Origin: Myxocyprinus asiaticus
Taxonomy: Eukaryota > Chordata > Actinopteri > Cypriniformes > Catostomidae
Direction: 5' to 3'
NCBI RefSeq assembly: GCF_019703515.2
Contig: NC_059349.1
Coordinates: forward strand, 20,990,744-21,054,743
Length of the DNA stretch: 64,000 bases
Position numbers and translations under genes: made by a program. Below, in pieces: positions 1 to 64,000 of this stretch (the first letter of the stretch is position 1; each line of letters opens with the position of its first letter). The notes under the pieces were generated by a model. It ran no database searches and was not told the DNA's origin. It was given only the letters and a program-made list of their open reading frames with translations.

Positions 1-49
1 TGGCTTCTATCACTAGATGAGTATAGATCATAACCAGTCCACAACAAAA

Positions 50-877
50 AGCTCCTTTTGAGGAACTTTATTGGACTGAGACCTTCAGTAGTGACAACAC
101 TCAAAGTTGTAGTTGAAATCCTGAACGCTGCATGAAATTTTAGTTAAAGCTTATGGAGTCAATAACCAGTTGAGAAGAGTCTTTTTGTAACAGAGGTCCA
201 TTCTTGACATTTGTAGCAACTCAGTCATCATCATTCCAAACACTGTGCCATCTTTCCTCTGCCTGCCAAGCAGTTCATCTCTGAGGAAGCTACATCATTT
301 TAGCTTTGGAGCAATTTTACACTCATACAAAAAACAAAAAAACAAAAAAAAAGACAAATAAAACAATTTGAGGTCCATATTCCTTAAATAAAGCATCTGG
401 TGATTCATAAAGCTTGGAGGCGAGACTGAAGCTCAAAGGAACCCATTCTTCTTTTCCTATTGAGGCCCAGGCACTGTGCACCAGAAACAATTTCATAGAG
501 CAAATCCTCCTGATGGAGTTTCTCTCTGTCTTTAATTCCAATGTTCAGGAGAGTCTCCATTAGGGCTGAGAGTGTACAGCGCCCTCTTGTGTTTCAGGTT
601 GCTACAATGGGTTCTCAAGAAATCTGATTCAGATTCAGAAGCCACCCTTTCTTGTCACTCAACACGGCCTATGGTTTCCACAGTGGAGTTGGGAGGTGGA
701 AAGAAATGAAAGAGCACCACATTCAGAACGGATGGGCTGAGGGTCCCAGTGGAGATGGTGCATAGATGGATTGGAGGACTTTTCCTGCACAGCTTTCAGG
801 CTCTTTGAAGTGCAAATGAGAGAAAGAGAGAGGGAAAGGAAAAAAGGAGAGACTCGAGCTGGACGGATACCATCCTT
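50..877 (-). other. zfyve9: zfyve9 3' UTR (candidate)
   Basis: Sequence downstream of the stop. The first good minus-strand AATAAA (TTTATT at 67-72) lies about 810 nt after the stop, with a possible cleavage site near 45-55. The exact end is inferred. No other coding signal is visible here. Confidence 0.5.
67..72 (-). terminator. zfyve9: zfyve9 poly(A) signal AATAAA
   Basis: Plus-strand TTTATT. It is the canonical hexamer on the gene strand nearest the window edge; assignment is by position only. Confidence 0.45.
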
Positions 878-1039
878 TCAGGAGATGATCTCCAGAATGT
901 AGAAGATGAGCTCCATAACCACAGGCCCTTCGCTCAGCTGGCAAGCCCCGCTGTGGATCACTGGGATGAGGGCACTGTCGAGATCACTCAGGTACTGGGG
1001 GAGCAGTGGATGACCGTTACTGCCAGCTAAGTAGCCCAC
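878..1039 (-). CDS. zfyve9: zfyve9 last coding exon
   Basis: [20 protein letters not shown] then [19 protein letters not shown] and [14 protein letters not shown], stop TGA at 878-880. 53 residues, the same end point as human SARA. Confidence 0.95.
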   Translation of the reverse strand: MGYLAGSNGHPLLPQYLSDLDSALIPVIHSGACQLSEGPVVMELIFYILEIIS

Positions 1040-4000
1040 CTGTAAAACATTTCAGGATATGTCAGAGGTCCATCTGGACTACAAAGGCTTATCTTGTTAT
1101 TTCTTTTAAAGCCTGTCATTCTCACCTGGTCAGAGTTCAAAGTGACCCGCAGGCCCAGTTTGGCCATGCCATCCTCTTTGAGAAGTTTGAGGTGAGGGCA
1201 CAGGGCCATGCAAAAAGCCCTTGCCATGTTCTCAGTGAGTCGGCTGTGGTCTGCCAGATCGCTGAGACCATTAGTCTGGTCCTCGCTCCGCAGGAAGAAC
1301 ACCTGAGCAAACATTATTAAGTGTCAGCAATCAAGTTAATTAATAATTTTCACAAAAAAAAAAATAGACTACACATCATGATACTTAAAATGAAAAGAAC
1401 TGATCAGTATTAAGAACCTCTGTCCAGCGGATGACTTTCCCATTGGCCTTATACTCTGAGCCATGGAAGATCTTAACACTGGTGACTGACTCCATGGATT
1501 TCCCATCAATAGGGCTGATGACTCTGTTAAAACAAGAAGAGTACATAGGTGAAAATACCATTTGTTGATAACAGTTTAGTTCATTTCACCACAACAGCTC
1601 AGCATTCACCATAGTGCCCTTAAAGCTTGTCATCAAGCTCCTTTGTAAACAGATCTTGGATTATTTGATGGTATGTCCAAAAAAGGGTAGGAGTTGAGTA
1701 ACATATCATCTACCTTGACTGTAAACACTGTAGCCACTCAAAGTCTGTGTTAGCTCCTTTTTCACCCCTGATTGTGTCGCCAGGCATGATGCAAAATCAT
1801 TAATTGTGGGTTGACACAATGGTCATGATCACAGATGCAGTGAACCGAAAGGAGGTTGGAATTATGCCAGTATGATGCCAGGACAAAATACAATCCTCTC
1901 TCTGAACATCAGTTAGACTAGGCATATGGATCATTCACATACATATTTACATCAATAGGACTAAAATGCACTGTAATCTTTGATGTTGTTTTAACCCAAA
2001 TGAATTGAGTACAATAAGTCCTAACATATTACCTCTATTACTTAAGTGTGTTGAGTTAGGTGGATGATTTTCATAATTTCTCTCATTCTAATGGAATTTG
2101 TGAGTTCAAATAATTTATCTGAACTTGTTTTAGTCTGTTGCTAATGGCAACAAAATGAATAAGATTTTTAATATTATATGAAAGTGCTTTTAGAGTTGAC
2201 ACAACTTACACCTTTCAAGTCAACTTAACATGTTAAGATGTCATTGTATCTATTTGTATACTTAAGTTGAATTAACAAGCATATTTGCCACCTTAGTTCA
2301 AAAACATAAACTGATGAGCCAAAACATAACATGCCTAAGTAGGCGATCCAAGCTGTTTAAACTGTCTGAAGATTGAGGCTAGTGCTGGATCCGCACCAGT
2401 GCGGGAGTGCAACTTCAAGGCTGCGTCCGAAACCAGGAAAATGGTGCCTCCGAAGGCTGTATACGGAGGTACGATGAAAATAAGGTGCTTTTCAAACTGT
2501 TCGGAGACAAGTTTCCTTACGAGTTCCATTCATTCAGGGGGCCTGGGTAGCTCACGAGTACTTATGCTGACTACCACCCCTGGAGTCGAGAGTTCGAATC
2601 CAGGGCGTGCTGAGTGACTCCAGCCAGGTCTCCTAAGCAACCAAATTGGCCCGGTTGTTAGGGAGGGTAGAGTCACATGGGGTAAACTCCTCGTGGTCAT
2701 GATTAGTGGTTCTCGCTCTTAATGGGGCGCGTGGTAAGTTGTGCGTGGATCACGGAGAGTAGCATGAGCTTCCACATGCGGAGTCTCCACGGTGTCATGC
2801 ACAACGAGCCATGTGATGAGATGTGCGGATTGGCGTCTCAGAAGCGGAGGCAATTGAGACTTGTCCTCCACCACCCGGATTGAGGTGAGTAACCATGCCA
2901 CCACGAGGACCTACTAAGTAGTGGGAATTGGGCATTTCAAATTCGGAGAAAAGGGGATACATTTTTTTTTTTTTTTTTTTTTAAATTAAGATTTCCATTC
3001 ATTCAAAACAGCTGTCAGTTAAGCCAATAACTGATTAGGCAGCAAGGTAACAAGTCAGCTGCCTACGTGTTCGGATGTTGCCCAAGGTAAAAGCGCTTAT
3101 TGCTATAAGTAAATGTCATATTCACTGTGCATTGTATGTACAATTGGTTTGATTCGATATTTTTTTTTTTTGAGTAAATGCGACTGCTAACATGGACATG
3201 CCATACATAGTTGCTGGACTACTGTGTGTACTGTTATTGCCTTCTTCCTAATGTATTAATTTCTTCATGTGCAAATAAATTACTACAATTTGATGACTAA
3301 ACAGAGATCTGAAGAAACTGCTATCTACCATTTAAAATACAATTATTTTTTAGTTTTGTGTGAAATTGAGTTAATATAGTGCTAAATAAGAGTTTATTAT
3401 TTTCTTTTAGCAATTTTATGTTTGTAATTTACTATATTAAATTGTGTGATATATTGGCATTGTAGTGGCCTATTGGCCACCACTGCTGACCTGGAGCACC
3501 CCCCACAAGCCTTGCCGTTTCAGAGATGCTCTGACTAACTCGTCTGGCCATAACAATTTGGCCCTTGACAAAGTCGCTCAGATCTTTACTTCTGCCCATT
3601 TCTCCTGCATTCAACACACTGACTATGAGAACTGATTGTTCGCTTACCATCTAATCTACCCTGACTTTGACACGTGGCCTTGTTAGGAGATGATCAACGT
3701 TATTCGCATTTTGTCTTTGCTTTTGCAGTTGTTTTTGTCAGTACTGTTAGTTAATGGTTGAGGTGATGTTCAGAGCTTTGTGTGTCAAGTGTTGAGGCCT
3801 AACAACAGTACTAAAAACAAGATTAATTATATTTATTATTTGAACAAAACAGGTCAAGTCCACATTACTTAAATCTAACGGTTTTGTCAATTGTTTTATC
3901 TGTTGTCCCAAGACTTTTTATGTTGATTTTCTTTTATATCAATGTAACTTGAGTCAATGCACAAAGAGAAACACAACTAAGTTGAGTCAGCACAATTTTT

Positions 4001-7000
4001 ATTTATTTTTTTATCTCAGAAAAAAATAACTTTTTTAGGAAAACGAGTTTCCATAAAATGTTTAAGTTAAATACATTTGTCCAGGCTTACAGTGTGGACA
4101 GCAGTCAGTAGTCTTAAATTCCTGGGAATCATGAAGAATGTCTCTACATGGTTTTATCACACTAGCTTTGTGATCAATAAAGCACGGCAGCACCTTTTCA
4201 TACTCTAAAGATTGAAGAATTTTGCCATGCCATCAATTATCCTGGACAGATGCACTATTATACTGTATATACCTGACTGGTCACATCACAGTCTGGTATG
4301 GTAGCTCCATCAATTGTTCTTTATCTTTGGCAGTTTGCAAGGAAACACATTTCATAGCCTGCAATTGCTGCTAAATGTTGAATTGATGTGCATTTGATTA
4401 AGATACCACACTACATTAAACCAGCAAGTATCATTCGTTTGTGAGATGTTCTTCAATTAGGATTTCACACCATGGCAGCTTCAATGGCTATTTTCAAGGC
4501 AAAAACCAGGTTAAAAATTGAATAAAAGGTATAGTATAAGGTTTATAAGCTATATAAGGTTTTTAAAATCTAGTTTTGATACAAACTCTAAACTCATTCT
4601 TGTCTAATTTTTTTTACAAATCTTTTCAAAAGAGCTGAAGCTGAATACAGAATTTCCTCAAGGAATAAAAACCACCACAATCCAAAAAAATATTCTTCAG
4701 AGACAGTGGACAACCCTATAGTTCTAGTTTTATTTGTCTGCTTACCCTTTGTTGACGTTGTGGTCATCCTCAATCCATTGGATTTGGACCTGCTCCTTGT
4801 TCTCTTCCTGATAAGCTTTCCCACAGGCAATACTGAAATCTTTCATCTCTCTTAGGGCTTGCCGTAAGGCCTCCATAGTTTCAGCTGTAATCTGCACCAT
4901 CACGCCATCTGAGACAACCATTTTACATTACTACCACATCACATCTTAGAGTGCTAAATGAGCTCTGTGGGTCAATAGTTGGTGGGACAGAACCTTTAGT
5001 TAGCATTACATGGTACTGCAAGTACAACTCAGCCTCACTGTAAAGAGGCTATAAATGCCTTCTGTGGTACCTTCAACAATACTGGTCTTAGCCAAGAAGC
5101 CCGATGAAGCCTTCAGAGCCCCACTGAACACGAAAAAGGAGGCACCAGTCACTACAAGAGAAATGAGAGGAAATAATACAAATAATTTTTTTCCCTTAAG
5201 CTTAAAAAACAGGCAGTAGCAATAAGGCACTCGAATCAGTGCTATATTGTAAAAACATTAACAACAGCCTTTAGACATGGTTATTCAAAATATAGCAAGG
5301 CAGCTCACACCATATTACTTAAATAGGTTATTCTTGGTATACATTTCTCTCCATATTAATCGGTGACACTCAAATGCACATAATCATGACGCACCTTTGC
5401 GAGGCTGGTGATGAATACTGATGGCCTGTGTCTGGTAGTTACCGTCGTCATTCTGAACACAAACGAGGTGGGAATCTGCCCGCTCGTTGAAGCACGCTCC
5501 CATGGCCAGCACATGCTCATTGGACTTATTCATTGCCTTCATGAGCTGAGAAAGAAGGAAGTTAAAAGAAAATTTTAGCCTCATTTTGCTGATTTATGCA
5601 TAATCTTAAGACTTAAATATAGCTGCAAGCAGCAATTATGGGGCCAAGCACAACAACGGCATGAACAGAAGTGTCACTGGACATCAGTGATTATGACTTT
5701 AAGAAAAGCAACATAAAAACATAGGTAGAAGTGCTTAAATTAAAATAAAATTAATTATAAAATTTTGATCAATAGGTGGCGCTGTCCCCACATTTATATG
5801 GCGAAGTCAGGGTTGGGTCATTGTTTTACACACAAAGTTTCATGATAATACGGCGAAGCATTGCAAAGATACAGCCTCAGATGCTTTTTGGCGACTTGCC
5901 ATCAATTTAGTTATCAAGAAGCTTTTGACGTTTCTTTCGTAAATGTCCCTAGATGATACACAAATTTCGTGCAAATCGGATTTATGTCCTAGGAGGAGTT
6001 CAAAATAGTAGGTCTTCCATTAAATGCAAAATGGCAGACAATAAGTATGGCCGACCATGGAAAATTGGGTATTACCGTATTCAGCATGACTCAAGGAATC
6101 CATGGAGAGCAGTCACAGAACAATATGCCAAATTAACCAAACGTTATGAGCATTTTTAAACATTGCTATAATTTGCCACAAGGTGGCAATGGCCCCAAAT
6201 TTTATAGGTATCCTCAGCACAAAGTGCTGATGATGCATACCAAGTTTCGTAACTGTACGCCAATGCATTTGTAAAATACAGTATTTTACGACAAAATTCA
6301 AAATGGACGATGCAGAGACACGCAATTTTTTTTGTGTGTCCACAGAATGACTCCATACATATGTGTACCAAATTTGGTGATAAAATCTCATTCCGTTCAA
6401 GACTTATAACCGTTCTGGTCACGCCCCTATGTATGCTTTAGCCTACCTTTGCAATGATGAAAAGTTCTAACTTTTTTTGATAACTTAATATTGGAACTCC
6501 AGAGAATCTTTCTGCACTGGTTTATTTCCGATCAGGCGAACGGCCTAGGACTAGTTCGACATTTTTTTGTTTGTTAAATAATCTCAAATATTTAATGAAC
6601 AATTTGATTCACAAGAGGAGATCTATCCTATCCTATGATATGAATAACGTTTTTCTCTGTGAAAGACATGCGACTGTCCTCATAGACATATTTAGTAAAA
6701 GTGGCGTAAAAACGAGGGGGCGGAACCAAAAAGGCGGCTTAAAATATTCGACATGACAGAGAATCACTGGAAAAATAATTTTGTTTCTAGCCCTTATGGC
6801 CCAAGAGTTATGGCCCAAAATGTGATTTTTGTTTTGTTCACAATAGTGACCTATGGGCCGATTCCATGCGTATGGTTAGCCAGCCAGCGTAATTAATAAA
6901 TAATAATTTTCTTTATTTATCACACATTATACATTTGCACATATACAGTGAAATTCTTCTTTTTCACATATCCCAGCTAGGCTGGGGTCAGAGTGCAGGG

Positions 7001-10000
7001 TCAGCCATGATGCGGCGCCCCTGAAGCAGATAGGGTCAAGGGCCTTGCTCAAGGGCGCAACAGTGGCATCTTGGCGGTGCTGGGGCTTGAACCCCCGACC
7101 TTCTGATCAGTAACCCAGAGCCTTAACCGCTGAGCCACCACCGCCCCCAGTCAGAGCCAATACTACCATCCCTAAAAGTTTAAAGTCTCTAGGCCTTACG
7201 GTTTGGTCTGCACGATCAGTTTTATGGCAGAAAAATAATAATACAAATCCTGACAAAAACAATAGAGTTACTAGCCCTTCGGCTTGAACCCCTAAAAATC
7301 CCAAAAGCTAAAATATTCTTCTAAAAATATTTGTTTGTGTTCTGTAGAAGAAAGAAAGTCATACACATCTGGGCTGACATGAGGTTGAGTAAATGATGAG
7401 ATCATTTTTGGGTGAACTATCCCTTTAACTGTTTACTTCCCAAAGATTAGTTTAGTAATGATTTAAGGAAATACATATGGATACAGTGGGGATCAAGTTT
7501 AAATGTCCTTTGTCACTTTACCTATATTCACCCTGTATTATAAAATGTGCAACATCTACAATCCAAATTAAACATGATAATACAACTAGATAGAGGTAAC
7601 ACAAGACTGCCCTGAGAAATGTAATGTTAGACTTTTTAAATGATAGCAGTAAACGGTCAGCTTTGGCAGCCATAAAAAAAATAATACTAAAACTAAAATA
7701 AAAACCAACTAAACTGAAACTAAGAAAACTAAACCTTTCAGAAAAACTGTGAAAACTAACAAAAACTAAAACTTATTTGGAATGAAAAATTGTATATAAA
7801 TAGAAATAAAAACTAAATTAAAAATCCAAAACTATAACACTGGTTATAGTGACCGCTATCATCATGGGCAGACTGGGAAGAGAAATCGGCCATGGAATTT
7901 ACATAGAAACCGGCCCAAAAGTTGTTGCGTGTGGGGCGGGGGGGTTGTCGCTGTCCTTTTCTGCATATCGCAGCACCGTTTTGCGGCCCGTTCTGCATAA
8001 CACGGGAGCCCGTTTCAGCTTATCGCCACCCAGTTCTATCTATGGCCAGTCCGCCCCTGCCTAGCATCATAAATTTATCAAATTTTCCACATGATGGGCT
8101 AATCCAACCCGGAACGCAGAAAAACGAAGTATACCCGGGACTTAACTCAAACCCTAACTTGAACCCTAACCCTAACTTCCTTAACAGTAGCAGAAATAGG
8201 ATTTTCTTAAGTTATAGTGCCACCTGGCATCACAAACTGATTTTGCACACAACCTCAGAATGTTCTGTTGTCCATGTGTTGTTTTATTACGTTTGAGAAT
8301 TTCGTTTACAAGATACAGGCCAATTAGTCACATTTAACATATCACAATTCTTCTGATAACTTTGTCAGGAGGGTCTCTAGATGATGTATACAACATTTTG
8401 TGCGAATTGGGGAAACGGGCAAGGACAAGTTCGAAAAAGTAGGTTTTTCCAAAAAAATACGTGTTAAAGTTTTCTAACGGAAATAAAAATCCATGTTACA
8501 ATATCATTGGGAGCCACTGAAGGATTCAGAAAAACTACAATATATTATGCTAGCCTATATGGTTCTGGAGTTATTAGCAAAAATGCAAAATAGCTTATAA
8601 CGCCACTGTGTGGCCGATTCTCACAAAATTTTATACACAGCTTTGTGTACAGACCCTTCTTGTGTATAATACGTTTCAAGACCATTGGCCATTCACAATT
8701 CAAGTTATTAGGTGCTGAAATTTGATTGGCTGCTGACAGCCATTTTGGTTGATTTGTCAAATCGATATGTTAAGGGTATGTTAGCATTGAAACAAAGAAG
8801 GTGCATATTTAATTTAAACTTAGTGGACAAAAGACTGCAGGGTTATGGCAGTTTTTTTGTTGTAGTGCCCCCTATGGGCAGAATTTAACGAAAATGTGCG
8901 TGCAACCTCAACATGGCCTGCTGACTATGTGTACTGGGTTTTGTTAAGTTTAGCCTTTGCAATGAGTAGATGATGAATCAAATTGCGTTCTACCGAAGAA
9001 ACTGAATCGCTAATATCTTCGTGACGATTTGACCTATCGAAATTCATTTGATAACTTTTTGTCAGGAGGGTCTGTAGATGTACACCAATTTTCATGTGAA
9101 TCAGACAATGGTCTGGGACAGCGGTCACCAATTAGCGCAAACCCCTAGCGCTAAATTTTCTCTCAGGGGATACCCCTGAACCCCCAAACAATATATTTCC
9201 TTAGTCACAAGGCCTCCTATGCTCCTGGAGTATCTAAAAATATTCAAAACACAAATACTGGAATGTTGTCTTTCAGCTTCAAAATGAACAGTTGATTTTA
9301 CCTTTTAATATTTATAACAAAGTGCTCTCAACTGATGAACACATTGAAATATTTTAATCTTTTGGTAGAAGATCCCCCAAACCCCACTACATTGGCTTTT
9401 TCTCTGGAGGCCCAATGTCTTAATCCTTGCCCAGTTTTAAAGACACTGTTTTGCCTGTTTTTTGTTTTTTTTCCTCTTCTTTTAGAGATGATATGCAAAA
9501 ATAGGATTTTCTTAAAGAGGCCCTATTATGCTTTTGGGGATTTTACCTTTCCTTTAGTGTGTAACATAGCTCTTTTTGCATGTAAAAGGTCTGCAAAGTA
9601 ACAAAGCACAAAGTCCATGCAAAAGGGAGTTAATCTCTCCCACAGACAACACTGCTCAAGAACTACAAGAAACTGCTGGATTGTAGTCCAGCCATTTCTT
9701 CCATAAAGTATCTACATCACTATGTAACACATTTGCATAATGCCCGCCTAAGGGCTACTTTGGCCCGCCCTCAAACAAAGGTAGTTATAGCAGAGGCCAG
9801 GATGAGTTGGGTTAGTGTTGTCGCCATGTCGAGAAGATGCTGTTTTCTTCACTGCAAAAGCAAAACTTCTTTGTTTGGACTTACAAAGGCAGACGAATTG
9901 AAGAATCAGTGGTTAAAATTTATTTTAATTATGTAGCAGTACAACCACAACCAATGCCGGATTTTCAAGACTGTTACTCCTGAAAGATGGTGCAGTTCCC

Positions 10001-13000
10001 ACTTTGTTGGGACAATCTGGCGCTTCAGGATCACAACCTGTAAGTATGCTTGATTATTTGTGGATTTATCTGCTACAGAGAGTTAAAATGTGGAGTTTTG
10101 TGTTGTAGCTATGGTGTACAACCAGTGCACAGCTGTAGGCCTCAGCTAACCTGCTAGCTAATGTTATAGTGTTGAAATAGTTTTGCTAATCAGCTGCGGG
10201 CCCACTTTTACCTACAGTTGTGTAGAATTATGCAGATTGTTTGTCGTTCTTACTATCATGAATTGTGATCAAGTGTGGAGATGGATTTATTTTTACAAAC
10301 GGTCATTTTACATCTGTAATCCACGGTAGTGCAACTTGCTATGTAATGTTATTGTTTTGGTTAGGGTTTACTATTCAGCTGTGGGCCGGCTTTTACCTAA
10401 AACTGTGTAACAAAATGGTCGATCTCAAGAGTCTTACATAATTATATAATTACAAGCTGTAACGTTACGGCCACTATTCATGGTGGTCCACAGCTAACTT
10501 GCTCACTTACCGGGAGTAAACCTCTGTTCTCCGCTCATAGCTCGGGCGACAAAAGTTTGGCTACACCCATTCCAATAAAAGATGACTAACTTAGATGCAC
10601 TATGTGTCTTTAACTTGAAGCTTTGTTAGGATCACAATAATCAACAGTGTACTTGTAAGAAAGCTACAAAATTAAAACTTACCACTGTGAAACATCCTGC
10701 TCAAGTCGTGCTTGCGAAGGTGGTTCGGGTTGAGTTCGAAAAAGTAGGTTTTTCTTTTCTTTTTTTTTTTGATTTTTCCCCTTTTAACCAGTTTGGAATG
10801 CCCAATTCCCAATGCGCTTTTTAAGTCCTCGTGGTCGCGTAGTGATTCGCCTCAATCTGGGTGTCGGAGGACGAATCCCAGCTGCCTCCGCGTCTGAGAC
10901 CATCAACCCGCGCATCTTATCACGTGGCTTATTGAGCGCGTTTCCACGGAGAAACAACGCGTGTGGAGGCTTCATGCCACCCACCGCGGCATCCACACTC
11001 AACTCACCACGCGCCCCACCGAGAACGAACCACATTATAGCGACCACGAGGAGGTTACCCCATGTGACTCTATCCTCCCTAGCAACCGGGCCAATTTGGT
11101 TGCTTAGGAGACCTGGCTGGAGTCACTCAGCACGCCCTGGATTCGAACTAGCGAACTCCATGGGTGGTAGCTAGCGTCTTTACCACTGAGCTACCCAGGC
11201 CCGAAAAAGTAGGTAAAAATAAATCAATAAATCATAATTGTGAAAAAACATTTCTTGCGGAAATGGAAGTTCAAGTGACCATATCATTGTGGGGCCCTGG
11301 TGGATTCAAAGAAGCTAAAAATTTTGTATTGTAGCCTATACAGTTCTGGAGTTATGAGCAAAAATGCGAATTAGCTAATTATACCGCTACTGTGTGGCTA
11401 ATTGTCACAAAATTTGATATGCAGCTTCGAGTTGACACCCTGCTTGTGTATAGTAATTTCCATAACCCTCGGACATTCCCAATATGAGTTATAAGGTGCT
11501 GAAATTTTATTGGCCGTTGGCAGCCATTTTTGTTAATTTGTCAAATAGATTTTTTAAGAATATGTTAGCATTTGAACCAAAGATGATGCATATTTAATTT
11601 GAACTTTGTCGCAAAAATGGCTGTAAAGTAATGCCAGTTTTATTGTTGTAGCGCCCCCCTAGGGGTGAAAATTGTACAAAACTTTGCTGATGTCTTCTAA
11701 ATGTCCTGTTGACTACGTGTACCGAGTTTGGTTACTTTTGGAGTTTGCGTTAAGCAGATATTGATAAATTACTCAAATTGCATTTAACCAAAGGCACTGT
11801 ATCGTTAATATCCTCAGAACGATTTCACATATCAAATTATTTTGATAATTTTCTGTCAGGAGGGTCTGTAGATTATGTATACCAAATTATGTGCTGATTG
11901 GACAAACAGTCTAGGAGGAGTTCGAAAAACTAGGTTTTTCATAAAATTCAATATGGCGGAAAAAAAAATTATAGACGGAAATGTAATTGTAGGGCTTTAC
12001 TCAAGGAATCAGAGAATTTTGGTTCTAGCCCTTACGGTTGCAGAGATATGAGTCAAAATGTAAAATTGTTTATTATAACGCCACCTAGGGTGTTTGTGCG
12101 CCTGAGTAGTGGGGGGGGGGGGATTTGGGATCATCCTGCCAAGTTTAGTGTCTCCACGACGGTCTCTAACGCCTAGACATTTTTAGGGCAGAAAAAAAAA
12201 AATTATAAGAAAAAGAAGAAAATCATTACAATTACAATAGAGTTCCAGCAGCTTCGCTGCTTGGCCCACTAATTAAGAAAATCAGTACATATACAATAGG
12301 GTTCCAGCACCTTCGGTGCTTGGCCCCTAATAATAAGAAAACTAATGGATACAATAGGTGCCTATGCACCTTCGGTACTTGGCCCCTAAAAACTAACGGA
12401 TACAATAGGTGCCTACACACCTTTGGTGCTTGGCCCCTAATTAAGTCCTATACGAGTAAAGGGCAGCTTCTAAAAGGAAGAGAATAACACTAGGCAGTCT
12501 TTAATTAAACCATCCAATGTCAAATGTGTGCCACTGCAAGTTCTGCTCTGTCAAAAACTTATCAAACACAAGCTAAATACTCTTCAAAGAAGAAAGGATG
12601 TTAAAACAAGCTGTTGTCAATGCATCACTTGATTTGTGGGACAGTTGGCATAATACTTCATTTTGCTATGCTAGCTGTTACTCAGTCGGTTAAATTTTCA
12701 GTGCATTCTATTTTAATTTTGTTGCCAGTTGACAACCAAATGTTTTCTGAATCTGAATAGCAATGAATCTCTATGGCATATTCTCCATGTACTAGCATTT
12801 TGTGAGATGTTGAAGTCTCTGGTTACCTCATTGTAACGGTTGCTGGGTATCTTGATGCAGGTCTTCCTCACTTCCATGTCCAGCACCAGCCCCTCCACCA
12901 CTGGCAATGTGTACTGGTAGTTTCGGAAATCCTGCAAACAGCCAAATTACCTTTAAAGGGTCTATTTGAGTTTAAGTTGAGTGCAACAATAATAAAGGGG

Positions 13001-16000
13001 ATTGAAGTGAAATAAGGATTCTTACCGCTAATAAGTTCATAATGGTATGGCCAGTCTCCCCAAAGAGTGGTTTTCTAAAGCGAACACTAAATAGAGGGCA
13101 GGGGTAGACTGCAATACAAGTGAACATGTTAAGAACACACTTATCCAGCAAAACAAGTAAAGGAGAGTGTATAGTCAGCCAGTCATTATTACAAAATAAA
13201 CCCCGAAAGGGTATTCAGGATTTGTATCATGGGTGTTTATTTTGCGATAATATCTGAGTGACTGTACATTATCCTGCTTATTACATGGCTACTTACCAAA
13301 TAAATAAATGCACAAAATTATTTGAGTTGAAATTAATTATGCAAGAAGACCGTGGATAGCCATGAAAGAAAAGGAACTAGCACAGTGTAACACAGATTCG
13401 GAGATATTATACAAAAATATTTGACTACAGAATGCAGTGATTGTTTAATCCGAATCAAGTATTCCAGAGAGCCGTGTTAAAAGTCATGTTCTTTAAACAT
13501 TTGAAATATATAATTCAGAATAATCTCCTTTACAATTCATATGACTGAGAGGCCCATATTTTATAATACTGCAACAGTAATGTACATATTTGAAGTAATC
13601 ACACCTGTGTGTTGTAGGTGTTATATAGGTGAAGACCCAAGCATACTTGAGATTAGAACTGTTCGTACTGTTTCTAAGTGAGCCTATTGCATGTCAAAGC
13701 TGAGATTCATGAGTTAGGAAGCTCTGCGGGAAACGCTCCGTTAATATATTCCATCTCTACAGGAGGTAGAGCTTACGAATTAGTTCAGAGAAGATCTCTC
13801 TGTGTGAAGTGGTGGTGTCTCAGAAAGATGGAGCAATCTGAAGACATTTTCTGCACTGCTTTTTCTTAAACAGCATTGCTGCAAGCATTAGAAAGAGGGC
13901 TTATTTCACAATCAAGTGAACACCTCAATAAGGCTGCCAAATTAAAAATCTAAATTAGAAAATTCTTCGAATTTAAGATAAAAATGCACAAATATTAAAA
14001 CTGCATTCGAATTTTGGATTTGTGCCAAGCACTGAAAATGACTTCAGGCCGATCGCATTCTTGTGCTATCAAAGTCTTGATGCAGCGCAACAATTACAGT
14101 TTAATAGAACGCAGGTGTCTTGAGACTCGTTTTTAAAGATTGAAGTTCTTTTTAACTTGACACGGTATCTAAAAAACACAGTGCTCCTGTACAAGTCGCT
14201 TAATAAACTACAAAACATGGCGAAACGGTCAAAGATGTCCGTGTAGCACATGTTTACATAGAAAAACAATTGAAAAACTGTGTAGATTCTCAGATTAAGC
14301 AATGGATTTTAAAATGCTTTGTCAGGAAAGGAGTTAAATTTAGAAATGTGCATCTCGAGCTCAAAGTCTGAGGTAAATTCTAAATTTTGGTAATATTGGA
14401 TACAAATTTTGAATTTAGTTTCTCAGCCATGTTAGCAGCCCTACACCTCAACATGACAAGGGGTAGAAAACATATCACATCATTTAGCCAAATGCAACTA
14501 AGACAGAGATTCAAAATAATCCAACGAATACTGCAGGAATCATCAAAACCATTCAACCACTTCTTCAACACAGCTAAACCCTTAATGACCCCTCAAATTT
14601 AACATCAAACCACAAACTCACATCTGTATTCCGCCCCTAAGCGAAGCATGAGTCGGATGGGAAAGACCTTGGCCCAGGGGGTCTCCCACTTCTGCACCAA
14701 GATGCCAAAGACGTAAGGTGGGTTAGGTAACGGCAGGTCCTGCAGGGACTGGAAAGTGGGGCTGATGTAAAGGAAGCCGCCATGCTCCTTGCTTCCCAGG
14801 AAGCTCTGAGTGAAGAAGGAGTGGCCCAGGTGTCTTAACACATTTCCTACACAAAAGACAGTGTGTGATTAGCTCAAGTTTTACCACTTTTCATGCTTAG
14901 ATGGAAAATCTACTGTGGTGGTGGGGGCGTGGTTCAGTGCCGGTTTGTGAATGGAGAGCGACATCAGGAGATGAGAACGGTAAGGATCATCACCTGGCAA
15001 TGATTGTCTCTAACAGCTGTTTGACATTGCAGTGAGAGTGGAGACGGGCTTTTAAGATCAAGCCAGACACCAGTGAGGGAGAGAGCTGCACGGAGAAGAG
15101 TGTTCCAGAGTGCGATTTGTGTTGTGCTGAAAAGCATTATTTGAGTGTGACCACTGAAAAGTAGGATATATATAGACTGTGAAACTGTGGGAAATAAAGC
15201 CCTTCGAGTTGGATCTCGCCATCTCCCGCTTCCTCCCTTGTCGCAAAAACGAAGAACTTTGTTACATACAAACGATTTTCAGCTTCTCAGCACTCTTAGA
15301 AATATCAATATAAATTGATTGAGATGTGCACAGCAGCCACGAGGCCATGTTATAATGCGAGAAATAGCATGAGCTATGGTTTATAAAACCTTATTAAGTA
15401 GCTCTAAAGAATGTTTACATTCTGTCACAACACTGAAAATAAATAAGAAATAAGTAATGTGCGTTTAATGACAGGTTACAACAATTAGGGTCAGGGCTAG
15501 AAATAATGTCTTCAGAATTAAAAGCACCTAGTGAGCTGACTACTTGGTATTTTTAGGCATCATAGGCTTGTTCCCAACACACAAATTATGCTGCCTTCTA
15601 AGATACTTTCTTATTACCAAATTCCAAGGCAGCAATGCATTAATCATTTGCAGACAAGGCAATAACAAAATGAAAAAAATTAAAGCCAGACAAAATTGAG
15701 AGAAATGTCAATTATAAATATTGAAAAACAGCAATATAAATCTATCACAAAATTGACTTACAGTATTTGTGTTATGCATTTTTTTTTTTTTTTTTTTTTG
15801 CTTATTAAAGTATTGTTTTGTTATCTTAGCAACGTACTAATGCCAAACTCTGTTAGAATTATTTGCGTAGGACACAGAGTTGCTGCTTATTTAGAGTGTT
15901 TCAAATCAGTCACTTATGAGGTTGTGTTTAAGTTAGGATACTGAAGGCAGCTGCCTATGTAGACAGCACACTTTGAAGCAAAACTAATGACTTCAGCTAA

Positions 16001-19000
16001 TAATACTGCTACTCATTTCATTTCAATAAAAATAAAAGGCTCATGAGTTTCACAGCATTAGCCACTACATAAGCTGACAGCCACTGAACCAGGCCAGACA
16101 GATAAAAGATGTTTGAATTGTCCTCTGCACTTCTGACACACATCATGCATTAGGCTTAAAAGGGAAGCAGTCTGTGTATAACATGACACAGAAACTCTTC
16201 TGTGGCTAAATCTCAGGTCTCACTTTCGGCCAAGCAAAGACTAAAAAAAGCAAACAAATGGCAGCTTCAGTCTCCACCATGTTTTTCGAGGGCTAGCTAG
16301 TCTCCGGAGTCTGATACCTCAGCTTGAGCTTCCTACTTGCTTGTGAAATGGGTGGGGTGTGTGATGTTGGCATCAGTGCGGCATATTAAGGGTGGGTTTT
16401 AGGCAACGCTGCAGGGCTATTGGCCCGTTGGTGGTCTTGCAGCTCGAGGCCGAAGCTACTGGCTCTAGCTAACCAGTCGATATCCCTGGCTCACACTGGC
16501 CCAATAGTGGAAACACAGCTAATGTCACAGGGGCCAGCGGCCTAATTTTACCTATGAGAGCCTCCTAGAACAGCAGTCCATCTTTATCTATGTAGGCCTC
16601 TGTCTCATTTTGTCTGGATCAGTTTACCAGAACGGTCCCCCTGGTGAAGGTATATCAGTTTACCTGTGAGAGCCTCTCGGTAGAGCTGGACAAAGTGGCT
16701 GAAGATGTCCTTGGGAATGGTTTTCTCATCAGGGAGGCACTGTAGAAGCACTACTACTTCCACCTGGCCCACGGCATGCATACCCTTTGTCGTCATATAC
16801 CAGCACTTCCTATTCACATCTTCAAGCAACAATAACACAAAGGGCATTTATGACTTTTGAGAATTATAGGAAATCTCTCTGTATAGTCAAACACAGCTTC
16901 TCGTGTTTGTAACTTTCCGCAATACCAATTACAATGATTAGTGATATAAAAATGATAACAAATATAATCGCAACACAATTTGAGTTATCGTCCATGTACG
17001 TAGCACAAAGAGTGTGGGATGAGTTACACACCTACATTCAGCACTTAGGGTCAGGTGTTTAGAACAAATCCCTGACCCAAAGTAGGAGCTATAATAATAG
17101 TGATGCCCACCTTTGCAAGCACCACTAATTAATACTACAATAATACATGATGTTAAACTGACTAATAAAAATGGATATTTCACAAAAAAAATAAAACTAA
17201 TAATTCACTCCATAGCCACATAAAACTGTAGACAATGGAGTTTGACCGATAGTGGATTTTGCCGATAACGATAACTAAGGTGGTGAATGGGGCCATCGCA
17301 TTATAGAATGTAAAAATATTTTCTTTGTCTTTCCTTACTATGACGGGCACAGACATAGAGGTTACAAGAGTCCAAAATGAATAAAATCCCTGTTTGTTGT
17401 GCAACCAAAATCCCAATATTAACTTTCTATTTTTTTTTTTTATTGAGTGCACAATGCAGGACTTTTAACTATAAACAAGCCTGAAACACACCATGGACTC
17501 TTATTTTAAAATGCAGAAGAACTTTCTTTTTGAAACAATTTCTGAAGTTGGAGACACATGTATGCGCTGACGGGGCACATTTCCGTATACTCACATTTTC
17601 TTTACATGCCCTCGCTTCAATTTAGAACAATCAATTATCTAATCAAAACAACAAAATACAGGTATGTTTGAAGTGAGGATAAAAATATGGGTGAATATTG
17701 TCAATGATGACAGATTTAGCAAATCCCCATGGGGTGTCAGTGATCATTTTTATTTCACTTCTAGAGGCTGTTTTATTTTGTAGAACCAAGATGTTCTAAT
17801 TGTAGAATCCTCCAGCGCCTCCCACAGAGTAACACAGAGGAATAATAATTAAAAAAAAAAAAAACATCGGCATAGAGTTTTTCCGATAACCGATATTTCC
17901 ACAAAGTAACTATCTGCACTGATTAATTGGTAAAACCGATATATCGGTCTACCTCTAGTAGAGAACATGAAGCAACTAGTGGCATACTCACAGTTGACCA
18001 GTTTGACCATGGCCAGCAAGTTGGCATTGAGAACAAAGACCAGGGGATCAGGACCCCCCTCCTCAAGCTGCTGCATTAGCACAATCTCTGAAGGCCTCTC
18101 CTCCACAGCATAGTCTGCAGACAAGACACTCAATATTATTCTTGTAAATAACACTTTGATATATTTTTCATGGCAAACTCTATTCATGGTACAATTCTGA
18201 TGAGAAACCGTCGTCCCACCCAATGAAAGCCCTCCCTTTGCATGAGTGGTGGAGACATAAGCAGAAACAAAGAATACATGCAAACATACACGCACAGACA
18301 AGCATGAATGCTCATATTTAGAGGAGTGGAGGCAGCTGAATGGTGAGGATGGGCAAGCACCTGTGATGTGGCCTCCCGTACCTCCTTTGATGCCTGTGGA
18401 GATGAGGATGGGAGGAAGCCCATCTTCTGGGATCAGACTAAGGGAGCTGCCCACAGGGCTGGCAGTCGGGGCTACTGGGGCATGGGCCACCTACAACAAG
18501 GTTCAAAGATAAACTTATGGCAGGACACATCCTAATAGGACTGTCTAAAGATCAAATTAAGGGTTACTGTAATTTTTACACATAGCAGAGCAATGAAGAA
18601 AACAAAATTAGGTTGCTTCAGGAAACTCCAGTGCAACATTTAATATACACTTATTGAGCACTTTATTAGGTACACCTGTACACCTACTTATCCATGTGAT
18701 TATCTAATCAGCCAATCATGTGGCAGCAATGCAATGCATAAAATCATTCAGATACAGGTCAGGAGCTTCAGTTAATGTTCATATCAACCATCAGAATGGG
18801 GAAAAAAATGTGGTCTCAGTGATTTTGACCATGGTATGATTGTTAGTGTCAGACAGGCTGGTCTGAGTATTTCTGTAACTGCTAATCTCCTGGGATTTTT
18901 ACACACAATAGTCTCTAGAGTTTAACCAGAATGGTGCCAAAAACAAAAATCATTCAGTGAGCAGCAGTTCTGCAGTCGGAAACGCCTTGTTGATGAGAGA

Positions 19001-22000
19001 GGTCAACGGAGAATGGCTAGACTAGTTCAAGCTGACAGAAAGGCTACGGTAACTCAGATAACCACTCTGTACAACTGTAGTGAGCAGAATAGCATCTCAG
19101 AATGCACAACACATCGAACCTTGAGGCAGATGGGCTACAACAGCAGAAGACCATGTCGGGCACTTTAGTAGAACCATAGTGTTCTTAATAAAGTGCTCAG
19201 AGAGTGTACATCCAAGCAGAAACAGGACACACAGCGAGTTAAATCTGCATGGTAGTAAAATACAATAGCTACCACAACAGAAAATAACGAACAATAAATT
19301 GGACTCAAGACAGTATTTTCAAAATAGGACAAAACTGTGGATATAGGATAGTTATGTGCCTCATTATAACACTGAGTGATGAGGTAAATGTATTGTATGC
19401 ATAAGTATTAACATCATAAAGTAAAAACCTTAAACTTTAAATATATCATAAAAAGTATAAACAATAGGCATAGCCAGTAAATAGTTATTGCACATATACT
19501 CAAGATGCATCACAATTGGAAGAGAAAAAACCCACATATTACTGATAAATAGTTCAGTTTATCAAGCTTAAATGAAACAGTGTAAGTTCTCACATCAGAA
19601 GCATTGGCTGCTGAAGATTTGCTTGAGTACTGGGATGCAGCCACAGGCTGTGGGGGTTTGGGGTTTGCCGCAGGCCCTTCAGCTGAGTCTGTAGCTTCCC
19701 CGTTGGGAAGAATGCCATCAGCAAACCATACCCTTCTCTGCTCTCGAGTTAGTGAACCTGACAGTTTACAAATATGGTGAAGTTGACAAACAGCTAACTC
19801 TTGAGTCTGAATGAATGTCTGTAAAAATCCACAAATTATTTACCATCAGTTCCTGTCTGTTTAAGGACACCGACGGGCACCATAACGGTTGGTGGCGGGG
19901 AGCTGAATGCTCCTGACGCCTGGGCCTGCTGCAAAGGTGGAATAGTGGAGCAGTACTCCGCTGGGTTGTTGGGATTGGGGCTTTGGTTGCAGCCACCTCC
20001 CATATTTTCCAATGCTTGAGCTAATAAGGGAAAGATCACAGGATCTGTTTATTTACACAATAAAACTCAAAATAAGTGGGTTCTTTCTACTTTCACTGTA
20101 CAAAACACTTTAGGAATAACAGTTTTTTTTAATCAATTAATTCTGTTGTAAAGTTTTGGCTTTCTACATTTTTAAATGTTATCTGAATCTCCCAAAATAA
20201 AAAAACTTTAATGGAATTCAAAACTTCTGAATTAGACCTCCATCAGCTTAAAGGTATAGTTCACCCAAAAATGAAAATTCTCTCTTTATTTACTCACCCT
20301 CATGCCATCCCAGATGTGAATGACTTTCTTTCTTCTGCTGAACACAAACGAAGATTTTTTGAGGAACATTTCAGCTCTGTAGGTCCATACAATGCAAGTG
20401 AATGGTGGCCAGAATTTTGAAGCTCCAAAAAGCAAATAAAAGGCAGCATTAAAGTAATCCACACGAATCCAATTTTTATCCAGTTCATATATTCAGAAGC
20501 GATATGATAGATGTGGGAGAGAAACTATAAATCTCCACTTTCACTTTCATTTCCACATTCTTCTTTTGTTTTTGGCAATTCACATTCTTCGTACATATAG
20601 CCACCTACTGGTTAGTGAGGAGAATTTATAGTAAAAAAAAGAACTTAAATATTTATCTGTTTCTACCCACAGCTATCATATCGCATCTGAAGATATGGAT
20701 TTAACCACTGAAGTCAAATGGATTACTTTTATGCTGCCTTTGTGTGCTTTTTGGACCTTCTAAGTTCTGGCCACCATTCACTTGCATTGTATGGACCTAC
20801 AAAGCTGAGATATTTTCTAAAAACCTTCTAGAAAGAAGAAAGTAAGTCATACATCTGGGATGGCATGAGGGTGAGCAAATGATGAGAGAATTTAAATTTT
20901 GGGGTAAACTATCCCTTTAAGAGAAAACTACAGTACGCTAGTGCTGATGACAAATGCCATCAAAAAAATGTTGTGTCATGTAACAATGATTCGTGTTAAA
21001 CGAGAGTACCTGGGAAATTTGATGAGGTTCAAAAACTCCCAGCCTACAAAAGGGAATTTATCATTATTCTTAAGCATAGTTTCACATCACTTACCATTAA
21101 TGAGAGCACGGTGGCAGGTGACACAAACCCTTGCTTCTTTCCTGTCCATATACATCAGTCTGCTTTTCAGACTACAACATGCTGCACAGAATACCTGGCC
21201 AGACACACACAAACACACACACACACACACTTAAAATTAATCTGCACAACAAAATGAAACTAAACAAAAATACTATGGAGCAATTCAGACCAAACACACT
21301 CTTGCATTACAAAAAAGCTAGACACATCACAGTGAAAGGAAACATAGTGCAGATGTCTCAAGACGTGTTTTTAAAAGTTAAAGTTCTTTTTACTTTAAAC
21401 TATTCCAAAGAAGAACATGGCCTTGAAGAATCACAGTTCTGTCAGATTAAAATTTTGCACCACAGCTACGATTCATTTTCACTCAGTTCCTTCCAATTGT
21501 TTCAGCCCATATCTGTGAAAATATCATTAACGATGCAGCAGTTTATCACCAAGGGAAATTAAGGCACTATTCCAGCCAATCCACAGTTATTTTTAAGTGC
21601 TGCAAGACAGCCATTTCTCCCAGATGGATTCTGACAGTTTCACAGGTTTTTAGCTGCCTGACAATTCCCTTCTTGAAATTCATCTCTCTCGTTTTACAGT
21701 GGTATGGCTATCAATTTGTCAAAAGAAATAGCTGCCACATTGTGACATTGCAAAGCAAGTACAGAAAGGAAAGTGACATTTAAACAGTGGGAGGTAGGAC
21801 AATCTTGAATTCCGCTTGAGCACTAATTTTAACTAGATTTTTACAATTTCTGAAGAAAACGTGAGTGGTGCTTGCCTTTGCAAAATTTGCCGCTATGATG
21901 CTAAGGTGTGAGTTGTTACAAGGGCATTGCTACATGATTGTTGTGGTGGTTTTTACATTGCTGTGAGGTGCTAAAGTGTTTGAGATAGTTGCTTCCTGGA

Positions 22001-22391
22001 CCCCCCAAAAAACTGCAGACTGCATAGAAAAGTAATAACACATCTCTCCTCAACAAACCACAGGATTTGATGTATCATTTATGTCTGTAGCACAAACGGT
22101 GCGGGACTAATTATGCTAGAAAGTTTAATACGTAGGTTAGGGGTTTGGTCGAAGTATGATGTGTGCCGCAACATCTCACGCACAGTGCACGTAACATACA
22201 TTTCTTTATTAGCACAGTCCATGCGTGAAGCCCAGTCTTTGTACCTTCTGCGTAATCATATACTTTGAAAGGCTGGAACGCTCAACTGTGCACTAGATTT
22301 AGCAGCACATGGAAAAAACGAAGCATACCCTAGCCATAAGTATGAACAGGGTTGTAAAGTAACATATTACAAATACTCGTTACTGTAATTT

Positions 22392-22424
<33 letters not shown>

Positions 22425-25400
22425 CAGGAATTGATTAAAAATGGTATACTTTTACTTAAGTAAATTTTACGTGCTGTAATTGTACTTTTCCTCTGCTATT
22501 TTCCCTCCATCTGTGTTCACTACATCCCTATCCCGATTTTTTTTTTTATCCATCTCCTTGCTTTGCTAGGGAGAGAATAAACGTGACTCTTGACTCCCGT
22601 CAAATCAAATCACAGAGAGAGACAGAAGGGTGTATAGCATTTGCAACTCAATACTCGAGTACTTTTGAATGAGCTACTTTTTTATCCTTAAGTGGTTTTT
22701 AGGACAGGTATTTTTACTCACACAAATTGTTTTGGGAAGTAACAGTACTTTTACTTGAGTATGATTTTTCAGTACTCTTTCCACCCCTGGGTATGAGCAA
22801 CAATAATTGTGATGCAAGCACCACTAATTAATGAGAAGGAGGCCTTACCTCACCACAAGCTCGACAATGATGTCTTCTTTTAGTGAAGGTGAACTTGACC
22901 TCACACTTCATGCAAATGGGTGCTTGAGAGTCAGGAACCCACACAGGGGCCACCTCCCCCAAGGAACTATAAGGTTTCTTTGAGAAGGCTCCCTGTTGAT
23001 CTGCCTGAAGGTCATTGTCGGGACTCTCAGAAGAAATGAGTAAGGCTGATGAACCATCACCAGTCTCTCCATTTATTCGAACTTCTCCAGACTCTGTTCC
23101 TCCACAAGACAACTCAAGGTCTCCTGTCCTACACTGTGGCTCCAGGTTCTTGTTCTTGCCAGAAGAGCAAAATTCATTCTGGACTTGGCTTGAGAGAGGC
23201 TGGGGAATTTGCAGCTTCAGACTGACAGGTTGTTTTGGCCGCGCACCACCGTAGGGCACGCTGACAGGCTGCAGGCGGTTGTTGTTGAGTTTGCACATTC
23301 TGCCAGCTTCTGATCCCCGAACTGGATCACAACAATCCTGCTTGCTCTCCTCCATCTCCTTTTCCTCTGTCACAGAGTCCTCCTTTGAAGGGACCAGTGG
23401 CTGGCTGTCAGCATTTCTATCAAGGTCCACAATCAGACCATTGAACAGGGACTTCTCCACCCCTGGCGATTCAGCAACTGAGTCACTGTGCATCCCCACC
23501 TGGTCCTTCTCTAGCATTTTGTCTTTCTTTTCCTGATGTGATGTCCAAGTAAATTTCCCTTCACTTTCAGTCTCAACCAGTCCACCATTCTGAAAGGCAC
23601 CCTCATGATTCTCTCTCACGCAGTCTACACTGCCACTGGCCATTTTGTGCAATACTGTTTCCCTTTTCTGGGGAATACTTCCCTCCTGAAATGTAAGATT
23701 ACAGTCCCCCATTCCAACATCCTGGTCCCCTACAGGTGAACCCTCACTGTCAGACTTGCTTGCCTCCATCTCAACAGATGAGACACCATTCTTCAAAACA
23801 GATGGCCTGCTTCCAAGTCCTTCCTTAGGAAAGGGGAAATGAGAGTCATTAAGACCAGTGCCACTTCCCTCATTGGTATCATTCTTCTCTGTCCTAAGCT
23901 CACAGGGCCCAGTGTCTAAAACACTTTGTTGGTCAGTAATAGGTTGACTTTTCTCATTGTTGGCCTGAAGGTCTTCAGAACATCCACTATGATTAGGACT
24001 AGCCGAACAGTGGTTTTCCAGCCCCACTCTGTTGGAGGACGGCAAGTCTGGAAACTGCCCTTCAGTGCTCACCAGCTTGCCAATGTTGGGCTGGGGCAAA
24101 GGGGGACTGTAAACATCTGCCGGCCGGTCCTCACTCCTGCCCTCTGGCTGTTCCCCCTGCCCCCGTTTCCCCTCTAACCTGGTGACCTCAGCCAAAGAGG
24201 AGCCGTCTAAGGTGTGGGACTCCAGAAGAGGCTTGAAGCTGATGGGGCTATCTCTTGGGCTGAGGTCAGAGTGGGTTAATCCAGTGTTCAAGGAAAGGAG
24301 GTGTGACGAAGGGGCCAGAATCTGAGTCCATTTGGCATCGGAGAGAGTCGGTGTGTCTGTATCATCTTAGGAGGAGACAAACGGGGAGAGAGAACTCATT
24401 AGCGTCGTTCTGAGAAAGTGTACAAAGATTGAAACAAATAGAAGATAAAATGAGAAATTAGGTCAGGCTAGATTGGAAAATGTTCAGGAAGTGGGCCATT
24501 CTGGTCATTGCCTTGGGATCCATCTGTCAAAGTGACACATGAATGCTTTGGAATGTCGGCAGGCATTCCCTGTCACTTGCACACACCAAAGATTGATCAA
24601 ACACACTCCCATATCTTCCTCCCTATATTTGCCTTCATTCTGGTGTCCAAGGAGGGCTGTTTTATAGTTTCAAGTCTCCTTTCACCCCAATTAATCTGTC
24701 AAGATTAGTGTCAGAGAGTGGATATACATTCATTCCACCATTTAATGGCAACTCTCAGCATATGTCTGTGTGTGAGTGTTCTGTGACATACAATCAATAC
24801 ATTTCAAACAGTCAGTTTTATATGGCTGTGCACCAGGAGCTGTTGTCTGGATAAGCCAGAACCGAGATCAAAATAAGTCTGACAAAACACTAATTGCAAT
24901 ATCTCGCTATACCTCAAACACACAACCATAACCTTGTAAATTACATATACTTGACCGTCTGACACCAATTAAACAGTCTTGAAATTTAAAAAAAATAAAT
25001 AAATAAATAAAAAGAGAGAAGCAGAAGTCCTGAGGGGAAATGCTAATTCAATTGAACTCATTTACACTACAGAGTGCTGCCACCAGCATGGCTAACTACT
25101 TGTGCTAGCCATGCTTTGTGCAGCTCAACCCAAGCAGCAGTGCCAAACGTTTGATCTACTTGCACCTGCGTTACTCTGTGCTCATTCATTATGCTCCAAT
25201 TCAGCTGACTATGCATGTTATCTGAAGATATTTAAATCTGCTAAAACAAAATAACTTTTGCTCTGGCTAACAATCACTACATCTAACGCATCATTTAATA
25301 CAGAGTACGTTTATTCCCTCAGTTCGTTTCTAGCCCTCTCTTCACACTGACAGCAGGTTTTTTTTTTTTTTTTTCTTCGCAGGAGGTCAACAGGTCACTG

Positions 25401-26096
25401 TTGGTTACTAGTAGGCACTCCAGTCACTGGATACCCTAACATTATTGGTGGGCTCCACAGCTGGCCATAGCCTTTCAAAATAGGATCACAAATGAGAAGT
25501 TATGCCAGTAAAAAAACAAGATTTAATTATATATTGACAAGGAAAAGACTTTCTTTCTGCTAAAAATTTACAATCTGCAGAAGAAAGTGTATGTATATAA
25601 ACTGCAGCAGTGCATAACACATCATATAATGAAGTAGATAACTGATTATCAATGTATGAATCAGAAAACCAACCATTTCTGACACGGCTTTCCACACATT
25701 CATAATTTTTTATTATATCCCTGCATGCAGTCAGGGAGTTAAAAAAAAAAAAAAAAAACATACAGAACAGTGAAATTGCTCCATTGTCTTCTCTAACATT
25801 GCTAGTCACTGCAACCACAGTCACAGTCACTGCTCATTTACACCGAGTTAAACTTTTCCCAACTTTTCCCAAGCATGCCAGCAGTCACCATTGCTCATGT
25901 TGCTGGAAATAGACTTCCAGAAGCTTTGTTGCTGTCAGTGTGAATGGGGCTTAAGACTGTCAGATTTTTTGCTTTTATATCCATCCATAGTTTTGCAAGA
26001 CACAGTCAAATAGTAACATCCTCTTACCTTCATTCTGTTCAAACTCGTCCAGCACCTTGTCCAGGTTAAAGGCCTCAGCCTGGAAGTAATTCTCCA
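878..26096 (-). CDS. zfyve9: zfyve9 (SARA, Smad anchor for receptor activation), spliced CDS, 17 coding exons
   Basis: Encodes the early-endosome scaffold that binds PI3P through a FYVE finger and presents Smad2/3 to the TGF-beta receptor. Coding exons in gene order: 26028-26096, 22849-24365, 21095-21194, 19844-20020, 19594-19757, 18382-18490, 17992-18114, 16664-16819, 14622-14846, 13026-13108, 12827-12931, 5395-5545, 5071-5151, 4746-4908, 1418-1523, 1126-1302, 878-1039. Every boundary is GT-AG and phases match. Deduced length is about 1222 residues (human SARA about 1425, the difference being in the poorly conserved N-terminal half). FYVE about 499-562 has [17 protein letters not shown] and eight zinc cysteines; the Smad-binding domain follows at about 563-650; RVWF at 630-633 fits a PP1 docking motif; the conserved C-terminal domain runs to the stop. 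An in-frame TGA two codons before ATG 26096 supports that start. The exon lengths sum to one base short of a multiple of three because of a missing base near 26041. Which teleost paralogue (a or b) this is cannot be told. Confidence 0.96.
1126..1302 (-). CDS. zfyve9: zfyve9 exon, SARA C-terminal domain
   Basis: 177 nt, [20 protein letters not shown] then [20 protein letters not shown] and [19 protein letters not shown]. Acceptor TTTGCTCAG, donor GTGAGAATG. Confidence 0.95.
1418..1523 (-). CDS. zfyve9: zfyve9 exon, SARA C-terminal domain
   Basis: 106 nt, [19 protein letters not shown] then [16 protein letters not shown]. The donor GTTCTT after GAG is weak but keeps the frame with the next exon (V-F-F-L). 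Confidence 0.93.
1524..2523. other. intronic AT-rich sequence, nothing recognised
   Basis: Part of the zfyve9 intron 1524-4745. AT-rich with TTAA and AAGTTGA-rich stretches at 1900-2300 that look like degraded transposon DNA; no ends could be defined. Confidence 0.4.
2537..2992 (+). mobile_element. tRNA-derived SINE, full length
   Basis: Starts GGGCCTGGGTAGCTCA (A-box-like) with a B-box-like GAGTTCGAATCC at about 2590-2601, then a roughly 350-nt body and a poly(T)-containing tail. It is flanked by a perfect 13-bp target duplication TTCCATTCATTCA at 2524-2536 and 2993-3005. A second copy lies inverted at 10750-11201. Confidence 0.88.
3006..3454. other. intronic sequence, nothing recognised
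   Basis: AT-rich with a T run near 3161-3171. No gene or repeat boundary seen. Confidence 0.4.
3455..3740 (-). pseudogene. Tc1-like transposase N-terminal fragment
   Basis: Minus-strand frame reads [20 protein letters not shown] then [13 protein letters not shown], the helix-turn-helix start of a fish Tc1 transposase. Catalytic part and terminal repeats are absent, so this is a remnant. Confidence 0.75.
3741..4745. other. intronic AT-rich sequence, nothing recognised
   Basis: Remainder of the intron upstream of the 4746-4908 exon. No ORF with family resemblance and no clear repeat ends. Confidence 0.4.
4746..4908 (-). CDS. zfyve9: zfyve9 exon, SARA C-terminal domain
   Basis: 163 nt, [20 protein letters not shown] then [20 protein letters not shown] and [14 protein letters not shown]. 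Phase 2 exit (GG|GTAAG) fits the next exon, which restores K-G-V-I-S-P. Confidence 0.94.
5071..5151 (-). CDS. zfyve9: zfyve9 exon, SARA C-terminal domain
   Basis: 81 nt, [20 protein letters not shown] then KTSIVE. Donor GTACCACAG. Confidence 0.94.
5395..5545 (-). CDS. zfyve9: zfyve9 exon, SARA C-terminal domain
   Basis: 151 nt, [20 protein letters not shown] then [20 protein letters not shown] and [10 protein letters not shown]. Acceptor CTTTCTCAG, donor GTGCGTCA. Confidence 0.95.
6896..7150 (-). mobile_element. tRNA-derived SINE, second family
   Basis: Read on the minus strand the head is GGTGGTGGCTCAGCGGTTAA (A box) with GGTCGGGGGTTCAAGCCCC (B box) at about 7077-7100, ending in an AT-rich tail around 6896-6960 containing AATAAAG. 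It differs from the SINE at 2537. No clear target duplication. Confidence 0.75.
7318..7434. repeat. foldback MITE, one terminal arm
   Basis: Ends GGGTGAACTATCCCTTTAA and shares the AGAAAGTCATACACATCTGGG segment with the long foldback elements at 20252 and 47685. Only one arm is present. Confidence 0.7.
7863..8059. mobile_element. hAT-like MITE
   Basis: Imperfect terminal repeats CATGGGCAGACTGG and CCAGTCCGCCCCTG. Flanking 8-mers GCTATCAT and CCTAGCAT agree at 6 of 8 positions, fitting an aged hAT target duplication. Confidence 0.5.
9516..10730. mobile_element. TTAA-flanked DNA transposon remnant with THAP-like fragment (Kolobok-like)
   Basis: Left end AGAGGCCCTATTATGC follows TTAA (9512-9515). 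A plus-strand frame at about 9826-9936 reads [20 protein letters not shown], resembling the first zinc-ligand pair of a THAP domain, which Kolobok transposases carry. The end is similar to the element at 35879-36350. Right boundary is approximate. Confidence 0.5.
10750..11201 (-). mobile_element. tRNA-derived SINE, inverted second copy
   Basis: Same family as 2537-2992 in the opposite direction. Head at the right end reads GGGCCTGGGTAGCTCAGTGG. Perfect 13-bp target duplication CGAAAAAGTAGGT at 10737-10749 and 11202-11214 shows it inserted into a unit of the surrounding repeat block. Confidence 0.88.
12220..12443. repeat. hairpin minisatellite, four units
   Basis: Four tandem units of about 51-60 bp, starting near 12241, 12300, 12358 and 12409. 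Each has a short inverted repeat with a TTC or TTT loop followed by TTGGCCC. The stem bases change between units in a mostly complementary way. Confidence 0.75.
12827..12931 (-). CDS. zfyve9: zfyve9 exon, SARA C-terminal domain
   Basis: 105 nt in phase 0, [20 protein letters not shown] then [15 protein letters not shown]. Followed by a 7.3 kb repeat-filled intron. Confidence 0.95.
13026..13108 (-). CDS. zfyve9: zfyve9 exon, SARA C-terminal domain
   Basis: 83 nt, [19 protein letters not shown] then HTIMNLLA. Acceptor ATTGCAG, donor GTAAGAAT. Confidence 0.94.
13109..14621. other. zfyve9 intron, nothing recognised
   Basis: AT-rich intron. Several short frames exist in both directions but none resembles a known family and no repeat ends are visible. 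Confidence 0.5.
14622..14846 (-). CDS. zfyve9: zfyve9 exon, SARA C-terminal domain
   Basis: 225 nt, from [20 protein letters not shown] through [20 protein letters not shown] to AEYR. Almost every position can be aligned to human SARA. Confidence 0.95.
14914..15266 (+). mobile_element. possible solo LTR
   Basis: About 353 nt running from TGTGGTGGTGGGGGCG to TTTGTTACA, that is TG...CA ends, with a TATATATAG box near 15168 and AATAAAG near 15193, the order expected in an LTR. No matching target duplication was found, so the limits are uncertain. Confidence 0.45.
15267..16663. other. zfyve9 intron, nothing recognised
   Basis: AT-rich with a T19 run at about 15781. No gene or complete repeat seen. 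Confidence 0.45.
16664..16819 (-). CDS. zfyve9: zfyve9 exon, SARA C-terminal domain
   Basis: 156 nt, [18 protein letters not shown] through [17 protein letters not shown] to LYREALTG. Acceptor TTGCTTGAAG, donor GTAAACTG. Confidence 0.94.
17236..17957. mobile_element. hAT-like non-autonomous element, copy A
   Basis: Ends TGGAGTTTGACCGAT and ATCGGTCTACCTCTA form terminal repeats. Flanking 8-mers GTAGACAA and GTAGAGAA match at 7 of 8 positions, as for a hAT insertion. Related to the split copy at 26195-28152. Confidence 0.72.
17992..18114 (-). CDS. zfyve9: zfyve9 exon
   Basis: 123 nt, [20 protein letters not shown] then [21 protein letters not shown]. Start of the conserved C-terminal SARA domain. 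Donor GTGAGTATG. Confidence 0.94.
18382..18490 (-). CDS. zfyve9: zfyve9 exon
   Basis: 109 nt, [19 protein letters not shown] then [17 protein letters not shown], conserved with vertebrate SARA. The open frame continuing past the GTACGG donor at 18381 is intronic. Confidence 0.94.
18648..19206 (+). mobile_element. Tc1-derived MITE, copy 1
   Basis: Terminal repeats CACTTATTGAGCACTTTATT and its inverse AATAAAGTGCTCAGAGAGTG, flanked by TA. The interior keeps the start of a Tc1-like transposase (MGKK region near 18796) but lacks the catalytic core. The second copy is at 52215-52747. Confidence 0.85.
19594..19757 (-). CDS. zfyve9: zfyve9 exon, Smad-binding domain part 2 and PP1 motif
   Basis: 164 nt encoding [18 protein letters not shown] and then a Pro/Ala/Ser-rich linker. 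R-V-W-F (about residues 630-633) fits the RVxF docking motif for PP1 catalytic subunit, a reported SARA partner. Confidence 0.94.
19844..20020 (-). CDS. zfyve9: zfyve9 exon, Smad-binding domain part 1
   Basis: 177 nt. It carries the nearly invariant SARA segment [19 protein letters not shown] and the proline-rich [13 protein letters not shown], the rigid stretch that lies along Smad2/3 MH2. Acceptor CCTTATTAG, donor GTAAATAA. Confidence 0.95.
20252..20916. mobile_element. long foldback (palindromic) MITE, full length
   Basis: 665 nt between TTAA sites (20248-20251, 20917-20920). The left arm (TAGTTCACCCAAAAATGAAA, ACTCACCCTCATGCCATCCC, TGCAAGTGAATGG) recurs inverted in the right arm (GATGGCATGAGGGTGAG, GGTAAACTATCCCT), so almost the whole element can fold on itself. 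The centre has GCCACCTACTGG. No coding potential. Confidence 0.85.
21095..21194 (-). CDS. zfyve9: zfyve9 exon, second half of FYVE zinc finger
   Basis: 100 nt encoding [19 protein letters not shown] followed by [14 protein letters not shown]. It completes zinc ligands C532, C535, C553 and C556 and the RVC motif that contacts PI3P. The extra Cys seen in human SARA after Leu-Lys is Ser here; it is not one of the eight ligands. Confidence 0.95.
21205..21230. repeat. (CA)n microsatellite
   Basis: Dinucleotide run with one AAA interruption just upstream of the FYVE exon acceptor. Confidence 0.85.
21231..22346. other. zfyve9 intron, nothing recognised
   Basis: A plus-strand frame to 21562 has no family resemblance. 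The 3' part contains fragments of dispersed repeats, without definable ends. Confidence 0.4.
22347..22789. mobile_element. hAT-like MITE
   Basis: Ends CAGGGTTGTAAAGTAAC and CTTTCCACCCCTG. Flanking 8-mers AGTATGAA and GGTATGAG agree at 6 of 8. It contains a T28 tract. Lies 60 nt from the donor of the large zfyve9 exon. Confidence 0.6.
22849..24365 (-). CDS. zfyve9: zfyve9 large exon, N-terminal region and first half of FYVE
   Basis: 1517 nt, entering in phase 1 and leaving in phase 0. It starts [13 protein letters not shown] after a CTCCTAAG acceptor. It is mostly polar, Ser/Glu/Gly-rich, low-conservation sequence, with conserved islands such as [22 protein letters not shown] and [12 protein letters not shown]. 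It ends in the FYVE finger at [10 protein letters not shown] followed by the GTAAGG donor. The first residue usually drawn by ORF callers (24291) is an internal TTG, not the start. Confidence 0.96.
24366..26027. other. zfyve9 intron, nothing recognised
   Basis: First coding intron. It contains AAATAAATAAAT near 25000 and T/A runs near 25360 and 25741; no gene or complete repeat. Confidence 0.45.
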
Positions 26097-26135
26097 TGGG
26101 TCAAGAAACTCCACCCTGCCAAGAGCTGTGCGAAC
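26028..26135 (-). CDS. zfyve9: zfyve9 exon with start codon (coding part 26028-26096)
   Basis: The ATG is at 26094-26096. The first 18 residues read [18 protein letters not shown], matching the conserved SARA N-terminus. Acceptor CAG lies just above 26135 and donor GTAAGAG just below 26028. The expected next residues F-E-Q-N-E need a TTT codon, but only TT is present (plus-strand aa at 26041-26042), so the frame shifts here. A TGA directly upstream in frame closes the 5' side. Confidence 0.93.
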
Positions 26136-26404
26136 CTGAAATGAAACTTGTAATTTTTACAACTACATAAATTCAACATCAATAATTTCCATATTAGAGG
26201 TCAACCGATAATGGATTTCGCTGATCCGGATAACTATGGTCAAAGTCAGATAACCAATTAATCGTCGTTTTGTGCATAATGCAGGACTTTAAACAATTAA
26301 CAACCCCGAAACACACCAGGGACTCTTATTTTTAAATGACGGAGACTTGGCTCAATTACAATGCTCTATGTTTAAGTGTTTTCCAAATTAAGCTTTTTAT
26401 AGCC

Positions 26405-27609
26405 TAAAGTTTGGAATAACGTACAGATTTTGCTCTTATGGAAAGAAATTGGTACTTTTATTCACCACAGTGGCATTCAACTGATCACAGTGTATAGTCA
26501 GATAATTAATAACATGAAAAATTACTAGTACAATTTGAATCTTAAACTACTTTAAAGAGTTCTCATAAAAAAATCCTCCACGTACAGCAATGACAGCTTT
26601 GGAGATCCTTAGCATTCTAGCTGTCAGTTTGTCCAGATACTCAGGTGACATTTCACCCCACACTTCCTGTAGCACTTGCCATAGATGTGGCTGTCTTGTC
26701 GGGCACTTCTCACGCACCTTACAGTCTAGCTGATCCCACAAATGCTCAATGGGTTTAAGATCCATAACACTCTTTTCCAATTACCTGTTGTCCAATGTCT
26801 GTGTTTCTTTGCCCACTCTAACCATTTATTTTTGTTTTTCTGTTTCAAAAGTGGCTTTTTCTTTGCAGTTCTTCCCATAAGGCCTGCACCCCTGAGTCTT
26901 CTCTTTACTGTTGTACATGAAACTGGTGTTGAGCGAGTAGAATTCAATGAAGCTATCAGCTGAGGACATGTGAGGCATCTATTTCTCAAACTAGAGACTC
27001 TGATGTACTTATCCTCTTGTTTAGTTGTACATCTGGCCTTCCACATCTCTTTCTGTCCTTGTTAGAGCCAGTTGTCCTTTGTCTTTGAAGACTGTAGTGT
27101 ACACCTTTGTATGAAATCTTCAGTTTTTTGGCAATTTCAAGCATTGTACAGCCTTCATTCCTCAAAACAATGACTGACTGATGAGTTTTTAGAGAAAGTC
27201 ATTTCTTTTTGCCATTTTTGACCTAATATTGACCTTAAAACATGCTAGTCTATTGCATACTGTGACACTATTGCAAACAAACACAAAGACAATGTTAAGC
27301 TTCATTTAACGAACCAAATAGCTTTCAACAGTGTTTGATATAATGGCAAGAGATTTTCTAGTACCAAATTAGCAATTTAGCATGATTACTCAAGGATAAG
27401 ATGTTGGAGTGATGGCTGCTGGAGATGGGGCCTGTCTAGATTTGATCAAAAATTACTTTTTTCAAATAGTGATGGTGCTGTTTTTTTACATCAGTAATGT
27501 CCCGACTATACTTTGTGATCAGCTGAATGCCACTTTGGTGAATTAAAGTACCAATTTACTTCCGAAACAGCAAAATCTGTACATTATTCCAAACTTTTGA
27601 CCGCCAGTG
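26405..27609 (-). mobile_element. Tc1 element, internally deleted
   Basis: Right terminal repeat CCAAACTTTTGACCGCCAGTG ends at a TA (27610-27611); the left repeat is cut to AAAGTTTGGAATAACG. The minus-strand transposase starts near 27220. One frame reads DNA-binding domain sequence to VKRRLRGAGLMG and KRVLW, then jumps directly to the LNPIEHLWDQLDC region. The segment holding both catalytic aspartates is missing, so the copy is non-autonomous. Confidence 0.85.
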
Positions 27610-27632
27610 TATATTTACCAGATGAAGGGTTT

Positions 27633-27722
<90 letters not shown>
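27633..27722. repeat. (TG)n(TA)n microsatellite
   Basis: About 12 nt of TG followed by 78 nt of TA, beside the Tc1 end. Confidence 0.95.
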
Positions 27723-27725
<3 letters not shown>

Positions 27726-28460
27726 AGTATATTGTATATTTCACCAGATGACGTTTAAGAAGGAATAAGGTTTATTATTATTCAAAAGATATAAAGTTGG
27801 AGACACAATGTATGTGCTGACGGAGCATGTTTCCGTATACTCACATATTCCGTATTCTTTGCATGCCCTCGCTTCAAATTAGAATACTTGATTATCTAAT
27901 CAAAATAACAAAATATGCATTGAAATGAGGATAAAAATATGGATGATTATTGTCAATCATGAAAGATTTATACACATCAAATCCCCACAAGGTGTCAGTG
28001 ATCATTTTTATTTCACCTCTGCCGCTGTTATAAGAAATGAAGAACCCTCCAGCGCTGGCCACGGTGTAACATGGAGGAATAAAGTAAAATTAAGCAGCTA
28101 TCGGCATAGATTTTTGCAGATAACCGATAGTTCCAAAATGCAACTATCAGGTATCAAAGCTGTGTTAACAAGCTAAAAAAAAAAAAAAAAAAAAAAAACT
28201 GTAAACAAGTGTTTACGGTGTTACAAAGGTTTATAAAGGTAATGCAACTTGTGAAACTGAAGCCTCCAGGAGTCTGGTAGCTATATGAGATTTACGAGGT
28301 TACTGATTAATTCTGAAGAGATTTTTCATGTTCTATAAAATGCAGGGCACTGATTATATAAAGTGCAAAAAGTTTCAGACAAGCCCAAAGAATTCACACC
28401 AACGGTAGTAATAAAACTAAATAAATGTGGATATAAACATACAGTCATAATCATTCTCAC

Positions 28461-28560
28461 CTGCCTAGAGGTCCTCTTCAGTAATTGCAGGTAAATCTGC
28501 ACAAAGGCTCCTGACAGAGCCCTTGTCTCATCCAGTCTTGCACACATTGGACAGCCAAAC
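28461..28560 (-). other. zfyve9: possible non-coding 5' exon of zfyve9
   Basis: 100 nt bounded by a long pyrimidine tract plus TTTCAG acceptor above 28560 and a consensus CAG|GTGAGA donor below 28461. It sits 2.3 kb upstream of the ATG exon. It contains an ATG (28545-28547) opening a frame that would run into the start exon out of frame. Transcript evidence is needed to accept it. Confidence 0.45.
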
Positions 28561-29045
28561 CTGAAACGGAACAGGATGATAAGAACAGATGCCACACCAA
28601 TGAAATAGACTCTAATGTTTCGAATTCTTGTAATGCTTTGATTCAACCTTTAGCCTTATGCTAAATAGATGCCTCATGTTAATGCTCTTAGGGCCCAAAC
28701 AGAATCAAACTGTTCCAGCTGACTATTGTTAAAATTAAGAAATTTTTCTTGAGCCTTGAGCAATGAGGCGCATTTCCTTATGATCTGCACAAAGTTGTGG
28801 TTGACTCAAATGGTAAACTGCAATTAAATCATGCAATGTACGTCACTGACAAAGTGGGTAATTGAAAAGGCTGGTCACACATAAGAACAAGTGTGCCAAG
28901 GATTACACCAGAGACAAGATATTCCACCAAGCAGAGGGTTCTGAAAGTAGCAGACTCGACACATTTTACACTTGGTTAAAGATGCACACTTTGCCACACT
29001 GTCAGCACAAAGCTAAGAAGACATGGGAGGGGAATATGAAACGTA
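28561..29045. other. intronic sequence, nothing recognised
   Basis: No gene or repeat boundaries visible. Confidence 0.4.
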
Positions 29046-30590
<1,545 letters not shown>

Positions 30591-31290
30591 CTCCTTGAAA
30601 CAACCACACCGTCTTTTTCCAGAGCAGCCTGTATTTCTCCTGAGGTTACCTGTGGGTTTTCTTTGCATCCCGAACAATTCTTCTGGCAGTTGTGGCCGAA
30701 ATCTTTCTTGGTCTACCTGACCTTGGCTTGGTATCAAGAGATTCCTGAATTTTTCACTTCTTAATAAGTGACTGAACAATACTGACTGGCATTTTCAAGG
30801 CTTTGGATATCTTTTATATCCTTTTCCATCTTTATAAAGTTCCATCACCTTGTTACACAGGTCTTTTGACAGTTCTTTTCTGCTCCCCATGGCTCAGTAT
30901 CTAGCCTGCTCAGTGCATCCACTTGAGAGCTAACAAACTCATTGACTATTTATACACAGACACTAATTGCAATGTAAAAAGCCACAGGTGTGGGAAATTA
31001 ACCTTTAATTGCCATTTAAACCTGTGTGTGTCACCTTGTGTGTCTGTAATAAGGCCAAACATTCAAGGGTATGTAAACTTTTAATCAGGGCCATTTGGGT
31101 GATTTCTGTAATCATTATGATTTAAAAAGGAGCCAAACAACTATGTGATAATAAATGGCTTCATATGATCACTATCCTTAAATAAAAGACATTTTTTTTG
31201 CATGATCAATCATATTTTCAAAATCAATGCCAAAATTTCACAATTTCTGCCAGGGTATGCAAACTTTTGAGCACAACTTTATATAAGCTG
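30591..31290 (-). mobile_element. second Tc1-like fragment, 5' half
   Basis: Minus strand: terminal repeat AAGTTGTGCTCAAAAGTTTG near 31284, transposase ATG at 30888-30890 reading MGSRKELSKDLCNKVMELYK, then a broken DNA-binding domain to about 30591. It abuts the truncated element at 29046-30590 with no spacer. Confidence 0.7.
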
Positions 31291-31719
31291 CATGCTGTCT
31301 GTTATAGGCATTCAGGCATTCTTACTGCATCAAATCAGTATTAATGTATATCTAATAATCACAGAGTAAAGAGTGTCAAATATTTAAATTTTTTAATGTT
31401 TTAATATTATATTTTCTTAAATGTTTAATTGCTACTGTTACTGAAATACTTAGCACTGTTTACAATGGTTCTATTTAATTCCTTTAAAAGCTTGAAGCAA
31501 TTTTTCACAAGAGAAACAATGAAGGCCTCACTGTTTTAATTTAAATTGTTAATATATATTTTTTTAAACTTTTGTAAAATAACAGTGTTTTACTGCATAT
31601 TTGCTTACAAGTGCAATACCAAGTTAACATAGAACTGTTAATGAAGCTCTTTTCCACTCATTTTGCTTTTTACTTAGCATGTGAGACTTTTTTTATGCAG
31701 ATAAACTGGTTAATTCGAA
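31291..31719. other. AT-rich intronic sequence, nothing recognised
   Basis: Very AT-rich; no feature resolved. Confidence 0.4.
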
Positions 31720-34700
31720 TGTCTGCTAGCTGCCTTGAGACGTCACACAGGTCACATAAACTACAACACATAGAGATTGTATCACCTAGATATCATATAG
31801 AGACTGTGTCTGTTCCCTGAACTACCAAACACAAAACCCTCACTAAATCATTCAGAAAAAATTTGATTACGGTCAAATTTGAACAAAACAAACAAATTAA
31901 AGATAAACATCATATAAAGATAGGGCTACTAAATATTAGATCTCTTTCTAGCAAAGCACAATTGTAAATTAAATTATTACAGATCATAGTTTGGATGTGC
32001 TCTGTTTGACTGAAACCTGGCTTAAACCGGATGAATATATTAGTTTAAATGAATCTACTTCCCCAGGTTATTGTTATAAATATGAGCCTCGTCTGAAGGG
32101 TCGAGGAGGAGGTGTTGCTACAATTTACAGTGAAGTTTTTGGTGTTAATCAGAGGACAGGATATAAATTTAAGTCTTTTGAACTGATAATGCTAATGTGA
32201 CACTGTCAGATATTGATATAAATTTAAAAAAAAACTCTGTCGTCTTTTACCCTTGCTTCAGTATATATATCACCCGGGCCTTATTCTGATTTCCTTGGTG
32301 AATTCGCCATTTTTTTTTTTTATCAGATCTTGTAGTTACTGTAGATAGAGCTTTAATTGTTGGTGACTTCAACATTCACATAGATAAAAAAGTAAATGAC
32401 ACATTGGGATTAACATTTATCAATATTCTCAACTCTCTTGGAGTCAGACAAAATGTAACCGGACCAACTCATCACCATAATCATACGCTAGATTTAATTC
32501 TGTCATATGGAATTGATGTTGATACTATAGAAATTCTGCCGCAGAGCGATGACATCTCGGATCATTACCTAGTCTCTTGTTTGCTGCAATCATCTAATGT
32601 TACTCAATCTACACCACGCAATCGTTCAGGTAGAACTATTCTTTCGACCACTAAAGATAGCTTCACTAATAATATTCCAGATCTCTCTCATACACTCAGT
32701 AAACCCCAAAGCCTAGAAGAACTTGATGAAATAACAGAAAATATAAATACAGTCATCTCTAGCATTCTTGATAGTGTCGCACCCTTCGATTAAAGAAAAT
32801 TAAAGAAAAAAGCCTTAAACCATGGTACAATGATCACACTCATGCTCTAAAGAGAGCAGCTCGGAAAATGGAGCGCAAGTGGAAGAATACAAAATTAGAG
32901 GTATTTTGCAGTGCATGGAAGGATAATGTCTGTAGCTACAGACAGGCACTAAAAGCTGCCAGGTCAGAATATTTGAGCAAACTCATAGAAAATAACCACA
33001 ACAATCCTAGGTGTTTATTCAGTACTGTGGCTAAACTGGGGAATAGAGCCTCAACTGAACCAGATATTCTGTTGCAGCACAAGAGTAATGACTTCATGAA
33101 TTTCTTTACTGATAAAATTGAAATAATCAGAAATAAAATTGGAATTTATGCAATCATCTGTCACAGCACCTCAGAAAACAGTGTCTCATAATTTTTCTCA
33201 CGTGCAACTTCAATCCTTCACTGTCATAGGTCATGAAGAGCTAAAAAAAAACTGATCGAAACATCAAAAGCCACAACATGTTTGTTAGATCCAATACCAA
33301 ACAAGCTTTTAAAAGAGGTATTCCCTGTAATCTCAGAACCCCTTCTTAATATTATTAACTCCTCGCTATCCTTAGGACATGTCCCAAGAAACTTTAAAAT
33401 GGCAGTTATCAAACCGCTTATTAAGAAGCCACAACTTGATCTTGGAGAACTGGCTAATTATAGACCGATTTCAAATCTCCTGTTTATGTCAAAAATACTA
33501 GAAAAGGTAGTATCCTCCCAAATATGTTCATTTCTACAGAGAAATGGTATATATGAACAATTTCAGTCAGGATTTAGGCCTCATCACTGTACAGAGACTG
33601 CACTTATCAGAGTTACAAATGACTTGTTCTTATCATCTGATCGCGGCTGCATTTCTCTTCTAGTGCTTTCAGATCTTAGTGCTGCCTTCGACACGATAGA
33701 TCACAACATTCTTTTGAATAGGCTAGAGCATTATGTTGGCATTTGTGGAGTTGCATTAGAATGGTTTAGGTCCTATTTAGCAGACCGCTACCACTTTGTC
33801 TATGTAAATGAGGAATTGTCAAACCAAACAAATGTAAAGTATTAAGCGCCACAGCGATCAGATTTAGGGCCTCTGCTTTTCTCCTTGTATATGCTTCCCC
33901 TGGGAGATATTATCTGGAATCGTGGAATAAGTTTCCACTGTTATGCCGACGATACCCGACTTTATATTTCTTCAAAACCTGTGAGATTTTACAATTCTCC
34001 AAATTAGCAGAGTGTATCAATGAAATAAAAGATTGGATTGCCAGAAATTTCCTTCTACTCAATTCCGACAAAACAGAGGTACTAATTATTGGACCAAAAA
34101 CCTCTAAAAATAAGCCGCTAAAATATCATTTGACTCTTGATGGATGTACTTTACATCATCTTCAACAGCGAAGAACTTAGGTGTTATATTTGATACCAGT
34201 CTGTCCTTTGAAAATCAAATTACCAATATTTGTATAACAGCATTCTTCCACCTAAGAAATATTACTCAATTACGACACATGCTCTCTGTTGCTGATGATG
34301 AAAAACTAATTCATGCATTCATGACCTCAAGACTAGATTATTGTAATGCATTACTGGGAGGATGTCCAGCAAGATCAATAAATAAACTTCAAATGGTTCA
34401 AAATGCAGCAGCCAGAGTGCTGACAAGAACCAAGAAATATGATCATATTAGCCCAATTTATCATCGTTACATTGGCTACCTGTTAAATTTCATATTAATT
34501 TTAAAACTCTGCTAACTACATACAAAGCTTTGAATGGTTTAGCTCCACAGTACTTAAGTGACCTTCTACCACGCTATATTCCATCACGTTCATTACGATC
34601 GCAAAAGTCTGGCCCGTTAATAGTCCCTAGAATATCAAAATCCACAAAAGGAGGTAGATCCTTTTCATATTTGCTCCTGCACTATGGAATAGTCTCCCTA

Positions 34701-35808
34701 ACACTGTTCGAGATGCAGACACACTCACTCAGTTTAAGTCTGGACAAAAGACTCATCTATTTAGCCAGGCATACACCTAATTTATCCTTCAACTCACAAT
34801 TAGTCTGCTTTAGTTAGGTCTGCCGGAACCAGAAACAGTGATCATGATCTATAACTCTGCAATAAATTGAATGGCATCTATGCTAATATTATTTTATTTG
34901 TTTCCCTGTTTCAACCTCGGGACTCCTATACTGAGGTCACCAGAGCCGGCTGGATCCAGCTCCATTCCTGCTTCGTGTTGGACTCCACTGCTACGTGTCG
35001 CTGTGTGATGATGACTAATAACAGCCGGCCAAACATCACTTCAGTCTAATACAATGGCATCAGTTCATGCTCTGAAGTCCAACTCCAACCATAAGACATG
35101 GGATACTTCATATGCCATTGCCTGAACCTTGGATTTAGGATAGACCTCACCGAAATTACCGGCCAGGTTGAACTGCGATCCACCTAACTGATCTCTACCT
35201 GCATCACCTCGGTCTAATGATGGACTACACTCTTGAAATGGAATACATAGACTATCAATTAATTGCCAACAAAACCCTTCATCAGCCAACTAACTAGGAC
35301 AATTGCCTCTATGTGAACTTCTGCAGTTAATCCAGGATGGACTTCAAAGACATTAGTCATTAATCTTACAGTTCATACAAAATCTTTGTTTTAAACACTG
35401 ACCCTTAACACTTACTTAGTTTAATAATTTTAAACCATTACTTGCACTATACATAAGTAATATTGGCATTATATTCATGATGTTAGCCAGAGGGGAACTG
35501 GCCCCCACAGTGAGCCTGGTTTCTCCCAAGGTTATTTTTCTCCATTAACCAACATCTTATGGAGTTTTGTGTTCTTTGCCACAGTCGCTTTTGGCTTGCT
35601 CACTGGGGTTATAAATACAATTATTATTTAATTACTTATTTTTAAACACAATTCACAATCGTATTTGATCAAACTACACAATGATGGTAAGACATTATAG
35701 ATATTACAGTTTTATCTTCTGTTAATGCCTGATCTTCTGTAAAGCTTCGGAAACGATGTGTGTTGTGAAAGGCACTATACAAATAAAAATGACGACTTTA
35801 AGTTTTTT
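31720..35808 (+). mobile_element. L2-like non-LTR retrotransposon, degenerate
   Basis: Endonuclease fragment near 31991 (MDVLCLTETWLKPDEYISLN), middle region 32404-33191, reverse transcriptase 33282-33845 (ANYRPISNL, GFRPHHCTETAL, SDLSAAFDTIDHNILL) and the YADD active site at 33942-33953, then C-terminal part 34144-34817. Several frameshifts and stops. The 3' end is AAGGCACTATACAAATAAA without poly(A), as in L2. Confidence 0.85.
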
Positions 35809-35878
35809 TTTCAATAATAACAAGGTGCTGTTTTATAATGCATTCATTGCACCCTGTTGTGGACTTAGGACATTTTAA

Positions 35879-36350
35879 AGAGCCCATATTATGCTCATTT
35901 AAAGGTTCATAATTTTATTTTGAGGGTCTACTAGAATAGGTTTACATGCTTTAAATGTTCAAAAAACATTTTTCTCATACTGTACATTGGTGCAGCCCCT
36001 CTTTTCACCTAGCTTCTGACTCTTTGAAGCCCCCCTTTCTGAAAAGCCCAGTCTGCCCTGGTTAGCTGGCCCAGTCTGTTGTGATTGGCCAACCGCTTAG
36101 AGCATGTCGGAAATGTAACACCCCTTACGATAACCGAGTTTCAGCTCCCGACGCATTCCTGAGGCGGGCATTATGCAAATGTATTCCATAGTGACGTAGC
36201 TATGTCACGGAAGTAATGGCTGGACTGCAAACCAGGTGTTTCAGGAGCATGGACTTTGTGCTTTGTAACTTTGCAGACCTTTTACATGCACAAACAACTA
36301 TATTACACACTAAAGCAAAGGTAAAATCCCAAAAAGCAAATAGGGTCTCT
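35879..36350. mobile_element. TTAA-flanked MITE (Kolobok-like)
   Basis: Lies between TTAA at 35875-35878 and 36351-36354. Imperfect terminal repeats AGAGCCCATATTATGC and GCAAATAGGGTCTCT. Its right part is an inverted relative of the left part of the element at 9516 (shared AAGGTCTGCAAAGTAACAAA in inverse). Confidence 0.65.
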
Positions 36351-36354
36351 TTAA

Positions 36355-36735
36355 ATTGATATATTTGATTTACAACTTTATTGCATTTTTGCATAGACTG
36401 AAGCAGAGAACATTTTGTCAGAACCTCTAGTGAATTATATGTTACTTTGTTTAGTACCCTTATGTTCAGGTTTTGTAAATCACTGATGTTTCTGAAATTC
36501 TTCAGAATCGTGAGAGAATCGTGATCTTTATTCTAAGCAACAAAAAAAAATTTGATTCTCAATTTATCCTGAATCGTGCAGCTCTAAATTTTAATAGAGA
36601 AAATGATTAAGGATGTGATTCATGGAGTACCAAACTTGTGAAAGTGCGTGATTGCGTATTTATCCCCAAGGCTTTCCACAGAACGCGTATGTCTACATAC
36701 AGCTTTCAGTGAGTAAAGAAATTACATCCAGTCTG

Positions 36736-36766
<31 letters not shown>

Positions 36767-39509
36767 GTTCTACATCCACGTTCTTGATTTTATTAGTAAT
36801 TTTTAATGCAGGAAAAAACGCTTTGTGGCAGAATCATATGGATTACAATTTGTGATATGCAATAATTACCAGAGAAATTGTGTGTAGTGGCGGATAATTA
36901 AAACTTACACGCACTTCCACTCAAAATCCGAGAGTGGTCTTACCTTCTTCCTGATGGCTTGAATAGTACTGAACTTTGCCTTCATCCTTCTTATAGATTT
37001 ACAGCTAACCAAGGCTATCGATGAGCAGCAGGAAACTAGCCAAGGGCCGTTCTGTTTAAACACCTGCGACCTTGCTAACTGTAAGCCAACAGAGCCTCAT
37101 TGAGGACAAAACTGAAACATTACTTTTAAAAGCTGAAACTGAAATTAATGTAAAAGAAAAAGCACCCACCAGAGTGGCAAGTGCCACTGCAAAATTCACA
37201 GGCCACACACAAAATGTAACCGCATTTGGCACTTGACGAGTGTTAATTTCAGACCCTGAAGATGTGTGTAAGAAACTGTCTGCATTCTGAATGAGTTTGA
37301 TTTTCAATGAGAGCTAGCGACTTCCGGCAACATGAGCGACAGCTTGTGGCCAGTTGTGCAGCCAAACTATAACGTTAGAGCGACAGCAGTAGGAATGCCC
37401 ACAAGTGACACAGTGTACAGAGACTAGCAACATCCAGCGACAAATGTGAACAGGGTTTTACACCAATCCACAGCCATACTTAAATAGCATTAGGAGTCTT
37501 GTATTGAGGAAAACAAGCAAAGGAATGTATGTGGGGGGGGAGATCATTCCATTCTCCCAAATACCCTTGCCCACATTTCCCATTAAGTCACTTCCTAAGA
37601 CTGTGCTATGACCAAACTACATTATGGCTATCAAGGTCCAAACAACATCCAAAAGGAAGCTCCAATCATAAAAAATAACACTTAACCTACATCTAACATC
37701 ATTATCATCTCAAAGCAGACTAAGACACTAGCTTGTGCCATTGAAAATAGCAATCATCACTCTGAAGGTATTATATATCCTGCTATGGGGTCATGGTAGC
37801 CGAACTGTTAAAGATAAGGGATGCTTACACAAAGTCTGTTAATATAGTAAGGTTGAATGAGGACATGGAGGGTTACTCAGATCACAATCATGTTCTATTA
37901 TCACTATACCAAAAACCAAGTTCACTGGCACTGGCAAGTCATTTGGGAGGACTGAACCTTGTATTAGTGTATTGTAAATTGCTTTGTCATTTAGTTGCTA
38001 CATTAAAAAAAAGATCCAGATCTAGCTAATGTTTCGTGTTTTTTGTTTATATTAAACCATTCTAGATTGTATATTAAATTAAGTTAGGTGTTTTTGTAAG
38101 AGAACTAATCCATTTCAAATACATATTGAGATGATGGCACAACATTGTTTAATATTTTAAAGAAAGCCAACCAACACATCTCATGAGTAAAATCCCTGAT
38201 ATGTCCACAACCTACTGAATGAGTCTGCTTGTGCAAACGTAAGCCTTTAATTACAATCTGCAACTGTTGCTATAGATGACTTCGGCAGCAGAGTAACAAA
38301 CCCTTTAAAAACAACAGTTTCTATCAAACCGTACAGTGACTCCACTCATGTTTTCATACAAAGAGCTTTGTTTTTAGATTCAGAACTAATTGTCAAAGTC
38401 CAAAAAAGCACCGTGTAATCCATAAGACTGTAGAATTAAAAGTTTCAATGTTTTTTATTTAGTCATTGGAATAAACAAAATGGTTTCGGAGACAAGCTGG
38501 TTGCAACCCATGAAACCAGTGACCATAACTGATTAAGATTTAATTACTCAGCAGATTCCCTGAATAATACATGGGAAGTCAGAGTGCTGTATTTTTATGC
38601 CTGAATTTAGAATGGCTTTTAAATGTCTTGTGTTACTCATTCAAAATATTTTTTTGCCAAAACGATGTACAATCATAAGTTTTACAGTTTTTTATTTTTA
38701 TTTATTTGTCTTTTTTTTTTGTCTTATGATGAAAATGTCCTTTGAATGTAGTCAATACAAGTAAAAAATTGAAAAATTACTGCATTTTTAACAAACTTTT
38801 ATTCAGTACAAAAGCACTCTTGCTTGTGATGTATTGCTTATTTTTTATTATTACAAATATTATTCATTAATCATTATTTAATATTATTATCATAATAATT
38901 ATTATTATTATTTCTACAGTGAGGATTACATTTTACTATATAGTTATAATATATTTCTGTTGCAATTTCTTCAATTTCAGGCAAAATTGCTTTTATTATG
39001 AATAGTGCTTTTATTTTGACATGTATTTTTAACAGAAGTTTAACTTCTCCAGATAAACAGTTTGCTACATGGCCAAGTGTGATCGTTAAGATGTAAATGC
39101 TGTGATTTAATTATATAAAAATAACGCTTCAGAGTGGATTAGTGCTCTGCTCTGTCATCTCTCATACAACGCAAATTATTCTCATAGTCTGTGGAGTTTC
39201 CAGTGTATGAGCGGTCAGCTTTACACATTAATTTAAAGTTCATGCAGCTCATACAGACTAAGATTGCAGCATTTCGCGGTATAATAATCACGCTAGACCA
39301 TTTCACAGATTATAATTTCAGTGTAAAAGGAGTAACAGAGCACACGTTCTAATAAGCATGAGCATTTGAAAGCAGTCGTGTGTCAGTAAGACAGTGTGCA
39401 GGTACCGAATAAATTCGGTGCTCGGTACTACCGGTACTGTACAATCACTGGTATTGTTACATCTTTTTTATTTTAGTACCAACTTGGTACCGAAGTACCG
39501 GTACTTTTT
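36355..39509. other. zfyve9 5' intron, AT-rich, mostly unrecognised
   Basis: Contains an A28 run at about 36737, ATT-rich sequence near 38850-38910, and GGTACCG-rich repeat remnants at 39400-39505. One possible exon with a good donor is noted at 36944 but not supported as a gene. Confidence 0.4.
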
Positions 39510-39744
39510 GGCACTTTTCCACTGCACGTTATGGTTCGACTCGACTCGCTTTACTTTTCTGAGCTTGCTTTTCTACTGCAGTTTAGTGCAGCCTCAACGT
39601 GGGTGGAATTATAGGCTGATCGTCATAGTTGCGCCACCTCTACTACCGTGACATCATCTTAAACGTGACACAAACACATCTGAAACAGAAAGTTTGTACA
39701 ATTTGCTTGTATTGCCCGAATTACTGTGACACAAAACAAACTAA

Positions 39745-39779
39745 TAACAACAATAACAACAACAACAACAACAACAACT
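39745..39779. repeat. (AAC)n microsatellite
   Basis: Trinucleotide run with one AAT unit. Confidence 0.85.
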
Positions 39780-39834
39780 CAAGAACATTACTGACCATAA
39801 ACAATAGCACGACCGCTAGCTGTTAGCTACTAGC

Positions 39835-40215
39835 TCATTGTGCTGCATAAAGCAGTTGTTGCATGGTGATTTTGTAACAGTTAAATTGGCCTGGTTGTTT
39901 TAGAAGCAAGCTTTCCAGTAGCTGGTCAACTAAATAAAGTGAAGCTTTCAAGCAGAATATAGAGTTAACGTAACAAAACGTACCATCCTCCATCGTGGAC
40001 TCCAACAACGCCATGTCCAAGTCCAGGGCACTCTCCCTCCCATTGCTCGCCGGTCTATTGCCATAAATAGCATCCATTTGGTCGAACCACTTCCACTTTC
40101 TTCTGTTTGAACCACTCCGGCTGTTGTGTTCCTTGATGGTTCTGTAGTCACTTTTATGTTTTTTTTTACTTTTCCCTATGCTGTTGGTAGGTCCGGTGGT
40201 AGCCGTGTGCAGCAA
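39835..40215 (-). pseudogene. Myb/SANT-like transposon protein fragment
   Basis: Frame reads RKWKWFDQMDAIYGNRPASN and then GRESALDLDMALLES, resembling the C-terminal part of the Myb/SANT-like protein of fish Harbinger elements. No full DNA-binding domain and no transposase accompany it. Confidence 0.5.
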
Positions 40216-40781
40216 ACAGCTGAGACACTTCCTGAAAGACTTTTTCGTTTTGCGTCGTTTCGTTCGTCGCTAACGAGAGGAACATCTGCACCTCATTTAT
40301 TGACCACGGTGTGGTTTTGCGCACAGCCATTTCTTTTTAAAATTCGAAAGTTGCATGAACAAATTATACTGTTATCGCTATTTCTAACTGTAAAACTAGC
40401 GGGTTGATGTCCTGTGTCGCAAATCCAGTGACGCTGGTAGTGACAATTTTCTCTGACCAATCAGTGATCTGCAGGGTTTTGATGTCACATTTAGTATTGG
40501 CTCGGCTCGCTTGGAACCTCGACCAAGGTGGTACTAAAAAGTACCAGGTACTATCCACAGTGGAAAACCCCCAAAAAGCGAGCAAAGTCGAGCAGAGTCG
40601 AGTCGAGCTGTGCCATGGAAAAGCCCCATTTGACAACACAACTTTCAACTAATGCAAGCTCAAGCGGGGAAACCTCCAGCATAATATGAGTGGATCAACT
40701 CTTTCTAGATTTCTCTTTAAAAAAAAAAAAGATGCATTGTTAGTGCATTGTTAATATCTTGCAGTATTATTTTTCTTGATA

Positions 40782-42609
40782 CAGCGGCAAGAAAAATTAT
40801 GTGATCCCTTTGGAAATAACTGCATTTCTGTATTAATTTGTCTTAAAATCTGCTTTGATTTGAAGTTATAATAATGAACAAACACAATCTAATTTGTAAC
40901 TAATAACACAAATTATTGTATTGTTCTTCTACAATAAAAACAACATTCAAACATTCAGTGTAGATTGGAAAAAGTATGTGAAGTCAACAACAGCTAAATA
41001 GAGTCAGGAGTTGTAATCCTGGCATCCAATCAATGAAACAAGATTGGAGGTGTGGGTTAGAGCTACTTTGACTTATAAAAAGCACTTAAACATTTTGAGT
41101 TTGCTATTCACAAGAATTGGGTTCATCTGTCCAAAGTTAGACAAATTGTCTATAAATGGAGATGATTTAGTACTGTGGCTCCTCTCCCTAGAAGTGGCCA
41201 TCCAGCCAATAAGACTCAAAGCGCAAACAGCAGAATACTCAATGAGGTAAAAAGGACCCTACAGTGACAGCTAAAGACTTGAGGGGATCATTGGAACTGG
41301 TTAACATCTCTGTTTGAGTCTACTATATGGAAAAAATTAAACAGGCACAGTATCCATGGCAGGACAAAGGAAGCCGCTGCCTTCCAACAAAAAATAAATA
41401 AATAGCTGTGCGCCTGAAGTTTGCCAAAGAACACCTTGACACTCCACAACGCTGCTAGGAAAATGTTTTGTGGACTGATGAAACTAAGTTTGAATTGTTT
41501 GGGAAGAACACGCAGCACTACATATGGTGTAAAAAGGGCAACGCATACCAACATGAAAACATCGTCCCAACGGTGAAGTATGGTGGAGGGAGCATCATGA
41601 TTTGAGGCTGCTTTGCTGCTTCGGGGCCTGGACCGCTTGCCAACAGAGGAAAAAATTAATTCCCAAGTTTATCAAGATATCCAACAGGATAATGTCAGGG
41701 TGGCTGTGTGCCAGCTGAAGCTCAGTAGAATTTGGGTGATGCAGCAGGACTAGGCCTGTCACATTAATTACGTTATCGACTTACCGTACAATATTTGGAC
41801 ATGACAATGTGGCAATACAACTAACCTAAATGCTCATCTTAAACATAACCATCCTATCAAGTTTTCTGAGCTGGGAACAAAAACCGCAGTTGGAGATGGA
41901 GAGGGGCCTTCCCAACTTTAAGTTTTTTTGACATTCCAATGTCTGAATATTCTTATTAAGAATTAAAAGTTCATTGCTCTTTGAAAGGGTGTACTTGCAT
42001 TATTATGCTATTATATTATCATTATATCAGTGGCATAAAATGGTCTTAAAATGACAATAATATCGTTTATCGCAATTATTTCTGGGACAACATATCATCC
42101 ACAAAAGTGCTTATCGTGACAGGCCTAAGCAGGACAATGACCCTAAACATCGAAATAAACCCACTACAGAATGGCTTTTGGAGTGGCCCAGTCAGAGCCC
42201 AGACCTTAACCAAATAGAGATGCAGTGGAATTCCATTAAGAGAGCTTTTCACACCAGACATCAGAAGAATATGGCCGAGCTGAAGCAGTTCTGTAAGGAA
42301 CAATGGTCCAAAATTCCTTCTGAACGTTGTGCAGGTCTAATGCGCTGCTACTGGAAACTCTTGGTTGAGGTTATTGCTGCCAAAGGAGGATCGACCAATT
42401 ATTAAATCCAATGGTTCACTTTTTCCACAGCACTGTGAATGTTTAATGGGATGTGTTCAATAAAGACATGAAAGATTATAATTGTTTGTGTGTTGTTATT
42501 AAGCACATTGTGTTTGTGTATACTTGTGACTTTGATGAAGATGAGATCACATTTTATGACCAATTAATGCAGAAAACCAGCCAATTCCACATACTTTTTC
42601 TTGCCACTG
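40782..42609 (+). mobile_element. Tc1 element interrupted by a hAT MITE
   Basis: Terminal repeats CAGCGGCAAGAAAAATTATG and ATACTTTTTCTTGCCACTG, flanked by TA (40780-40781, 42610-42611). Transposase remnants on the plus strand include a C-terminal frame (42178-42405) with SQSPDLNQIEMQWNSIKRAF. Several stops and the insertion at 41751-42127 inactivate it. Confidence 0.85.
41751..42127. mobile_element. hAT MITE inserted in a Tc1
   Basis: 377 nt with perfect 12-bp terminal inverted repeats TAGGCCTGTCAC/GTGACAGGCCTA and a perfect 8-bp target duplication AGCAGGAC (41743-41750, 42128-42135). Removing it rejoins the Tc1 transposase sequence. Confidence 0.92.
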
Positions 42610-42611
42610 TA

Positions 42612-44087
42612 TATTATCATCAACAGTATGTTTAAAATGGTTTGATTATCGTCATGTATCTTTTTTGTCTTGTCTTCACTGACAAAATCAAAAACCCTTT
42701 GTCAACAAACATTTTTGTCAATTATTTTGTTGATGTGTTTGGTTAAAACCTAGATTGCCATTGAACAGACTTAACAATCATCTATACCAGAAGTACAAAT
42801 TGTGTTTTCTATGAGAAACGGTTGGAAACCATGTCACAAATATGGATTGACAGGGCAAACAGAATTCAGATTGTGAGTTGTTGTGCGTGACATAATGGCC
42901 TTATTCTGCTCTGCCAATGTACTGTTACATAACAAATCTGTTAAAAGATAAACACACAATATACCACACCTAACAGTTTTGTCGGTCTGCTACTGATCAC
43001 AAACCATGAAAAAGTTACTTTTCATGCCCTATAAATGTTATGGCCTGTTTGTGACTCATGTATAATATATTTCCCCATATGCCTATGGAACTTGTCTCCC
43101 ACTTGAAAATGAACACTATCCTGATCCACTGAAGGCACTCCTTGTATTCCCAGTAAATTTTAATCTCGTAACAAACCATCTCATGTTCAAGAACATCATG
43201 TGAAGAGATCGATTTGAACGTGTGTTAACTTTTGCAAGGCATTGGAATGTTGAGAGATGTCAACCTTTTTTTTTTTTTTTTTTTACATCAATTATGGCCT
43301 TTTCTTCCTGTTATTGTTCTTTTTTTTTTTTTTTTAAAGCATCCATCTGTTAAGACTGTTTGATTGCTTCCAAACTCCAAGAATGGTTCACTGTCACTTT
43401 CTTACCACTAAACTGGATAAACTCTCTGGCATACTGTGGCATTTCACCCATCCATAAAAGTCATCCTGAACATAAGGCTGCATAAATTAAGGATATTAGG
43501 GAAAAACATAAAGTGATGCTCTATCAAAAACTGAGGAAAACTAGATCCTGCAAGATCTTACAGATGTCGAAGGAAGTGTTTCTAACCCACTGCACATCAT
43601 GGCAAACATCTCAAGCTATTACAAGACTTACTTTCATCTCCCCTTAAAGAAGAGTGAAAGCAACATAAGGAACTAGCCTCAGCTGTCCTGTCAGTGAGGT
43701 GCCACATTTAAAAGAACCAACATTAGTAGCTCAAATGTCTGGATATCAAAGCCAACAGGCTGTATCTGTTGCTGATAGAATCTGGTTCACTGGTTTTAAA
43801 GAGCTTCCTCTGCATCAGTTCTCTCTTCTCCCAAATGCAAGAATATCTCAAGATGAGTAAAGTCTCAGTCATACTGAAAGCTGAATGAGTAACAGTAACT
43901 TCTGCATGCAGAAGTGTTAATTCACTCTGACAAAACAAGTGCCAAACCCTGATGACTGTCCTCAAGCCCCACCAAAATAAAAATAAAAAGTGATATCATC
44001 TGGGATTTTCTCAGGTTAGTTTGCAATTCTTAACTGCACCCCAACAACGTCACCACTTGAGCACTACCAAAAAGGTAGGGCACTTAA
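42612..44087. other. zfyve9 5' intron, nothing recognised
   Basis: AT-rich with two T runs (about 43267-43284, 43320-43336). No gene or repeat boundaries. Confidence 0.45.
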
Positions 44088-44712
44088 AGGAATATTCAGA
44101 GTTCAATACAAGTTAAGCTCAACTGACAGCTTTTGTGGCATAATATTGATTACCACAAAAATTATTTAGATTTGCCCCTCCTTTTCTTTAAAAAAAAAAA
44201 AAAAAAAAAAAGCAAAAAAAAGGGTTACAGTGCGGCACTTACAATGGAAGTGAATGGGGACAATCAGTAAACATTAAAATTCTCACTGTTTCAAATATAT
44301 AGCCGCAGGATGTAAACAATATATGTTAACATGATTTTAGTGTGATAAAATCGCTTACTAACCTTATCTGTGTGAAGTTATAGCCAATTTTACAACTTTG
44401 TTGCCATGACGATGTAATGTCATTGTCAACAAACCCTAATACGACTGTAAAAACGTTGATTTTAACAACTTAACAGCTCAAATAATACACAAGTTTTAAA
44501 ATTATAAGCTTCACATTTCAGCATTTAAACCCTCCAAAAGTTGGCCCCATTCACTTCCATTGTTAGTGACGCACTGTAACCTCGATTTCTGCTTTTTATT
44601 TATTTATTTTTTTTTAAGGAGGGACGAGTCAAAATTATTTTTTATGGTAATAAATATTATGTCACAAATGCTGTCGATTGAGCTTAACTTGTCTTGAACC
44701 CAGAATATTGCT
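44088..44712. mobile_element. foldback MITE, second family
   Basis: Lies between TTAA at 44084-44087 and 44713-44716. Left arm AGGAATATTCAGAGTTCAAT recurs inverted at the right end (TTGAACCCAGAATATTGCT), and the similarity extends more than 65 nt inward (AAGTTAAGCTCAA) and again around CACTTACAATGGAAGTGAA. No coding potential. Confidence 0.82.
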
Positions 44713-45315
44713 TTAATACTTTACAATACCTTTCAAATAAAACATTAACAATATTATTTCATCATACAGTGCTCAACAGATTAGTAATGCACATTAAAAA
44801 TAGTTAGAAATGCCATGAAACTTTGATTCATATATAATTATTTTCCATATGTATACATATTTGAACAGACATAAACTACTGATCTATTGATCATTATTAT
44901 ATAATGTTTGTTAATGACTTAATAAATGAACGTCATTACAAAGTGTTACCAACGGTACACTTAACCGCACATTTCACAACAATGTGGTGACCACACACCC
45001 GTATAACGGATTGTTGAGGTTGAGTTAGTCAAATAACCCACTACAGTGCATGTGTTTAATAACCTGATTACCAGCTATTTTACACGCTTCACAAACAGTC
45101 AGTCAGTGAGGACAGTAATCCTAGCGCTCAGAAAGTGAAGATAAAATATCTTTAGTCTAAATTAGCTAATCCATTTTTGGAGAGAAACACAGTTTGAGAT
45201 CTTGTGGCGAATTCTTCTTCGCTCTTGCCTGTTTTTGAGACTAAAGGAGTATAAAATGCTAAACATCACAGCTATGGTAAGAGAATCACAGTTTGTGGGT
45301 GGCTCGTTCACTCAC

Positions 45316-45640
45316 CGGTGGAATCCCCGTCATCTTCACGCACGATTCCGTCATGAAACTCCACGGGTAAAATCCAACAAACTCCGTGTCAGATAAACAA
45401 CCGATAATGTCTTTGACATCTGTTGTGTCTCTCCATGCAAAGGCTAGGCCATTTTCGAGTCTTCCATAGAAGTCGAGTCAGAAGTAGTTCGTGCGAGAGC
45501 TCTCGTAAATCCCTCCCCCGAAGGTTACTACGAACTGCAGCAAGGGTGGGACATTTTGGCTCAAGCTACGCTGGAGTGGCGTGACATTCCAACGCTGACG
45601 GTTCACGGTTGAGCCAAAATGGCGTCTGTTTCGTAAGCGT
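45316..45640 (-). promoter_or_regulatory. zfyve9: probable zfyve9 first exon and promoter
   Basis: A GC-richer island in an AT-rich surround. A consensus donor CCACCG|GTGAGTGA on the minus strand ends a presumed non-coding exon at 45316. Two AAAATGGC motifs (YY1-like; around 45447 and 45616) are present, typical of TATA-less housekeeping promoters. A perfect 13-bp inverted repeat (45552-45564 and 45609-45621) flanks CATTCCA (TEAD-like). The transcription start is not determined. Confidence 0.5.
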
Positions 45641-47684
45641 TTCACTGCGGGTGACACCGCCGTGCATCTGGATCAAGAGGAAATAGGCTCATTTGAGATG
45701 CCAAACGCCTCCCCACGGGAGAAGGCGAATGCAGACAGGGGAGGAGTGAAACAAGTGCAGTCAAGTCGGACAGTTCTCACTTCTCGTAGTGGATCAGCCG
45801 CCTACGAGATCAAAGATATCGCGTGATTCGCGTTTATATACTTTGTTGCTGATAAAGTGGATGTTATTTAATTTATGTTGCTTTTAAATGAAAATAAATA
45901 TGATGAACAAGTCACACAATGTACTTGTTATTTAATTCCACCCAAAAGACGTGTCTTTTTCATCCATTTTTATTTAAGATATTTTAGAAATATGAAAACA
46001 ATCACATATGCCATAAAGAGATCCCACTGTCGAGAATGCTGGGAAATTTTACACATAATTTATACACATAAAATCATGAGAACAAACACCACGGTTGCTT
46101 AAACCAATGAGCTGATTTATTAATTTCAAACAGGCCTAAATATAGAAGTAAGCCTAGTTAAAATCATACATATACTACACTATGTTGCACGTTTTATTAT
46201 CAACACCACAGTAACCTAAAAAGTGAAGCTACTTAATGAAAACCATAAATGTCACAGCAATTTAAAGAAAATAAAAATATAATAATTGTATGCCATAAAA
46301 CACTCAGAGAGGGAAAACTCAGTCACATGCACCGCTGTGGTGCTGTAACATATCTTGCCTTTCTGAGAATTGACCAATGCTACTGTGTGGTGGAATGTTT
46401 GGCTCATGAATATCAATTAGATTACGTAATTGGACGCTCTAGGAAGGTTATCAAGCAACTTCGGCATGCAAACAATTAATATCAATGAGCAAAGCCTTCG
46501 CCTAGTAGGATTCACTCAGCTCCTTCTCTGTCTCAAGTGCGACGCCCAGTGGTCAGCATGAATATAGCTGTGCTCTGAGTGAGTTCATGGGCAGTTAAAA
46601 TTACTTTGGTCTTCAGACTGCAAAGAATTAAAACGACATAAAAACACCTTACTAAACTGTCTAATGCATCGCAATTATTTGATGTTCACTGCACTCAGAA
46701 CAGCGTGATGCATTCATGAGACTGTTCAGTCATACTGTACACTGAGGCTCAGTATTTCTTTTTTTGTTGCTCCTAATTTTTAAAGACTCTGTGAAATCAA
46801 AATTAAAGTTTACTGGTTTTAGTCCATATCTATTGGCTTTAAGGTCATCTATATGCTAGTGTACTTCTAAACATCAACAAAATTTGTTTTCAGAAGATAT
46901 TAGCATTAAAAATCTGCAGCCTCTGTCTTCCAGTTAAACAGACTCAGGAACATCCATGACGTCACATAGAGGTTGAGAAACCTTTTCCAATCATGGATTA
47001 ATGGATTACTGTTGTCAGTTTGATCATCGTTCGGTTCTCAAGTCTTTGGAAAAGCTGGCTGGTATTGAGATCGCTTCTCAAGCTTCCCCAGCAAGCGGTA
47101 ACCTCACGCCTGTTGCACACTGCAAGATGAAGCAGAGCAGAAGCAGTGCCTAATTTTTCGGCGCCCATGTTAACAGGTTGCCGGTGGTGTCCACTTTTCA
47201 GCAGAGTTTTCATTTAATTGCAATGGGAGTCGAGCGCCATGCTTGCAAGATGGATTGTGGGATATAAAGCGGTGCAGAGAAAGTGTTGAGGGCAGTCGAG
47301 TGCATCAAAAATTTGAGAAATGCTTGAAGATATGCAAATAAGAAGAGGAAAACGCTGCAACCAGCCAATAATTTTAAGATGAAAGCAGTGTCATTGTTCA
47401 TATGCGCTTCAAAATCTGCCTTAAATGCTGATGTTTCTGCTAGATTCAATGTTTTAATCACATCATTATGTTTAATTCAGATTTCAAACGGACCTCAAAT
47501 GAAAATTGCATACATTCATTGTGGCAATACTGTGGATGGGTAAGCAAAAGTGTAATAATCAGGTTAACACTGTTTATATACTTTGAGCATTCAGAAATGA
47601 AGCTGGCATCTTTCCAACTGTAAAATCGCATATATAAGATGATTATTACTCATGTACTGAAAACAGTGATGGACAATAGACCAG
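45641..47684. other. intergenic sequence upstream of zfyve9, nothing recognised
   Basis: Flank of the presumed promoter. A segment near 47000-47330 (with AAGATGAAGCAGAGCAG) looks like a dispersed repeat, but ends are not visible. Confidence 0.4.
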
Positions 47685-48248
47685 TAGCATAGGTCCTCAC
47701 AATGCAAGTGAATGGTGACCAAAAATGTGAAGCTCCAAAAATCACATAAAGGCAGCATAAAAGTAATCCATATGACTAATGTGGTTAAATCCATACCTTC
47801 AGAAGTGATATGATAGGTGTGGGTGAGAAACAGATCAAAATTTAAGTACTTTTTTTTTTACTAGAAATTCTCCTCCCTGCTCAGTAGGTGGCGATATGCA
47901 TGTAGAATGCAAATCACCAAAAACAAAAGAAGAATGTGAAAGTGAAAGTAAAAGTGGAGATTTGTAGGAGAAAAAAAAGGGATTAAATATTGATCTGTTT
48001 CTCACCCACACTTACCATATTGCTTCTGAAGAAATGGACTGGAGTCTTTTGGATTAGTTTTATGCCACCTTTATGTCAAAATTTTGGTACCCATTCACTT
48101 GTATTGTATGGACCCACAGAGCTGAAATATTCTACACAAAAACCTTTGTTTGTGTTCAGCAGAAGCAAGAAAGTCATACACATGTGGGATGGCATGAGGG
48201 TGAGTAAATGATGAGAGAATTTTTATTTTTCGGGTGAACTATCCCTTT
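47685..48248. mobile_element. long foldback MITE, second copy, left arm truncated
   Basis: Same family as 20252-20916: centre AGTAGGTGGCGATATG, right end GGGTGAACTATCCCTTTA. The outer left arm is missing. Confidence 0.8.
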
Positions 48249-50801
48249 ATTCATAGTGGGCCAGCTGGAGCAACTGGGGAATGACAACAAGGTTGTGAGG
48301 GATATACGTAATGTCTTTTCAGTGGGTTGTACAGTTGTTAAAAGTGTTTTTGGATCGTTTCACTGATGAACTATAAAAAATAAATAAATAAATAAATAAA
48401 TCTTTCCAAGATATTTCAGTAGACAAAAAACTCCCAGAAACATGAGTTATGGAAAATTACGTTACCTAGGAGCTTTTTGATAGCTTTATACAGTGTATAT
48501 CATTGAAGAGATGGTAAGTCTATCCCTCACAGCCTCATTGTTACTCCCAAAGATGGTGCTGCTGTGAATAAGGTCTATAATGCAATGATCTCAGGCTACA
48601 AACACATGAGTTTTTATGACAGCCCTACATCTGTCACTCTGCCTCGAATAGGCATTAAGATGCTACAGTTTTATCAGTGTACTATAGACTAATGAAGGCA
48701 AAAAAATTAAATAAAATACATTTTAGAGAATAATTTGTAATATTGACCATATGTGTCTGTGTCAGTTGATGTTGATTCACAAAAACCTCAATATTAGTGG
48801 AGGATTAGAATTTCTGTGCTAGAAAAACTCTAAATAAAGACAGCTGATATATTGTGCTACAACACTACATATGACTAAGGTTCCCTAACTCATCAACAAA
48901 ACTTTCTTTAACAGTCAAGATTTTATAATGATCAGGCTCAGTTATTATAATCAAAGTTAAGCGGTAGTATACACACATCTAGAAGGATGCAGGTGCACAG
49001 CTACATGTTAAAGTTCATAAGAATGAGTAGAGACGCTGGCACACTGCTAAACGTTCCACTATATTGACAGCGTTTAAACCCAAATAGGGTCTGTCAGGTA
49101 AAACAAGTCATCTTTTCCCTCCTAAATTATATACACTTCTTTTTTTATAGGAGGAGATAAAAGTGGGTGGAGTATACCATCACCAGATATAGAAAAACAT
49201 TCACAAAGAAACACCACATTTTTCAAAAAACAGGACAAATATTCTACATGTTTCAATCCATTATAATCAGACACGTATCTGAGACAACTCTGATTAATCT
49301 GTTGGAGGTAAATGCCTATACCTGGAGAAAGACAAGAGAGTTTTAGACCCAGCTGCTATAGTGGGACAGAAGAAGTGGATGAGCAGAAGGAAAAGCAGCA
49401 TGCATACAACACTGACAGATGCGTCGATGGCATCAATCAGTAACATCCTCAACAGAATCCCACTATGTTCAAGGTAAAACTACCATATCAGGTTCAGGTA
49501 ATTAGATTGCTGGCCTTGTGAGGACATAGAAAGTTAAACATTCAAAATATACAGTTAATTTCTTTGCTTCCATTGAAGCGCACAAGATACTCTTTGGAAC
49601 ATTCTCAAATCATACTGGGATAACATGAATCATCAGGTTTTGTAGAAACTTTATCATTTTTAATTTAAATGGCACTGTATAGTTGACCAAATTAGGTTGT
49701 TTGCACTGAATAATGTAAACCACTCAAGTCAAAAATATTTTTTTAAGATTTTTACAGTGCATAGACAGCCTCACTTAATAAATTTTTCCTTTAAAGGCAA
49801 AGAGGACACACAAGGCTTCTAGCAGGTTACACATACACGTTCGAGATTCCAAGCAATCTGTCAACTATTGTATCGTACAATCAATCAGGAGACCTCCCTG
49901 ATGTTTATTCTACAGCTCATTTTGCATCTGAGATTGGAATTTTTTGCATAGATTACTCATTAGGATCTCCAGTTTACATTTTTGCTCCACACTGGCACAA
50001 CATGAGATTGCTTGAAGAATAAAACAAAGACCTAAAAGTACCCATCTAGCAGAACAGGCTGGACGTAGGCACAACAACAATCACTGTCGGCCCCGACTGA
50101 AAAACATCTATTTGAGACTGAATAAACCACTTTAAATGAAAGGCTGTGAAGTCACAATGCCTTCAACTGCACTGAACAAACCAAGAATGGTCTCATCCTG
50201 ATCGGATGCTGAGGGCACAGACACAGAACATGATCCCAGTGATGCCAAGATTTTTTTTCTCCTCTTTAGATGTTGGCTGCAACAGTCCAGACAGGGAGTT
50301 TTCCTCTGTGACTTTGGCTGGGTCGTAAATGCTCTCTGATTAATGGCTTTTTGTGCCCTGTAATACCTTTCCTTATGATGCATGATCTATTCAAGCAATG
50401 CAGACTTTCTAATTCATTGCATTAAAATATTTTACAGTATATATACAAAGTTTATTTAAAATGTGAAAGATGCCTGTTTACTTCTGATGTCAAAGGAGAC
50501 TGAATGAAAATCATACGCCAAAACAATCACTGTCTGTTTATCTAATCCATAATTCCACAATTAAAACCATTATTGCCTGCATATGATTACGTGTCCTATA
50601 CAAACCTATACTTTTCAGTGTAGAATTAAAGCTGATGTTTAAGATCAGTGTTTTACCATATATTAGATGAAAACACTACAATCCACACAACACATTAAAG
50701 GAAAATATACTTAAATATTTACTTATGTACATTATTCAAACCACTACCAATGATACATTTTACAACAATGTTGTAACATTAAAAGAGAGCAGGGCAAAGT
50801 A
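48249..50801. other. intergenic, nothing recognised
   Basis: AT-rich with an AAATAAATAAAT run near 48380. A minus frame at 50132-50383 has no family resemblance. Confidence 0.45.
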
Positions 50802-52038
50802 CACTATATTGCCAAAAGTATTCGCTCACCCATCCAAATAATTGAATTCAGGTGTTCCAATCACTTCCATGGCCACAGGTGTATAAAATGAAGCACCTAG
50901 GCATGCAGACTGCTTCTACAAACATTTGTGAAAGAATGGGCCGCTCTCAGGAGCTCAGTGAATTCCAGCGTGGTACTGTGATAGGATGCCACCTGCGCAA
51001 CAAGTCCAGTCTTGAAATTTCCTCGCTACTAAATATTCCACAGTCAACTGTCAGTGGTATTATAACAAAGTGGAAGCGATTGGGAATGACAGCAACTCAG
51101 CCACGAAGTGGTAGGCCACGTAAAATGACAGAGCGGGGTCAGCAGATGCTGAGGCGCATAGTGCGCAGAGGTCGCCAACTTTCTGCAGAGTCAATCGCTA
51201 CAGACCTCCAAAGTTCATGTGGCCTTCAGATTAGCTCAAGAACAGTGCGTAGAGAGCTTCATGGAATGGGTTTCCATGGCCGAGCAGTTGGATCCAAGCC
51301 ATACATCACCAAGTGCAATGCAAAGCGTCGGATGCAGTGGTGTAAAGCACGCCGCCACTGGACTCTAGAGCAGTGGAGATGCGTTCTCTGGAGTGACGAA
51401 TCACGCTTCTCCATCTGGCAATCTGATGGACGAGTCTGGGTTTGGTGGTTGCCAGGAGAACGGTACTTGTCTGACTGCATTGTGCCAACTGTGAAGTTTG
51501 GTGGAGGGGGGATTATGGTGTGGGGTTGTTTTTCAGGAGCTGGGCTTGGCCCCTTAGTTCCAGTGAAAGGAACTCTGAATGCTTCAGCATACCAAGAGAT
51601 TTTGGACAATTCCATGCTCCCAACTTTGTGGGAACAGTTTGGGGATGGCCCCTTCCTGTTCCAACATGACTGCGCACCAGTGCACAAAGCAAGGTCCATA
51701 AAGACATGGATGAGCGAGTTTGGTGTGGAAGAACTTGACTGGCCTGCACCTCAACCCGATAAAGCACCTTTGGGATGAATTAGAGCGAAGACTGCGAGCC
51801 AGGCCTTCTCGTCCAACATCAGTGTCTGACCTCACAAATGCACTTATGGAAGAATGGTCAAACATTCCCATAAACACACTCCTAAACCTTGTGGAAAGCC
51901 TTCCCAGAAGAGTTGAAGCTGTTATAGCTGCAAAGGGTGGGCCGACATCATATTAAACCCTATGGATTAAGAATGGGATGTCACTTAAGTTCATATGCAT
52001 CTAAAGGCAGATGAGCGAATACTTTTGGCAATATAGTG
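50802..52038 (+). mobile_element. Tc1 element, nearly complete
   Basis: Terminal inverted repeats CACTATATTGCCAAAAGTAT and ATACTTTTGGCAATATAGTG, flanked by TA (50800-50801, 52039-52040). 1237 nt, close to the usual Tc1 size. Both ends look intact, so it could in principle be mobilised in trans. Confidence 0.93.
50936..51956 (+). pseudogene. Tc1 transposase with frameshift and mutated catalytic Glu
   Basis: ATG at 50936 opens [20 protein letters not shown], followed by paired helix-turn-helix, GRPRK hook, then catalytic VLWSDESRF (first Asp), [10 protein letters not shown] (second Asp). At about 51747 the Q-S-P-D part of the usual S-P-D-L-N-P-I-E motif is lost with a frame change. The other frame resumes [19 protein letters not shown], so the third catalytic Glu is Lys, and ends at TAA 51954-51956. 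Confidence 0.9.
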
Positions 52039-52214
52039 TATATCAAATGGGATACTATTTAGTAATTTAAATATTTTCTTAAATATAATATCATGTACTT
52101 TGTGTTTACATACACTGTGTTGTGTGTTAATGCATTAGTGTTGGCATACAAATAGCAATACAAATCTTGAATCGCAATTATCAGATACATTTTGTGTTAT
52201 ATACAAAAGATATA

Positions 52215-52747
52215 CACTCACTGAGCACTTTATAAGGAACACCTGTACACCTACTTATTCATGCAATTATCTAATCAACCAGTCATGTGGCAGCAGTGCA
52301 TAAAATCGTGCAGATGCAGGTCAGGAGCTTCAGTTAATGTTCACATCAACCATCAGAATGGGGAAAAAATGTGATCACAGTGATTTTGATTGTGGCATGA
52401 CTGTTGGTGCCAGATGGGATGGTTTGAGTATTTCTGTAACTGCTGATCTCCTGGGATTTTCACACACAACAGTCTCTAGAGTTTACTCAAAACAAAAAAC
52501 ATCCAGTGAGCGGCAGTTCTGCAGACGGAAATGAGATGAGAGGTCAACGGAGAATGGCCAGACTGGTTCGAGCTGACAGAAAGGCTACGGTAACTCAGAT
52601 AACCACTCTGTAGAATTGTAATGAGCAGAATAGCATCTCAGAATGCACAACACGTTGAACCTTGAGGCGGTTGGGCTACAACAGCAGAAGACCATGTTAG
52701 GCACTTTATTATGACCATAGTGTTCCTAATAAAGTACTCAGTGAGTG
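52215..52747 (+). mobile_element. Tc1-derived MITE, copy 2
   Basis: Terminal repeats CACTCACTGAGCACTTTATA and AATAAAGTACTCAGTGAGTG, flanked by TA. It has the same internal deletion junction (GCAGAAGACCATGT then GCACTTTA) as copy 1 at 18648. Confidence 0.87.
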
Positions 52748-52799
52748 TATACACAAATGCTCCATAGGCTATAGATAATTTGGAGTGTATAGATAAAGT

Positions 52800-52965
52800 G
52801 ACCATTCCAGAATGTGCACTACAATTGCGCTACCTCTGCATCTGCACTATGTGTCACATATCTTGCCCTTTTTATTTACTTCTGTTTATTCTTTACATGA
52901 TGAATTGCACCTTGTGGAGTCACACAGACAACTTGTGCTGTGGCAATAAAATGAATTGAATTTAA
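52800..52965 (+). repeat. LINE-type 3' tail fragment
   Basis: Ends CTGTGGCAATAAAATGAATTG, the form of many fish non-LTR 3' ends. It lies downstream of thpo, where a thpo 3' UTR could run. Confidence 0.4.
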
Positions 52966-53307
52966 ACTTACTCCACCTTCATGGCTGTAAGATAAATATA
53001 AAATAAAATATTATCTGTGATACAAAATGTCCTTTAGGACTTACCAGAAAAGTTTTGGTTTTCAATCTTAAATGTTCAGTGGGTGCATAAGTCAGTGCTT
53101 GTAGTTTAGCTATGATCCAGTAGATGGGACAGTGTTGCCATTTTCACATCTTGTACTTTTTTCCATTTTAACACAGCTGGTGATCTCCTGCAAAGTGCAT
53201 GGCGCTCCATTTTCTTGAAGGTGAACCATTCTTAAAATTGATTGGGCCTGTCTGGTTCCATTATACAAGGCTGAAGAAAGGCAGTGATTAAAAGTCAGTT
53301 TTTCAGT

Positions 53308-53445
53308 CTAGCACCCTTTCGCCATCTCTGCAACAAGCCACTCCAGCTTGCCTGTGAGCAGACGCCCAAAGTGCCTCAAAACCAGACCCAAATCCTTAGA
53401 GTCCTGACCCAGACAGCTCTTTGCCTGAGTCCCTGCTTGCTCCCC
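53308..53445 (-). CDS. thpo: thpo exon 5, helix D and stop
   Basis: 138 nt, GEQAGTQAKSCLGQDSKDLG then LVLRHFGRLLTGKLEWLVAE and MAKGC, stop TAG at 53308-53310. The L-x-H-F-x-x-L-L-x-G-K-L pattern resembles helix D of EPO/TPO. Acceptor TCTGGTCCACCAG. Confidence 0.83.
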   Translation of the reverse strand, partial: GEQAGTQAKSCLGQDSKDLGLVLRHFGRLLTGKLEWLVAEMAKGC

Positions 53446-56400
53446 CTGGTGGACCAGACAAAGATGGACAGAAAGGGGAAAAATGTTCACTCTAAAAATA
53501 ATCATAGTATGCAGTGAAAGGAGAGCAACAAGAGTGACTTTTACTGTGTGATGAAAATGAATGAGCTACTTTTGAATATTAGAATACTGGGTCAGCATTG
53601 ACATCTTTGGAAACATAGGCTTTGTGTCTGAAATGATTTTTAAGTTCAGTCATGAAACTCTATACGACACAAGTTGATAAGTCCTTATCATATAATCTTG
53701 CGTACTACATGGCACAAGCTGATAGGTCATTGTAATGTAGTCTTTAATCCAATCAGGTGTTACACCTGTATTACTCCAGTGCACTATGAGAGATTTCACT
53801 CTGCGCCAGAGGTGGGTAGAGTAGCCAAACACTTTACTCAAGTAAAAGTACAATTACTTAAAAAAATTACTCAAGTAGAAGTAAAAGTAATCATGTTAAA
53901 AATGACTCGAGTAAAAGTAAGAAAGTATCCAATAAAAAGAATACTCAAGTAGTGTGTAACTAGTTACGTCCACATATAATGTAATGGATGTTTACTCTCC
54001 AGTATATTCCAGTACATGATACACATTTAACATGCATTACAGAATGATTATTAATAATAATAATAATACAATTATTTATATCATTTTTAATAATGGAAAT
54101 TGTCATCATTCACCACCATGTTGTTCCAAACCCACATCTGGGATGGCATGAGGGTGAGTAAATGATGCAAGAATTTTCCATATTAACTATTCCTTTAAGG
54201 AGATTTTAGACAGAATGCTAGCCTTAATCATCATTTACTTTCACTGCATGTTTTTTCCCCTCCATATTTTGAAAGGGAATGGTGACTGAGACTGTCAGTC
54301 TCTAACATTCTGTCTAACATCTTTTGGGTTCCACAGAATGCAGAAAGTTTCACTGGGTTGGAAGAACATGAGGGCAGGGAAATGATGATATAATATTAAT
54401 TAAAGGCTGAACTATCACTTTAATCAAATCAAATCAAATCACTTTTATTGTCACACAACCATATACACAAGTGCAATAGTGTGTGAAATTCTTGGGTGCA
54501 GTTCCGAGCAACATAGCAGTCGTGACAGTGATGAGACATATACCAATTTACAATAAACATCAGATTTACACAACACTATTTAAAATCTAATATACACATA
54601 ATTACACACAACACAATATACAAATAATAACTTACAATGTACAGTATACAATACACACAATATAGATACACATTATACAATAAAAAAAATAGTAATATAT
54701 ATCTAAAAATAGTATATATAGTATATATAAAATATACAATAGGTTGTATTGTACTGCTGTATTGACATTCAGGCTGTCGGTTGATAGTAAGTTGCCAGTG
54801 TGTTGTTAAGAGAATATAATTTATGACAGTCCGGTGTGAGATAATAAGATTAATAAAGTGCAGTGCTGATGTATTTTGATCGTGAGAGATCAAGAGTTCA
54901 AAAGTCTGATTGCTTGGGGGAAGAAGCTGTCATGATGTCGGCTTTAAGGATGCTTCTCAGATTTGGACGAATCTGTCAATTAGGAGAGAAGTTTGGAAAC
55001 CTTTTTCTAGTAATTATTACGGTGAAAAACGTTAACAGTGTCACACAGTCCCAAATTATATATGAAGTTTAACACTGAAGCAAGATAATGCTTTATTCAT
55101 GCCTTCTGTCATTATTTCACAGCTTTTTACATCCTGCATGAATTTAGTTCAGTGACGGACCGGCATTGTCGGTGTCGAAAGCATTTAGATAACTAGTTCT
55201 GTACACTAAGGGTAAATTGCACCTTATCTCTGTGTTTGGAAGCTTGTTGTCCATAAGACAAAGTCGCACGCATCTGTCAAACGCTGTGCACGCGAAACTT
55301 AATGTGGATGTTTACAAGGATTTTTACAGTACGCACTGTTATGTTGCAGCGCTGATATAAAAATGCAAACTTAGAAACTGAGGTCATAAGAGCCCATAGT
55401 TACAGATTCACGATGAAAATGAATGAGTATCACCATGACACAGACAAGCCCACATTTTCACAATCTCAAACTTACCTCAGCGTGTTTTCTTAAGTTGGAG
55501 CTGCAATATTAATCTCAAAATATATCCTTGTCTTGGTGTAAAATGAAGGCATTGTGTGGAGTGAAGAAATGTTTGTTTTGTGCGCTTGCTTCTGTAGTGT
55601 TGAATGCGACTCAAGTGACAGCGTGCAGCAGTTGTGAAGTTCCGCTGTCGTAAGAGTCCCATTCAAAAATCTCAATAAATTTCGCATTTATTAACACTTT
55701 AAAACCAGTAATATAATGACAGGAACGCTACCCATTGTAAAGAAGTAAAAGTAAACAAATTTCATCAGAAATTTACTTGAGTAAGTGTGAAAAGTACCCA
55801 CCATAAAACATATTTTTTTTCCCAAAAAGTTACTCAAGTAAATGTAACGGAGTAAATGTAGCACATTACTACCCACCTCTGTCTGGCACCATCCTCCTCC
55901 TCAGCACCACCTGTCTAGATGGATGTCTCTAGCAGAAGAAAGTCTTCGTACTTGTTCTGCTGTAGCATAAACAGATCTAGTCTGCCAAGTTCTATTTATT
56001 TAAATTTATTCCGATAGTTGTTATGACTGAAATAAAGTAGTTATTCACAAAAAGAGTAAAAGTTAGCCTCAACTCAGCACAGTACGTGCTTGATTGTAAG
56101 AGTGGCAGTATGTATATTTTATCAGTGGGGCATGGCTATAAAGCACTTCAGATAGCACTATGTTCCCATTCTCCTCACTGGTCAAGTATGTGTCTCAATC
56201 TCCCTTTCTTTCCTAGGGAAGGAAGGCAGAGGTCAACTGGAGTCAGAGTCTCCAAGATGAAATAAACAAAGATTCCGGGAAGGCAGGATATTTTCTTGAA
56301 CACTACGTGGTCCCTCAAATATGGGAAACGAATGAAGAATTGCATTAAATTATAATGGAAGTTATTCTAAATTTATTTTGTAAGCCAGTTATTTTTAATT

Positions 56401-59400
56401 CATATTCTTAAAGAAAGTACATTTGTTTTAAACAATAAGGAATTATACCCCACACTTTTAACGTGTTATACAATCTAGAATATTTGTGCTATACTATATT
56501 AACCTCTTTAACTCTGGGGCATTTTTGGGCTGCCGCCTGCAGTTTTTCACACTCAAATTAAAAAGCTCACCATTTACACATACTGTGGACTAATTGCCAA
56601 AAATGTGTCTAATTTTTTTTATTGTTGTTGTTGTCCTAATTTGTAAGCATGGAATGCTGGTTCTGTTCACTGCATCTCCCTCCAAAAAAGTCTTATTTTA
56701 TTCCACTAGATGACAGCAAGTACTAGAAAAGTTTTTTCCTCTAATTCGGATCTGAGATGTAGGTGGCGCTATAATGCTTTTTATCACAGATGTGCTCATC
56801 CATAGACATTCAGTCTAATTTTCATTTCATGCACCACCTCCATTGTTTTATTGAATATATTGGCCTCTGAGTGGACTGGAAGCTAGATATTTTTCTAATT
56901 ACATGCTATTTGAAAGACTAATATTCATATTAATATGTCTACCACATGACCTCTAGGTGGCGCTGATTTGCGACGCAAATGTTTTCAGGCCTTATTTTGT
57001 TCTTTTATGTAACATAAATGCAGACATGATGTTATCAATGAAAAGTTCAGATTCTAAGCTTTCAGATGATGACATATGTCTGACTTATGTATTTGTAGAC
57101 TTGAACATTTTAAGCGTAAAATGTTTCCGTGGCATAGCGCCCCCTTTTGGATCCGTCAGCGGGTGAGCAGAGTTAAAGAGGTTAAATCAGTAAGTTTGAA
57201 CTCTTGCAATAAGCTCATTGTAATGTTTAGTGAAATTTCACTCTGTAAGAATAACAAGTGCTAATTTGTGTGCATTTTTACTATTTTGGAGTATGATATT
57301 GTTGTCAGGCCTGTGGTAAATTATACGGCCTTATTCTGTTTTTTTAATTACAAGTTTTGCAGTTTGGAATCAGTTTCTCATCTTTATTTTAGTGAGTAAG
57401 TTCCTTGTTAACACAAGCAGCCCACAATCAATCTGTATAAAGTTTAACCAATATTTTTGCCAATATCTATCTGTGAAGCAGCACAAGCTTGAACTGCTCA
57501 TCCTCACCTCGTTGTAGAGTAGTTTCACTACATGCAGGTAGTTGTTGATACTGTGTTCTAAGCGCTCCAACAGAGTGAGCGCACAGCCAGGATGGCTGAG
57601 TGTCCTGGCAGACCGCACATCCTGCGCTAGAGTCCACAAAGACAGCAGGATCTCAGCTCTCCGCTCATGCACCTGGAACACACACATTGGTGTCTCAGAG
57701 AGCGTGCACCCGTGAGTAGCATGAGTGGGTGGATGTTGTAATGGAGGGAGTGTGTGGGAGTGGGCTGCATACAACGACTCACTGATTTCTTCTCCCAGGT
57801 TGCTTTGTGAATCCTGATGCATGGTAATTGAATAGAAGAGGGTAGAGAAGCTACAGCACTGCAGTCTACCTGTAAAGGGAGCAAAAAGCACAGCCCATCA
57901 AATGTCTCGTTGGTGGATAGACAAGCAGAGATTTAGACTGTCAAACTAAATCAATAAGCAAGATAACAGATGTCGCCAATACAGAGGATGACAGATGTCT
58001 GTTAACATGCAGATAGGTAGACACTGACATATGTCAGATATCTGCCAAGTGGAATGTCACATGCAGACATCCTAATGAGGCATTTATGATGAAACCTGAG
58101 ATATATCTGTAATTCTTTCTGCATAAAATATAAACAAACATACAAGAAATGTTAACTTGACAAATCATAGCCTAATTCAAATGATTGATGCCAAAATAGG
58201 GGTGACCAGTTGTTACACTTTGTAGTGAATATAGGGTATAAGTGAGTTTCTGTATTGGCACATACTTTGAAGTCTTTGCTACAAAAAAGATATCGAACAT
58301 TTTCTCTGTTATTGTCTATTGAAAAGATATAATATGCCAATAGTAGGGCATGTTGTCATGGTATATGGAGGAGCTGCCATTAAACAGCCTATTATGGACA
58401 AAATGTATACAGGAAAATAAGTATGACACACAAACAATTCATGAAAAATCTGAAATGTAAAATATAACATACAGTATAAAACTATCACACCATTGTTTTG
58501 GTCAGCAAATTTTGTAATAATAAAAGATTGACACATAATACACATATTAAAAATGTCCTAGTAAAAATGTGACAAATTTAAATTCAATTTAATTCAATTT
58601 AAGGTTCTTTAGGTATGATTTAATTTGTAATAATTAATTTTGATGGGAAAGCCAGTCAGTTCAATGGATGAATATCTTTCCAGATACCTTTTCCAAAATG
58701 AAAATGTCTCAACTGACCTTTTAACAGTATATTTTAACCTGAGATACATACGGTGTGAGGTAAGCACTTAAATGCATTGTTGGTACTGTTTACCACCTGA
58801 TGAGTTACAACTTTTTACATCTGGAGTAGTTGCCAAAGTCTTACCATCTCCTCTTCTAAGTCCTTAACCTTGTTCATGACTCTTCTGGCCTCACTGTCAC
58901 ACACAAAGTCAATTGGTCTAGCGTGAATGTGAGACAGTTCAGAGGCAATCATGCTCAACACTACTACCAGCACCCCTGTGAGACAACCAAACAGATTACA
59001 TTACATGTATTAGGTGTAGTAGTAACACTTTATACATTAGGCCCACTAAACAATGGTACATTATAAAAAGTTAAAACACTAGTTAATGTATAATACTAAA
59101 ATTCAACTATAAGTACCCTGAAAAAAATGACTAGTAAGATTTTACTTTTTATTTCGCAAGTTTTTGCGCACAGTTTTTCTAAGTAAATTATATTGGTATA
59201 AAATTAAGTAAAATCTACTTAATCCATGGCATAATATTGTTTAAAAGTGAATAAGTAAATTTAACATAAAAATTTCAGTTAATACAGTAAATTTGACTTA
59301 CAAATCTGATACATCAACTTAATAAAACTACAATAAACAATTCTTTTATAAACACATTTAATTATGTAGCACATGACATACAGAAATCTTCCACAGCAAA

Positions 59401-59591
59401 GCTCAGTTCGTGCTATGCAGTCTATTAGACAACATCATCTTCCATTATTGGCAACGCAGACCACAACTCTTGGTGCACAAAACACGATGACGGTTACAGT
59501 CAACAGATATTTTATTTTTTATATTTTGAGTAGCTCTCTAACCGTTTTCTATGGAAGTTATCATTCATGAATACTCACTACTTAAATCCAT
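53308..59591 (-). CDS. thpo: thrombopoietin-like cytokine (thpo), spliced CDS, 5 exons
   Basis: Secreted four-helix cytokine that would act through the Mpl receptor on thrombocyte and progenitor development. Coding exons: 59579-59591 (13 nt), 58845-58975 (131), 57783-57869 (87), 57508-57672 (165), 53308-53445 (138). All are GT-AG, phases 1,0,0,0. Together 177 residues: a hydrophobic signal peptide (MDLSRVLVVVLSMIASELSH to IHA) and a 154-residue mature chain beginning RPIDFVC. Mature cysteines at 7, 28, 84 and 154 parallel human TPO 7, 29, 85 and 151; the C29-C33 pair of erythropoietin is absent. Exon sizes also follow the EPO/TPO pattern. Two extra cysteines occur at 42 and 120. The glycosylated C-terminal half of mammalian TPO is missing and no N-glycosylation sequon is present. 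Assignment rests on structure and remembered family features. Erythropoietin is the main alternative and fits less well. Confidence 0.85.
54120..54199. repeat. foldback MITE, terminal fragment
   Basis: Contains CATCTGGGATGGCATGAGGG and ends TATTCCTTTAA, like the right arm of 20252-20916. Confidence 0.6.
54421..54985 (-). mobile_element. non-LTR retrotransposon 3' end
   Basis: Read on the minus strand: a frame near 54957-54900 gives SFFPQAIRLLNS and a stop, the C-terminus typical of fish reverse-transcriptase LINEs. A long 3' UTR follows, ending GTGACAATAAAAGTGATTTG with an ATTTG-type tail (54421-54440). 5' truncated. Confidence 0.65.
55882..56502. other. thpo intron, nothing recognised
   Basis: No gene or repeat ends visible. 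Confidence 0.4.
56503..57181. mobile_element. TTAA-flanked MITE with perfect 14-bp inverted repeats
   Basis: Lies between TTAA at 56499-56502 and 57182-57185. Ends CCTCTTTAACTCTG (56503-56516) and CAGAGTTAAAGAGG (57168-57181). 679 nt, no transposase frame. A TTAA duplication fits piggyBac or Kolobok. Confidence 0.78.
57508..57672 (-). CDS. thpo: thpo exon 4, helices B and C
   Basis: 165 nt, VHERRAEILLSLWTLAQDVR then SARTLSHPGCALTLLERLEH and SINNYLHVVKLLYNE: two amphipathic helices around a Pro-Gly-Cys turn. Acceptor TGTGTTCCAG, donor GTGAGGAT. Confidence 0.87.
57783..57869 (-). CDS. thpo: thpo exon 3, A-B loop
   Basis: 87 nt, VDCSAVASLPSSIQLPCIRI then HKATWEKKS. The length is the same as the corresponding human EPO and TPO exon. 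Acceptor CCCTTTACAG, donor GTGAGTCG. Confidence 0.85.
57870..58844. other. thpo intron, nothing recognised
   Basis: Intron 2. AT-rich; no repeat ends resolved. Confidence 0.45.
58845..58975 (-). CDS. thpo: thpo exon 2, signal peptide and helix A
   Basis: 131 nt after TTGTCTCACAG. Encodes VLVVVLSMIASELSHIHA, then RPIDFVCDSEARRVMNKVKD and LEEEM: signal peptide core, cleavage after Ala, helix A with Cys7. Donor GTAAGACTT. Confidence 0.86.
58976..59578. other. thpo intron 1, nothing recognised
   Basis: AT-rich, with AAGTAAAATCTACTT-like repeat sequence around 59110-59300. Confidence 0.4.
59579..59591 (-). CDS. thpo: thpo exon 1, coding part
   Basis: ATG at 59589-59591, reading M-D-L-S plus one base before a GTGAGTAT donor. 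A 13-nt coding start in exon 1 is characteristic of the EPO/TPO family. The 5' UTR extends toward higher coordinates, end unknown. Confidence 0.75.
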
Positions 59592-59767
59592 GCCTTTACA
59601 ACCTGAGATCTTCAGTCGCGTTGTTTGCCATTGGAGCGTCTTTTTCTCATGAAGTATTGCGAAAACGCCTACCAATGTTTGTCCTTCTCCACCTTATATA
59701 CTACGCTACTATGCACGTTGTCCCCACGCTTTCTGATTTCATCTGCTGTTCCTTTCACGGCTGGGAC

Positions 59768-59771
<4 letters not shown>

Positions 59772-59830
<59 letters not shown>
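59772..59830. repeat. (TA)n microsatellite upstream of thpo
   Basis: 59 nt of TA about 180 nt upstream of the thpo start codon, within or next to its 5' UTR or promoter. Confidence 0.95.
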
Positions 59831-59832
<2 letters not shown>

Positions 59833-60999
59833 TAGGCTACATATCTCGTCTCTAAAAATGCCACGACTTTCCTTTAGTGAGTCATTCCACACTACTCACA
59901 CTACTTAGCCAACATAGTAAGTGAGGGTTGGATAATAATTTACTACCAAATGCCGTATACGATAGTGGATACAGATGCACTCGCACTTCTTAAATTCTAC
60001 ATAAATAATAATGCTTTTTTTAAGGCTAAACAAACAAAACAGGGCTATTTTAGATCAAGTTAATATTTTATTACTTGATCAGTCAGCTAGCCTAAGTTAA
60101 TTGCCAACATCCAATAGGACATTACCTTTTTTTTTTTTTTTACATACATACATAGACCATACAGTCATAAATATTAGTATTTTTTTTACTTTTACTCATT
60201 TTATTTTGTTATGGACGCCGTTTACATTTATTGTAGCCTTCAAATGTGAAATAAAATGACATCTGAAGTGCATGTTTGTGCAGGTGTTTGTGTAATCTCT
60301 TTGACCTGGTAAATACTTTGGTAGGAGCTGAATAAAACAAATATTCATGATAAAAGAGACACCAGCAGCTGCTGGTCATGAAAGTAGGCCGTCTGACCGC
60401 ACTCATTCAGCTCTGATTCATACGCATTCCCGCTTTCTTTTAATCACGATTACTTAAAGTGATAGAGATCCTTTACCTTGATCCAACCAACAAGACATCT
60501 GAATCTGGTTTTCGGCCAAAGTGAAACAAACTCATTGTCACTGCCTTCACATTGTGGGTGTATGGAGAAATGCAGCAGTGGGTAAAACACCTGTTGTCTT
60601 TGAATTTGGCAAAACAACTGTGGCCTGTCTACATTTCTAGACACGAGATTTTTTTGTTTTTGTTTGTTTTTTTAAATTCCAGAGTATTTCTCTGAGCACC
60701 CTCTCTCCTCAGTGCCGAAATAATATTGCGCATGCAGCCCACCAGTCACAGATGAGAGGGTTAAAAACAGGATAGGGCAAAAAGCCTGTAATCCTTGGAG
60801 TAACTGCAGTCATTGAGATGGATGGGTGGATAGATAGATCAACAGAATGCACTGATTAAGACAAATGCGCCATCACTTGGCATTAATGATGGGCAATAGA
60901 AGTGGAGTCAACCTGCTCTAACTAAACCAGTGACGGAACCCGCATTGCATCACAGAATCAATTCTTGGCCAGTGCACGCGCCACAGGCTCTGCCGGCTT
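59831..60999. other. thpo upstream region, nothing recognised
   Basis: AT-rich with T runs near 60128 and 60652. No coding evidence. Confidence 0.4.
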
Positions 61000-61099
61000 A
61001 ATTACTCTACCTATCAGCGCGTGCAGGGCACACAAATCTGAGCCCTTCAGGTGATGCATTAATACAGTCAAGTATGTGTTAAAGGAAGCGTTCGTCTTT

Positions 61100-61413
61100 T
61101 TTTTTTTTTTTTTTTTTTTAAGTTTAGCTTCCAGTCTGAGCCGAATTCCAAGACGAACAAGAGGCAGCAGCGGTTTCAGAAACAGCACTGCCAATTCACC
61201 AGCGCGGCCAATTACAGAGAAAGTATTTCGATCGTCTACAGGAACGATTGTGAATAGAAAGACTGACGTCAATACTTGATTTTGATTGCGTTGATCTAAT
61301 TGTGTGGGGATTTCTTGCATTTTCGCATCATTAAATGGAGCGGCGTAGGTGACGTTTGGACTGTTGCGTTCAAGAGGAGCTCTTATCAAGACTAAAAGCC
61401 AGCGAGAAAAAAT
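61100..61413 (+). promoter_or_regulatory. possible divergent promoter and non-coding first exon
   Basis: GC-richer than its surroundings. A perfect CRE TGACGTCA lies at 61264-61271 and a half site TGACGTTT near 61352. A strong plus-strand donor AAAAAT|GTAAGTAG closes a possible exon at 61413. No following exon could be named in the remaining 2.6 kb. Confidence 0.35.
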
Positions 61414-62173
61414 GTAAGTAGCCTATCTGCCAAAGACGAAATAGCAACCTGTTAAGGTGTCCAAGATTGCTGATGATAAACTGCGCTTTGAAAGCGCGTG
61501 AGAAGTCGCCTAACTGCGATCAAAACAATTCGTTATAGCCTTCTTAAAGCTTTTACTTTTCATTTTTATTATACCAACTTGGGTTTCAAGCGGGGCTCAA
61601 GGGCACAGCGTTATTCGTACAGGGAGTTCAACATACATACGTCTGATTCCCTTGTCTAGATTATCTAATGAGGACAAACGGGCACAATTTGGTCAGACCG
61701 GCTCACTGCACTATTATATTTAAGAAACCTTATTGATTCAGTGGTTTATACATCTAGATCCAGTGTCCCTTCAAGGTCCTTTCTTGGGGATGGAGGAATC
61801 TGAAACGCAAAGAGAGAGAGAGAAATAGCCATTCATATTTGCATCCACACAATTCAAGTCAGGAATGGATATCTTCACCTTTACTTTCATCCTCAGGGAT
61901 TTATGGAATTTCAATTATTTGCAGACCACATGTGTCTATAATTGAAATGGAAGCTTTTTAAGCACTTGGAGAGAAACTTTATCTTCTTAACTTGATTGAT
62001 TGGTATTATGGCAAGTTTAATGAGTTGGTTTGGTATCAAGTCAAGTTTGGTAAAAAAATTTAAAAAAAATAAAGATAATTTTATTTATGTGTTGAATGTG
62101 TTTGACCCGCCTTATTGCAGGCCAGTGTTTAACAGAGGACAATCACATGCTATTGAGCTCAGTGTGTAATGGG
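61414..62173. other. nothing recognised
   Basis: AT-rich; possible intron of a plus-strand gene, not supported further. Confidence 0.35.
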
Positions 62174-63018
62174 CAGGGTATGGAGGGTTACTTTTTAAAT
62201 GTATTCCATTACAGATTACAGAATACATGCTGTAAAATGTCATTTGTAACGTATTCCATTAGATTACTCAAGGTCAGTAATGTATTCTAAATACTTTGGA
62301 TTACTTCTTCAGCACTGGCAGATTTTTTCACTTGTTTTGACTATAAAAACTCTGCCAGTACAGTAAGACAAAATACACATGTTAAAAATACATTCTCTGA
62401 AACACCTAAATATCTTATGCAGTGTTGTTTCTCAAACAAGATCAATCAAATTGATCTTGTTTTAAGGATTTTTAGATATTTTTACAGGAAAACAATACAA
62501 ACATTATTATCAAGAATGCGATTTTTGCCCAAATATCAAAGGTCTTACTAGAAAAAAAGAACTTATGATCCAACGTGAATTTTCTTTATACAAAAATCTG
62601 ATCGTGCCTGGTAACGTGCATGTAAAATGGCTAGAAATAGCATTTTAGCTTAGCGTAAAGCTGACAATTTACACAAGGTTTATTTCTATTGTGCTCCAAA
62701 CTTACTTCAAACTTACATTCATACGAGCAGACAGAGAAGTAACACATCGTAAGAAAATGTTTTACCGCTGTTCAAATGCACTTTGGATCACATCATTTAT
62801 ATGTATAAATGTTTTCCATCTGAAAGGACTAAATATTAAATGAAACAAATGACAATAAAATGCAAAGTAATCTCTTCAGTAATCAAAGTACTTTTTGAAT
62901 GTAACTGTATTCTGATTATTAATGATTTAAATTGTATCTGTAGTGGAATACAGTTACTAATATTTTGTATTTTAAATACGTAATCCCGTTATATGTATTT
63001 CATTACTCCCCAACACTG
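62174..63018. mobile_element. hAT-like element with perfect target duplication
   Basis: Ends CAGGGTATGGAGGGTTACTT and ATTACTCCCCAACACTG are terminal repeats. Perfect 8-bp duplication GTAATGGG at 62166-62173 and 63019-63026. 845 nt, no transposase frame. Confidence 0.85.
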
Positions 63019-63026
63019 GTAATGGG

Positions 63027-64000
63027 TCTTATTCCCCTTGTGGGATGGTAATGTGTAATCCAATATCGACACTTGTTTCACACCCCCATACAGATCAACG
63101 TCTCATTTTCCAATCCAGGCCCAAATAGTCAATGAAGAAGATGTTCTTTTGAACTCTTCCACAATTAATTAAAAAAACTAAAAGTTTTGTGGAAGATATG
63201 CATCAAATTGGGTCAGTGTGATAACACTGAAAATCTCTGAACACCTAATTTAAAGGAATGCGCAACGAATGCGCAACGAATGTCCAAAGCATCTTCGTGT
63301 GACTTGTATCTGTTGTTCATGGACAACAAGAAAGAAGTGCAGGTGTTTTGCTCAGAAACTGATAAAAGATGCAAAAGATCTCATGTGTATTTATGTTAAA
63401 TTATTCTCGAGAAACAGCCTATATCTGTGAGGAAGTGTTAAATAGACATACTGTAATGTAGATTATAAGATTTGACAGTGTAGTCCACAATTATCTTTTT
63501 TGTTGACAAAGCATAAACAACTGAAAAGACATGCTATCTTCAGTATGTTTAACCAAAGACATGGTTTTTGAGTTTGGTTTGTATGCATGAGCATGCATAG
63601 AGAAGAAAAAGAGAGCGAGAGTGAACACATATACACAAAAACTCTGCAGTGTTGCAAGAAAACTGTCAGAATTCACAGTGATCATTCATATTTCATCTCA
63701 GGCCCTGCTGTTGTCTGAGCTGGCAGGAGACCTGTTACTGAGCCTATCAGAGTTTCTGTCTCTGCAGGGAAATATTTTTTAACAATCTATTGGTTTTCTC
63801 TGTCTCTCCAAGGAATTCTGTTTTTCATCCTGAGAAGCTGCTGGTGCTTGGGCAGAGCTTGAAATGCAGCTTATACCTTGTATCTATATTTAGTGTTTAC
63901 TGTAACCACTGTAATATTAATGAGTATTTTAATGAGCTGCCCACTGGCTCTCCACAGGATTTGAAAGTGAGGCTGATTTGTTATTATAGATGAGCTCAAT
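63027..64000. other. window end, nothing recognised
   Basis: A plus-strand frame at 63790-63993 and an acceptor-like TGGCTCTCCACAG near 63957 were examined, but no family resemblance was found. Confidence 0.35.

What the first reader, a model, noticed from the sequence alone, without database searches (positions are those of the whole stretch)
53308..59591. A thrombopoietin gene hidden in five small exons
No single ORF shows it. Joining 13+131+87+165+138 nt with matching phases gives a 177-residue secreted protein whose mature cysteines (7, 28, 84, 154) match the spacing of TPO (7, 29, 85, 151) and not the C29-C33 pair of EPO. It lacks the mucin-like C-terminal half and every N-glycosylation sequon, so this would be a minimal TPO. 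Two additional cysteines (42, 120) could form a third disulfide.
Basis: partly seen in the sequence, partly recalled or inferred. Interest (0 to 1): 0.8.

Follow-up and report, generated by a model that had tools for sequence, protein, structure and literature searches.

The report
Chinese sucker's second thrombopoietin gene
The five small exons really do join into thrombopoietin, the hormone that drives clotting-cell production, in a tetraploid fish (almost certainly the Chinese sucker); its lack of a sugar-rich tail is normal outside mammals, so the gene is ordinary, though a public database names this copy wrongly and shows a cut-off form of it.

Summary
All five exons have the stated coordinates and lengths (13+131+87+165+138 nt); all four introns are GT-AG; the joined frame encodes 177 residues. 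It is thrombopoietin: Pfam EPO_TPO E=1.8e-10, 92% identity over full length to annotated Myxocyprinus asiaticus thrombopoietin, 263.6 bits to a profile of 26 non-cypriniform fish TPOs against 38.9 to 40 fish EPOs, and a 100/100 TPO/EPO split. The window is almost certainly M. asiaticus: exons 1-4 match the first 132 residues of its "erythropoietin-like isoform X2" exactly, and that protein's 14-residue tail lies in intron 4. So this is one of two thpo copies in a tetraploid sucker, publicly misnamed and shown truncated.

"Minimal TPO" is not special: the C-terminal domain is reported missing in non-mammals (PMC4628740, PMC4685256). The extra cysteines are widespread in teleosts: both present in 39 of 51 intact fish TPOs, the first lost only where the second is lost too. 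They abut two predicted strands, so a third disulfide is plausible but unmeasured. Open: whether this copy makes the full protein or the truncated form ending beside a transposon-like insertion.

The parts
59579..59591 (-). thpo coding exon 1 (start codon, 13 nt)
   Evidence: ATG, GT donor; first residues match P0001 and P0015
58845..58975 (-). thpo exon 2 (131 nt): presumed signal peptide, first helix, Cys30
57783..57869 (-). thpo exon 3 (87 nt): Cys51, strand 56-64 and extra Cys65
57508..57672 (-). thpo exon 4 (165 nt): helices 78-102 and 107-128, Cys107
53308..53445 (-). thpo exon 5 (138 nt): extra Cys143, strand 144-150, last helix, Cys177, stop
   Evidence: 5 of 45 residues differ from P0001
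55915..55959 (-). alternative terminal exon in intron 4 (QNKYEDFLLLETSI, stop) that ends the publicly annotated 146-aa 'erythropoietin-like isoform X2'
   Evidence: tail of P0015; single exact hit in the window, preceded by ...TACAG
53807..55881 (.). transposon-like insertion in intron 4, 13-bp perfect inverted ends CAGAGGTGGGTAG; hAT-like by recall; carries an AATAAA at 55692 in the gene's sense
   Evidence: pair I14; AATAAA
56492..57192 (.). second insertion-like segment in intron 4, 25-nt inverted ends, 88% complementary
   Evidence: pair I1
59693..59700 (-). TATA-like box (TATATAAG) upstream of exon 1
   Evidence: read from the sequence; not tested
59612..59650 (-). upstream ORF 1 (12 codons + stop)
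59596..59631 (-). upstream ORF 2 (MANNATEDLRL*), ends 4 nt before the main ATG; resembles the in-frame MES..TEDLML extension annotated in cyprinid thpo
   Evidence: P0006, P0009, P0012

Best explanation
This is one of the two thrombopoietin (thpo) homeologues of a tetraploid catostomid fish, almost certainly Myxocyprinus asiaticus. Shown: a five-exon gene with canonical splice sites encodes a protein that groups with fish TPO and not fish EPO. Inferred: it is secreted, folds as a four-helix-bundle cytokine, binds Mpl and supports thrombocyte and progenitor formation, as zebrafish Tpo does; Cys7-Cys154 and Cys28-Cys84 form the classical disulfides; Cys42-Cys120 forms a third one that staples the A-B strand to the C-D strand. 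Also inferred: intron 4 has been enlarged by insertions, and an alternative terminal exon beside one of them can yield a truncated product without the last helix, which is the form the public record shows.
Against: No transcript evidence for the exon 4-exon 5 junction in this copy, and the only annotated protein found from it (P0015) does not use exon 5. The expectation for exon 5 rests on a genome-wide modal Ks and one small exon, so recent loss of use cannot be excluded. The window + P0001 pairing has support 94/88, below treekit's star threshold. 117 of 120 fish EPOs also hit the query in BLASTP, at up to 48.5 bits, as expected for one family. In the structural ranking the lowest TPO chain (15.9) and the best EPO chain (15.7) are tied. 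The structure was predicted on P0001, not on the window protein. Homeologue status was not tested by collinearity.
Confidence: 0.95

Rival explanations
1. It is erythropoietin or an EPO-like paralogue, as the public name 'erythropoietin-like' says.
Against: 263.6 against 38.9 bits for fish TPO and fish EPO profiles; tree split 100/100; the CxxxC pattern found in 118 of 120 fish EPOs is absent from the query and present in 1 of 51 intact fish TPOs.
Confidence: 0.01
2. The homeologue is decaying: the main product is the 146-aa form that ends in the intron-4 exon and lacks the last helix, Cys143 and Cys177, so it cannot fold as a normal TPO and is inert or at most a weak competitor.
For: P0015 is the only public protein from this copy found; the tail exon lies 33 bp from a transposon-like insertion that carries an AATAAA; six of the seven window-derived amino-acid changes fall at sites where at least 7 of 8 outgroup rows agree.
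Against: Exon 5 is intact, with fewer derived changes than expected without constraint; the window copy has no more derived changes than the other copy (7 against 8); 51 of 73 fetched fish TPO-type proteins carry an intact equivalent of the exon; isoform X1 of the same record was not seen and may include exon 5.
Confidence: 0.15
3. The exon chain is a chance assembly or a processed/pseudogene remnant.
For: None beyond the absence of reads.
Against: Introns present, four of four canonical splice sites, no stop in frame, E=1.2e-99 over the full length.
Confidence: 0.005

Closest known systems
Myxocyprinus asiaticus thrombopoietin isoform X1 (P0001)
   Same: 177 residues, no gaps, 92% identity, same six cysteines, no sequon
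   Different: 15 substitutions; a different chromosome-length contig (56.9 Mb against 56.3 Mb for P0015)
M. asiaticus 'erythropoietin-like isoform X2' (P0015)
   Same: Identical over the first 132 residues; its last 14 residues are encoded in the window's intron 4
   Different: Truncated: lacks exon 5, hence the last helix, Cys143 and Cys177; named EPO-like
Zebrafish Thpo (P0012)
   Same: 79% identity, same six cysteines, no long tail
   Different: Annotated with a 14-residue in-frame N-terminal extension; in the window the similar sequence is a separate upstream ORF
Human/mouse TPO (PDB 8g04, 1v7m, 8u18)
   Same: Fold of the homeologue's model; four core cysteines, C7/C28/C84/C154 here against human C7/C29/C85/C151 (PMC4685256 passage)
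   Different: Mammalian TPO has the glycosylated C-terminal half; the human chain has no Cys aligned to Cys65 or Cys143 (alignment)

Membership tests
Thrombopoietin (THPO) | EPO_TPO domain by profile | tested here: met
   Pfam PF00758, 41.7 bits against cut-off 25
Thrombopoietin (THPO) | Closer to TPO than to EPO in sequence and tree | tested here: met
   263.6 against 38.9 bits; split 100/100
Thrombopoietin (THPO) | Four core cysteines at the C7-C151 and C29-C85 positions | tested here: met
   Positions conserved (all four in 50 of 51 intact fish TPOs); the bonds themselves not observed
Thrombopoietin (THPO) | Four-helix-bundle fold | tested here: met
   Tested on the homeologue P0001, not on the window protein: pLDDT 80.4, pTM 0.76; TPO chains ranked first, the last of them tied with EPO
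Thrombopoietin (THPO) | Binding and activation of Mpl | not testable with these tools
   -
Thrombopoietin (THPO) | Glycosylated C-terminal half (mammalian TPO only) | tested here: not met
   Stop right after Cys177. Not defining outside mammals: reported absent from non-mammalian TPO in PMC4628740 and PMC4685256 (passages)
Thrombopoietin (THPO) | Synteny with POLR2H/CHRD as in human and Xenopus | tested here: inconclusive
   The only other host gene recognised, from the 12 ORFs scanned, is SARA/ZFYVE9-like; the POLR2H/CHRD neighbourhood is from PMC4685256 passages; the window ends 4.4 kb upstream of thpo
Erythropoietin (EPO) | C29-C33-type CxxxC pair | tested here: not met
   Absent from the query; pattern in 118 of 120 fish EPOs

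The most novel reading that the evidence does not exclude
After the sucker genome duplication one thpo homeologue came to splice, beside a transposon-like insertion that supplies a polyadenylation signal, into a new terminal exon. It now makes a truncated TPO without its last helix as its main secreted product, perhaps a dosage brake on the intact homeologue. Separately, teleost TPO in general carries an undescribed third disulfide that clamps the A-B and C-D loops.
Probability: 0.08. Interest if true: 0.5.

Novelty: new member of a known kind. Interest (0 to 1): 0.22.

Why it matters
It would correct a public gene model: a thrombopoietin called 'erythropoietin-like' and cut off before its last helix. 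It gives a duplicated pair for asking what happens to a blood hormone after genome doubling. It also points to an extra cysteine pair in most of the fish TPOs examined that could stabilise a hormone lacking the mammalian sugar-rich half.

Tried and rejected
EPO as identity: rejected. Chance or pseudogene: rejected. Structured RNA in 52000-61000: Rfam gave nothing at gathering scores. 'Minimal TPO' as a special feature: rejected, since it is the usual non-mammalian state. Tail exon as part of the transposon-like segment: it lies just outside the inverted ends; BLAST of intron 4 against the rest of the window found five short matches, none covering the tail exon.

Counting notes: of 73 TPO-type proteins, 22 were dropped before the cysteine count because they are truncated, mispredicted or lack an aligned residue at a needed position (one search lists them). 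TPO proteins came from a search with this query and its relatives, restricted to 0.55-1.75 times the query's length, so long-tailed TPOs were out of reach, and no non-teleost TPO was returned. EPO rows are the best 120 of 284; the EPO profile used every third of them. The Fisher P of 0.0003 ignores relatedness; the five sequences without Cys65 are all catfishes, so it is one clade, not five events. Against a strict pair: 7 of 51 keep Cys65 without Cys143. Sequon and CxxxC counts use simple patterns. The third disulfide was looked for in print only with the searches, in open-licence papers; Svoboda 2014 (PMC4093681), the key zebrafish Tpo paper, is not held, so no first description is claimed.

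Full report
Observation. In one search all four introns are GT-AG and the joined frame is open for 177 residues. Six cysteines lie at precursor 30, 51, 65, 107, 143 and 177, which are mature 7, 28, 42, 84, 120 and 154 if the mature chain starts at Arg24. No sequon is present. The exon sizes 13 and 87 recall those of mammalian EPO/TPO genes (from memory, not tested).

Identity. Pfam gives EPO_TPO only, E=1.8e-10. Against solved structures the single sequence hits human and mouse TPO first (E 1e-5 to 4e-4) and EPO weakly (0.035, 0.038); a 21-sequence profile gives 40-43 bits for TPO and 28-29 for EPO. One search found 58 proteins; where a source gives a functional name it is thrombopoietin, except P0015 ('erythropoietin-like'); others are 'hypothetical', 'uncharacterized', 'unnamed' or unlabelled. 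The best is M. asiaticus thrombopoietin, 92% over 177 residues. To test EPO properly I fetched fish EPO sequences (best 120 of 284 listed). A profile of 26 non-cypriniform fish TPOs scores the query at 263.6 bits, a profile of 40 fish EPOs at 38.9; in BLASTP 73 of 73 TPO-type proteins hit (328 to 85 bits) and 117 of 120 EPOs hit weakly (at most 48.5 bits). In a 32-row tree TPO and EPO separate with support 100/100 and the query sits nearest M. asiaticus TPO (that pairing itself 94/88).

Species and copy. P0015, 'erythropoietin-like isoform X2 [Myxocyprinus asiaticus]', equals the query for its first 132 residues, exactly exons 1-4, and then ends QNKYEDFLLLETSI. Those 14 codons and a stop lie at 55959-55915 in the window's intron 4 behind an AG. 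The window is therefore almost certainly the locus of that record. P0001 is the other copy. The Chinese sucker genome paper reports a catostomid-specific genome duplication with homeologous chromosomes and a modal Ks of 0.184 (PMC8412299, passages). The two contigs are 56.9 and 56.3 Mb, so homeologues are the natural reading; collinearity was not tested because the own-genome search did not complete.

Is it minimal? Two papers state that the C-terminal domain is missing in non-mammalian vertebrates (PMC4628740 passages; PMC4685256 passages). In the 51 intact fish TPOs kept from 73, the chain ends 0 to 9 residues after the last cysteine, and 37 of 51 have no sequon after the first DF by a simple pattern. 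The search could not return proteins over 1.75 times the query's length, so this count alone does not prove the absence of long forms. Both features are ordinary in fish.

The extra cysteines. Cys65 and Cys143 are both present in 39 of 51, Cys65 alone in 7, neither in 5, Cys143 alone in none. The 39 include cypriniforms, characiforms, a gymnotiform, mormyrids, tarpon, eels and bonefish, salmonids, a smelt and the pipefish-family Stigmatopora. The nine named catfish TPOs kept have all lost Cys143, and five of them also Cys65; two kept salmonid rows and one unlabelled row (P0071) also lack Cys143. In the model Cys65 directly follows strand 56-64 and Cys143 directly precedes strand 144-150. If the strands pair antiparallel, as recalled for EPO, the two cysteines face each other. 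It is widespread in teleosts, not a feature of this gene alone.

Intron 4 and the truncated form. Intron 4 is 4,062 bp and holds a 2,075-bp segment with perfect 13-bp inverted ends (53807-55881) and a 701-bp segment with 25-nt inverted ends, 88% complementary (56492-57192). The tail exon ends 33 bp before the first of these, and the first AATAAA after it (55692) lies inside it. The truncated form would lack the last helix and two cysteines. Polarised on eight other cypriniforms, the window copy has 7 derived amino-acid changes and P0001 has 8; six of the window's seven fall at sites where at least 7 of 8 outgroup rows agree. Exon 5 has 3 of the 7, where 9.5 would be expected without constraint (P=0.015). 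Whether NCBI's isoform X1 of this record uses exon 5 could not be seen; the database is clustered at 90% identity.

Upstream ORFs. Two short ORFs precede the start codon, the second ending 4 nt before it. In several cyprinids a similar sequence is annotated as an in-frame N-terminal extension. Human THPO is held down by an upstream overlapping ORF whose change causes hereditary thrombocythemia (PMC7617937 passages). Whether the fish ORFs act alike is untested.

Neighbourhood. Downstream on the same strand are pieces of a SARA/ZFYVE9-like gene (FYVE domain; SARA_C pieces; ZFYVE9 structure hit E=1.2e-26); that they form one gene is inferred. Transposase and reverse-transcriptase ORFs lie between it and thpo, some matching only below Pfam's cut-off. 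Only 12 chosen ORFs were scanned, so other genes may have been missed.

Verdict. A correct, careful reading of a real gene; the gene is an ordinary fish thrombopoietin. The added value is the correction of a misnamed, truncated public model and a testable third disulfide in teleost TPO.

Noticed in passing
window 59596-59650, minus strand: Two upstream ORFs before thpo; the second resembles an in-frame N-terminal extension in cyprinid annotations, so the upstream ATG may have switched between uORF and extension among relatives.
   Followed up: partly
window about 4742-24366, minus strand: Pieces of a SARA/ZFYVE9-like gene (FYVE and SARA_C exons) lie downstream of thpo on the same strand.
   Followed up: partly
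window 50846-51778, plus strand: Transposase ORF of 310 codons from stop to stop (HTH_Tnp_Tc3_2) next to thpo; further transposase and reverse-transcriptase-type ORFs at 29897-30349, 32302-32793, 33237-33845 and 42061-42405, two of them (32302, 42061) below Pfam's cut-off.
   Followed up: no
P0034/P0064 (Albula), P0039/P0061 (Anguilla), P0040/P0051 (Gymnothorax): Three elopomorph genera carry a second, divergent TPO-type protein that forms its own clade (99/100), perhaps a duplicate from the teleost genome duplication.
   Followed up: partly
P0037, P0041-P0043, P0059, P0060, P0062, P0063, P0066 (catfishes): Catfish TPOs lost Cys143 and some also Cys65; several show N-glycosylation sequons (P0037, P0041, P0042, P0043), as if sugars replaced the extra bond (speculative).
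   Followed up: no
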